Assembly (NCBI RefSeq): GCF_001735805.1
Contig: NZ_CP017248.1
Span: 1,674,001 to 1,738,000 of the forward strand
Length of the DNA: 64,000 nucleotides
DNA from: Streptomyces fodineus
GTDB taxonomy: Bacteria; Actinomycetota; Actinomycetes; Streptomycetales; Streptomycetaceae
Reading direction: 5' to 3'
How positions within the stretch are numbered: position 1 is the first letter of the stretch; every line of letters starts with the position of its first letter. Below the pieces are notes generated by a model. The model was not told the DNA's origin, did no database searches, and saw only the letters and a list, made by a program, of their open reading frames with translations. Below, piece after piece: positions 1 to 64,000 of this stretch. Both the position numbers and the translations under genes were made by a program.

Positions 1-667
<667 letters not shown>

Positions 668-705
668 GGAAGTCCCTTCGGGATCAGGGGTGTGGGTCGC
701 TCGGG

Positions 706-1566
706 TCACTTGACGGCGCCTGCCGTCAGACCGGCGACGAGATAGCGCTGCAGCAGGAGGAACCCGGCGACCACGGGGACGCTGACGACCAGCGAGGCGG
801 CCATGATCTGGTTCCAGTAGACGTCGTTGAGGGTGGAGTAGCCCTGGAGGCCGACGGCGAGGGTGCGGGTGGTGTCGTTGGTCATGACGGACGCGAAGAG
901 CACCTCGCCCCACGCGGTCATGAAGGCGTAGACGGCGACCGCGACGATGCCGGGGACCGCGGCCGGTGCGACGACCCTGAGCAGCGCGCCGAGCGGGCCG
1001 CAGCCGTCCACCAGCGCCGCCTCGTCCAGGTCCCGGGGCACCGAGTCGAAGTACCCGATCAGCATCCAGATCGAGAACGGGAGGGAGAAGGTCAGATAGG
1101 TGAGGATCAGGCCGCCGCGGGAGCCGAACAGGGCGATGCCGGTGGCGTTGCCGATGTTGACGTAGATCAGGAACAGGGGGAGCAGGAAGAGGATGCCGGG
1201 GAACATCTGCGTCGACAGGACCGTCACCGTGAAGACGCGCTTGCCGCGGAAGTCGTAGCGGCTGACGGCGTAGGCGGCGAACACGGCGATGACGACCGAG
1301 CAGACCGTCGCCGCGCCCGCCACGATCAGCGAGTTCATGAAGTACTTCGCGAGCGGGACCGTCGACCAGATGTCGATGTACGGCCGGATGGTCAGGCCGC
1401 TGGGCAGCCAGCGGAACTTGCCGGTGACGTCCGCGAGCGGCTTCAGCGAGCTGGAGACCATCACGTACACCGGGGTCAGCACGAATCCGGTGAGCAGGGT
1501 GAGGAAGATCCGCCGGGACCAGAGGAACGAACGTGCTGGTGCCATGGGCGAGTTGGGGCTAGACAT
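706..1566 (-). CDS. Carbohydrate ABC transporter permease, MalG/CebG type
   Basis: Inner-membrane permease subunit (286 aa) of a CUT1-family sugar importer. About six hydrophobic segments are visible, the first near residues 20-40. The EAA loop that contacts the ATPase is seen as [20 protein letters not shown] in the C-terminal half. Its start overlaps the end of the preceding permease gene by 8 nt (ATGTCTAG), which suggests translational coupling and a heterodimeric channel. No ATP-binding subunit is encoded here. In Streptomyces such importers normally share the MsiK ATPase encoded elsewhere (family knowledge). The adjacent GH1 gene points to a beta-glucoside or oligosaccharide substrate. 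Confidence 0.94.
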
Positions 1567-2548
1567 CGGCGGCCCTCCGTCCGCGCGAGGTGAACAGCAG
1601 GTACCCGCCCGTGACGACGAGCAGGAAGAGCAGCAGCAGGACGGACATGGCGGAGCCGGTGCCGAAGTTCCAGGTGACGAAGGACGCCTGGTAGATGTGG
1701 ACCGAGATGAGGTCGGCGGCCTCGGGGGCGGACTTGCCGAACAGCACGTACGGCGTGTTGAAGTCGTTGAACGTCCACAGGAAGAGGACCAGCACCAGGA
1801 CCTGGTTGACCGGGCGCAGCGAGGGCAGGGTGATGCGGCGGATCTGCTGCCACGTCCCGGCGCCGTCCAGCGCGGCGGCTTCGTACAGCTCCCGGGGGAT
1901 GTTCTGCAGCCCGGCCATCACGATGAGGAAGGCGAACGGCCAGCCCTTCCACACCGACACGGTGAGCAGGGCGTAGAAACTGTTGTCGCCGATCAGCCAG
2001 AAGGACGGTTTGCCGGTGAGGTGCAACTGGTCGTGCAGGACGTGGTTCACCAGGCCGTTGTCGTGCTGGAACATGAACACCCAGGTGATGACGGCCGCGT
2101 AGACGGGCAGCGCGTACGGCACGAGGAACAGGGCGCGCAGCAGGCCGCGGCCTCGGAAGGTGTCCTGCATGCAGATCGCGGCGGCGGTGCCGATCAGCCA
2201 GCACAGGGCGACCGACAGCAGGGTGAAGCCGACGGTGACGAAGAAGGAGTGCAACAGCGCGTCGCCCACGGGCGCGTCGAAGTCCACCGACACCTTGTAG
2301 TTGCCGAGGCCGGACCAGGGGGCGGTGCTCCAGTCGCGGATGTAGAACTGGGTGAGTTCCTTGAAGCTCATCACGATGCCGATGACCATCGGCACCAGGT
2401 GGACGAGGAGTTCGAGCAGCAGGGCGGGCAGGAGCAGCAGGTACGGCAGGGAGGCGCGGCGCAGCCGCCCGGTGCGGCGGCGGGGTTCGCGCGCAGCCGC
2501 ACCGGACGGTGCCTGCGCCACCGGCTCCTTGAATGCGGTGGTCGTCAT
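1559..2548 (-). CDS. Carbohydrate ABC transporter permease, MalF/CebF type
   Basis: First permease of the sugar importer, 329 aa. A cytoplasmic, Arg-rich N-terminus is followed by the membrane stretch YLLLLPALLLELLVHLVP near residues 36-53 and several more hydrophobic segments. The EAA loop reads EAAALDGAGTWQQIRRITLP. The frame stays open far upstream through the binding-protein gene. I chose the ATG at 2548 because GAGAGGGA lies just before it and similarity to permeases begins there. It starts 8 nt after the lipoprotein gene and overlaps the next permease by 8 nt, so the three genes form one transcript. Confidence 0.93.
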   Translation of the reverse strand: MTTTAFKEPVAQAPSGAAAREPRRRTGRLRRASLPYLLLLPALLLELLVHLVPMVIGIVMSFKELTQFYIRDWSTAPWSGLGNYKVSVDFDAPVGDALLHSFFVTVGFTLLSVALCWLIGTAAAICMQDTFRGRGLLRALFLVPYALPVYAAVITWVFMFQHDNGLVNHVLHDQLHLTGKPSFWLIGDNSFYALLTVSVWKGWPFAFLIVMAGLQNIPRELYEAAALDGAGTWQQIRRITLPSLRPVNQVLVLVLFLWTFNDFNTPYVLFGKSAPEAADLISVHIYQASFVTWNFGTGSAMSVLLLLFLLVVTGGYLLFTSRGRRAADV

Positions 2549-2556
2549 CGTCCCTC

Positions 2557-3873
2557 TCACGCCGCCGGCATCTGCTGCTGGGCCTTCCGCAGCGCGGCCT
2601 TGACCGAGTCGGTGGTCACGGCGCGCCCGGCGGCGGCGTCGGCGAACAGGTCCTTGACGGCCGTACCGACCGCCGTCTCGAACTGCGACTCGGAGGCGAC
2701 CTGCGGCAGGGCGGCCGCGCTGGTGGCGAGGGTGTTCTTCAGCACCGTCGTGTCCGGGGTGCCGAAGGCGGGGTCCCCTTGCGCGGACTTGACCGACGGG
2801 ATGGTGCCGTAGGCCTTGTTGAGGATCTTCTGCTCGTCGTCGGAGGTCATGAACTTCACGAACTTCGTGGCGCCGTCGAGGTTGTGGGTGTTCTTGAAGA
2901 CGGCGAGGTTGATGCCGGCGACCATCGAGTCGACCTGGGTGCCGGTGCCGGGGGTGCCGGAGATCACCGGTACGGGCGCGATGCCGTAGGCGTCCGCGCC
3001 CATGCCCTGGGACTTGAGGTTCGCGGAGGCCGACTGCCACAGCAGCATCGCCTGCTTGCCCTTGGCGAAGTCGCTGACGGACTGGTTCTGCGCGTACTCG
3101 GCGTCGCCGACCGGGATGACCTTGTCCTTGGCCATCAGGTCGACGTAACTCTTCACCGCGTCGACCACCTTGGGGTCGGTGAAGTCGGGTGTGCCGTCGG
3201 CGGTGAAGAAGTCGGCGCCGTGCTGCTTGGCGAAGACGAAGACGTGGTGGATGTTCTCCGCCAGGTTCGAGCCCTCGGCGCCGAGCGCGGACTTGCCCTT
3301 GGCCTGGATCTTCTTGCCGTCGGCGACCAACTCGTCCCAGGTGGCCGGGGGCTTGGCGATGCCGGCGTCGGCGAAGATCTTCTTGTTGTAGTAGAGGGCG
3401 TAGGCCATCGAGTACAGCGGGACGGCGGCCGGGTCCTTGCCCTGGGCGCCAGTGGAGCCGAGCGCGGAGTCGACGAACCGGTCCCTGCCGCCGATCCGGG
3501 CGAAGTTCTTCGTGTCCCACGGCAGCAGCGCGCCGGTCGCCTGGAGGGACGCGCTCCAGCTGTTGCCGATGTTCAGCACGTCCGGGCCCTGACCCGAGGT
3601 GGTCGCGGTGAGGATCCGGTTGAGCAGGTCGGTCCAGGGCACGACCTCCAGCTTCACCGTGATCCCGGTCTGCTTCTGGAACTTGTCGAGTTCGGGCTGG
3701 AGGACCTGCTTGTCGACGGCGATGCTGGCGCCCTGGTTGGAGGCCCAGTACGTCAGCGTCTTCGGTGAGTCGTCGGACCCGCCGCCGCTGGACGAGCCTC
3801 CTCCGCAGGCCGTGGCCGCGAGGACGAGAGACAGGGTGACGGCGCCTGTGGCCGCGGCTCGGATGCTGCGCAT
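2557..3873 (-). CDS. Sugar-binding lipoprotein of ABC importer
   Basis: Extracellular solute-binding protein, 438 aa, of the CUT1 (family 1) type. The signal peptide is positively charged at the start and ends in a lipobox, LAATAC, with Cys23 as the predicted lipid-attached residue. A Gly/Ser linker follows. The mature part shows the usual fold features: LTYWASNQG at the start, FQKQTGITVKLEVVPW, GPDVLNIGNSW and YSMAYALYYNKKIF. The ATG at 3873 is preceded by AGGAGCC. It is the first gene of the lipoprotein-permease-permease-GH1 operon and determines substrate choice. The genus-level resemblance to CebE and related beta-glucoside binding proteins is an inference. Confidence 0.93.
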   Translation of the reverse strand: MRSIRAAATGAVTLSLVLAATACGGGSSSGGGSDDSPKTLTYWASNQGASIAVDKQVLQPELDKFQKQTGITVKLEVVPWTDLLNRILTATTSGQGPDVLNIGNSWSASLQATGALLPWDTKNFARIGGRDRFVDSALGSTGAQGKDPAAVPLYSMAYALYYNKKIFADAGIAKPPATWDELVADGKKIQAKGKSALGAEGSNLAENIHHVFVFAKQHGADFFTADGTPDFTDPKVVDAVKSYVDLMAKDKVIPVGDAEYAQNQSVSDFAKGKQAMLLWQSASANLKSQGMGADAYGIAPVPVISGTPGTGTQVDSMVAGINLAVFKNTHNLDGATKFVKFMTSDDEQKILNKAYGTIPSVKSAQGDPAFGTPDTTVLKNTLATSAAALPQVASESQFETAVGTAVKDLFADAAAGRAVTTDSVKAALRKAQQQMPAA

Positions 3874-4322
3874 GGCTCCTGGTATCCCTTTCCGGGAGTC
3901 GAGAACCCCGAGGGCTGCTCACGTGAGCCGGCACCCGTGTGGATCCGTTCGGCCCCCGAAGCTCCTCATGGCTTAATTTAGGACGTGAGTTAAACCTCGG
4001 GAGAAACGCTCGTCAAGGGATCCGGCAGCGGCAACCGCCTTGACTGCCCGGCAAATCGGGAGAAGCGGGGAGGCCGGGCGGCGGCGCTGTGCGACCGTAC
4101 CGTGCGTGACCTGCGACGGGAGAGCCGCGGCGCCGTTCTGCAACGGTTGTGTGTCGACGGCCCGATGAGCCGCCCCGTGGCGCATGCGGCCGTAGATCTC
4201 AGCACAACACCGCGTGGCTCGGGGCGCGTTGTGGTCCGGCGGCTGCGCGTCGTTCGCGGCTGGTAGCGCGGTTCCCCGCGCGCCCCGAACACCCCACCGA
4301 ACGGTGCCGGAGCGTCGGGATG
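3874..4322 (-). other. Intergenic region upstream of the sugar-uptake operon
   Basis: About 450 bp without a supported gene between the EF-G-type gene's terminator and the binding lipoprotein. It should hold the promoter of the sugar operon. The stretch 3973-4016 is notably A/T-richer than its surroundings. I looked for the CebR-type operator TGGGAGCGCTCCCA and did not find it, and no LacI-family regulator gene is in the window. Confidence 0.6.
3987..4016 (-). promoter_or_regulatory. Possible promoter of the sugar-uptake operon
   Basis: Read on the minus strand, TTGACG (4016-4011) is followed after 18 nt by TAACTC (3992-3987). The -35 box is a good match to the Streptomyces principal-sigma pattern and the -10 box is only partial. 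The placement, about 115 nt before the lipoprotein start, is plausible. Confidence 0.3.
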
Positions 4323-4365
4323 GGGGCCCGCACCACCCGCCCTGTCGGCTGGTGGTGCGGGCCCC
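4323..4365 (-). terminator. Hairpin terminator after the EF-G paralogue
   Basis: A perfect 15-bp inverted repeat (4323-4337 and 4351-4365; arm GGGGCCCGCACCACC) with a 13-nt loop begins 6 nt after the stop codon of the EF-G-type gene. There is no U tract, as is common for actinomycete terminators. It isolates the EF-G gene from the sugar operon. Confidence 0.85.
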
Positions 4366-4371
4366 GCCCCG

Positions 4372-6438
4372 CTACCGGACCGGGACCGGTCGCGGTGCCG
4401 GGGCGTAACCGGCGGGCCGGGCGGTGAAGGTGCCCCGGCCCTGGGTGCGGCTGCGCAGGCGGGTGGCGTAGCCGAACAGTTCGGCCAGGGGCACGGTCGC
4501 CGTCAGGACGGCCACGCCACCACGGGTCTCGGAGCCGGTGACCCGGCCGCGCCGGGCGGCGAGGTCGCCGAGGACCGAGCCGACGGCGTCCTCCGGCACG
4601 GTGACCGTGACCTCGGCCACCGGTTCCAGCAGGGCGGCCGTGCAGGCGCGCAGGGCTTCGCGGAGCCCGAGCCGGCCGGCGGTGCGGAAGGCCGTGTCGG
4701 AGGAGTCCTTCACATGGGTGGAGCCGTCGGTGAGCGTGACCCGCAGCCCGGTCACCGGGTGCCCGTCCAGCGGACCCTCGGCGAGCGCGTCCCGGCAGCC
4801 GGCCTCGACCGCGCGCACGTACTCCTGCGGCACCCGCCCGCCGACCACGGCGGAGCGGAATTCGAAGCCGATGGCGCCCGGTTCGGCGCCGAGCGGCTCC
4901 ACGTCCAGGACGACGTGCGCGAACTGCCCCGCTCCACCGTCCTGTTTGACGTGCCGGTACACGAACCCGGACACTCCGTCGACGACCGTCTCGCGGTAGG
5001 CGACCCGCGGTCGGCCCACGCTCACCTCGGGTCCGCCGTCGCGGCGGATCTTCTCCACCGCGACCTCCAGGTGGAGTTCGCCCATCCCGGACAGCACCGT
5101 CTGCCCGGTCTCGGCGTCGGTGCGCACCACCAGCGAGGGGTCCTCCTCGGCCAGCCGCGCCAGCGCCGTCGCCAGCCGGCCGGTGTCCGCGCGCAGCCGG
5201 GCCTCGACCGCCACGGACACCACCGGCTCGGCGGCGACGGGCGGTTCCAGGAGCAGCGGGGCACCGGGGTCGCACAGCGTGGAGCCGGTCCGTGCCGACT
5301 TCACCCCGGCGAGCGCGACGATGTCACCGGCGACCGCCCGGTCCAGCTGGACGTGCCGGTCCGCCATGACCCGCAGGATGCGCGCCACGCGCTCGGTGCG
5401 CCCGGTTCCCGGGTCCCACACGGTGTCTCCCTTCTCGATGGTGCCCGCGTACACACGCACATAGGCCAGCCGTCCGGTGGTGCTCGCGTGCACCTTGAAC
5501 ACCAGTCCCGCGAACGGCACTTCGGGGTCGGCGGCCCGCTGCTGTTCGGTGCCCTCGTGGACACCGCGTACGGCGGGGACGTCCAGCGGCGAGGGCAGAT
5601 AGGCCACGACCGCGTCCAGCAGCGGTTCGATACCACGGTTGCGGTAGGCCGAGCCGCACAGGACGACCACACCGCCCCCGGTGCGGGTGAGGTCGCGCAA
5701 CGCCTCCGCCAGCGTGCCGGAGCCGAGCGTCCCCCGGTCGCAGAACTCCTCCAGGGCGGCGGGATGCAGCTCCGCCACCGTCTCCTCCAGCGCCCGGCGC
5801 CGCCGTGCCGCCTCCTGCCTCAGCGGCTCGGGCACGGGCCCCTCCACGGCCGTACCCGCGCCGTCGGGATCCGTCGCCCAGACCAGCGAACGCATCCGTA
5901 CGAGGTCCACCACACCGGTGAACCCGTCCTCCGCGCCGATGGGCAGCTGCACCACGAGCGGGACGGGATGCAGCCGCTGCCGAATCGACTCGACGGCCCG
6001 GTCCAGGTCGGCGCCCGCGCGGTCCATCTTGTTGACGAACGCGATCCTCGGTACGCCGTGCCGGTCGGCCTGCCGCCACACCGACTCGCTCTGCGGCTCG
6101 ACCCCGGCGACGGCGTCGAACACGGCGATCGCCCCGTCGAGGACGCGCAGCGAGCGCTCGACCTCGTCGGCGAAGTCGACGTGGCCGGGGGTGTCGATGA
6201 GGTTGATGCGGCGGCCGTCCCAGGCGCAGCTGACGGCGGCGGCGAAGATGGTGATGCCGCGGTCGCGTTCCTGCGGGTCGAAGTCGGTGACGGTGGTGCC
6301 GTCGTGCACCTCGCCCCGCTTGTGGGTGGTGCCCGTCGCATACAGGATCCGCTCGGTGACGGTGGTCTTGCCCGCGTCGACGTGGGCGAGGATACCGAGG
6401 TTGCGGACGGCGGCGAGGGTGGTGGTGTTCGTGCGCAC
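4372..6438 (-). CDS. Elongation factor G paralogue (FusB-type translational GTPase)
   Basis: Ribosome translocation GTPase of the EF-G family, 688 aa, close to the usual ~700. The G-domain motifs are all visible: G1 AHVDAGKTT near residue 19, switch DRGIT, G3 DTPGH, G4 NKMD. A domain IV region with GGAGQFAHV and a C-terminal domain V follow. The GTG start at 6438 agrees with the N-terminus of the family. It is not in a str operon with rpsL/rpsG/tuf, so it is probably the second EF-G that many streptomycetes carry (S. coelicolor FusB, from memory) rather than the housekeeping copy. Its length and domain IV sequence argue against a TetM/OtrA ribosome-protection protein. It is convergent with nothing and flanked by terminators on both sides, so it is probably its own transcription unit. 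Confidence 0.88.
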
Positions 6439-6825
6439 GGCCCAGGGCCTTTCTGCGGATCAGGCCTGACGTTCAGGACTGAATCGGGAAGAGGGCAGCG
6501 CGATTTCCCGTGCGTCCCAGGTCAGCGGAACGTCACGGGTGTCCGGTGCCGGCCGCGCAGCGGGCACCGGCACCACCGGGACACGAGGATCACCTCGTAC
6601 CGGGAACGGGGAGTGACGACAGCGGTGCGTGCGCGCACGGCCGGACTCCCCTCTGTGTCGGACATCAAGGCGCCGCCGTACGGTCGTCGCGGCGCTCGGT
6701 ACGGGATGACGGTACGAGAGGGACGCGGCCGGGGCACCTGGTTTTCCGTCAGGTCGGCGAGCAGGGCGTACGGTCGCGTCCGGCAACGGCGTGGGCGAAC
6801 GGCGGCCCGGCTGACCGGAAGCGCA
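6439..6825 (-). other. Intergenic region between the PKS operon terminator and the EF-G gene
   Basis: 387 bp with no supported gene. It should contain the promoter and 5' leader of the EF-G paralogue. I see no convincing -35/-10 pair. One small dyad, ACGAGG (6583-6588) and CCTCGT (6593-6598) with a 4-nt spacer, could be a regulator site but is short enough to be chance in this GC-rich DNA. Confidence 0.5.
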
Positions 6826-6865
6826 GGACGTGTGACCACCGCGGACGCCCGGTGGTCACACGTCC
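6826..6865 (-). terminator. Hairpin terminator ending the PKS-tailoring operon
   Basis: A perfect 16-bp inverted repeat (6826-6841 and 6850-6865; arm GGACGTGTGACCACCG) with an 8-nt loop lies 27 nt after the stop codon of the last P450. It is a natural 3' boundary of the PKS-oxygenase transcription unit and of the biosynthetic cluster on this side. Confidence 0.88.
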
Positions 6866-6892
6866 CCGAAGTCCGCCCGGGGTGGCGCGCTT

Positions 6893-8125
6893 TCAGCCGG
6901 TGACGCGGACGGGCAGTTCGGCCAGGCCGCGCATGACGATGTTGGGCACCCGGGCCGGGGTTCCGGTCACCGGTTCCAGGTCCAGCGCGGTCAGGGCGGA
7001 CACCGCGGCCTGTGCGGTGAGCCGGGCCAGGGGCGCGCCGACGCAGAAGTGGATGCCCAGGCCGAAGCCCAGGTTGCGGCCGGCGGGCCGGTCCAGCCTG
7101 AGCTCGTCGGGGTCGTCGTAGACGGCCGGATCGTGGCTGGCCGCGCCGATCATCAGCATGACCTGCTCGCCCGGCTGGACGGTGTGCCCGGCGATCTCGG
7201 CCTCGGCCAGGGCGACCCGGGAGATCATCTGCACCGGCGGGTCGAAGCGCAGCATCTCCTCCACCGCGGCGGGCACCTGGTCGGGGTGGGCGCGCAGCCA
7301 GTCCCGTTGTGCGGGGCGGTCGAGCAGCGCGAACATGCCGTTGCCGATGAGGTTGACCGTGGTGGCGTACCCGGCCGAGAGCAGCAGTGTGCAGGTGACC
7401 TCCAGCTCCTGCGGGGTCAGCGTGTCACCGCCCTCCTCGACGGCGACCAGCTCGCTGATCAGGTCGGTGCCCGGCTCGGTCCGGCGCTGCTCGGCCAGCT
7501 CGCCGATGTAGGCGTACAGCTCGGCGCGGGCGCTGTCCCGTTTGGCGACCTCCTCGGGGGCGAGCAGGAAGCTCGGGTCCAGGCCGCGGGCGATATCGCC
7601 GGACAGCTCGTCGAACCGGGCGGCGTGCTCGGCCGGCACGTCCAGCAGCGCGTTCTGCATCCGGCCGGGCAGCGGGTGCGCCACCGCACGCATCAGGTCG
7701 ATCGGGCCGTCGCCCGCCTCGGCGCGGGCGGTCTCGATCAGCTCGCGCACGACCCGCTCGGCGGTGGCGCGCATCCGGTCCACCTGGCGCGCGGCGAACG
7801 CCTTGCCGACCAGGGCCCGGATCCGGGTGTGCGCGGGCGGGTCGGCGAAGATGAACGGCCGGATTACCGAGCCGTCGGGCTCGGTGCGGAAGTGGTCGGC
7901 GACGGTGGCGCCGTCGCCCCAGCCGAAGCGCTGGTCGCGCAGCACGGCCGAGCAGGCCTCGTGCCCGGTCACCGCCCACAGCCCCAGCGGGGTGCGGGTC
8001 ACCGGGCCCTTTTCCCGGATCTGCGCATAGACCGGGTAGGGGTCGGCCAGGAAAGCCGGGTCGAACGGGTCGAAGGGCAGCAGCTGGGCTATGAAGCCCG
8101 GGTCGAGCATCGGTGCTTCGGTCAT
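6893..8125 (-). CDS. Cytochrome P450 with atypical I-helix (last gene of PKS operon)
   Basis: Bacterial class I cytochrome P450, 410 aa, expected to oxidise the polyketide after release or on the way to it. The haem loop FGLGIHFCVGAPLAR carries Cys361 and the K-helix has EEMLR. The I-helix reads SAGYATTVN. The acidic residue that normally precedes the conserved Thr (AGxE/DTT) is Ala254 (codon at 7364-7366), while Thr255 and Thr256 are present. That acid takes part in proton delivery during oxygen activation, so the enzyme may use substrate-assisted chemistry, as described for P450s with altered I-helices, or may catalyse an unusual reaction. The ATG at 8125 has only a weak Shine-Dalgarno (GGGAACGG). 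The gene lies 89 nt after the preceding P450 and is followed by a terminator. Confidence 0.93.
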   Translation of the reverse strand: MTEAPMLDPGFIAQLLPFDPFDPAFLADPYPVYAQIREKGPVTRTPLGLWAVTGHEACSAVLRDQRFGWGDGATVADHFRTEPDGSVIRPFIFADPPAHTRIRALVGKAFAARQVDRMRATAERVVRELIETARAEAGDGPIDLMRAVAHPLPGRMQNALLDVPAEHAARFDELSGDIARGLDPSFLLAPEEVAKRDSARAELYAYIGELAEQRRTEPGTDLISELVAVEEGGDTLTPQELEVTCTLLLSAGYATTVNLIGNGMFALLDRPAQRDWLRAHPDQVPAAVEEMLRFDPPVQMISRVALAEAEIAGHTVQPGEQVMLMIGAASHDPAVYDDPDELRLDRPAGRNLGFGLGIHFCVGAPLARLTAQAAVSALTALDLEPVTGTPARVPNIVMRGLAELPVRVTG

Positions 8126-8214
8126 TGACTACCGTTCCCAACCCCGCGCGGGACAGCGGTCGCCGCGCGGAAGGATGTCGTCTCGGTGCGGGGGGGCGAG
8201 GGGTGTGCCGGGTG
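8126..8214 (-). other. Intercistronic spacer with GC-rich hairpin between the two P450 genes
   Basis: The 89-nt spacer contains two copies of the self-complementary octamer CCGCGCGG (8144-8151 and 8163-8170), which can pair as a hairpin with an 11-nt loop. It could weaken expression of, or set the mRNA end before, the last gene. In DNA this GC-rich the element may also be incidental. Confidence 0.3.
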
Positions 8215-9459
8215 TCAGCCCGCGGCGACCGGGGTGGTCGCGGTGAAGGTCACCGGCAGATGGTCCAGGCTGTTGGCCACCAGGCTGGGCGTCCAGGTCA
8301 ACTTCTCTTCCGGGTCGGCCAGTTGGAGGTCGTCGAACCGGTCGAACAGGGTACGCAGCGCGATGCGGGCCTTGAGCCTGGCCAGCGGCGCGCCGATGCA
8401 GAAGTGCGTGCCGTGGCCCAGCGCCAGGTGCTTGGAGGCGTCGCGGTGGATGTCCAGCGTCCGGGGTTCGGGGAACTGCCCGGCGTCGTGATTGGCCGCG
8501 GCCAGCGAGATCATCACATGCTCGCCCGCCCTGACCTGTGCGCCGCCCAGCACCATGTCCTGCGTGGCGAAGCGGTACACCACGGTGAACACCGGGCTGG
8601 TCAGGCGCAGCAGCTCCTCGATGGCCGGGCCGAGCGCCTCGGGGTCGCTCTTGACCTCGGCCAGCTGCTCGGGGTTGCGCAGCAGCGCGAGGATGCCGTT
8701 GGACAGCAGGTTGATGGTGGTCTCCGCGCCGGCGAGGAGCAGCAGCATGACCGTGGAGCGGATCTCCAGGTCGGCGAGGGCGTCGCCGTCCTCGTTGGCC
8801 TGCACCAGACCGGAGATGAGGTCCGGGCCGGGTTCGGCGCGGCGCTGCGCGGTCAGGTTCGTCAGGTACTCCTCGAACCAGCCGACCGAGGCGACGACCT
8901 CCTCCGGGCCGGACGAGTTGCCCAGGCCGACGAAAATGTAGGTGTTGCGCTCGAACTCGTCGCGGTCGGCCAGCGGCACGCCCAGCATCTCGTACAGCAC
9001 CGTCGAGATCAGCGGTGAGATGAACGCGTCCTTCAGGTCGGCGGTGCCCGCCTCCGCGACCGCGTCGAGCAGTTCGTCGGTGATCTGCTGGATCCGCTCG
9101 GCGAGGTCGGCCACCCGGCGCGGGGTGAACGCCTTGGAGACCAGCCTGCGCAGCCGGGTGTGCTCGGGCGGGTCGGCGAGGTTCATGTGCTGGTTGAGGA
9201 TGGACTTGCGCCCGTCGTAGCCCAGCGAGGGCCACAGCTCGGGCAGCGCGTTGTCGAAGTTCTTGCTCAGCTTGCGGTTGTTGAGCGCGGCGAGCGCGTC
9301 CTCGTACCGGGTGATCATCCATACCGGGTTGCCGTCGGGCAGCAGCAGCTGCTCCACCGGGCGGGGCTCGGGCAGCCCGGGTGTCCACGGGCGGGGGCCC
9401 GCCGCGGCGTCGGCGTGCACGGGACAGCCGGTGGCCGCTTCACCGTCGGGGTTCGGCAT
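8215..9459 (-). CDS. Cytochrome P450 (polyketide tailoring)
   Basis: Cytochrome P450, 414 aa. The I-helix AGAETT (near residue 240) is canonical, the K-helix has EELLR, and the haem loop LALGHGTHFCIGAPLAR carries Cys354, with Leu where most P450s have Phe. The N-terminal TGCPVH stretch is common in actinomycete polyketide and macrolide P450s. I chose the ATG at 9459 because AAAGGA lies 7 nt upstream. An alternative ATG at 9474 overlaps the monooxygenase stop as ATGA but has no good ribosome site. The position directly behind the FAD monooxygenase and thioesterase PKS indicates late hydroxylation, epoxidation or ring formation on the same polyketide. The substrate is not predictable from sequence. 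Confidence 0.94.
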   Translation of the reverse strand: MPNPDGEAATGCPVHADAAAGPRPWTPGLPEPRPVEQLLLPDGNPVWMITRYEDALAALNNRKLSKNFDNALPELWPSLGYDGRKSILNQHMNLADPPEHTRLRRLVSKAFTPRRVADLAERIQQITDELLDAVAEAGTADLKDAFISPLISTVLYEMLGVPLADRDEFERNTYIFVGLGNSSGPEEVVASVGWFEEYLTNLTAQRRAEPGPDLISGLVQANEDGDALADLEIRSTVMLLLLAGAETTINLLSNGILALLRNPEQLAEVKSDPEALGPAIEELLRLTSPVFTVVYRFATQDMVLGGAQVRAGEHVMISLAAANHDAGQFPEPRTLDIHRDASKHLALGHGTHFCIGAPLARLKARIALRTLFDRFDDLQLADPEEKLTWTPSLVANSLDHLPVTFTATTPVAAG

Positions 9460-9470
9460 GTCGTGTCCTT

Positions 9471-10990
9471 TCATGGTCGGTGCTCGGCCGTCACCGAGCG
9501 GTCGTAGCCGGGCGTGGTGGGGGCCAGTGCCGCGAGCTTCGCGGCGACGCCGGGGAACCGGTCGGCAGTGCCGGAGGCGGCCACATAGCCGTCCGGGCGC
9601 AGCAGGACGAACCGCTGGGTACGGCCGGTCAGCGGGAAGTGCGCGACCAGGCCGGGCAGCCGCCTGGCCAACTCGACTGCGGCGGTGGTGAGTTGGGTGC
9701 CCTGGCCGCCGTAGGTGATCAGCTGGAACCGGCCGGCCAGTTCGTCGTACGGCCTCGGGATCCACCGGGGGTCCCGGGTCCCGGGGCGCGGCCTGGAGCG
9801 GTGCGTGCCGTCGGCCGGGGCGCCGAGCAGCACGTCCGGGTAGCGGCTGCGCCAGCCGGCCAGCATCGGCGCGTAGCCGCGGGCCAGCACTCCGGAGACC
9901 TGGAGCAGCCGCCAGGTGAGGTCGCGGATCCGGCGGGCCGCGGGACCGGCCACGGCCTGGCGCGCCATCCGGCCGGTGGCCTGGAGGGTCTGCGCGATCG
10001 CGGCGCGCCGCTCGGGGTCGTAGGTGTCCAGGATCGACTCGTGCAGCCGGCCGTGCACCACGCCGGCGAGCTTCCAGGCCAGATTGCGGGTGTCGGGGAT
10101 GCCGAGGTTGAGACCCTGGCCGCCGATCGGGCTGTGCACGTGCGCGGCGTCGCCGACGAGAAAGCAGCGGCCGGAACGCAGGGCGCCGGCCACCCGCTCG
10201 TCGCTGGAGAACAGCGTCACGGTGCGCACCTCGGTGAGGCGAAGGCCGCCGGGGCCGCGCTCGTCCAGCAGGGCCTGGGCGTGCTCGGCGGTGGCCTCGG
10301 TGCCTTCCGGGACGGCGCCGGAGATACGGAACTCGCCGCCGGGCAGCGGGGCGATCAGGGCGACGCCGGTGTCGGCGAGGAAGTAGTGGATCTCCTCGGT
10401 GCTGATCCCGCCGGTCCCGTTCCCGCCCTCGATGCGGCCCTCGGCGAGCAGGAAGGTGGCCGGGAAGCGGGCCCCGGAGAAGTCGATGCCCAACTGGGCG
10501 CGCACCTGGCTGTGCAGCCCGTCCGCGCCCACCACCCAGTCGGCCTCGATCTCGGTGGTGCCGCCGTCCGCACGGGTCGTGGTGACGGTGACCGTGTGTC
10601 CGTCCGGGGCGACCTTGGTGACCCGGGTGCCCCACTCGACGTCGATGCCACGCTCGGTCAGCGCTTCGGCCAGCAGCCGCCCGGTGCGCTCCTGGGGCAG
10701 CACCAGCGGGGCGTTGACCTCGGTCAGCGGCACCCGCACGGATGCGCCTGAGCCCAGGTGGTAGTGGAGCGCGGCGGGCTGGACGCCGTCCCGGGCGGCG
10801 CGCTCGGCCAGGCCGAGTTCGCCGAGCACTTCGCGCACCGGCGGCCACAGCAGGATCGCCCGGGAGCCGGTGTGCGGCTGGTTCTCCGCGTCGACCACGG
10901 TGACCTCGACGCCGAGCCGGCTCAGCTGCGCGGCCATGGCCAGGCCGCACGGGCCCGCGCCGACGACCAGGACGGTGGTACGCCGTTGTG

Positions 10991-10994
<4 letters not shown>
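9471..10994 (-). CDS. FAD-dependent monooxygenase (group A, PgaE/phenol-hydroxylase-like)
   Basis: Single-component flavin monooxygenase, 507 aa. The Rossmann motif GAGPCG is at residues 12-17, the DG motif [12 protein letters not shown] lies near residue 155, and the GD motif [19 protein letters not shown] near residue 280. A C-terminal thioredoxin-like region typical of group A hydroxylases follows. The start at 10994 overlaps the PKS stop in ATGA and has GGAG upstream, so the gene is translationally coupled to the thioesterase PKS. In polyketide pathways such enzymes hydroxylate, epoxidise or perform Baeyer-Villiger reactions (family knowledge). Here an electron-rich alkene or the 1,3-diketone end of the chain is a possible target (inference). 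Confidence 0.92.
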
Positions 10995-16495
<5,501 letters not shown>

Positions 16496-16497
16496 GA

Positions 16498-19400
16498 TCA
16501 GCTCAACTCCGAGTCGATGAACCGGAAGATCTCTTCGTCGCTGGCGGCCCCGAGCCGCTCGGTGACCGACTCCCGATCGCCGTCCGGGCCCGGGGTCAGC
16601 CGGCCGACCAGTCCCTGGAGCCGGGTCAGCGCGCGCCGCCGGTCGTCCTCGCCGGACACCCCGGCCAGCACTCCGGCCAGCCGGTCGAGTTCCTCGTCCA
16701 GCGAGCCGACGGCCGCCGCGGCGGGCACCACCAGCTGCCTGCGCAGGTGCTCGGCGAGCCCGGCGGGGGTGGGATGGTCGAACACCGCGCCGGCCGACAG
16801 CCGTACGCCGGTGGCCGCGCCGAGTCGGTTGCGCAGGTTGACCGCGGCCAGCGAGTCGAACCCGAGGTCGGTGAACGGCCGCCCGGTGGGCAGTGCGTCG
16901 GGGTCGTCGTGGCCGAGCACGACGGCGACTTCCCGGCGCACCAGCTCGACGAGTTCGCGCTGCTGGTCGGCCTCGGGCAGCGAGCCGAGCCGGTCGGCCA
17001 GTTCCGGCTCGGCCGGTTCACCGTCGACGGCGGCGAGGCTGTCGCGCACCTCGGGCAGTTCGCCCAGCAGCGGGCTGGGCCGGGCGGCGGTGAACGCGGG
17101 CGCGAAACCGGCCCAGTCCACGTCGGCCACGGTCACCGTGGTGTCGGCGTGCCGCACCGCGTCGGCCAGCGCCGCGAGCGCCTGCCCGGGGGGCAGCGCC
17201 AGTACGCCGCGGCGGCGCAGCTGTTCGCGGCGGCGGGCCTCGGTGCCGGCGTCCGCCGCGCCGAGCCCGGCGCCCTCCCAGGGGCCCCAGGCGAGCGCGG
17301 TGGCGGGCAGCCCGCGGGCGTGCCGGTGCTGCGCCAGCGCGTCGAGGTAGGCGTTGGCCGCGGCGAACGCGCCCTGCTCGCTGCCGCCCCAGGTGGCCGC
17401 GACGGAGGAGAACAGCACGAACGCGTCCAGCTCGCCGGTGAGCCGGTGCAGATTGGCCGCGCCGCGCACCTTGGCGTCGAGGGTGGCGGCGAGCTCGGCG
17501 AGGCCGGTGCCGGCCAGCGGGCCGGAGCGCAGCGCGCCCGCGGTGTGCACCACCGCCGTGAGCGGTGTGTCCGCCGGGACGGCGGCGAGGAGTTCGGCCA
17601 GCGCGGTCGCGTCGGCCGGGTCGCAGCTGCTCAGGGTGACCGGAACGCCGAGATCGTCCGGGGCGGTGGCGGCCGGGTCGTCGGTGGTCAGCACCAGCGC
17701 CTGCGCGCCGTTGCCGGCCAGCCAGCGGGCCACCGGCAGGCCCATCGGTCCGAGGCCGTCGGTGACCAGTACGGTGCCGGTGGGCTGCCACGGCCGGACC
17801 GGGGTACGCCCGCCCAGCGGGGCGCGCGCGAGGCGCGGCACCAGCACCCCGGTGTCGCGTACGGCGGCCTGGTCCTCGGTGCCGGCCAGCAGCCCGGCCA
17901 GCCGGTCGAGACCGCGGCCCGGGTCCTCGGGCAGGTCGAGGATGCCGCCGTACAGTTTCGGGTGTTCCAGCGCGAGGGTACGGCCCAGGCCCCAGAGCAT
18001 GGCCTGTTCGGGGTGCGGCACCCGGTCGGCCGGGGTGGCGGCGACCGCCCCGCTGGTGACCAGCCACAGCACGGCGCCGGTGTCGGCCAGGGCGCGCACC
18101 AGGTCCAGGGTGGCGGCGAGGCCCGCGGGCACGGCGGGCTGCTCCGGGTGCGGGCCCTCGGCCAGGCCGAGCAGCGAGACCACCCCGGACGCGCCGGCCG
18201 CCTCGGCCGGTACGGCGTCCGGGCCGAGCACGCGGACCTCGGCCCCGGCGCGGGTGAGGGCGGCGGCGCAGTCCTCGGCCAGGGGCAGCCCGTCCGGGCT
18301 GACGACCAGCCAGGTGCCGGTCAGCACGGCCTCGGCCGCCTCGACGGGTCGCCAGCCGACGGTGTAGCGCCATCCGTCGGTGGTGGTGCTCGCCTCCTGG
18401 GCGGAGCGCCAGGCGGCCAGTGCGGGCAGCACCTCGGCGAGCGGTTCGGCCGGTACGCCCAGCAGGTCGGCCAGCGCCTTCGGGTCGGCGGGGTCGACCG
18501 CCGCCCAGAACGCGCCGTCCGCCGCGTCGGTGCCGGTGTGCTCCGGGGCGGACAGCCAGAAGCGCTGCCGCTGGAAGGCGTACGTGGGCAGGTCCACCGG
18601 GGCGGGCCGCGGCCCGTCGACGGCGGCGGCCAGCCGCACCGGCAGCCCGGCGACCTGCGCCTCGGCGACGGAGAGCAGGAACCGGTCGAGGCCGCCCTCG
18701 TCGCGGCGCAGCGACCCTACGACGGTCACCTCGTCCAGCGTCTCGTCGATCCCGGGCGCCAGCACCGGGTGCGGGCTCACCTCGACGAACCCGCGGTGGC
18801 CCTGTTCGGCGAGGGCACGCACGGATTCTTCGAAGCGGACGGTCCGGCGCAGGTTGCGGTACCAGTAGCCGGCGTCCAGCGCGGCCGGGTCGGCCCAGTC
18901 GGCGGTGACCGTGGAGAACATCGGCACGGCCGCCTTGCGTGGGCGCACCCCGGCGAGGGCCTCGACCAGGTGTGTCTCGATGCGCTCCACCTGCGCGGAG
19001 TGCGAGGCGTAGTCCACCGCGATCCGGCGGGCCCGTATCCCGCGTGCGTCGCAGTCGGCCAGCAGCCGGTCGAGTGCCGTGGGTTCGCCGGAGACCACCG
19101 TGGAGGCGGTGCCGTTGACCGCGGCGACCGTTGCCCCGGGGGGCAGCAGGGCGGTCACCTCGTCGGCGGGCAGCGCCAGGAACACCATCCCGCCGTGTCC
19201 GGTCAGTTCCTCGGCGATCAGCCTGCTGCGCACGCAGACCACCAGCGCGGCGTCGCGCAGGGACAGCGCTCCCGCCACACAGGCCGCCGCGATCTCACCC
19301 TGCGAATGACCCACCACCGCATCCGGCTCGACCCCGAACGACCGCCACAGCGCCGCCAGCGACACCATCACCGCGAACGACACCGGCTGCACCACATCCA

Positions 19401-21164
19401 CCCGCTCCAACGACGGCTGACCGGCCTCACCCCGCAACACACCCAGCAACGACCAGCCCACGAACTCACCCAGCGCCGAGGCACACTCGGCCATCCGCGC
19501 CCCGAACACCGGCGAGGACTCCAGCAGTTCCAGCGCCATCCCCGCCCACTGCGCACCCTGACCGGGGAACACGAACACCGTGCGGCCGGCGGCCCCGGCG
19601 GCTCCGGTGGCCAGGTGCGGTGCGGTGTCCCCGGCGGCCAGCGCGGTCAGCCCGGAGAGCAGGTCCTCCCGGTTGGCCGCGACCACCACGGCGCGGTGGG
19701 TCAGCGCGGCGCGCCCGGCGGTCAGGGCCGCGGCCAGTTCGGCCGGCCCGGCGTCCGGCTCGGCGGCCAGCCAGGTCCGCAGCCGGCCGGCCTGGGCGCG
19801 CAGCGCCGCCTCGGTGTTGCCGGACAGCGGCACCGGCACCACCCCCTGGGGCGCCGGTCGCGGGGCCGGGCTCTCCGGGGCCTGCTCGATGATCACGTGC
19901 GCGTTGGTGCCGCTGATCCCGAACGAGGACACCGCGGCACGGCGCGGCCGGTCGCGTTCCGGCCAGGGCCGTGCCTCGGTGAGCAGCCGTACGTCGCCGT
20001 CCGACCAGTCCACGTGCGGGGTGGGGGCGTCGATGTGCAGGGTGCGCGGCAGCAGGCCGTGCCGCATCGCCTGTACGACCTTGATCACCCCGGCGACCCC
20101 GGCGGCGGCCTGGGTGTGCCCGATGTTCGACTTGACCGAGCCGAGCCACAAGGGCTGGTCGCGGTCGGCGCCGTAGGTGGCCAGCAGGGCCTGGGCCTCG
20201 ATCGGGTCGCCCAGGGCGGTGCCGGTGCCGTGCGCCTCCACCACGTCGACGTCCGAAGGGGACAGCCCGGCACTGCTCAGCGCGGCGCGGATCACCCGTT
20301 CCTGCGAGGGGCCGTTGGGCGCGGTGAGCCCGTTGGACGCGCCGTCCTGGTTCACCGCCGAGCCGCGCAGCACGCCGAGGATCCGGTGGCCGTTGCGGCG
20401 CGCGTCGGACAGCCGCTCCACGACCAGCAGGCCGACGCCCTCGGACCAGACGGTGCCGTCCGCGTCCGCGGAGAAGGCCTTCACCCGGCCGTCGGCGGCC
20501 AGACCGCGCTGCCGGGAGAACTCGATGAAGGTACCGGGCGTGGACATCACGGTCGCGCCGCCGGCCAGCGCCAGCGAGCACTCCCCCGCGCGCAGCGCCT
20601 GCGCCGCCAGGTGCAGGGTGACCAGCGAGGACGAGCAGGCGGTGTCCACGGTGACCGCCGGGCCCTGCAGGCCGAAGGCGTAGGCGACCCGACCGGAGGC
20701 GACGCTGCCCGCGGTGCCGGCGCCGAGGTAGCCCTCGACGTCCTGCGGGGTGCTGGGGAGCCGGGTGGCGTAGTCGTGGTACATCACGCCGACGAACACG
20801 CCGGTGTCGGTGTCCCTGAGCGACAGCGGGTCGATGCCGGTGCGTTCCAGCGCCTCCCAGGAGGTCTCCAGCAACAGCCGCTGCTGCGGGTCCATGGCCA
20901 GCGCCTCGCGCGGCGAGATACCGAACAGCGCGGCGTCGAACTCGGCCGCGTCGTGCAGGAATCCGCCCTTGGTCAGATAGGTGTGCCCGGCGCGGTCGGG
21001 GTCGGGGTCGTAGAGCCGTTCGGTGTCCCAGCCGCGGTCGGTGGGGAACGGCGAGATGCCGTCGCCGCCGGAGGCCACCAGCCGCCACAGGTCCTCCGGG
21101 GAGCGCACCCCGCCCGGGTAACGGCAGGCCATGCCGACGACGGCGATCGGCTCGTCGGCCGGGC
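16498..21164 (-). other. PKS module M7: KS-AT(methylmalonyl)-KR(inactive)-ACP
   Basis: KS Cys4128. AT GHSQG Ser about 4571 and YASH about 4670, predicting methylmalonyl-CoA. KR cofactor region TDGLGPMG about 5085. The catalytic Tyr is Phe5218 in [11 protein letters not shown] (codon at 17365-17367 is TTC on the minus strand), whereas Lys and Asn are kept. This KR should not reduce, leaving the C5 ketone. ACP Ser about 5389. The C-terminal docking domain occupies about 5430-5506. Confidence 0.9.
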
Positions 21165-24100
21165 CGGTGCGCCGGGGTGCGGTGCGTGCCGGGGCGGCGG
21201 CCGCGGTGAGCCTGCCCAGCAGGTGGTCGGCTACGGCGGCGATGCTCGGGTGGTCGAAGGCCAGCGTGGCGGGCAGCGCCAGTCCGGTGCCGGCCGCCAG
21301 CCGGTTGCGCAGTTCCACCGAGGTCAGCGAGTCGAAACCGAGGTCGGTGAAGGCGCGCCGGTCGCCCAGGTCGGCCGCGTTGCCGTGGCCGAGGGCGGCG
21401 GCCACCGCGGTGCGTACGGTGTCGCGCACCAGCCTGGCGCGGGCGGCCTCGTCGAGCCCGGCGAACGCGGCCTGCAGCGCGCCGGTGCGTGTGGCGCGGC
21501 GGGCCGGGACGCGGACCAGGCCGCGCAGCAGCGGTGCCGGTGGGACGGTGCGGGCCTGCTCGCGCAGCACGGCCAGGTTCAGCCGGACCGGGACGGCCAG
21601 CGCGGTCCCGCCCGGTACGGCGGCGTCGAACAGCCGCATGCCCTCGGCCGCGTCGAGCGGCGTCACACCGAGCCGTTCGATGCGCTGCCGGGCGGCGCCG
21701 TCCGCGGCGTCGCCCATGCCGCCGGCGCCGGCCCACAGGCCCCAGGCCAGCGACACGGCGGGCAGGCCGGCCGCGCGGCGTCGGGCGGCCAGGCCGTCCA
21801 GCACGGCGTTGGCGGCGGCGTAGTTGCTCTGCCCCGGGCTGCCCAGGATCCCGGCGGCCGAGGAGAACAGCACGAACGCGGCCAGGTCGTGCCCGCGGGT
21901 CAGCTCGTCCAGGTGCAGCGCGGCGTCGACCTTGGGCCGGAAGACCCGGTCGACACGCTCCGGTGTCTGCGCGGTGAGCATCCCGTCGTCCAGCACCCCT
22001 GCGGCGTGCACCACGGCGGTCAGCGGGTGCTCGTCGGGGATGCCGGCCAGCAGCGCGGCCAGCGCGTCCCGGTCGGCCGCGTCGCAGGCCACCACCTCGG
22101 CGGTGGCGCCGAGTCCGGCGAGCTCGGCGACCAGTCCGGCGGCGCCCGGCGTGTCGGGGCCGCGGCGGCCGGTGAGCAGCAGGTGCCGTACACCGTGCTC
22201 GGCGGCCAGGTGCCGGGCCAGCACCGAGCCGAGCGCCCCGGCGCCGCCGGTGATCAGCACGGTGCCCTCGGGATCCCAGACTGCGGGCTCGCCGGCTTCG
22301 GCCCGGACCAGCCGCGGCACGAACACCGCGCCGTCACGGACGGCCAGTTGGGGCTCGCCGGTGGCCAGGGCGACGTTGTCGGGCACGCTGCCATCGCTGT
22401 CCAGCAGCACGATCCGGCCCGGGTTCTCCGACTGGGCCGAGCGGGCCAGACCCCACACGGCCGCGGCGGCCAGGTCGGTGCCGTCGGTTCCACCGGAGGT
22501 ACGCAGCACCAGGGCGCTGGCGGCGAACCGTTCCTGGGCCAGGAACTCCTGCACCAGAGCCAGCACTTGATGGACGGCGGTGGCGATCCGCGCCGGGGCG
22601 TCCTCGACGGCGGGTAACGACGCCAGCAGCCACTCCGGCGGTTCGGCCACGACGGCGAGGTCGAGGTCGGGGCCGAGGCTGGTGGGGGTGGGAGCCGTGG
22701 TGCGGGTGAGGGCGGGGGCGGGGGCCTTGGCGCGGGTGGGGGGCGCGCTGGCGGCGGTGGGGGCGGGGGCCTTGATGCCGGTGGCGGGCGTGCCGAGACC
22801 GGTGGGCGCAGGGCCCTCGACGCCCGTGGCGTGCCCGCCCAGATCGGCGAGGGCGGGGCCCTCGGTGCCAGTGTGGTGCTCGCCGAGATCAGTGGGCCGG
22901 GAGCCCTCGACATCCGTGGCGTGCCCGCCGAGTTCGGTGGGCACGGAGTCCTCGGTGCTGGTGGGGGGCGCGCTGGGGTCGGTGGAGGCGGGGCCCTCGG
23001 TGCCAGTGCGGTGCTCGGCGAGACGGGTGGGCACGGGGCCCTCGGCGGCCGTGGCGTGCCCGCCCGGATCGGTGAGGGCAGGGCCCTCGGCAGCCGTGGC
23101 CTGCCTGCCCCCGTCGGTCGGGGCGGAGCCCTCGGTGGCGATGGGCAGCGGCGTCCAGTCCACCGTGTGCAGTGCCTCGGTGCCGGTGTGCAGGTCGGCG
23201 GGGAGCGGGCGCAGTGCGAGGCTGTCCGCGGTGAGTACCGGGGAGCCGTGGCTGTCGTACGCGGTGATGGTGATACCGCCGTCGACCGGAGTCAGCCGCA
23301 CCCGCAGGGTTGTGGCGCCGGGCTGCCAGAGGGTCACCCCGGTCCAGGCGAACGGCAGGGCGGCCGTGCTCGCCTCGGGGTCGGTGGCGAGCGCGTGCAA
23401 CGCGGCGTCCAGCAGCGCCGGGTGCATCCCGAAGCCGCCGGGTTCGGCCGGGGCGGGCAGTTCCGCCTCGGCGAACACCTCGGCGCCGGTGGCGGTGTCC
23501 CGCCGCCAGGCCGTGCGCAGTCCGCGGAACACCGGTCCGTAGGCCAGGCCGCGGTCGGCCAGCAGCTGGTACAGCTCCGCCGGTTCGGTCTCGGCCGTGT
23601 CGGCCGGAGGCCAGTCCCCCAGCGCCGGCGCGACGCCGGCCGGCGGTTCGACGGTGCCGGTGGCGTGCCGGGTCCACGGCTCGTCGGTGATGCCCGCCTC
23701 GGCCCGGGAGTACAGGGTCACCGCGCGGCGGCCCTGCTCGTCGGGCGCGCCGAGCACCAGTTGCAGCGCGGCGCCGCCCCGCTCGGCCAGCACCAGCGGC
23801 GTGTCCAGGGTCAGTTCGGTGATCCGGCCGCAGCCCAGCTCGTCCCCGGCGCGGGTGACGAGCTCGACGTACGCGGTGCCGGGCAGCACGATCCGGCCGG
23901 CCACCACGTGGTCGGCCAGCCACGGCTGGGTGGTGGTGGACAGCCGCCCGGTGAACAGCACCCCGGCGCCGTCGGCCAGCGTGAGGGCCGCGCCGAGCAG
24001 GGGGTGCCCGACCGGGCCGAGGCCGGCCGCGCCGGCGCCGGCGGCCGTCTCGCCGGTCATCCAGAACCGGCGGTGCTGGAACGGATAGGTGGGCAGCGGA

Positions 24101-27100
24101 ACCGGCGCCGGTGCGCGGCCTTCGGTGACCGCGGCCCAGTCCGGGGAGACGCCGTGCACGTGCAGCCGGGCCAGCGTTTCCAGCAGGGCCGGGATCTCGT
24201 CCCGGCCGTCGCGCAGGGTGGGCAGCACGATCCGTTCGACGGCGGGGTCCGTTCCGGGCGCGACCCCGGCTTCCGTTCCGGTCGCGGCCCCCGGCTCGGC
24301 CCCCGGTTCGGTCCCGGGTTCCGTTCCGGTCTCGGGCCCGTACTCGGGCCCGGTTTCGCTTCCGGGCAGGCAGTCGCGGGCCATCGCGGTCAGTACAGCG
24401 GCCGGCCCGATCTCGACGAACGCGGTGGCTCCGGCCTCGGCCAGGGCGCGCACCGCGGGCAGGAACCGTACGCTGTCCCGGACGTTGGCCACCCAGTGCT
24501 CCGGGTCGGTGATCTCCCGCTCCGACAGCGGCGCCCCGGTCACCGTGGACACGACCGGCAACCGTGGCGCGGTGAACGGGATGCCGGTGACGATCTCCCG
24601 GTACTCGGCCAGGATGCCGTCCACGTGCGGGGAGTGCGGAGCCATGGTGACCCGCAACTGGCGGGTACGGCGGCCCCGTTCACGCCACTGGGCGCCGATC
24701 TCGGTGACCGCGACGGCGTCGCCGGACACCACCACCGAGGCGGGGCCGTTGACCGCGGCCAGCCGCACCTGCCCGGCGTGCGCGGCCAGCACCGGGGCGA
24801 GTTCGGCCTCGGTCGCCTGGATGGCGACCATCGCGCCGCCGGGGGTGGCCCGCGCCATCAGCCTGCCGCGGGCAGTGACCAGCGCGGCGGCATCGGGCAG
24901 ACTCAGCGCCCCGGCGACATGGGCGGCGACGATCTCGCCGACCGAGTGGCCGGCCACCAGGTCCGGGTGCAGGCCCCAGCTCTCCGCGAGCCGGACCAGT
25001 GCGACCTCTACGGCGAACAGCGCGGCCTGGGTGAAGTCGGTGCGGTCGAGCAGCGCGGCCTCGGGGCTGCCCTCGACGGCGAACAGCACCTCGCGCAGTG
25101 GCCTGGGCAGGTGCCGGTCGAGTTCGGCGCACACCACGTCGAACGCGGCGGCGTAGGCGGGGAATTCGGCGGCCAGTTCGCGGCCCGCGCCGAGGCGCTG
25201 GGAGCCCTGGCCGGGGAACAGGAACGCCAGCTTCCCGGCGTCGGCGGCACAGCCGGTGACGACGTCGGCATCGGGAGTGCCCTCGGCGAGGGCGGCAAGC
25301 CCGGCCCGTGGATCGGACAGCCCAGCCCGTGGATCGGACGGCCCGGCAGGTGGATCAGCCGGCCCACCCCCCGATTCAGCCAGCACCACGGCCCGGTACG
25401 CATGCGCGGCGCGCGTCGTCAGCAGGGAGTGTGCCAGCGCCGCCGGTTCGACGTCCGGGTGTGCCCCGAGGTGGGTCAGCAGCCGGGCGGCCTGCTCGCG
25501 CAGGGCCGCCTCGGTGCGGGCGGAGACCACGACCGGCAGTGGCAGGGGCGCCCGGGCCGGCGGCGCCGGGGGCGTCTCGGCCGGGGCCTGCTCGATGACG
25601 ATGTGCGCGTTGGTGCCGCTGACCCCGAACGAGGACACCGCGGCACGGCGGGCCCGGCCGGTGTCCGGCCAGGGCTGCGGTTCGGTCAGCAGGGACACCG
25701 CCCCGGAGGCCCAGTCCACGTGCGGGCTGGGTGCGTCGATGTGCAGCGTGCGGGGCAGCAGCCCTGCCCGGAGTGCCAGGACCATCTTGATGATCCCGGC
25801 GACGCCGGAGGCGGCCTGGGTGTGCCCGAGGTTGGACTTGACCGAGCCGAGCCACAGGGGCTGGTCGCGATCGGCGCCGTACGTGGCCAGCAGGGCCTGG
25901 GCCTCGATGGGGTCGCCCAGGGTGGTGCCGGTGCCGTGTGCCTCCACCGCGTCGACGTCCGAAGGGGACAGCCCGGCGCTGCTCAGCGCGGCGCGGATCA
26001 CCCGTTGCTGGGACGGGCCGTTGGGCGCGGTGAGGCCGTTGGACGCGCCGTCGGAGTTGACCGCGGAGCCGCGTACGACGGCCAGCACCCGGTGACCGGC
26101 GGCGCGCGCGTCGGACAGCCGCTCCACGAGCAGCATTCCGGCGCCCTCCGACCACGAGGTGCCGTCGGCGTCGGCGGAGAAGGACTTGCACCGGCCGTCG
26201 GCGGCCAGGCCGCGCTGCCGGGAGAACTCCACGAACAGCCCGGGGGTGGCCATCACGGTGGCCCCACCGGCGAGCGCCAGGTCGCACTCGCCGCGCCGCA
26301 GCGCCTGGGCGGCGAGGTGCAGCGCCACCAGCGAGGACGAGCAGGCGGTGTCCACGGTCAGTGCGGGGCCTTCCAGGCCGAACGTGTAGGCGAGCCGGCC
26401 GGAGGCGACGCTGGCCGCGCTGCCGGTGAGCCGGTAGCCCTCCACGCCCTGCGCGGCGTGGTGCAGCATCGGACCGTAGTCCTGGCGCATCACGCCGACG
26501 AACACGCCGGTCCGGCTGCCGCGCACCGCGGCCGGGTCGATCCCGGCGTGTTCGAAGGTCTCCCAGGAGGTTTCCAGCAGCAGCCGCTGCTGCGGATCGG
26601 TGGCCAGCGCCTCGCGCGGGTTGATGCCGAAGAACTCGGCGTCGAAGCCGGCGGCGTCCCGCAGGAATCCACCGTGCCGGGTGTACGACGTGCCCGGCCG
26701 GTCGGGGTCGGCGTCGAACAGTGTGTCCAGGTCCCAGCCTCGGTCGGTGGGGAACTCGGTGATGCCGTCGCCGCCGTCGAGCAGGAACCGCCACAGCTGT
26801 TCCGGGGAGCGGATCTCGGACGGGAACCGGCAGGCCATGCCGACGATCGCGATGGGCTCGTCGTCGGTGACGACGGCGGTGCCGGCCGGGGAGGTCTCCT
26901 CGGGCCGATCCTGGCTCAGGTACGCCGCCAGCGCGGCGGGGGTCGGATAGTCGAACACCAGGGTGGCCGGCAGGGTGGTGCCGGTGACCGAGGTGAGCCG
27001 GTTGCGCAGCTCCACCGCGGACAGCGAGTCCACGCCCAGTGCGCGGAACTCAGCCTGCGGGTCGACGGCGTCGGCGTCGGCGTGGCCGAGGACGGCGGCG

Positions 27101-30100
27101 GTCTCTGCGCGCACCAGTGTCAGCAGTTGCCCGGCGGTCAGTTCGGCCGGCGCAGCCGCCGCAGCGGGGTCGGCGACCGCGGCGGTCCGGCGCCGCGTGC
27201 CGCGGACCGAGGCGCGCAGCAGAGGGGGCAGGAGCGCCGGGTCGGCGGTGCCCGGGCGGACCTTGGCCGGCAGCAGCACCGGGTCGTCCAGGGCCAGCGC
27301 CGTGTCGAACAGCGCCAGCGCCTCCTCGGCGGACAGCGCCTGCACTCCGGCGCGGGCCATCCTGGCCAGGTCCGCCGCGGACAGTGCGCCGGTGATGCCG
27401 CTGGGCGGCGCCCACAGGCCCCAGGCCAGCGACTGGGCGGGCAGCCCGGCAGCGCGCCGCCGGCCGGCCAGCGCGTCCAGGCAGGCGTTGGCGGCGGCGT
27501 AGTTGGCCTGTCCCGGGCCGCCGAGGGTGCCGGTGGCCGAGGAGAACAGCACGAAGGCCGCCAGGTCGTGCCCGCGGGTCAGCTCGTCCAGGTGCCGCGC
27601 GGCGTCCACCTTGGGCCGTAGCACTGCGGCGAGCCGCTCCGGGGTCAGCGCGGTGAACAACCCGTCGTCGGCGACCCCGGCGGCGTGCACCACGGCGGTC
27701 AGCGGGTGTGCGGCGGGGATGCCGGCCAGCAGCGCGGCCAGCGCGTCCCGGTCGGCGGCGTCACAGGCCGCCACGCGCACCTCGGCGCCGAGCGCGGTGA
27801 GTTCGGCGGCCAGTTCCGGGGCGCCGCCACGGCGGCTGGTCAGCAGCAGGTGCCGTACCCCGTGCTCGCGCACCAGATGCCGGGCGACCAGTCCGCCGAG
27901 GGTGCCGGTGCCGCCGGTGATCAGCGCGGTGCCCTGGGGGTCGAGCGCGCGGGGCAGGGTGAGCACCAGCTTGCCGGTGTGCCGGGCCTGGCTGAGGAAC
28001 CGGAACGCGTCCACGGCACGGCCGATGGGCCACACCGACGGCGGGGGCGCGCTCAGCGCACCCGCGGCGAACAGCTCCAGCACCGCGGCCAGCAGCCGCT
28101 GCATCTCGTGCGGCGGCAGCTCCATCAGGTCGAACGGCCGGTAGCTGATCCCCGGGAAGCCGGCCGGGTCGCGCAGATCGGTCTTGCCCATCTCCAGGAA
28201 CCTGCCGCCGGGGCGCAGCAGTCCGGCCGAGGCGTCCACGAACTCGCCGGACAGCGAGTTGAGTACGACGTCGACGGGGCCGAACTTCGCGGCGAAGCCG
28301 GTGTCCCGGGAGGAGGCGATGTGCGCGTCGTCCAGGCCGAGGTCACGCAGCACGGGCCACTTGCTCTCGCCCGCGGTGCCGTAGACCTCGGCGCCGAGGT
28401 GGCGGGCCAGCTGTACGGCGGCCATACCGACGCCGCCGGCCGCGGAGTGGATCAGCACCGACTCCCCGGCCCGCAGCCCGGCGAGTCCGACCAGGCCCAG
28501 GTGGGCGGTGAGGTGCGCGATCGGTACGGCGGCCGCCTGCTCGAACGTCCAGCCGTCCGGGATCGGCGCGACGGCGGCCCGTTCCGCGACCGCGACCGGG
28601 GCGAACGCGTCACCGAACAGGCCCATGACCGGGGTGCCCGGGGCGAGGCCGGTGACATCGGCGGCCACCTCGGTGACCACGCCGGCGCCCTCGCCGCCGA
28701 GGGCGACCGCACCGGGGTACATGCCGAGGGCGATGAGCACGTCGCGGAAGTTCAGCCCGGCGGCGCGCACCGCGATGCGCACCTGGCCCGGTTCCAGCGG
28801 CGCGGACGCGGCCGGGGCGGGCACCAGCGCGAGGTTGTCCAGGGTGCCCGGACGGGTGACGGCCAGCCGCCAGTGCGGGTCCGCGGGCGGCACCAGCTCG
28901 GGCCGGCCCAGCCGGGGGGTGAGCAACGCACCGCCGCGCAGCGCCAGTTGGGGTTGCCCGGTGGCCGACGCGGCGGGCAGCGCGCGGCGGGACGCGGCGG
29001 TGTCGTCGAGGTCGGCCAGCACGATCCGGTCGGGCTGTTCGGCCTGCGCGGCGCGCAGCAGCCCCCACACCGCCGCGCCGCCCGGATCGGCGGGCCGGCC
29101 GGCGGGTTCGGTGACGACCGCACCGGTGGTGGCCACCAGCAGTCGGGCGGGCGCGGCGTTGGCGGCCAGCCAGTCCTGCACCTGCCGCAGCACGGCGGAG
29201 GTGACCTGTCCGGCGGGCTGCCCCGCCGGGACGGCCAGTACGGTGACCTCGGCGGCACCGTCGTCGGTGCGATGGATCCCGGCGGCGCGCAGGTCGGTGG
29301 TCAGGGCCTCGGGCAGTGCGCCCAGGACCGCCCAGGGGCCCCTGGCGGGTTCGGCGGGGGCCGGGGTGGTGTCCCAGTCCAGCCGGAACAGGGAGTCGCG
29401 GGGCACGCGGTCGGTGGCTTGTCCGGTGGCGGCGCGCAGAGTGAGCGAGCCGACGGAGGCGACCGGGGATCCGGTGGCGTCGAACAGGTCCAGTGCGACG
29501 GTGTCCTCGCCGGTGGGGGTGAGCCGGACCCGTACGGCGGATGCTCCGGCGGCGTGCAGCCGGATACCGGTCCAGGAGAACGGCAGCCGCGCGGTGCCGG
29601 TGTCGTCGGTGAGCGCGAGCGCGTGCAAGGCGGCATCCAGCAGCGCGGGGTGCAGGCCGAACCCGGTGGCGCGGTCCCGGAGTTCGGCGGGCAGGGCGAC
29701 CTCGGCGAGGATGTCCGCGCCGCGCCGCCAGGCCGCGCCGAGGCCCTGGAACGCGGGGCCGTAGTCCAGGCCGCGAGCGGCGAGATCGGCGTAGGCGGTG
29801 TCCACGGCCAGCGGGGCGGCGTCCCGGGGCGGCCAGGCCTCTTCCACGGCGACGGGTTCGTCCGGGCCGGTGGCGAGGACGCCGGTGGCGTGCAGCGTCC
29901 ACGGCTCGTCCTCGGACGCGTCCTCGGCCAGCGAGTAGATCTCCAGGTCGCGGCGGCCGGAGTCCTGGGCTTCGCGGACGGCCAGTTGCAGCCGGACCGC
30001 TCCGGTGCCGGTGAGCACCAGCGGCGCCCGCAGCACGAGTTCCTCGACCCGGTCGCAGCCGACCCGGTCGGCGGCCTGCGCGGCCAGTTCCACGAACGCC

Positions 30101-33018
30101 GCGCCGGGCAGCACGATCGCGCCCGAGACGCGGTGGTCGGCCAGCCAGGGCTGGGACGGCACCGAGAGCCGACCGGTGAGCAGATAGGCGTCGGACCCGG
30201 CCAGCGCGGTCGCCGCGCCGAGCAGCGGGTTGCCCGCCGGGAGCAGCCCGGAGGCGGCGAGGTTGCCGCCGGCGGCCGATTCCAGCCAGTAGCGGCGGCG
30301 CTGGAAGGCGTAGGTGGGCAACTCGGCCCGGGCCGCGGCGGGCAGGTACGACGCCCAGTCGACCGTACCGCCGTGTGCGTGGTACTTGGCCAACCCCCTT
30401 GCCAGGGCGCGGACTTCGCTTTGACCGCGGCGCAGCAGCGGGACGAACACCGCCGTGCTCTCCTCGGGCAGACAGTCCGGCCCCACGACACTCAGCGCGG
30501 CGTCCGGCCCCACCTCCACGAACCTCGTCACACCCAACGCATGCAGATGCGCCACCGCATCGGCAAAGCGCACCGTCTCCCGGACATTGCGCACCCAGTA
30601 ATCCGCCGACACCGGCGCCTCGCCCACCTCCACGGCGGACACGAACGGCACACTCGGCACCGCGAAACCGACACCACCGATGGCCTCACGAAACCGCCCC
30701 AACACCGGCTCCATCAACGGCGAATGGAACGCATGACTCACCCGCAACCGGGTATGCCGCCAGCCCCGCTCCGCCGCCTGGACCGCAACGGCCTCCACCG
30801 CCGACTCCGCACCGGACACCACCACAGACCGCAACCCGTTGACGGCCGCGATCCCCACCCCGCCGGAAAGGATCTCCACGACCTCGGCCTCGGTGGCGTT
30901 CACCGCCAACATCGCCCCACCCGCAGGCAACTCCTGCATCAACCCGGCCCGCGCACACACCAGCGACACCGCATCGTCCAGCGACAACACCCCGGACACA
31001 TGCGCAGCCGCCACCTCACCGACCGAATGCCCGACGACGAAGTCCGGCACCACACTGAACGACTCCAGCAACCGGAACAGCGCCACCTCGACCGCGAACA
31101 GACCACACTGCGCGAACAACGTCTGATCCAGCCGCTCACCACCGCCGAGGACCACCTCACGCACCGGCAGCCCCAGCACCGACTCCAACCGCCCACAGAC
31201 GTCCTCGAACGACTCCGCGAACACCGGATACCGCTCCGCCAGCTCCCGGCCCATCCCAGACCACTGCGACCCCTGACCGGAGAACAGGAACCCGGTCAGC
31301 CCCCCGCGCCCGGCGACCCCGGTGATCTCCCCGGACGCCCCGTCGGCCAACTCCGCGAGTCCCGCGAGCAACTCGTCCCGGTCGGCGGCCACCACCGCAC
31401 CGCGGTGCTCCAGCGCGGCACGGGACAGCGCCGCCGCGCGCGCCACCTCGGCGACGGTGGCCCCCGATGCGGCGAGCAGGTACTCACGCAACCGCGCCGC
31501 CTGCCCACGCAGCGCCTCAGCGCTACGGCCGGACACGAGCACCGGCACCGGCACCACCGGTTCGGCGACCGGCATGGGCTCAACAGCCGGAGCCTGCTCG
31601 ATGATCACGTGCGCGTTGGTCCCGCTGACCCCGAACGCCGACACTGCGGCGCGGCGGACCTCGGTGTCCGGCCAGTCGACCGCCTCGGTGAGCAGTCGCA
31701 GTGGGCCGTCGGCCCAGTCGACGTGCTCGGTCGGGGTGTCGACGTGCAGCGTGCGAGGCAGCACCCCATGGCGCATCGCCTGTACGACCTTGATCACCCC
31801 GGCGACCCCGGCGGCGGCCTGGGTGTGCCCGAGGTTGGACTTGACCGACCCCAGCCACAGCGGCCGGTCACGGTCGACGCCGTAGGTGGCCAGCAGGGCC
31901 TGCGCTTCCACGGGGTCGCCGAGCGAGGTGCCGGTGCCGTGTGCCTCCACCGCGTCGATGTCCCCGGGGGACAGCGCGGCGTTGGTCAGCGCCTCGACGA
32001 TGACCCGGCGCTGCGCCTGGCCGTTGGGTGCGGTCAGGCCGTTGGACGCGCCGTCCTGGTTCACGGCCGAACCGCGCACCACGGCGAGCACCGGGTGGCC
32101 GTTGCGCTGCGCGTCGGACAACCGCTCCAGCAGCAGCATCCCGACGCCCTCGGACCAGCCGGTGCCGTCGGCGTCGGCGGAGAACGCCTTGCACCGGCCG
32201 TCGGGGGCCAGTCCGCCGAGCCGGTCGAACTCCACGTAGGTGCCGGGGGTGGACATGATGGTCACGCCGCCGGCCAGCGCCAGCGATGTCTCCCCGGAGC
32301 GCAGTGACTGCACCGCCAGGTGCAGGGTGACCAGCGAGGAGGAGCAGGCGGTGTCCACGGTGACGGCGGGCCCTTCGAAACCGAAGGTGTAGGCGACCCG
32401 GCCGGTGGCGATGCTGGCGGCGTTCCCGTTGCCGATGAAGCCTTCCAGCTCCTCGGGCACGCTGTCCATGAGCGTCGCGTAGTCGTGGTACATCACTCCG
32501 GCGAACACGCCGGTGCGGCTGCCGCGCGCGCTGAGCGGGTCGATACCGGCGCGTTCGAACGCTTCCCAGGAGGTCTCCAGCAGCAGCCGCTGCTGCGGGT
32601 CCATCGCCAGCGCCTCGCGCGGGGAGATGCCGAAGAACCCGGGGTCGAAGTCACCGGCGCCGTCCACGAACCCGCCGAGCCCGACCGGCAGTCCGGCCAG
32701 GTCCCAGCCGCGGTCGGCGGGGAAGGCGGAGATCCCGTCCCGGCCGGCGGCCAGCAGCTCCCACAGCTGCTCGGGGGTGTCGGCCCCGCCGGGATAGCGG
32801 CAGGCCATGCCCACGATCGCGATGGGCTCGCGGCGGGCCTGTTCGATCTCGGCCAGCCTGCGCTGCGCGCTCTGCGCCTCGGTCAGCGCGCGCCGGAGAT
32901 ACTCCCGGAGCTTGTCCTCGTTTGCCGAGGTTGCCGAGGTTGCCGAGGTTGCCGAGGTTGCCGAGGTTGCCGAGGTTGACGCATTTGCCGCGTTTTCCCG
33001 GTTCACCACGTTCGCCAC
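16498..33018 (-). CDS. Type I PKS, three modules M5-M6-M7
   Basis: Trimodular PKS, 5506 aa: KS-AT-DH-ER-KR-ACP, KS-AT-DH-KR-ACP and KS-AT-KR(inactive)-ACP. The GTG start at 33018 follows GGAAGGA with 6-nt spacing. The N-terminus has a (Thr-Ser-Ala)6 tract before the docking helix [16 protein letters not shown]. The C-terminus has helices ending in [13 protein letters not shown], the standard class 1 tail. The matching helix [15 protein letters not shown] begins the next PKS. It lies 18 nt after the M3-M4 gene and 2 nt before the M8 gene, so the proteins are made together. M5 gives a fully saturated two-carbon unit, M6 an alkene, M7 leaves a ketone. M6 carries several repeat insertions not seen in the other modules. 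Confidence 0.96.
19251..19588 (-). repeat. 338-bp AT repeat, copy in M7
   Basis: This stretch of the M7 acyltransferase is collinear with and nearly identical to 51189-51526 in the M1 acyltransferase. Both are 338 bp, with roughly ten differences by eye. It covers the N-terminal part of the AT, including the GHSQG active site. Confidence 0.9.
22729..23133 (-). repeat. Nine tandem 15-residue (45-bp) repeats inside M6
   Basis: From Glu3296 the protein repeats a 15-residue unit with the pattern EG-x-x-PTDxGxHATxx about nine times, followed by a decayed Ala/Pro/Thr tail ([13 protein letters not shown]). Copies differ at several positions, so the array is old or under relaxed constraint. It sits after the DH and before the structural half of the KR, where the other modules have only a short linker. 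Confidence 0.92.
24247..24366 (-). repeat. Gly/Thr/Glu/Pro-rich tract after the M6 acyltransferase
   Basis: A run of short GTEPG, GAEPG and GPETG-like units of about 40 residues lies between the AT core (MARDCLPG) and the post-AT linker ([12 protein letters not shown]). The DNA is correspondingly repetitive (gttccggg, cccggttcg variants). The other modules lack it. Confidence 0.85.
25305..25367 (-). repeat. Three 21-bp tandem repeats in the M6 KS-AT linker
   Basis: Units start at 25305, 25326 and 25347 (plus-strand CCCGTGGATCGGAC... variants). They encode [15 protein letters not shown] and SDPRAGL heptads in the KS-AT linker. The first two units differ at about two positions. Confidence 0.85.
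30427..31308 (-). repeat. 882-bp AT repeat, copy in M5
   Basis: Nearly identical and equal in length to 40771-41652 in M3. It covers almost the whole malonyl acyltransferase from the conserved GMGREL region to the C-terminal subdomain. Minus-strand codons here include many CAT, TTG, GGT and GTG, unlike the C-ending codons of the flanking KS and DH. Confidence 0.92.
32922..32975 (-). repeat. Six perfect 9-bp repeats encoding (Thr-Ser-Ala)6
   Basis: TTGCCGAGG on the plus strand occurs six times without a mismatch. On the coding strand this is ACC TCG GCA, giving Thr-Ser-Ala six times, just before the docking helix of the M5-M7 PKS. The unit keeps the reading frame, so slippage would change the linker length without breaking the protein. 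Confidence 0.97.
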
Positions 33019-33036
33019 GCGGAATCCTTCCTCCCC

Positions 33037-36000
33037 CTAGCCGGCGCCGAGGTCGTCGACGAGGCCGAACAGTTCGTCGTCGGAGGCCGACGACAGGTCG
33101 TGCTCCGGTACGGCGGCGGACTGTTCCTCGCCGCCGTACTTGGCCAGCAGCGCGGTGAGCCGCATGCGCAGCTTCGCCTGGTCCACGGCGCCGGGGCCGG
33201 CGCCTGCCAGTGCCTCTTCGAGCTGGTCGAGCCCGGCGAGCGGCGAGCCGTCCCGCGCGTCCTCCGCGGTGGGCATGGACGCGTGCAGGTGCGCGGCCAG
33301 CGCCACCGGGGTGGCGTACTCGAACACCACCGCGGCGGGCAGCCGGACGCCGGTGGTCTCGGACAGCCGGTTGCGCAGCTCCACCGCGGCCAGCGAGTCG
33401 ACGCCGAGTTCGGCGAAGGTGCGGTCTTCGGCCACGGCCGCCGGCGAGTCGTAGGCCAGTACCCGGGCCGCTTCGGCGCGGACCAGCTCCAGCAGCGCCT
33501 TCTCCCTCTCGGGTCCGGACAGTGCGGCGAGCGCGGTGGCGGGCGCGGCGCTCGCGCCGGCGGCCGGAACGGGCGCTCCCCGGACCAGGCCGCGCAGCAC
33601 CGCCGGGACCTGCCCGCCGGCCCGGATGGCCACCCGGTCCAGGCGCATCGGTGCGAGCACGGGTTCGTCGACGGAGCGCGCCAGGTCGAACAGGTCGAGC
33701 GCCTCGGCGGTGGCCAACGGCCGCAGCCCGGCACGGGCGATGCGAGCCAGGTCGGCCTCGGCCAGCTCGCCGGTGATGCCGCTGCGCTCCTCCCACAGAC
33801 CCCAGGCCAGCGAGGTGGCCGGGAGCCCGGCAGCGTGTCGGGCACGGGCCAGTGCGTCCAGGGCGGCGTTGGCCGCCGCGTAGGCGCTCTGCCCGGCCGC
33901 GCCGAGCACCCCGGCGGCGGAGGAGAACAACACGAAGTCGGTCAGCTCGCGGTCGCGGGTCAGCTCGTCCAGCCAGCGTGCGCCCAGCACCTTCGGCGCC
34001 AGCACCGCCCTGAGCCGCTCCTCGGTGAGACCGGTGACCAGACCGTCGTCCACCACCCCGGCGGCATGCACCACCGCCGTCACCGGGTGCTCGGCCAGCA
34101 GCGCGGCCACCGCGTCCCGGTCGGCCACGTCACAGGCCACGGTCCTTACGATGGCGCCGAGTTCGCGTAGTTCGCGGTCCAGTTCGCCCGCGCCCGGGGT
34201 GTCCGGGCCGCGGCGACCGGTGAGCACCAGCTCGCGGACCCCGCAGTCGGCGGCCAGGTGCCGGGCCAGGGCCGCGCCGAGCGTGCCGAGACCACCGGTG
34301 ATCAGCACCGGGCCGTCCGGGTCCCAGGTGGCGCCGTCCCGGTCGGTGATCCTGGACAACGGGACAGGGGACAGCCGCGGCACGAGCACCGCGCCGTCCC
34401 GCAGCACCAGTTGCCCGCCGGGCACGTTCCACGCCGCGGCGGGGATCCCGGTGCCGTCCGTGCCCTCGACGTCCGCCAGCAGGAAACGGCCCGGGTGCTC
34501 CTGCTGCACCGAGCGCAGCAGACCCCAGACGGCGGCGGCTGCCGGGTCGGTGCGCGCGTTCCGGGTGCGCAGCGCCAGCCGGGTGCCGGCGAAGCGGTCC
34601 CCGGCCAGCCAGGTGCGCACCGCGCCCAGCGCCCGGCCGGCCGCGGCGACCGGGTCGGCCTCGGTCCCGGCCGCCAGCACCACCACCCCGGGCAGCTCAC
34701 GGTCGGGCAGTTCGGCCAGGTCGGCGCAGGTCAGCACGGTCGGCTCGGGGCCGGCCGGCAGGGTCGCGGGCACCAGGTCCTCGGCGTACAGCGATTCGTG
34801 GTGGCCGAGTTGTCCGGCCTGGATCGGCCGGACGGCGAGGGATTCCACGACCCCGACCGGGGCGCCCGTCGGGTCGGCCAGTTCGATCCGGGCCGCCGCG
34901 GCGGCGACCGGGGAGATCCGCACCCGCAGCGCGGACGCCCCGGTGCGGCGCAGCGCGATCCCGTGCCAGGCGAACGGCAGCAGGGTGCGGTCGCCCTCGT
35001 CCTCGTGCAGGTAGCGCAGGGCGTGCAGCGCCGCGTCCAGCAGGGCGGGGTGCAGGCGGTAGCGGCCGGTGTCGGTGAGGTCGGGCAGGGCGATGTCGGC
35101 GTAGATCTCGTCGCCGGCGCGCCAGGCCGCACGCAGTCCCTGGAACGCCGGGCCGTACTCCAGCCCGGAGGCGGCGAACTCGGCGTAGGCCGAGCCGATG
35201 TCCAGTGCGGTGGCGCCCGGCGGCGGCCAGACGACCGGCTCGGCCGGTGTCCCGGCCGGCACCGGGCCGAGCAGGGCGCGCGCGTAGCAGGTCCACGGGG
35301 TGCCGTCCCCGGCCGGGCGGGCGTGCACGGTCAGCGGCCGGTGCCCCGCCGCGCCGGGCGCGCCGACCCTCATCTGCACCTCGACCGCGCCGTGCTCGGG
35401 CAGCACCAGCGGCGCCTGCAGGGTCAGTTCGGCGACCTCGCCGGCGCCCGTCTCCGCGGCGGCGTGCAGGGCCAGTTCGGCGAAGACGCTGCCGGGTACC
35501 ACGGTCGCGCCGAGCACGGTGTGCTCCCCCAGCCAGGGCTGCGCCCGGGTGGCCAGCCGTCCGGACAGCAGGAACCCGTCCTCCTCGGCGAACTCCACGG
35601 CCGCGTCCAGCAGCGGGTAGCCGCCGCCCCGGTGCGCCGGTTCGGCGTTCTCCAGCCAGTAGCGGCGGCGCTGGAAGGCGTAGGTGGGCAGCTCGATCCG
35701 GGCCGCGGCGGGCAGGTACGACGCCCAGTCGGCCGTACCGCCGTGCACATGAAACCTTGCCAACCCCTTTGCCAATGTGCGGACTTCGCCTTGGTCGCGG
35801 CGCAGCAGCGGGACGAATACGGCGGTGGCGTCCTCGGGCAGGCAGTCCGGTCCTACGGCGGTCAGCGCGGCGTCCGGTCCGATCTCCACGAACCTGGTCA
35901 CACCTTGCGCATGCAGGTGGGCGACCGCGTCGGCGAAGCGGACCGTGTCCCGGGCATTGCGCACCCAGTAGTCGACGTCCACCGGCCCCCTACAGATGTC

Positions 36001-39000
36001 CACGGTGGACACGAACGGGATGCGCGGAGCATCGAAGGTGAGACCTGCCACGGCGTCACGGAACCGGTCCAACACGGGCTCCATCAACGGCGAATGGAAC
36101 GCGTGGCTCACCCGCAGCCGGGTGTGCCGCCAGCCCCGCTCCTTCGCCTGGGCCGCGACGGCCTCCACCGCCGGCTCGGCACCGGACACCACCACGGACC
36201 GGGAACCGTTGACCGCGGCGATCCCGACCTCGCCGGAAAGGATCTCCACCACGTCCGTTTCGGTGGCATTGACCGCGAGCATCGCCCCGCCCGCAGGCAG
36301 CTCCTGCATCAACCCGGCCCGCGCACACACCAACGTCACCGCGTCATCCAGCGACAACACCCCGGACACATGCGCAGCCGCCACCTCACCGACCGAATGC
36401 CCGACGACGAAGTCCGGCACCACACCGAACGACTCCAGCAACCGGAACAGCGCCACCTCGACCGCGAACACACCACACTGCGCGAACAGCGTCTGGTCCA
36501 GACGCTCGCCGCCGCCGAGGACCACCTCACGCACCGGCAGCCCCAGCACCGACTCCAGCCGCCCACAGACGTCCTCGAACGACTCCGCGAACACCGGGTA
36601 GCGCTCCACCAGCTCCCGGCCCATACCGGACCACTGCGACCCCTGACCGGAGAACAGGAACCCGGTCAACCCACCCCGGTCGGCCAGCGCACTGATCGCA
36701 TCCGACCGTCCCTCGGCCACCGCGTCCAGCCCGGCCAGCAACTCGTCCCGGTCGGCGGCCACCACCGCACCGCGGTGCTCCAGCGCGGCACGGGACAGCG
36801 CCGCCGCGCGCGCCACCTCGGCGACGGTGGCCCCCGATGCGGCGAGCAGGTACTCACGCAACCGCGCCGCCTGCCCACGCAGCGCCTCAGCGCTACGGCC
36901 GGACACGAGCACCGGCACCGGCACCACCGGTTCGGCGAGCGGCATGGCCGGCTCGACGGCCGGGGCCTGCTCGATGATCACGTGCGCGTTGGTCCCGCTG
37001 ACCCCGAACGCCGACACGGCGGCGCGGCGGACCTCGGCGTCCGGCCAGTCGACCGCCTCGGTGAGCAGCCGTACCGGACCCGCCGACCAGTCCACGTGCG
37101 GGGTCGGTGCGTCGATGTGCAGGGTGCGCGGCAGCAGGCCGTGCCGCATCGCCTGTACGACCTTGATCACCCCGGCGACCCCGGCGGCGGCCTGGGTGTG
37201 CCCGATGTTCGACTTGACCGACCCCAGCCACAGCGGCCGGTCACGGTCGGCGCCGTAGGTGGCCAGCAGCGCCTGGGCCTCGATCGGGTCGCCGAGTGTG
37301 GTTCCGGTGCCGTGCGCCTCCACCGCGTCGATGTCCGAAGGGGACAGCCCGGCGGCGCTCAGCGCGGCGCGGATGACCCGTTCCTGCGAGGGGCCGTTGG
37401 GCGCGGTGAGCCCGTTGGACGCGCCGTCGGAGTTGACCGCGGAACCGCGCAGCACGGCCAGCACGTCATGGCCGTGGGCCCGCGCGTCGGACAGCCGCTC
37501 CAGCACGAGCATCCCGATGCCCTCGGACCAGCCGGTGCCGTCGGCGTCGGCGGAGAAGGACTTGCAGCGGCCGTCGGCGGCCAGGCCGCGCTGCCGGTCG
37601 AACTCGCGGAACGGGGTGGGACTGGACATGACCGTCACCCCGCCCGCCAGCACCAGGGTGGACTCGCCGGAGCGCAGCGACTGGGCGGCCAGGTGCAGGG
37701 CCACCAGCGAGGACGAGCAGGCGGTGTCCACGGTGACCGCCGGGCCGGTGAACCCGAAGGTGTAGGCGACCCGGCCGGTGGCGACACTGCCCAGGTTGCC
37801 GTTGCCCAGGTAGCCCTCCAGTTCCTCGGGCACATGTGCCAGCCTGGTCGCGTAGTCCTGGTACATCAGCCCGGCGAACACCCCGGTGCGGCTGCCGCGG
37901 ACGGCCGGCGGGGCGATCCCGGCGCGCTCCAGCGCCTCCCAGGACAGCTCCAGCAGCAGCCGCTGCTGCGGGTCCATCGCCAGCGCCTCGCGCGGGGAGA
38001 TACCGAAGAACCCGGGGTCGAAGTCACCGACGTCGGCGAGGAAACCGCCCTGCCCGACCGGGAGTGCCCCGAGGTCCCAGCCGCGGTCGGCGGGGAAGGC
38101 GGAGATCCCGTCCCGGCCCGCGGCGACCAGGTCCCACAGCTGCTCGGGCGTACTGACCCCGCCGGGGTAGCGGCAGGCCATGCCGACGATGGCGATCGGC
38201 TCGTCCGCCGCGCTCGCCACCGCGGGGGCGGCGGGTTCCGGTCCGGTCCCGAGGTCACCGGCCTCGGTGAGCACGAATGCGGCCAGCGCGGCCGGGGTGG
38301 GGTGGTCGAACACCAGGGTGGTGGGCAGCCGCAGCCCGGTGGCGGAGCCGAGCCGGTTGCGCAGTTCCAGCGCGGTCAGCGAGTCGAAGCCGAGGTCGGC
38401 GAAGGCCTGCTCGGCGCCGATCTGTTCGGCCCCGGCCAGGTCCAGCACCCCGGCGGCCTGGCCGCGCACCAGGTCCAGGGCGGCGCGGCGGCGCTCCGGC
38501 GCGGGCAGCGCGCGCAGCCGGTCGGCCCAGCCGGACCGCTGCCGGGCGCGGCGTCGAGCGCGGACGAGACCGGTGAACACCGCGGGCAGCGGATCCAGCC
38601 GCTGGAGTGCGGCGGTGTCCAGCCGCATCGGTAGTACGGCCGCCTCGCCGAGCCCGACGGCGGCGTCCAGCAACGCCAGGGCCTCCTCGGTGGACAGGGC
38701 CGCGATGCCGCTGCGGGCGATCCGGGCCAGGTCGGCCTGGGCCAGCCCGCCGGTGATGCCGCTGCGCTCCTCCCACAGCCCCCAGGCCAGCGAGGTGGCC
38801 GGAAGGCCGGCGGCGCGGCGTTGCCGGGCCAGCGCGTCGAGGTGGGCGTTGGCGGCGGCGTAGGCGGCCTGCCCGGCGTTGCCGAGGGTCGCCGAGGCGG
38901 AGGAGAACAGCACGAACGAGGTGAGGTCCCGGTCCCGGGTCAGCTCGTCCAGCCAGCGTGCGCCCAGCACCTTCGGCGCCAGCACCGCCCTGAGCCGCTC

Positions 39001-42000
39001 CTCGGTGAGACCGGTGACCAGACCGTCGTCCACCACCCCGGCGGCATGCACCACCGCCGTCACCGCGTGCTCGGCCAGCAGCGCGGCCACCGCGTCCCGG
39101 TCGGCCACGTCACAGGCCACGGTCCTTACGATGGCGCCGAGTTCGCGTAGTTCGCGGGCCAGCTCGGCCATACCGGGTGCGTCACCGCCGCGCCGGGAGG
39201 CCAGCACCAGGCCCCGCACTCCGTGACGTGCGACCAGATGCCGCGCGACCAATCCCCCGAGGGTGCCGCTCGCCCCCGTGATCAGCACGATGTCCTCTGC
39301 CGACCAAGGGGGGTCACCGGCCGCCTCGGTCACCCGGGCCAGCCGCGGCACCAGCAACTTTCCGGCGCGCAGGGCGAGTTGCTGTTCGCCGGTGTCCAGC
39401 GCAGCGGTCAGCTCCGCATCCGTGACCGCGGAGTCGGTCGTATCCAGCAACACGAACCGGTCGGGCCACTCCACCTGCGCCGACCGAACCAGACCCCATA
39501 CGGCCGCGCCCGCCGGGTCGGGCACCTCCTCGGCAGTGGCGGCGACCGCGCCCCGGGTGACGAGGACCAGCCGGGCACCCGGCACGGGCTCCTCGGCCGG
39601 CCAGCGGCGCACCCGCTCCAGCACGGCGGCGGTACGTTCGGCCACCGGGGTGTCCGGGACCCGGAACAGCACGTCGGCGCCGGTGTCGCGGTGCCGCCCG
39701 CCGCGTGCGGGAACCCAGTCCAGCCGGTAGAGCGAGTCCAGGCGTGCGGGCGGGCGCAGTTCGCCGGTGGGGGCGCGCAGTACCACGCGCTCGACGGTGC
39801 CGACCGGGGCGCCGCTGTCGTCGGCGAGATCCACGCGGACCGCATCGTCCCCGGTGACGGTGAGCCGGACCCGCAGCGCCGTCGCGCCCGCGGCGTACCA
39901 GCGGACCCCGCGGAAGGCGAAGGGCAGGCGCAGGCGGTCGTCGCCGCGCAGGGCCAGGGCGTGCAGCGCGGCGTCCAGCAGCGCCGGGTGCAGGCCGAAC
40001 TCCCCGGCCTGGCCCCGCTGTTGCTCGGGCAGGGTGATCTCGGCGTACATCTCATCGCCGCGCCGCCAGGCCGCGCGCAGCCCCTGGAAGGCCGGGCCGT
40101 AGCCGAGGCCGGTCCCGGCGAGCCGGGGGTAGAACTCGCCCAGGGCGATGGGCTCGGCACCCGCCGGCGGCCACTGCACCAGGTCCGCGCCCATGGCGTC
40201 GTCGGTGTCCTCGGTGTCCGCGGCCAGCACACCGGTGGCGTGCCGGGTCCAGGGCAGTGCGGAGTCCTCCGGCCGGGAGTGCACCTCGATGCCGCGGCAG
40301 CCGGTGTCGTCGGGTTCCGCGATGCCGACCCGCAGGGCGAGTCCGCCCTCGGCGGGCAGCGCCAGCGGGACCTCCAGGGTCAGCTCGTCCAGCCGCATGT
40401 CGCCGAGCAGTTCGGCGGCGTGCCGGGCGATGTCGACGAACGCGGTTCCGGGCAGCAGTACCGTGCCGGTGACCCGGTGGTCGGCCAGCCAGGGGTGGTC
40501 GCGCAGGCGCAGCCGTGCGGTCAGGACGGTGTCGATCGCGCCGGGGAGGGCGACCAGCGCCCCGAGCAGCGGGTGCCCGGCGGGCCGGGCGCCGAGGGCG
40601 GCCGGCTCGGTCTGTCCGGCGGGGGCCAGCCAGTAGCGGCGGCGCTGGAAGGCGTAGGTGGGCAGTTCGACCGGGTCGGTGGCGGGCAGGTACCGGGTCC
40701 AGTCGATGCTGCCGCCGTGCGCGTGGAAGCGGGCCAGCCCGGTGGGCAGGGACACCGATTCCGGCTGGTCGCGGCGCAGCAGCGGGACGAACACCGCCGT
40801 GCTCTCCTCGGGCAGACAGTCCGGCCCCACGACACTCAGCGCGGCGTCCGGCCCCACCTCCACGAACCTCGTCACACCCAACGCATGCAGATGCGCCACC
40901 GCATCGGCAAAGCGCACCGTCTCCCGGACATTGCGCACCCAGTAATCCGCCGACCCCGGCGCCTCGCCCACCTCCACGGCGGACACGAACGGCACACTCG
41001 GCACCGCGAAACCGACACCACCGATGGCCTCACGAAACCGCCCCAACACCGGCTCCACCAACGGCGAATGAAACGCATGACTCACCCGCAACCGGGTATG
41101 CCGCCAGCCCCGCTCCGCCGCCTGGACCGCAACGGCCTCCACCGCCGACTCCGCACCGGACACCACCACAGACCGCAACCCGTTGACGGCCGCGATCCCC
41201 ACCCCGCCGGAAAGGATCTCCACCACGTCCGTTTCGGCGGCGTTGACCGCGAGCATCGCCCCGCCCGGCGGCAACTCCTGCATCAACCCGGCCCGCGCAC
41301 ACACCAGCGACACCGCATCGTCCAGCGACAACACCCCGGACACATGCGCAGCCGCCACCTCACCGACCGAATGCCCGACGACGAAGTCCGGCACCACACC
41401 GAACGACTCCAGCAACCGGAACAGCGCCACCTCGACCGCGAACACACCACACTGCGCGAACAACGTCTGGTCCAGCCGCTCACCACCGCCGAGGACCACC
41501 TCACGCACCGGCAGCCCCAGCACCGACTCCAGCCGCCCACAGACGTCCTCGAACGACTCCGCGAACACCGGATACCGCTCCGCCAGCTCCCGGCCCATCC
41601 CAGACCACTGCGACCCCTGACCGGAGAACATGAACCCGGTCAGCCCCCCGCGGTCGGCGAGCGCACTGATCGTGCCGGGTGCGCCCTCCGCCAGTGCCGC
41701 CAGCCCGGTCAGCAGCTCGTCCCGGTCGGCGGCCACGACCGCGCCGCGGTGCTCCAGCGCGGCACGGGTGGTGGCCGTGGCGAACGCCAGCCGGGGTACG
41801 GCCAGTTCGGGATCGGCCGCGACGAACTCGCGCAGCCGGGCCGCCTGCGCGGCGAGGCCCGTAGCATCGCGGCCGGAGAGCACCACCGGCACCGGCAGCG
41901 AGAGCACCGGCTCCGGCACGGACCCGACCGCCGGTTCCGATGCGTCGTCGGCCGGTGCGGCCGGCTCGGGAGCCTCCTCGACGATGACGTGGGCGTTGGT

Positions 42001-43344
42001 GCCGCTGATCCCGAAGGAGGACACCGCGGCGCGGCGCGGCCGCTCGGCGCGCGGCCAGGGCACCGCCTCGGTGGCGAGGGACAGGGTGCCGGAGGACCAG
42101 TCGATGTGCGGGGACGGAGTGTCCGCGTGCAGCGTCCTCGGCACGGTCCCGTGGCGCAGCGCCAGTACGGACTTGATCACCCCGGCCACCCCGGCGGCGG
42201 CGAGGGTGTGCCCGATGTTGGACTTCACCGTGCCCAGCCACAGCGGCCGGTCACGGTCGGCGCCGTACGTGGCCAGCAGCGCCTGGGCCTCGATCGGGTC
42301 GCCGAGGGAGGTGCCGGTGCCGTGTGCCTCGATCAGGTCGATGTCCGCGGGGGACAGCCCGGCGGCGCTCAGCGCGGCGCGGATGACGCGCTGCTGGGAG
42401 GGCCCGTTGGGGGCGGTCAGCCCGTTGGACGCGCCGTCCTGGTTGACGGCGGAGCCGCGGATGACGGCGAGGACGGGGTGGTTGTTGCGCCGCGCGTCGG
42501 ACAGCCGTTCCAGCACCAGCACGCCGACGCCCTCGGCCATGCCCATGCCGTCGGCCGCGGCGGAGAACGCCTTGCACCGGCCGTCGGCGGCGAGCACCCG
42601 CTGGCGGCTGAACTCGATGAGCGGCCCGGGACTCGCCAGCACGGTCACGCCGCCCGACAGGGCCAGCGAGGACTCTCCGTCGCGCAGCGACCGCACGGCC
42701 AGGTGCAGGGTGACGAGCGAGGTGGAGCAGGCGGTGTCCACGGTGACCGCCGGGCCCTCGACGCCGAGGGTGTAGGAGATGCGGCCGGACAGCACGCTGG
42801 GCACCACGCCGGTGACCAGGTGCCCCTCGACGCTCGCCGGTGCGTGTGCCAGGCCGGTGCCGTACTCCTGGTGGTTCTGGCCGACGAACACGCCGGTGCG
42901 GGTGCCGCGCAGCCCGGTGGGGTCGATCCCGGCCCGTTCCAGGGCCTCCCAGGAGGTCTCCAGCAGCAGCCGCTGCTGCGGGTCCATGGCCAGCGCCTCG
43001 CGCGGCGAGATCCCGAAGAAGCCCGCGTCGAACGCTCCGGGGTCGTCCAGGAAGCCGCCGCGCCGTACGTAGGTGTGGCCGGAGCGCTCCGGGTCCGGGT
43101 CGTAGCGGCCCTCGATGTCCCAGCCGCGGTCGGTGGGCAGCTCACCGGTGACGTCCCGGCCCTCGGCCAGGATCCGCCACAGGTCCTCCGGGGAGCGCAC
43201 CCCGCCCGGGTAGCGGCAGGCCATGCCGACGACGGCGATGGGCTCGGTGCGGGACTGCTCGGTCTCTTGCAGGCGGCGGTTGGCCTTGCGCAGGTCGGCC
43301 ATGACCCGCTTCAGGTAGCCGCGGAGCTTGTCTTCCTCGGACAC
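33037..43344 (-). CDS. Type I PKS, two modules M3-M4
   Basis: Bimodular PKS, 3435 aa: KS-AT-DH-KR-ACP twice. The N-terminal docking helix is EDKLRGYLKRVMADLRK and the C-terminal class 1 tail ends ASDDELFGLVDDLG. I chose the GTG at 43344 because AAGGGGG lies 6 nt before it. A TTG at 43350 is too close to that site. The gene starts 12 nt after the loading-M1-M2 gene and ends 18 nt before the M5-M7 gene. Both ATs carry HAFH (malonyl) and both DH-KR pairs look active, so the protein adds two successive alkenes, a conjugated diene at C10-C13 of the predicted chain. Confidence 0.96.
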   Translation of the reverse strand: MSEEDKLRGYLKRVMADLRKANRRLQETEQSRTEPIAVVGMACRYPGGVRSPEDLWRILAEGRDVTGELPTDRGWDIEGRYDPDPERSGHTYVRRGGFLDDPGAFDAGFFGISPREALAMDPQQRLLLETSWEALERAGIDPTGLRGTRTGVFVGQNHQEYGTGLAHAPASVEGHLVTGVVPSVLSGRISYTLGVEGPAVTVDTACSTSLVTLHLAVRSLRDGESSLALSGGVTVLASPGPLIEFSRQRVLAADGRCKAFSAAADGMGMAEGVGVLVLERLSDARRNNHPVLAVIRGSAVNQDGASNGLTAPNGPSQQRVIRAALSAAGLSPADIDLIEAHGTGTSLGDPIEAQALLATYGADRDRPLWLGTVKSNIGHTLAAAGVAGVIKSVLALRHGTVPRTLHADTPSPHIDWSSGTLSLATEAVPWPRAERPRRAAVSSFGISGTNAHVIVEEAPEPAAPADDASEPAVGSVPEPVLSLPVPVVLSGRDATGLAAQAARLREFVAADPELAVPRLAFATATTRAALEHRGAVVAADRDELLTGLAALAEGAPGTISALADRGGLTGFMFSGQGSQWSGMGRELAERYPVFAESFEDVCGRLESVLGLPVREVVLGGGERLDQTLFAQCGVFAVEVALFRLLESFGVVPDFVVGHSVGEVAAAHVSGVLSLDDAVSLVCARAGLMQELPPGGAMLAVNAAETDVVEILSGGVGIAAVNGLRSVVVSGAESAVEAVAVQAAERGWRHTRLRVSHAFHSPLVEPVLGRFREAIGGVGFAVPSVPFVSAVEVGEAPGSADYWVRNVRETVRFADAVAHLHALGVTRFVEVGPDAALSVVGPDCLPEESTAVFVPLLRRDQPESVSLPTGLARFHAHGGSIDWTRYLPATDPVELPTYAFQRRRYWLAPAGQTEPAALGARPAGHPLLGALVALPGAIDTVLTARLRLRDHPWLADHRVTGTVLLPGTAFVDIARHAAELLGDMRLDELTLEVPLALPAEGGLALRVGIAEPDDTGCRGIEVHSRPEDSALPWTRHATGVLAADTEDTDDAMGADLVQWPPAGAEPIALGEFYPRLAGTGLGYGPAFQGLRAAWRRGDEMYAEITLPEQQRGQAGEFGLHPALLDAALHALALRGDDRLRLPFAFRGVRWYAAGATALRVRLTVTGDDAVRVDLADDSGAPVGTVERVVLRAPTGELRPPARLDSLYRLDWVPARGGRHRDTGADVLFRVPDTPVAERTAAVLERVRRWPAEEPVPGARLVLVTRGAVAATAEEVPDPAGAAVWGLVRSAQVEWPDRFVLLDTTDSAVTDAELTAALDTGEQQLALRAGKLLVPRLARVTEAAGDPPWSAEDIVLITGASGTLGGLVARHLVARHGVRGLVLASRRGGDAPGMAELARELRELGAIVRTVACDVADRDAVAALLAEHAVTAVVHAAGVVDDGLVTGLTEERLRAVLAPKVLGARWLDELTRDRDLTSFVLFSSASATLGNAGQAAYAAANAHLDALARQRRAAGLPATSLAWGLWEERSGITGGLAQADLARIARSGIAALSTEEALALLDAAVGLGEAAVLPMRLDTAALQRLDPLPAVFTGLVRARRRARQRSGWADRLRALPAPERRRAALDLVRGQAAGVLDLAGAEQIGAEQAFADLGFDSLTALELRNRLGSATGLRLPTTLVFDHPTPAALAAFVLTEAGDLGTGPEPAAPAVASAADEPIAIVGMACRYPGGVSTPEQLWDLVAAGRDGISAFPADRGWDLGALPVGQGGFLADVGDFDPGFFGISPREALAMDPQQRLLLELSWEALERAGIAPPAVRGSRTGVFAGLMYQDYATRLAHVPEELEGYLGNGNLGSVATGRVAYTFGFTGPAVTVDTACSSSLVALHLAAQSLRSGESTLVLAGGVTVMSSPTPFREFDRQRGLAADGRCKSFSADADGTGWSEGIGMLVLERLSDARAHGHDVLAVLRGSAVNSDGASNGLTAPNGPSQERVIRAALSAAGLSPSDIDAVEAHGTGTTLGDPIEAQALLATYGADRDRPLWLGSVKSNIGHTQAAAGVAGVIKVVQAMRHGLLPRTLHIDAPTPHVDWSAGPVRLLTEAVDWPDAEVRRAAVSAFGVSGTNAHVIIEQAPAVEPAMPLAEPVVPVPVLVSGRSAEALRGQAARLREYLLAASGATVAEVARAAALSRAALEHRGAVVAADRDELLAGLDAVAEGRSDAISALADRGGLTGFLFSGQGSQWSGMGRELVERYPVFAESFEDVCGRLESVLGLPVREVVLGGGERLDQTLFAQCGVFAVEVALFRLLESFGVVPDFVVGHSVGEVAAAHVSGVLSLDDAVTLVCARAGLMQELPAGGAMLAVNATETDVVEILSGEVGIAAVNGSRSVVVSGAEPAVEAVAAQAKERGWRHTRLRVSHAFHSPLMEPVLDRFRDAVAGLTFDAPRIPFVSTVDICRGPVDVDYWVRNARDTVRFADAVAHLHAQGVTRFVEIGPDAALTAVGPDCLPEDATAVFVPLLRRDQGEVRTLAKGLARFHVHGGTADWASYLPAAARIELPTYAFQRRRYWLENAEPAHRGGGYPLLDAAVEFAEEDGFLLSGRLATRAQPWLGEHTVLGATVVPGSVFAELALHAAAETGAGEVAELTLQAPLVLPEHGAVEVQMRVGAPGAAGHRPLTVHARPAGDGTPWTCYARALLGPVPAGTPAEPVVWPPPGATALDIGSAYAEFAASGLEYGPAFQGLRAAWRAGDEIYADIALPDLTDTGRYRLHPALLDAALHALRYLHEDEGDRTLLPFAWHGIALRRTGASALRVRISPVAAAAARIELADPTGAPVGVVESLAVRPIQAGQLGHHESLYAEDLVPATLPAGPEPTVLTCADLAELPDRELPGVVVLAAGTEADPVAAAGRALGAVRTWLAGDRFAGTRLALRTRNARTDPAAAAVWGLLRSVQQEHPGRFLLADVEGTDGTGIPAAAWNVPGGQLVLRDGAVLVPRLSPVPLSRITDRDGATWDPDGPVLITGGLGTLGAALARHLAADCGVRELVLTGRRGPDTPGAGELDRELRELGAIVRTVACDVADRDAVAALLAEHPVTAVVHAAGVVDDGLVTGLTEERLRAVLAPKVLGARWLDELTRDRELTDFVLFSSAAGVLGAAGQSAYAAANAALDALARARHAAGLPATSLAWGLWEERSGITGELAEADLARIARAGLRPLATAEALDLFDLARSVDEPVLAPMRLDRVAIRAGGQVPAVLRGLVRGAPVPAAGASAAPATALAALSGPEREKALLELVRAEAARVLAYDSPAAVAEDRTFAELGVDSLAAVELRNRLSETTGVRLPAAVVFEYATPVALAAHLHASMPTAEDARDGSPLAGLDQLEEALAGAGPGAVDQAKLRMRLTALLAKYGGEEQSAAVPEHDLSSASDDELFGLVDDLGAG
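33961..34176 (-). repeat. 216-bp KR repeat, copy in M4
   Basis: Matches 38941-39156 in M3 with one difference visible by eye (CCGGGTGCTC against CCGCGTGCTC). It covers the KR core around the VDD motif. Confidence 0.9.
35797..36678 (-). repeat. 882-bp AT repeat, partly diverged copy in M4
   Basis: Collinear with the M3 and M5 AT copies. Roughly 36300-36660 is almost identical to them, while 35797-36300, including part of the substrate-binding half, has many changes. This looks like a mosaic produced by partial gene conversion. Confidence 0.85.
38941..39156 (-). repeat. 216-bp KR repeat, copy in M3
   Basis: Partner of 33961-34176 in M4, nearly identical over the KR core. Flanking KR sequence differs more, so the identity is patchy rather than whole-domain. 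Confidence 0.9.
40771..41652 (-). repeat. 882-bp AT repeat, copy in M3
   Basis: Near-perfect partner of 30427-31308 in M5. Differences are scattered single bases plus a short cluster near 41215-41280. Confidence 0.92.
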
Positions 43345-43356
43345 GTCCAACCCCCT

Positions 43357-46300
43357 TCAGTTCCCGCCGAGTTCGCGCTCGATGAGGTCGTACATCTCCT
43401 CGTTCGAGGTCGGGTCGAAGTCGTCGTCGTCCACGTGGCCGCCGATCAGCGACAACATGGCGCGCAGCCGCAGTTCGATGTCGGTCCGCTCGCCCTCGAC
43501 ATCCGCCTCGGACAGTCGCTTCGAGAGCCGGTCCAGTTCGGTGAGCAGGGGTGGTTCGGGGGGCGCCAGCCGGGTGCGCAGGTACTCGGCCACCGCGGCC
43601 GGTGTGGGCTGGTCGAAGACGAGCGTGGCGGGCAGCGGCAGCCCGGTGGCCTCGCGGAGCCGGTTGCGCAGCTCGACGCCAGTCAACGAGTCGTAGCCCA
43701 GGTCGCGGAACGGCCGGTCGGGGCCGATCGCGATCGCACCCGAGTGGCCGAGCACCACGGCGGCCTGCTCGCGCACCAGCCGCAGCAGGGTGCCGCGGCG
43801 TTCGGTGTCCGACAGCCCGGCCAGCCGCTGCGACCAGGCGGAACCCGACGGCTGCGCCTCCGGCTCGAAGGCCTGGCGCAGGGCGCGCTGTGCCTCGGGG
43901 ATCTCGGCGAACAACGGCCGGCTGCGGGCCGAGGTGAACAGCGGCATGAACCTCGCCCAGTCCACATCGGCCACCGACAGACCGGTCTCGGCACGTTCGA
44001 GGATGGTGCGCAGCGCGTCCAGCGCCGGACCGGGCGCGATCAGCGGCAGGCCCTGGCGGCGCAGCTGGCCGGCGTCCACCCCGTCCGGGAATCGGGCGCC
44101 GTCCCACACGCCCCAGGCCACCGAGGTCACCGGCAGACCGGTCGCGCGGGCCTGTTCGGCCAGCGCGTCCAGTTCGGCGTTGGCCGCGGCATAGGCGCCG
44201 TGGTCGCCGCTGCCCCACACTCCGGCGATGGAGGAGTAGAAGACCAGCGCGTCCAGCTCGGCCGGGTCGAGCAGTTCGAGGAGGTGCCGGGCGCCCTGGA
44301 CCTTGGCGGTGAGTACGTCGGCGTACTCGGCCAGGTCGGTGCCGGTCAGCGGGGCCAGCCGCATCAGCGCGGCGGCGTGTACGACGGTGCGCACCGTCTC
44401 GCCCTGTTCGCGCAGCCCGGCCAGCAGCGCGGCGACGGCGGCCCGGTCGGCGATGTCGCAGGCCCGCGCGGTCAACCGTACGCCGAGGACGTCGAGTTCG
44501 GCGGCCAGCCCGGCGACTGTCTCGGCGCCCGCTCCGCTGCGGCTGACCAGCACCACGTGCCGCACGCCCTGCCCGGCGAGCCAGCGGGCGACCTCCGGGC
44601 CCAGCGCGCCGGTGCCACCGGTCACGAGCGCGGTGTCCCTGGCCTGCCAGCGGCCGGCCGGGCCGCCGGCGGGCGGGGCGTGCACCAGCCGCCGCAGCAG
44701 CGTGCCGGAACCGCGTACGGCCAGCTGGTCCTCCTCGCCCCAGCCACCGGCCAGCGCGGCGCGCAGCTGCTCCAGGGCGGCCTCGTCCGGTTCGGCGGGC
44801 AGGTCGACCAGGCCGCCCCAGAACGCCGGGTGTTCCAGCATCGCCACCCGGCCCAGGCCCCACACCTGCGCCGCGCTCGGCTCGCGCAGCGGGTCGGTGT
44901 CGCCGGCGCGGACCGCGCCGGAGGTCACCAGCCACAGCGGCACGGTCGCGGCCAGATCGCCCAGCGCCTGTACCAGTGCCAGGGTGGCGGCCACGCCGGC
45001 GGGCACCACCGGGTGTTCCGGGTGCGGGCGGCGGTCGGCGGCCAGCAGGGACAGCACGCCGCGTGGGGTGTGCTCGGCCAGTGCGCGGCGCAGCTCATCG
45101 GTCAGGGCGGCGCGGTCGGCGTGTTCGGTGTCCACGGTGAGGGCGCGCACCGGCAGGCCGCCGACGAGCGTCTTCAGCCAGTCCGGATCGGCGCCTGACG
45201 CGGGCACCAACGCCAGCCACTCGCCGTCCGGTTCGGTGTGCTCCGGTGCGCCCGCAGCGCGCCACTCGACCCGGTAGCGCCAGGTGTCGGACCGGGAGCC
45301 GGCCTGCTCGGCCAGCCAGTACCACCGGTGCTGGAAGGCGTAGGTGGGCAGGTCCACCTGCCGTGCGCCGGTGCCTGCGAACACCTCGGCCAGCCGCACC
45401 CCGGCCCCGCGGACGTGCGCCTCGGCCAGCGAGTGGGCGAACCGCGGCCAGCCGCCGTCGTCGCGGCGCAGCGTGGACAGGACGACGGCCCGCGCGCCGG
45501 CGGCGTCCACCGTCTCCTGCACGCCCGGGGCGACCACCGGGTGCGGACTGATCTCGATGAAAGTGCCGATCCCGGTGTCCAGCGCGGCGCGCACGGCGTC
45601 GGCGAAGCGGACGGTTCGGCGCAGGTTGGTGTACCAGTAGTCGCCGGTGAGTTCGCGGGTGTCCAGCCGCTGCCCGGTGACCGTGGAGTACAGCTCGATC
45701 CGCGTCGTCTCCGGGCTGATTCCGGCGAGCAGCCCGGCGAGACTGTCCTTGACGGCGGTGACCTGGGTGGAGTGCGAGGCGTAGTCCACGGCGATGCGCC
45801 GGGCCCGTACCCCGCGTGCCTCGCAGTCGGCCCGCAGCTCCTCCAGGGCGGAGGGGTCCCCGGATACGACGGTGGAGGCGGGGCTGTTGATCGCGGCAAC
45901 GTCCAGCCGGTCGTCGGCGAACAGGGCCCGGACCTCCTCGGCGGGCAGCGCCACCGACATCATGCCGCCCTTGCCGGACAGTCCGGTCAGCGCGCGGCTG
46001 CGCAGGCACACCACCGCGGCGGCGTCGTCCAGGGACAGTGCCCCGGCCACGCAGGCCGCGGCGATCTCGCCCTGCGAGTGGCCGATCACCGCCTCCGGTT
46101 CCACGCCGTGCGCACGCCACAGCGCGGCCAGCGACACGGTGACCGCGAAGGTCACCGGCTGCACCACGTCGACCCGTTCCAGCGACGGTGCGCCCGGCAC
46201 ACCGCGCAGGACGTCCAGCACCGACCAGTCGACGTATGTCTCGATCGCGGCGGCGCACTCGGCCAGCCGGGCGGCGAACACCGGTGCGGAGTCCAGCAGT

Positions 46301-47999
46301 TGCAGTGCCATCCCGGCCCACTGCGCACCCTGGCCGGGGAACACGAACGCCACCCGCCGCGCCGTGTCGGCCGCTGTGCCGCGCAGCACGCCCGGGGTGT
46401 CCCGGCCCTCGGCCAGCGCGGCGAGCCGTTCGCCCAGTTGCTCCGGGCCGGCGGCCAGCACGACCGCGCGGTGTTCCAGGGCGGCCCGGCCGGCGACGCT
46501 GGACCAGGCGATGTCCAACAGCCTGTCACCGGGGTGACCGGCGAGGTGCGCACGCAGCCGCGCGGCCTGCGCGCGCAGTGCGTCCTCCGTCTGACCGGAC
46601 AGAGCGACGGGCAGCAGCCGCGGCTCGGTGTCCGGCCGCGCCGCACCGGACTGAGGGGCCTGCCCGGCTTCCGGCCGCCCGGAACCCGAGACGTCGACCC
46701 GCTCGTCCTCCCCCTGCTCGATGATGACGTGCGCATTGGTGCCGCTGATGCCGAACGAGGACACCCCGGCTCGGCGCGGGCGGCCGGTGTCCGGCCAGGG
46801 CTGTTCCCCGGTGAGCAGCCGGACCCCGCCGGATGCCCAGTCCACGTGCGGGGAGGGCTCGTCCACGTGCAGCGTGCGGGGCAGCACACCGTGCCGCAGC
46901 GCCTGCACCATCTTGATCACGCCGGCCACCCCGGCCGCGGCCTGCGCGTGCCCGATGCCGGACTTGACCGACCCCAGCCACAGCGGATCGCCGTCGCGGC
47001 CCTGGCCGTAGGTGGCAAGCAGCGCCTGTGCCTCGATCGGGTCGCCCAGGGGCGTCCCGGTGCCGTGGCCCTCCACCGCGTCGACGTCCTGAGCGGACAG
47101 CCCGGCGGCGGCCAGCGCGGCGCGGATCACCCGCTCCTGCGCGGGACCGTTGGGTGCCGTCAGGCCGTTGGACGCGCCGTCCTGGTTGACCGCCGAGCCG
47201 CGCACCACGGCCAGCACGCGGTGGCCGCGCCGGCGTGCCGCGGACAGCGGCTCGAGCAGCAGCAGGCCGACGCCCTCGGACCAGCCGGTGCCGTCGGCCG
47301 CCCCGGCGAAGGACTTGCACCGACCGTCCGCGGCCAGCCCGCGCTGCCGGGAGAACGCGGTGAACGTGGTCGGCTCGGCCATCACCGTCACCCCGCCGGC
47401 CAGCGCCAGCGAGCACTCCCCGGCGCGCAGCGCCTGCGCCGCCAGGTGCAGTGCCACCAGCGAGGAGGAGCACGCCGTGTCCACGGTGACCGCGGGCCCC
47501 TGCAGGCCGAGGGTGTAGGCGACCCGGCCGGAGGCGACGCTCGCGGCGGTGCCGGTGAGCAGGTGCCCCTCGACGCCCTCGGGCAGCTCGCGCAGCGTGG
47601 TGCCGTAGTCGTGGTACATCACGCCGGTGAACACGCCGGTCTGGCTGCCGCGCACCGAGAACGGGTCGATCCCCGCCCGTTCCAGGGTCTCCCAGGCGAT
47701 CTCCAGCAGCAGCCGCTGCTGCGGGTCCATCGCCAGCGCCTCGCGCGGCGAGATCCCGAACAGCCCGGCGTCGAAGCGGCCGGCGTCGTAGAGGAATCCG
47801 CCGTGCCGGGTGTAACTGGTGCCGGGGTGGTCCGGGTCCGGGTCGTACAGGCCGGTGACGTCCCAGCCGCGGTCGGTGGGGAAGGTGCCGATGGCGTCGC
47901 CGCCGGAGGCCACCAGGTCCCACAGGTCCTCCGGGGAAACGATCCCGCCCGGGAAGCGGCAGGCCATGCCGATGATCGCGATGGGCTCGTCCGCGGCGG
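43357..47999 (-). other. PKS module M2: KS-AT(methylmalonyl)-KR-ACP
   Basis: KS Cys2885. The second His motif reads KSGIGH where KSNIGH is usual. AT GHSQG Ser about 3350 and YASH about 3449. KR cofactor GGTGALG about 3837, no LDD, and [10 protein letters not shown] with Trp and His before catalytic Tyr (about 3978), the A2-type pattern. ACP Ser about 4145. Predicts a C15 hydroxyl next to a C14 methyl. No DH. Confidence 0.92.
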
Positions 48000-50900
48000 C
48001 GGCCACCACCGGCAGGGCGGCCGCCGCAGAGGTGTCACCGACGAGTTCGGCGCGCAGGTACCCGGCGAGTCCGGCGGGGGTGGGGTGGTCGAACACCACC
48101 GTCGCGGGCAGCCGTACGCCGGTGACCCGGCCCAGCCGGTTGCGCAGTTCCACCGCGGTCAGCGAGTCGAAGCCGAAGTCCTTGAACGGCCGGTCCGGTG
48201 ACAGCCCGCCGGGGTCCGAGTGGCCGAGCACCACCGCCGCCTGGGTCAGCACCAGGTCCTGGAGCACCCGCAGCGGCTCCTGCTCGGCGAGCCTGCGGCG
48301 CAGCCCGTCGGCGCCGTCCGCCGCACCCTCGGCGGCGGGGCGGCGTACGACCGGCACGAGTGAGCGCAGCACCGGGGACAGCACGCCCTCGGCCGCCCGC
48401 TCGCGCAGCGCCACCGGGTCCAACCGGGCGGCCACCAGCACCGGTTCGTCCAGGGCGGTGGCCGCGTCGAACACGTCCAGCGCGGTGCCGGAGTCCAGCG
48501 GCAGCACCCCGGCGCGGGCCAGCCGGGCCCGGTCGGTGCCGGCCATCCGCTCGGTCATCCCGCTGTTCTCGGCCCACAGCCCCCAGGCGACCGCCGTCGC
48601 GGGCAGCCCGGCGGCGCGGCGCCGCGCGGCCAGCCCGTCCAGTGCGGCGTTGGCTGCCGCGTACGCGGCCTGCCCGGCGTTGCCCAGCGTCCCGGCCACC
48701 GAGGAGAACAGCACGAACCGGGTGAGGTCCAGGTCCCGGGTCAGCTCGTCCAGCCACCGTGCGCCGTCCACCTTCGCCCGGAACACCTCCGCCACGCGCT
48801 GCGGGGTGAGCGCGGCCAGTACACCGTCGTCGAGGATCCCGGCCGCGTGCACCACCGCGGTCACCGGGTGCTCGGCCAGCAGCGCGGCCACCGCCTCCCG
48901 CTCGGCCACGTCACAGCCCACCACCGCCACCTCGGCGCCCTGCTCGGCCAGTTCGGCGGCCAGCTCGGCCATACCGGGCGCGTCAGGGCCGCGCCGGGAG
49001 GCCAGCACCAGGCCGCGCACCCCGTGACGGCCCACCAGATGCCGCGCCACCAGGCGACCAAGGGTGCCGCTCGCGCCGGTGATCAGCACGGTGTCCTCGG
49101 CCGACCAAGGCGCGGCACCGGCCGGCTCGGTCACCCGGGCCAGCCTCGGCACGAGCAACTGCCCGGCGCGCAGCGCCAGTTGTGCTTCCCCGGTTCCGGC
49201 CAGCCGGGGCAGCAGCGCCTCGGACGCAGCGTGCCCGTCGGTGTCCGCCAGCACGAAGCGGTCCGGGTTCTCCGTCTGCGCGCTGCGCAGCAGCCCCCAC
49301 ACCGCCGCGGCGTCGGGGTCGACCGGCTCCCCGGGGGCGGCGGCCACGGCCCGGCGGGTGAGCAGTACGAGCCTGGAGTCGGCGAACCGTTCCTCCGCCA
49401 GCCAGCGCTGCGCCAGCGCCAGGGCGTCGGTCACCCCGGTCACCGCGACGCCCACCGCGGCGGGCACCTGATCGCCCAGCTCGTCGAGCCCGCCCGGGCC
49501 CGTCGGGAAGGCCCATGCGCCGTCCCGCGCCGGGGACGCCGGCGGGACCCAGCCGGTGCGGTACAGGTGATCCCGGCGGCCGGCGGCGAGTTGCCCGGCG
49601 GTCACCGGGCGGAAGGCCAGCGAGTCGATCACGAGGACGGGGTTGTCCTCGGCGTCGCTCAGGGTGATCGACACCGCTCCCCCGGCCGCGGGGCGCAACC
49701 GCACCCGCGCCGCGGCGGCACCGGCCCGGTACAGCCGGACCCCGGTGAACGCGAACGGCAGCGCGGTCGTGGCAGTGCCGTCGGCTGGGATTGCCGCGTG
49801 CAGCGCCGCGTCCAGCAGGGCCGGATGCAGCCCGAACGCCCCGGCTTCCCCTGCCGCCGGTTCGGGCAGGGCGACCTCGGCGAACAGGTGCTCGCCGTGC
49901 CGCCACAGCCGGCGCAGGCCCTGGAACACCGGCCCGTAGCCGTAGCCGAGGCGGGCCAGTGACTGGTAGTGGTCGGCGGGTTCGACCGGGGTGGCGCCCT
50001 CCGGCAGCCAGCGGCCGATCCGGGACGCGGGCACCTCGGCCCGGCCGAGCCTGCCCGTGGCGTGGTGGGTCCACTCCGTACGGCCGTCCGCCCGGGAGTA
50101 CACCTCACCGCCACCCGGCCGGGAGTACACGTCCACGGTGCGGCCGCCGTCCTCGTCCGGCGCGCCGAGCACCACCTGCACCCGCACGCCGCCGCGCTCG
50201 GGCAGCGGCAGCGGCGCGTGCACGGTGAGCTCCTCCAGCACCGCGCAGCCCGCCTCATCCCCGGCGCGGACGGCCAGCTCGACGAACGCGGCACCGGGCA
50301 GTACGACGGTGCCGGACACCGCGTGGTCGGCGAGCCAGGGCTGGCGCTGCCGGGACAGCTCACCGGTCAGCAGCAGCTCTCCGGTGGAGGCCACCGGCGC
50401 GGCGGCGCCCAGCAGCGGGTGCGCGGTGGCGTCCAGCCCGAGCCCGGCCGGATCCGCTCCGCCCGCCGGGGTGGCCAGCCAGTAGCGCTCCCGCTGGAAC
50501 GCGTAGGTGGGCAGCTCGGCCCGGTGGCCCGCGGCGCCGAACGCGGCGGTCCAGTCCACCCGGACCCCGCGCACATGGGCCTCGGCCAGCGACAGCAGGA
50601 ACCGGCCGGGGCCGCCCTGGTCGCGGCGGAGCGAACCCACCACCACGGCCGTGCTGCCCGCCGACTCGACGGTGTCCTGCACGGCCGCGGTGAGGATCGG
50701 GTGCGGGCCGGCCTCCACGAACACCCGGTGCCCGGCGTCGTCCAGCGCGCGGATCGTCTGCTCGAACCGGACGGTCTCACGCAGGTTCCGGTACCAGTAC
50801 TCGGCGTCCAGGACCGCGGTGTCCAGCCGCTCGCCGGTCACCGTGGAGTAGAACGGGATCTCGGCGGTGCGCGGCTGAACTCCGGCGAGCCGCTCCAGCA

Positions 50901-53900
50901 GTTCGGCGCGGATGCGTTCCACCTGAGGGGAGTGCGAGGCGTAGTCCACAGCGACCAGCCGGGCCCGTACGTCTTCGGCGGTCAGCTCGGCTTCCAGTTC
51001 CCGCAGCGGTCCGGGTTCGCCGGACAGCACCACCGCGGCGGGCCCGTTGACCGCGGCCACCGACACCCGTCCGGCCCAGGGCGCCAGCCGCGGTGCCAGC
51101 TCGTCGACCGGCAGTGCCACCGACATCATCCCGCCGGCGCCGGACAACGCGCTCAGCGCGGCGCTGCGCAGCGCGCTCACCTTCGCCGCGTCGCGCAGGG
51201 ACAGGGCTCCCGCCACACAGGCCGCCGCGATCTCACCCTGCGAATGCCCCACCACCGCATCCGGCTCGACCCCGAACGACCGCCACAGCGCCGCCAGCGA
51301 CACCATCACCGCGAACGACACCGGCTGCACCACATCCACCCGCTCCAACGACGGCTGACCGGCCTCACCCCGCAACACACCCAGCAACGACCAGCCCACG
51401 AACTCACCCAGCGCCGAGGCACATTCGGCCAATCGGGCGGCGAACACAGGCGAGGACTCCAGCAGTTCCAGCGCCATCCCCGCCCACTGCGCACCCTGAC
51501 CGGGGAACACGAACACCGTGCGGCCGTCCACGTCGGCCACCCCCCGCACCAGGCCGGGCGACTCCGCGTCGGCGGCCAGGGTGCGCAGGCCCCGTACCAG
51601 GTCCGCGCGGTCGGTGGCGGTGAGTACGGCGCGGTGCTCCAGCCCGGCGCGGGTGGTGGCGGCAGCGCGCGCGACGTCCTCCAGGGGTGCCCCCGGCTCA
51701 CTCTCCAGGTACGCGGCCAGCCGCTCCGCCTGTGCGCGCAACGCGGCCGCGGTCTGCCCGGACACCACCACGGGTACCGGACCGGACCGCAGCACCGGAT
51801 CCGGCCCGACCGCGGGCTGCGCCGCCTCGGGCGCCTGCTCGACGATCAGATGCGCGTTGGTGCCGCTGATCCCGAACGAGGACACACCGGCCCGGCGCGG
51901 CCGGTCGCGCTCGGGCCAGGGCCGCGCCTCGGTGAGCAGGCGCACGTCGCCGGCCGACCAGTCCACATAGGGCGAGGCCTCGTCCACGTGCAGCGTGCGC
52001 GGCAGCAGCCCGTGCCGCATCGCCTGCACCACCTTGATCACCCCGGCTACCCCGGCCGCCGCCTGGGTGTGGCCGATGTTGGACTTCAGGGATCCCAGCC
52101 ACAGCGGCTCGCCGGCGCGGCCCTGGCCGTAGGTGGCCAGCAGCGCCTGGGCCTCGATCGGGTCGCCCAGCGTGGTGCCGGTGCCGTGCGCCTCCACCAG
52201 GTCCACGTCCGCGCCGGACAGACCGGCGGCGGCCAGCGCGGAGCGGATCACCCGTTCCTGTGCGGGGCCGTTGGGCGCGGTGAGCCCGTTGGACGCGCCG
52301 TCCTGGTTCACCGCCGAGCCGCGCAGTACGGCCAGCACCGGGTGGCCGTTGGCCCGCGCGTCGGACAGCCGCTCCAGTACGAGCTGCCCGGCACCCTCCG
52401 CCCAACCGGTGCCGTCGGCCGCCGCCGCGAACGACTTGCACCGCCCGTCGGGTGCGAGCCCGCGCTGCCGGGAGAACTCCACGAAGATGCCCGGCGTGGA
52501 CATCACCGTCACCCCGCCGGCCAGCGCCAGCGAGCACTCTCCGGCGCGCAGCGCCTGCGCCGCCAGGTGCACCGCGACCAGCGACGAGGAGCACGCCGTG
52601 TCCACGGTGACCGCCGGGCCCCGCAGTCCCAGGCTGTAGGCGATCCGGCCGGAGGCGACGCTGGCCGTCGTGCCGGTCAGCACATAGCCGTCCAGGCCGG
52701 CGGCGCCCTCGTGCATCCGCGGGCCGTAGTCCTGGGCCATCACCCCGGCGAACACCCCGGTCGTGCTGTCCCGCAGGGACAGCGGGTCGATCCCGGCCCG
52801 CTCCAGCGCCTCCCAGGACGTCTCCAGCAGCAGCCGCTGCTGCGGATCCATGGCCAGCGCCTCGCGCGGCGAGATACCGAACAGCCCGGCGTCGAACTCG
52901 GCCGCCCCGTAGAGGAATCCGCCGGTACGCGCGTAGCTGCGGCCCGGCCGGTCCGGGTCGGCGTCGAACAGCCCGTCCAGGTCCCAGCCGCGGTCGGTGG
53001 GGAAGTCGCCGATCGCGTCGCCGCCGGAGGCCACCAGGTCCCACAGGTCCTCGGGCGAGCCGACCCCGCCGGGGAACCGGCAGGCCACCCCGACGATCGC
53101 GATCGGCTCGGCGGCGGGCACAGCGACGGCGGGCGCCGTGTGCACCGGTGTCCCGGTGGCCAGCTCGGCGATCAGGTGCTCCGCGATCCGTTGTGGGGTC
53201 GGATGGTCCAGTACGACCGTGGCCGGCAGCCGTAACCCCGTCACCTCGGCCAGCCGCTGTCCCAGCTCCACCGTCATCAGCGAACCGAAGCCCAGATCCC
53301 TGAACGGGCGGCGTACGTCCAGCTCTTCGGCGGAGTCCAGCTCCAGCGCCGCGGCCACCTCGGCGCGCACCAGCGCCCGCACCGCCTGCTCCCGCTCGGC
53401 CGCGGGCAACCCGGCGAGCCGCGAGACCGGCGCCGTCGGCACCTCGGCCGCCGGCCCCTCCGGTACGGCAGGAGATGCGCCGCCGGTGGCCGTGACCCCG
53501 GCGATCCAGTGCCGCCGCCGCTGGAAGGGGTAGGTGGGCAACGGGATCCGCCGTGCCCCGGAGCCGGCGTAGAACCGCGCCCAGTCCACCGGCACTCCGC
53601 GCGCGTGCACCCGGGCCACCGCGGTCAGCAGCGACCGCAGGTCCGGGCGCTCCCCGCCGGCCATCGCGGAGACGAACGCCACGTCCTGCGGGGCGCTGCC
53701 CGGGCCCATCGCGCTCAGTGTCCCGTCCGGACCCAGTTCCAGGAACGTGCGCGCGCCCTGCGCACAGGCCGTGGCGATCGCGTCGGCGAACCGCACCGTG
53801 TCGCGGGTGTGCCGCGCCCAGAACTCCGGCCAGTCGAGGCCTGTCACGTCCAGCTCGGTGCCGGTCAGCGAGGAGATGACCGGCAGGGCCGGCCGCTGCC

Positions 53901-56124
53901 AGTCGATGCGGGCCGCGGCGGCGCGCATCGCGTCCAGGATGCCGTCCACGTGGGCCGAGTGGCTGGCCATCGGGACCTGGATCCGCCGGGTGCGCCGGCC
54001 CCTGGCGGACCAGCGGCCCGCGATCGCCAGCGTGGCTTCCTCGTCCCCGGAAATCACCGTGGCGGTCGGGGAGTTGAGCGCGGCGATCGACACCAGCCCG
54101 CCGGTTTCCCCGACGTCCGGCAGCAGCTCCGCCTCGGACGCCTCCACCAGCACCATCGCCCCACCGGGCGGGATGTCCTGCATCAGCCGGCCGCGGGTGG
54201 CCACCAGCGCGCAGGCGTCGGGCAGCGGCATCGCCCCGGCGACGTGCAGGGCGGCCAGCTCGCCGAAGGAGTGGCCGAGGACCGCGTCCGGGGCGATCCC
54301 CCAGCTCTCCACCAGCCGGAACAGCCCCACTTGGACGGCGAACAACGCGGGCTGTGTGTACGTCGGTTCGTCCAGCAGTGCCGCGTCGGCCGAACCGTCC
54401 TCGGCGAACATCACCTCCAGCAGCGGCCGCGGCAGGTGCGGGCGCATCCGCTCGCCGATCTCGTCCACCGCCGCGGCGAACACCGGGTGGCGCCGGTAGA
54501 TCTCGCGGCCCATCCCCGGCCGCTGGTTGCCCTGGCCGGCGAACAGGAACACCGTCCGCCCCTCGACGGCCGTACCGCGCACCACCCGTGCGTGCGCCGT
54601 GTCCTGGGCCAGCGCCTCCAGCAGGCCGGGTACCTCCTCGGCCGACTCGGCGACCAGCACCGCCCGCCGCGGGAGCCGGCTGCGCGTGGTGGCCAGCGAG
54701 TAGGCCAGGTCCACCGGGGATGCCGCCGCCGATTCGCCGACCAGACCCGCCAGTTCGGTCAGCGCCGCCGGGGTCCGCGCGGACAACGGCAGCAGCACCG
54801 GGCCGTCGTACCGGCCGGCGTCCCGGTCCGGCGCCGGACCGGGGGCGGGCGGCTCCGCCAGCACCACGTGGCAGTTGGCCCCGCCCATGCCGAACGAGCT
54901 CACCCCGGCCAGCAGCGGGCCCTTTGCCGCGGGCCACGGCCCGGTCTCGGTGACCACGCGCAGCCCCAGCTCCGCAAGCGGGATCCGTGGATTCGGGGTG
55001 CGGAAGTTCAGGCTGGGCACCAGTTCCCGGCGCGACAGGCACAGGACCGTCTTGAGCAGCCCGGCGATCCCGGCCGCGCCCTCCAGGTGCCCGATGTTCG
55101 TCTTCACCGAGCCGACCAGCAGCGGCCGCTCGCGCCGGGCCACCGCGCCCAGCGCCGCGGCCTCGACCGGGTCGCCGAGCGGCGTTCCGGTGCCGTGCAG
55201 TTCCACGTAGCTCAGCTCGGCCGGGGACACCCCGGCCGCCGCGCAGGCCAGCCGCAGCACCTCCGTCTGCGCCTCCTGGCGCGGGGCGGTCAGCGCATCG
55301 CCGCCGCCGTCGTTGTTGGTGGCACTGCCCCGGATCACCGCGTGGACGGTGTCCCCGTCGGCCAGCGCCGCCGACAGCGGCTTGAGCACCAGCACCGCGC
55401 CGCCCTCGCCGCGCACGAACCCGGCCGCCCGCTCGTCGAAGGTGTAGCAGCGCCCGTCCGGCGAGATCGCGCCCAGCGCCCGGGTGATGTCGTAGCCGTC
55501 CTGGGCGATGTTCAGCTGGACGCCACCGGCCAGCGCCACCGTGCACTCCCCTGCCGCGAGCGCCCGGCAGGCCAGGTGCACCGCGACCAGCGCGGAGGAC
55601 TGCGCGCTGTCCACCACCAGGCTCGGCCCGCGCAGCCCCAGCGCGTACGACACCCGGTTGGCGATCAGCGCCCGGTTGCGTCCGGTGGCCGAGTGCGGGC
55701 TCAGCCGCGTGCCGCGCAGGGTGGCGTAGTCGTCGGAGGTGGCGCCGACGTACACCCCGGTGGCGTGTGCACCGTCTCCCGGGACGATCCCGGCGTCCTC
55801 GAAGGCCTCCCAGGCCAGCTCCAGCACCAGCCGCTGCTGCGGGTCCAGTACGGCCGCCTCGCCCGGGGAGATGCCGAAGAACCCCGCGTCGAACGAGTCG
55901 ACCTGGTCCAGGAAACCCGCCCGCACCGGCTCACCGGAGGGCAGCACGGGCACGGCCGGGCCGTCGGGGTGACAGCGCCGCGGACCGGGTTCGCCCAGCG
56001 CGTCCCGCCCGTCGCGCAGCAGCCGCCAGAACTCGGCGGGGTTCGCCGCCCCCGGCAGCCGGCACGCCAGGCCGACGACCGCGACCGGTTCCCGACCGGC
56101 AGCAGGCCCCACTCGGTCACCCAC
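43357..56124 (-). CDS. Type I PKS: KSQ loading module plus modules M1-M2
   Basis: First PKS of the line, 4255 aa: KSQ-AT-ACP, KS-AT-DH-KR-ACP and KS-AT-KR-ACP. There is no N-terminal docking coil before [15 protein letters not shown], as expected for a chain-initiating protein. The C-terminal tail ending [13 protein letters not shown] is a class 1 docking end for the M3 protein. I chose the GTG at 56124 because GGAGGGGGA lies 7 nt upstream. An in-frame GTG at 56142 lacks a usable site. The 329 bp before it hold the terminator of the upstream P450 and probably the promoter of the whole seven-gene unit that ends at 6826. Starter formation by decarboxylation is indicated by Gln175 in the KSQ. 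Confidence 0.96.
48000..53115 (-). other. PKS module M1: KS-AT(methylmalonyl)-DH-KR-ACP
   Basis: KS Cys1178. AT GHSQG Ser about 1629 with YASH about 1729, methylmalonyl type. [13 protein letters not shown] about 1934 and [10 protein letters not shown] about 2105. KR GASGTLG about 2352 with LDD (B-type) and Tyr2488. ACP Ser about 2652. Predicts an alpha-methyl alkene (C16=C17). Confidence 0.92.
51189..51526 (-). repeat. 338-bp AT repeat, copy in M1
   Basis: Partner of 19251-19588 in M7, 30 kb away, with about ten differences in 338 bp by eye. Confidence 0.9.
53116..56124 (-). other. Loading module: KSQ-AT-ACP
   Basis: The KS active-site Cys is Gln175 in DSAQSSALV (codon CAG at 55602-55600), the KSQ signature of a decarboxylase that makes acetyl- or propionyl-ACP from malonyl- or methylmalonyl-ACP. 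AT Ser about 618 in [10 protein letters not shown]. The specificity box is MASH (719-722), neither HAFH nor YASH. ACP reads GFGSL instead of GFDSL, with Ser about 950 retained. Whether the starter is acetate or propionate is therefore open. Confidence 0.92.
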
Positions 56125-56196
56125 GCGTGATTCCCCCTCCACTCCACGTCACGTCGCCTCACGGGCGAGGACACGCCGGTCTGCCCGGCGGGCACT

Positions 56197-56242
56197 CCGG
56201 ACGGACAACTGCCGTGATCCTGTCGGGCAGTCGGATGTCCGG
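56197..56242 (-). promoter_or_regulatory. Two-tier dyad symmetry upstream of the PKS operon
   Basis: Outer arms CCGGAC (56197-56202) and GTCCGG (56237-56242) enclose inner arms ACTGCC (56208-56213) and GGCAGT (56226-56231). The spacers on the two sides are both 5 nt and the centre is 12 nt. The symmetry suits an operator bound by a dimeric or tetrameric regulator about 75-120 nt before the PKS start. No regulator gene is in the window. Confidence 0.35.
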
Positions 56243-56402
56243 TCGTAGGCATCCGGCGCGTTCAGACGGCAGGCATGCCGCCGCGCCGGACCGCGGCGGC
56301 ACCAGGCCGGCCGCACTCGGGATCGCTCGCGGACCGGCCTCGGACACCGGCCCGCCGCGGGCAGGTGGTCACCACGCCGTGACCGCCCTTCCCCGGACCA
56401 CT

Positions 56403-56431
56403 GCGGCAGGTGTGGTCAAGGCACCTGCCGC
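56403..56431 (-). terminator. Hairpin terminator after the upstream P450
   Basis: A perfect 10-bp inverted repeat (56403-56412 and 56422-56431; arm GCGGCAGGTG) with a 9-nt loop lies 22 nt after the P450 stop codon. It should separate this P450 from the PKS operon. Confidence 0.75.
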
Positions 56432-56453
56432 GAGCAGCGGGACACCGGTCCGC

Positions 56454-57758
56454 TCAGGCCCGGACGAACTCCACCGGCACTCTCAGCGCCACCGTGTGCT
56501 TGCTGTTGTTGGCCCAGGGCACCGGACCGGTCAGCCGCACCTCGGCGACCCGGTCGAGCAGCACGCCGAACAGCGTGCGCAGTTCGATGCGGGCCAGGTC
56601 CACCGCGAGGCAGCTGTGCGGCCCGTGGCCGAAGGCCAGGTGCGGGTTGGGGTCGCGGCGCACGTCGAAGGACATGGCGTCGGCGAACACACTCTCGTCC
56701 CGGTTGGCGGAGGACCACCACAGCGTCACCTTGTCGCCGCGGCGGAACCGCACATCGCGGAAGGTGAAGTCCTCTGTCGCCGTGCGCCGGTTGTACGGCG
56801 TCGGCGTGGACCAGCGCATCATCTCCTCGATCGCGCTGCCCAGCAGGGAGCGGTCCGCGCGCAGTGCCTGCCACTGGTCCGGCCGCTCGGCCAGGGCGAG
56901 CAGGCCCACCGCGATGACGTTACGGGTGGGCTCGCTGCCGGCCAGGGTCAGCAGGTTGACGAACACCTCGCGCTCGTACTCGCGCAGCGGCGGCTCGCCG
57001 TGGCCGTCCGGCAGGTCACCGGCGGCGATCAGGGACAGGAAGTCCTGGGCCGGTTGGGCGCGCTTGTCGGCGATCAGTTTGACGCCGTACTGGTACATGG
57101 CGAGCAGCGCGGCCTGGCTGCGTGAGGAGGACTCGCCGGAGTCGCGGTCCTCGTAGCCCATGACGACCTCGGTCCAGTCGACGAACTGCGGCCAGTCCGC
57201 GCGCGGTATTCCCATCAGCGCGGCCATGACCTCGACGGAGAACCGGCCGGCGACATCGTTCTGGAAGTCGCACGAGCCCTGCTCCACGACCTCGGAGATG
57301 ATCGCCTCGGCGCGTTCGGTGATGGCCGGGGTCAGTGCGTCCAGCACCGGGCCGGTGACCGAGGGGGTGACCAGATCGCGCAGCAGCCGGTGCCGCGGGT
57401 CGTCCATCATGTTCAGCATCGCGCCGGAGTAGGTGCCGGCGGGCAGGTCGTCGAGGTGGGTGCCGCCGCCCTCGCGGTCGCCGCCGCCCTGGGAGGACAG
57501 CAGCGGATGGGCCGCGGCCTCGACCACGTCGGCGTAGCGGGAGAGCACCCAGAAGTTCTCACCGTCGCGGGTGCGGCCGGGCGGGTGCAGCAGGATGGGT
57601 GCTTCCCGGCGGAGCCGGGCGAAGACCTCGTGCGGGAATCCGTCGCCGAAACGGTCCTGATCGCTCAGATCGAACCCGCCGAGAACGGCGGGTAACTCGC
57701 TTTGGCGAACCTCGGTGGCACTTCGTGATAACGGGAGGGCGGGTTGTTCCAAGGACAT
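56454..57758 (-). CDS. Cytochrome P450 (divergent active-site motifs)
   Basis: Cytochrome P450, 434 aa. The K-helix has EEMMR and the haem loop LAFGHGPHSCLAVDLAR carries Cys383, with Ala where most P450s have the Gly two residues after Cys. The I-helix reads AGSEPTRN, so the Glu and Thr are kept but Pro replaces the first Thr of ETT. The HMLNMMDDPRH-like segment (MLNMMDDPRHRLLRDLV) is the usual B-C region. I chose the ATG at 57758, 5 nt after GGAGA. An ATG at 57770 is in frame but overlaps that site. It has its own apparent promoter and terminator between the acyl-CoA dehydrogenase and the loading PKS, so it may serve either assembly line. Likely role: oxidation of a polyketide. Confidence 0.92.
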   Translation of the reverse strand: MSLEQPALPLSRSATEVRQSELPAVLGGFDLSDQDRFGDGFPHEVFARLRREAPILLHPPGRTRDGENFWVLSRYADVVEAAAHPLLSSQGGGDREGGGTHLDDLPAGTYSGAMLNMMDDPRHRLLRDLVTPSVTGPVLDALTPAITERAEAIISEVVEQGSCDFQNDVAGRFSVEVMAALMGIPRADWPQFVDWTEVVMGYEDRDSGESSSRSQAALLAMYQYGVKLIADKRAQPAQDFLSLIAAGDLPDGHGEPPLREYEREVFVNLLTLAGSEPTRNVIAVGLLALAERPDQWQALRADRSLLGSAIEEMMRWSTPTPYNRRTATEDFTFRDVRFRRGDKVTLWWSSANRDESVFADAMSFDVRRDPNPHLAFGHGPHSCLAVDLARIELRTLFGVLLDRVAEVRLTGPVPWANNSKHTVALRVPVEFVRA

Positions 57759-57807
57759 GAAACTCTCCATTTGCACTGACGTATCGAGGGACGCCAAAAA
57801 CATCAGC

Positions 57808-57837
57808 AGTGTCACCCGATCGTGGAAATCGCGTCAA
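57808..57837 (-). promoter_or_regulatory. Likely promoter of the P450 at 56454-57758
   Basis: Minus strand: TTGACG (57837-57832), 18-nt spacer, GACACT (57813-57808), about 50 nt before the start codon. The 201-bp spacer between the acyl-CoA dehydrogenase and this P450 is the most A/T-rich stretch in the upper part of the window. The -10 box is a partial match. Confidence 0.4.
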
Positions 57838-57959
57838 GCGGCTGCCGACCCCAACCAGTGTGATGTATCTGAGGTTTCAGCTGTGAGTCCGTTGTTGTTT
57901 CCGTGCCGCATCGAAGTCTCCGGGCTCCCGGAATCACATAATCCGCAAAGGAACGGCTT

Positions 57960-59117
57960 CTAGGAGCGGCGGGGCACGGGGATGACGTAGCGGCTGAAGA
58001 GGAGTTCGCGCAGGACGTCGTCACCCCCTTCCACGAGGGAGACGTAGCGGATGTCGCGCATCAGCTTGCCGATGGGCAGTTCGTGGGTGTAGCCGAGTCC
58101 GCCGAACATCTCGGAGCCCGCGCTCGCCACCTCCCAGCCGGCCTGGCCGCAGAACATCTTCGCGGTCAGGGCGGACTTCAGGGTGCCCTGGCGGTGGAAG
58201 AGGGCGGCGGCACCGGGGTCCGCCATGATCGCGTCGTAGTCGCGGGCGGCCCGCAGACAGTGGCTCTTCATGACGTCGATCTGCATCTCCATCTGCCCGA
58301 GCCGCTGCGCGAACACGGGGCTGTCCAGGAGGGCGCCCTCGCGGAACGGCTTGCCCTTGGCGTAGGTCATGCAGTGGTCGCGGATGCGGCGGGCGACCCC
58401 GATCGCGGTGGCGGCGATCAGGATGCGGCTGGCGTTGAGACCGATCTCCAGCAGCCTGAGGCCCGCCCCGTCCAGGCGGTTCGCGGCGGGGACACGGCAG
58501 CCCTTCAGGCTGACCTGGTAGGTGTGCGAGGCGCGCAGACCGATGACGTCCCAGCGTTGGACGACCTCGACGCCGGGGGTGTCGCGCGGGACCAGCACGG
58601 CGTGGTACGCCTCGGGATCCTCGGCCGAGCGGGCGATGACGACGAGGAAGTCGGCGAAGTCGGTGTTGGTCGAGAAGAACTTCTCGCCGGTGACGACGAG
58701 TTCGTCCCCGTCCGCCGCGACCACGGTGTCGATCTTGGCGAGTTCGCTGCCCGCGGCCCGTTCGCTGCCCAGGGTCGCACAGAACGAGCCCCGGGCGGCC
58801 ATCGGCGCGAGATGACGGGCCTTCAGCTCCTCGGAGCCGTACAGCTGCACGATGCTGGTGCCCAGCACCGAGATGAAGAGCGTGAAGGCCACCCCGGCGT
58901 CGCCGTAGGAGATCTCGTTGACGATCTCGACGCTGTCCTCGAGGCCGAGCCCGCGCCCGCCGAGCTCCCGCGGCAGCCACCAGTTGGCCAGTCCGGTCTC
59001 CCGGAACCTCTCGTAGACGTCCGACGGCTTGTCGTCGAGCGCGTCCAGCTCCGTGTGACGGCCGTCGAGGCACTCCTTGACGAAGGTGCGAACGGCCTTC
59101 AGGTCTTCCGGTTTCAT
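57960..59117 (-). CDS. Acyl-CoA dehydrogenase family flavoprotein
   Basis: FAD enzyme of the acyl-CoA dehydrogenase fold, 385 aa, the usual length. Visible features: [20 protein letters not shown] in the N-terminal helical part, the substrate/FAD segment [30 protein letters not shown], and the C-terminal [19 protein letters not shown] followed by LVEGG, where Glu (about residue 361) is in the position of the catalytic base. The ATG at 59117 has GGAG just upstream. It starts 44 nt after the partial PKS, with no terminator between, so they are probably one transcript. Enzymes of this family in polyketide clusters desaturate CoA- or ACP-bound acyl groups, or prepare unusual extender or starter units. 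Which applies here cannot be told from sequence. Confidence 0.9.
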
Positions 59118-59161
59118 CTCTCCACCACTTCCAGGTCCGGCACAGGGGGGCACGGACGTTG

Positions 59162-62100
59162 TCATTCGGAAATCGCCCGCTGTACGAGGGCCTCGATGTC
59201 GAGTTCGTCGATCTCGTCGAGCGCGTCGGTCTCGTCGTGTGCGTCGCTCGCGTCGTCCGGCAGGCCGGCGGTCCCGTCCGTCATCTCCGCCGCTGGGAAC
59301 AGCAGTTCCCGTACGCGCCCGGCCAGCGCGGCGGGCGTCGGATAGTTGTAGATCACCGTGGCCGGGACGTGGACGCCCGTGTCCTTCTTGACCTGGTTGC
59401 GGAAGTCGACGCCGCTGAGGGAGTCGAAGCCGATCTCCTGGAACGTCATGTCGGCGTCGATGTCGTCGGCGGACGCGTAGCCCAGCACGACGGCGGCGGT
59501 GTCCAGCAGCAGCGCCACCAGGTGCTCGTGCTGCTCCTCCGGCGGGAGGCCGGCCAGCTTGCGCACCATGGGGGACTCCGCGCTCTCCGCCGCGGGAACG
59601 GCCTTCTCCGCCGGAGCGGGCGCGGGCGCGGGCGCGGGCCGGACCAGGGTGCGCAGCAGCGCCGGCACGCTGTCCCGGCCCAGGGCGCCCCCGTCGACCT
59701 GCACGGGCAGTTGCAGCGTCCGGTCCGCGGCGACCGCGGCGTCGAACAGGGCCATGCCCCGTTGTGCCGTCAGCGGTTCCATGCCATGGCGCCTGAAGCG
59801 CGCCAGGTCGGCCTCGCCGAGCGTGCTCGCCATGCCGGTCTCCCACGGCCCCCAGGCCAGCGAGAGCGCGGGCAGGCCCGCCCCGGCCCGGAGCTCGGCC
59901 AGTGCGTTGAGGAAGGCGTTGGCCGCCGCGTAGTTCGCCTGGCCCGCGTTGCCGATCACGCCCACCACGGAGGAGTACATGACGAAGGCCGACAGCTCCA
60001 TGTGCCGGGTGAGCTCGTGCAGGTGCCATGCGGCGTCGGCCTTGGGCGCGAAGACACGGTCGAGCCGCTCGGGTGTCATCAGCTCCACGGTGGTGTCGTC
60101 GAGGACGCCGGCCATGTGGACGACGGCGGTGAGCGGCGCGTCCTGCGGGATCCGGGCGAGCTGCTCCGCCAGTGCCCCGGCATCGGAGACGTCACAGGCC
60201 GCCTGGGTGACGTTCGCGCCCAGCTCGGCCAGTTCGGCGGCGAGGGTGGCCGCACCGGAGCGGCTGAGCAGCATCAGGTTGCGCACGTGGTGCTCGACGA
60301 CGAGGTGCCGGGCGAGCAGGGCGCCGAGCCCGCCGGTCGCGCCGGTGAGCAGGACTGTTCCGTCCGGGTCCCAGGCCTGCCGCGCGGCGGCCGGGGCGGG
60401 CTCGGGGACCAGGTGCGGTGCGTAGGCCCGGCCCTGGCGGATGGCCAGCTCGGGGATGCCCGGGTCCAGGGTCTCGAGCGCGCGCAGCGACTCCTCGCTG
60501 CCGTCGCTGTCCACGAGCACGAACTGGTCGCCGTGCTCGACCTGTGCGGAGCGCACCAGGCCCCACACCGGGGCGAGGGCCGGATCGGGGGTCTCGCCGG
60601 GGAGGGCCGCCACGGCGTTCCTGGTCACGATGACCAGCGGGTGGTCGTGGTGGTTGCTCAGTCGACGCTGCACCAGGTCCAGCGCGGTGCGGGCGGCGGC
60701 GCGCGCCGCCGCGGGAGCGTATCCGTGCCCGTCCGCCGTCACGTGCACGATGTCGGCGGGGCCGGCCGTCCGCTGCGGGCCGGGCTCCACGGGCGCCCAC
60801 CGCACGGCGAACAGCGAGTCGGCGAGGGAGCCCCGGGAGAGCTGGTCCGCCGAGGCCGGCATCAGGGCGAGGGACTCGACGGTCAGCACGGGTGCACCGT
60901 CGGGACGCGTGATCGACATCGACACCTCGCTCTCGCTGATCCGGGCGGCGTGGACCCGCAGCCGGCCCGCGACGGGCGCGTGGCAGGCGACGCCGGAGAA
61001 CGAGTAGGGCAGTACCGCCCGCGTCGGGTCGTCCGGCACCATCAGCGACAGCACCGGGTGCAGTGCGGCGTCGAACAGGGCCGGGTGCAGGGCGAATCCG
61101 CCCTTGCCGTGCGGTACCCGCTCCGGCAGCTCGACCTCGCCGTGGACCGCGTCGCCGAGCCGCCACAGCGAACGCAGCCCCTGGAAGGCCGGGCCGTATC
61201 CGTAGCCGCGTTCGTCCAGTTCCGCGTAGAAGGCGGACACGTCCACCGGGTCGGCGTCCCGCGGGGGCCACACGTCCGCGGGGGAGGCACCTGCGGGAGC
61301 CTGCGGGACCACGTGCCCGGCGGCGTGCCGGGTCCAGGGGCCGGCGGTGGCGGAGGCCGGACGCGAGTACACCTCGACGGGGCGCCGGCCGGACGCTTCC
61401 GCCGCGCCGACGACGACCTGCACCCGTACGGCACCGCCGGCGAAGGTCAGTGGCGCGTGGAGGGTCAGTTCCTCGACGGCTCGGCAGCCGGTGCCCTCGA
61501 TCGCGCGCAGCGCCAGGTCGACCAGGGCCGCGCCGGGGAACACGACGGTGCCGAAGACGGCGTGGTCGGCGAGCCAGGGCTCGGCGTCGGGGTCGATGCG
61601 TCCGCTGAACAGCGTCTGGTCGCCGGCGGCCAGGTCGGTGACGGCGGACAGGAAGGGATGCCCGACGGGTTCGAGCCCGGCGTCCGCGACATCGCCGTGC
61701 GGCCGGGCCGGCTGCGCCCAGTAGCGCTGGTGGTCGAAGGCGTACAGGGGCAGGTCGACGGGCCTGCCGCCGACGCCGACGGCGTCCAGGTAGACCCGCC
61801 AGTCGACGGGCACACCGGCGACATGCAGGCGGGCCAGGGCCTCGGTCGCCGTACGGGTCTCGGAACGGCCCTTGCGGGCCAGGGGTATCGCCGTCACCTC
61901 GGTGTCGGTGAGGGTGTCGGCGGCCATGGCCGACAGCACCCCGTCGGGGCCCACCTCGACCAGCACCCCGGCACCGGCCGTCACGGCGGCGGCGACACCG
62001 TCCGCGAAGCGCACGGCGTCCCGCACATGGCGCACCCAGTACGCGGGGTGCTCCAGCTCGCCCGGTGCGGCGAGGGCGCCGGAGAGGTTGGACACGACCG

Positions 62101-64000
62101 CGAGGCGTGCCGGCTCGTAGGTGACCGTCTCGGCGACGCGCCGGAACTCGTCGAGCATGGGGTCCATCAGCGGCGAGTGGAAGGCGTGCGAGACCCGCAG
62201 CCGGGTCGTCTTGCGCCCCTCGGCGGCCAGGGCCTCGGCGACCTCGGTGACGACCTCCGCCACCCCCGAGAGGACCACCGCGGCGGGCCCGTTCACCGCG
62301 GCGACGGACGCGGCCGCCTCGTGTCCGGCCAGCGCGGCCCGTACCTCGTCCTCGCTCGCCTGTACGGCCACCATGGCACCGTCGCGCGGCAGCGCCCCCA
62401 TCAGGCGTCCGCGCGCGGCGACCAGACGGGCCGCGTCGGCCAGCGAGAACACGCCCGCCACGTGTGCGGCGGCCAGTTCGCCGATGGAGTGCCCGACGAG
62501 CACGGCGGGTTCGACGCCGAGGGACGTCAGGAGCCGGTAGGCGGCCACCTCGAAGGCGAACAGCGCGGGTTGGGTGATCGCCGTCTCGTCGAGCAGCCCG
62601 GCCGTCGCGGACCCGGGTTCGGCGCAGACGACCGCGTCGACGGGGTGCTCCAGCAGGGGGTCGAGTTCCGCGCAGACCTCGCGCCAGGCCTCGGCGAACA
62701 CCGGGAAGGCCGCGCTCAGTTCCCGGCTCATGCCCAGGCGCTGGCTGCCCTGCCCGGAGAAGAGGACACCGACGCCGGGCGGCGCCGACGCGTGACCGGT
62801 GATCACGCCGGACTCCCGCTGCCCTCGGGCCAGGGCGTCGAGTCCGGCGAGGAGTTCCTCCCGGTCCGAGCCGATGACCACGGCACGGTGGTCGAGGACC
62901 GCGCGCTGGGTGGCCAGGGACAGAGCCACGTCGGCCGGGTGTGCGGCGGTCTCGGCGGAGAGCGCGGCGGCCAGCTTGCGCGCCTGCCCGGCCAGCGCCC
63001 TGGCGCTGTGCGCCGACACCGGCCACACCGTCTCACCCCGGGGCGGCGTGGCCGAGGGGGCGGCGGGCTCGACGGGGTCGCCCTGCTCGATGATCACGTG
63101 CGCGTTGGTGCCGCTGATCCCGAACGAGGAGACGCCGGCGCGCCGGGGCCGCTGCGCCCGCGGCCAGTCGCGCCGTTCGGCCAGCAGCCGCACGGCGCCC
63201 GAGGACCAGTCGACCCGGCTGGAGGGCTGCTCGGCGTGCAGGGTCCTGGGCAGCTCTCCCGCACGCATCGCCATGATCATCTTGATGATTCCGGCGACGC
63301 CCGCGGCGGCCTGGGTGTGGCCGATGTTGGACTTCAGCGATCCCAGCCACAGCGGGTCCTCGCGGTCCCGGCCGTAGACGGACAGCAGGGCCTGTGCCTC
63401 GATCGGGTCGCCGAGGCTGGTGCCGGTGCCGTGCGCCTCCACCGCGTCGACCTCGGCCGGCGACAGGGCGGCCGAGGCGAGGGCCTGGCGGATCACCCGT
63501 TCCTGGGAGGGACCGTTGGGCGCGGTGAGGCCGTTGCTCTCGCCGTCCTGGTTGATCGCGCTGCCGCGCAGCACGGCCAGCACACGGCGCCCGCGCCGCC
63601 GGGCGTCGGACAGCCGCTCCAGCACCAGCACGCCGACGCCCTCGGACCATCCGGTGCCGTCGGCGGCGTCGGAGAACGCCTTGCAGCGGCCGTCGGCGGC
63701 CAGCCCGCCCTGCCGGGCGAACTCGACGAACATGCCCGGGGTGGACATCACGGTGACACCGCCCGCGAGGGCGAGCGAGCAGTCACCGGAGCGCAGAGAC
63801 TGGGCGGCCAGGTGCACGGCGACCAGGGAGGAGGAGCAGGCGGTGTCGACGGTGACGGCCGGTCCCTCCAGGCCGAGGCTGTAGGCGATCCGTCCGGAGA
63901 CGACGCTGCCGGAACCGCCGGTCAGCGCATGGCCCGCGAGGTTGCCGGAGACGTCCTGCAGGCGCGGCAGGTAGTCCTGGGCCATGGCGCCCATGAACAC
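59162..64000 (-). CDS. Type I PKS, partial at 5' end: (KS)-AT-DH-KR-ACP
   Basis: The last 1612 residues of a PKS whose start lies beyond 64000. Domains by residue from the window edge: KS with Cys55 (TACSSSL, EAHGTGT, KSNIGH); AT with VGHSIGE Ser about 504 and HAFH about 606 (malonyl); [13 protein letters not shown] about 814 and [10 protein letters not shown] about 981; KR GATGGLG about 1221 with LDD and Tyr about 1359; ACP GFDSLSG about 1525. All reductive sites look intact, so it makes an alkene. No TE. The C-terminus is a short acidic tail ending [15 protein letters not shown], unlike the SDEELF-type tails of the other four PKSs. The next PKS gene begins with a loading module lacking a docking coil, so this protein's acceptor is not that neighbour. 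Confidence 0.94.

Follow-up and report, generated by a model that had tools for sequence, protein, structure and literature searches.

Results

Organization of the locus

The window analysed here, a stretch of 64,000 nucleotides from the Streptomyces fodineus genome (G000), contains on its minus strand a modular type I polyketide synthase (PKS) gene whose translation reads as three modules (Table 1). Pfam assigns KS, AT, DH, KR and ACP domains to the second module, and it is this module that carries the tandem array with which we are concerned. Elsewhere in the window, at 43357-56142, lies a PKS protein that starts with a KS in which the active-site motif is DSAQSSALV, with Gln for Cys, and which we take to point to a KSQ-type loading module.

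Table 1. Positions, in the window, of the array, its host gene and the neighboring features.
Feature	Position	Strand	Basis
Modular type I PKS gene, 5,506 aa, three modules, array in the second	16498..33018	-	ORF and translation
KR catalytic (Rossmann) domain, PF08659	21730..22266	-	Pfam, coordinates converted
Array tail, part aligned with the single loop of orthologs	22648..22692	-	translation, ortholog alignment
Tandem array, ten 45-bp / 15-aa units	22693..23142	-	translation, TRF, lag identity
First strand of KR structural subdomain (LHTVDW), directly before the array	23143..23172	-	AF2 strand 33-41; weak local alignment
DH domain, PF21089 and PF14765	23194..24006	-	Pfam, coordinates converted
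Second repeat expansion, array module, AT end	24243..24366	-	TRF, ortholog comparison
Third expansion (SDPRAGL-type), 21 aa gained in the KS-AT linker of the array module, missing from 3/3 orthologs	25299..25365	-	TRF, ortholog comparison
(TSA)n run near PKS N-terminus	32922..32990	-	TRF, ortholog comparison

A diverged array of 15-residue units

Translation of the minus strand resolves the array into ten in-frame units of 45 bp, or 15 residues, the last one or two of them degenerate; units and tail together span 22648-23142. The DNA identity of the array is 0.70 at a lag of 45 and 0.33-0.37 at lags of 42-44 and 46-48. The TRF score of the segment is 376, as against a maximum of 85 over 300 codon shuffles, and the head-to-tail copies are thus beyond chance; the array also has the highest TRF score in the whole window (391). 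An earlier note on this DNA had reported a 15-residue array at 22690-23133. The TRF and lag-identity values establish that this array is real, and the translation bears out the unit length and the copy number, put at about nine in the note and at about ten here. The coordinates were near, though the units run from 23142 to 22693 and the tail extends to 22648. Since the copies are only ~70% alike in DNA and the genome is a single contig, assembly error would be an unlikely source of the array. With a 45-bp unit in frame inside an intact gene (an open frame of 5,506 codons), the array is an intragenic tandem repeat.

We searched for the array in other sequences. A protein search of its own genome (E <= 0.001, best 150 of 210 candidates scored) found it nowhere else, and a protein search with array and flanks across 61 genomes (its own and 60 relatives, best <=47 candidates each) matched only its own. 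In a contig scan one Saccharothrix deserti locus matched query residues 2-112, which comprise the DH end and a few residues after it. A DNA search of the S. fodineus genome with the array region gave, among the matches listed, a single other place, at 74% and in the DH part. The dispersed element CCCGTCCGGCG, considered as a source of the array, has no match in this genome. Among the papers listed by the literature searches, no title or abstract opening describes such an array. The earlier note had suggested searching PKS sequences with the repeat and had known of no described PKS element like it; among the matches listed the array sequence indeed occurs only at its own place, but tandem growth as such is common in PKS linkers and KR loops, as shown below.

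Two candidate mechanisms were tried and rejected. G-quadruplex-driven instability has no support, since the array contains a single G4 motif and at least that many are present in 36 of 424 windows of 450 bp. GGG runs number 25 where windows average 10.2, a value attained in 3 of 1,271 overlapping windows, some of which probably cover the array; this density only reflects the G-rich template strand. Selection for disorder would be expected to deplete hydrophobic residues, and no depletion is shown: 13 of 135 residues are hydrophobic, whereas a GC-biased simulation averages 8.2 (95% range 5-11) and one with a uniform mutation spectrum 17.4 (P 0.11). Divergence was somewhat lower among the simulated copies (0.25) than among those of the array (0.31).

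The array lies within the structural subdomain of the KR

Pfam recognizes no family within the array stretch. In an AF2 model built with 77 aligned sequences, pLDDT is 31-40 over the bulk of the array, and the surrounding KR scores 92-98 for the most part. The array occupies model residues 43-192, of which the first dozen score higher, and values stay below 50 at residues 56-183. The model places one strand before the array (residues 33-41) and another after it (213-217). Foldseek and VIA-align match the KR model to solved PKS KRs, namely 9pc6_A (model residues 22-586, Z 52.0, rmsd 1.8, 378 aligned) and 2fr0 (residues 27-586, Z 41.2, rmsd 2.5, 407 aligned), where the ranges mark the first and last aligned residue only. 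The array is thus flanked on both sides by solved KR fold, with a weak local alignment between the strand before it and a solved PKS module. On the strength of the pLDDT values and the KR structure matches, we read the array as an insertion, predicted to be disordered, into a loop of the folded KR structural subdomain. It had previously been placed between DH and KR; Pfam, AF2 and structure alignment instead put it inside this subdomain, after the LHTVDW strand. The extended, flexible nature proposed for it agrees with the AF2 prediction.

The KR structural subdomain is described as a purely structural support (PMC11228615), and modelled KRs that lack parts of it are reported (PMC9899208), accounts that agree with a tolerance of this subdomain for changes in size.

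Orthologs carry a single copy of the loop

Among 392 genomes of the genus, that of S. fodineus being one, a DNA search turned up generic PKS similarity in 296 (E <= 1e-5). Just two of the others matched the flanks strongly, G086 (2e-122) and G104 (1e-111), the next best being 6e-31, and no further ortholog was found at E <= 1e-60 among 150 relatives of each. A search of 394 family genomes, a set that overlaps with the others, added G721 at 77% DNA identity and two weaker relatives, G522 and G565, at 67%. Pieces of the gene cluster are collinear with G086 and G104 at about 83-92% DNA identity, and the protein is 85-88% identical to its orthologs in G104 and G086 and about 75-79% identical to that in G721.

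The array is absent from all three orthologs, each of which has one 15-residue loop at the site: VRTRADGPTPTELGPDLDL in G086, VPAGTDGPEPTGLGADFDL in G104 and VAADTDGPPPAELGPDLDL in G721. The loop of G522 likewise has no array, and G565, whose module frame was not recovered by the search pattern, is left out of the count. Copy number therefore varies among relatives, with about ten units in S. fodineus and one in each of the three orthologs; this comparison is between species, whereas the check suggested in the note was between related strains. We scored the G086 and G104 proteins with a position-weight profile of the unit made from copies 1-8. Among 4,611 in-frame windows of the G086 protein the loop 15-mer has the highest score, 21.0 bits, and the G104 loop likewise leads its 5,364 windows, with 14.3 bits. 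Other PKS ORFs, in 219,318 windows, reach at most 14.9 bits, a background exceeded by the G086 score but not by the G104 score alone. Being the best match to the unit in both proteins, the single ortholog loop is probably the seed from which the array grew.

Divergence of the copies

Between copies dN/dS comes to 1.13 for copies 1-8 and 1.25 for copies 1-9, with a bootstrap interval over both of 0.59-2.96 that is wide and drawn from copies that are not independent. These values exceed the 0.28-0.32 found between orthologs for the flanks, where the KR part gives 0.23-0.32 and the DH part, just before the array, is under weaker constraint than the flank mean (0.41-0.61). Among the eight first copies E4 is conserved in all, and T1, G5 and T9 in seven, which could be residual constraint.

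Copy dS is 0.33-0.35 (interval 0.15-0.59), an interval that spans the ortholog dS of 0.22-0.27, and copy dN is 0.39-0.42 (interval 0.26-0.56), at or above that ortholog value. The copies differ by ~30% in DNA and by 26-28% at third positions. The third-position distances of 0.168, 0.187 and 0.193 put the S. fodineus branch at about 0.08, so that drift at this rate would yield at most about 0.16 between copies. The copies have therefore diverged beyond the neutral drift predicted for this branch, which leaves an older array (with three losses), faster mutation, diversifying selection, import or misregistered units as possible explanations. The earlier note had read the copy differences as a sign of persistence; the differences stand, but the inference is only half safe, because they exceed what neutral drift since the species split allows.

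Taking G721 as the outgroup because it is the most distant, we counted codon changes in the flanking KR on each branch: 10 silent and 5 replacement in S. fodineus, 14 and 3 in G086, and 24 and 16 in G104. The flanking KR shows no obvious relaxation on the S. fodineus branch. The three species form a near-star, with 53% iqtree support for one internal branch, and the simplest history suggested by these sequences would be a single gain of the array on the S. fodineus branch.

Repeat growth elsewhere in the gene and in other PKS loci

The array is not the only repeat growth in its gene (Table 1). The AT-end repeat of the same module comprises 28 residues in S. fodineus, 13 in G086, 7 in G721 and none in G104. 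The (TSA)n run is absent in G104, the one ortholog compared, the G086 sequence meeting a contig end there. Over the homologous part of the gene TRF covers 957 bases in S. fodineus, about half of them in the array, 240 in G086, 229 in G721 and 0 in G104. Lesser expansions particular to G086 include a tandem GDRVPGDRVPG.

Two further stretches of the window deserve mention. At 30450-31500, within the PKS gene, the coding strand has a GC skew of +0.30 and a TA skew of +0.41, as in the GRINS (genetic repeats of intense nucleotide skew) of PKS genes; self-BLAST of the window gave this stretch no partner above 85% and 300 bp. At 14919-15057, in the KS-AT linker of the PKS ORF at 10991-16495, there are repeats, and the alignment of the DNA to G086 and G104 is interrupted there.

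To place the array among other synthases we examined fetched PKS loci, in which motifs delimit 145 DH-to-KR spans. Setting aside 20 spans of more than 420 residues, mostly with an ER, leaves 125 of <=420 residues, of which that of the array module is the longest (391 residues; next 368). This is the fair comparison, since a reference alignment giving loop lengths of 42-115, built on 76 of the 116 usable references, omitted most of the longest modules, which bear such elements. Twenty-two of the 125 spans exceed 300 residues; nine of these carry a QARPAFEDRGPGAEP-type sequence and others short repeats (L085, L086, L019).

TRF applied to 1.25 Mb of PKS regions, which were chosen for matching the query and in which the window and L054 share about 4 kb, gave 215 arrays scoring at least 50 in 252,124 residues of PKS. 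Thirty score at least 80, six of them between the last DH/AT motif and the KR Rossmann motif and six on the KS-AT side. Six of the 12 scoring at least 100 lie before the KR motif, including the S. fodineus array and that of L071, which is 381 residues upstream of the motif and may belong to a different domain. Linkers and KR-subdomain loops of PKSs are thus common sites of repeat growth in this sample, and the S. fodineus array is the extreme case.

Several of these repeats are of interest in themselves. The second-best TRF score, 214, belongs to a 121-residue AGDRVPT-like array in a KS-AT linker of L095 (G383:C1:5645001-5665000, at 11441-11803). On the minus strand of L019 a run of about 15 Ala-Glu dipeptides lies in a KR structural-subdomain loop. 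The nine spans with QARPAFEDRGPGAEP-type sequence hold one to three in-frame copies, also in a loop of this subdomain (L096, L097, L098, L099, L100, L106 and L110, from G407, G079, G395, G120 and G189; L099, for example, on the minus strand). The corresponding DNA core AAGCCCGTCCGGCGNTTGAGGAC, at <=1 mismatch, occurs on both strands in seven of nine genomes, with 4 to 40 matches per genome when those in PKS genes are counted; S. fodineus and G104 have none, and a reversed-pattern control gave 0 in all nine. The QARPAFEDRGPGAEP-type segment thus appears to be a repeat dispersed in the genome that has been taken into the protein.

Discussion

We consider that the array probably arose in this lineage alone, by in-frame tandem expansion of a disordered loop in the KR structural subdomain, and that it is probably tolerated by the enzyme and without a sequence-specific role. 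The ancestor would have had one copy of the loop, about TxxDGPxPTxLGPDL, of the kind kept in G086, G104 and G721. In the S. fodineus species the 45-bp loop may then have been duplicated repeatedly, presumably through slippage or unequal recombination. Since 45 bp is divisible by three and the loop is both exposed and disordered, ~145 extra residues could be fitted in with the KR fold undisrupted, consistent with the structure prediction and the constraint on the flanks. The array would most likely be at most a passive, flexible filler, because purifying selection on its amino acid sequence is not measurable, within a wide dN/dS interval; we infer from this that a sequence-specific role is absent. 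Of the functions raised in the earlier note, its option of a tolerated expansion is the one that the data favor over a spacer or a binding element, because three of three orthologs do without the array, dN/dS between copies is about 1 and the same gene contains other expansions.

A flexible spacer, in which length and disorder are selected to give the reductive domains or the ACP extra reach or separation, seems to us improbable. Predicted disorder, a site in a KR loop and a frame that has stayed open across ten copies would all suit it, and a dN/dS near 1 does not test selection for length. Against it stand the three orthologs, with protein 75-88% identical, that manage without an array, and the hydrophobic content, which is not depleted relative to the GC-biased neutral simulation (13 observed, 8.2 expected). 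Moreover, both ends of the array appear to be anchored in one subdomain, so that it should not separate DH from KR; the specific suggestion that it spaces the reductive half from the DH is disfavored by this geometry and by the orthologs. That each unit is a short motif bound by another protein is very unlikely indeed. The E-G-P-x-P-T core is partly conserved, yet the array has no match elsewhere in the genome among the candidates scored, belongs to no Pfam family and is absent in the orthologs, and its dN/dS is about 1. These observations disfavor the partner-binding option of the note.

The age of the array admits another reading, that it predates the species split and has shrunk to one copy in the other lineages. 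Tandem repeats contract easily, and copy dS tends above ortholog dS. Such a history would need separate contractions in G086, in G104 and in G721, the remotest ortholog, each to one clean copy, and we hold it to be about as doubtful as the spacer. A broader proposal would make KR structural-subdomain loops recurrent insertion ports of PKSs, where local seeds expand and dispersed repeats land in frame, the copies of the array changing faster than neutral drift allows, through local hypermutation or diversifying selection inside a catalytic megasynthase; this we regard as unlikely, if less so than the readings just discussed. Hardly any weight can be given to the idea that the array is a GRINS or part of one. 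PMC10394414 and PMC9899208 define GRINS by >80-90% identity to another region of the same PKS over about 0.5-1 kb, with skew cut-offs of 25% and 0.15, respectively. The array is strongly skewed (coding-strand GC -0.24, TA -0.33), exceeding 0.15 in both measures with GC just under 25%, and it shares with GRINS the repetitive, skewed DNA within a PKS gene. However, it is only about 450 bp long, it lies outside the catalytic core, its skew is opposite in sign to that of the stretch at 30450-31500, and neither the protein search of the genome nor self-BLAST of the window (pairs >85% and 300 bp) turned up a second copy. By the duplicated-region definition of those papers, and over these searches, the array is not a GRINS.

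The tolerated expansion that we prefer has parallels in intragenic minisatellites of disordered segments, which are likewise arranged head to tail and in frame with a unit that is a multiple of 3 bp, are of low-complexity Pro/Thr/Ala/Gly/Glu composition and predicted disorder, and differ in copy number between species. The S. fodineus array differs in lying within a folded megasynthase KR subdomain rather than in a terminal or interdomain segment, and in the strong divergence of its copies. Other PKS repeat growth (TDATGAH in L085, GPEAAVL in L086, the 121-residue KS-AT linker array of L095) resembles it in kind of site and in being tandem and in frame, with other unit sequences and lower TRF scores (next best 214, against 391). 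The truncated KR3 and KR6 subdomains of azalomycin F, as modelled in PMC9899208, are reported to change size in the outer part with the fold kept; two helix-strand pairs are lost there, whereas a disordered array is gained here.

The array offers a clean before-and-after case in which a loop of a PKS catalytic domain has swollen by about 145 residues (the insert relative to orthologs being 145 residues) and the KR around it is still constrained. Engineers could use its site to introduce tags or spacers into PKS modules, and programs that call domain boundaries may set the DH-KR border wrongly at such inserts. If the excess divergence of the copies is true, the array would be a test of repeat mutation in high-GC genomes.
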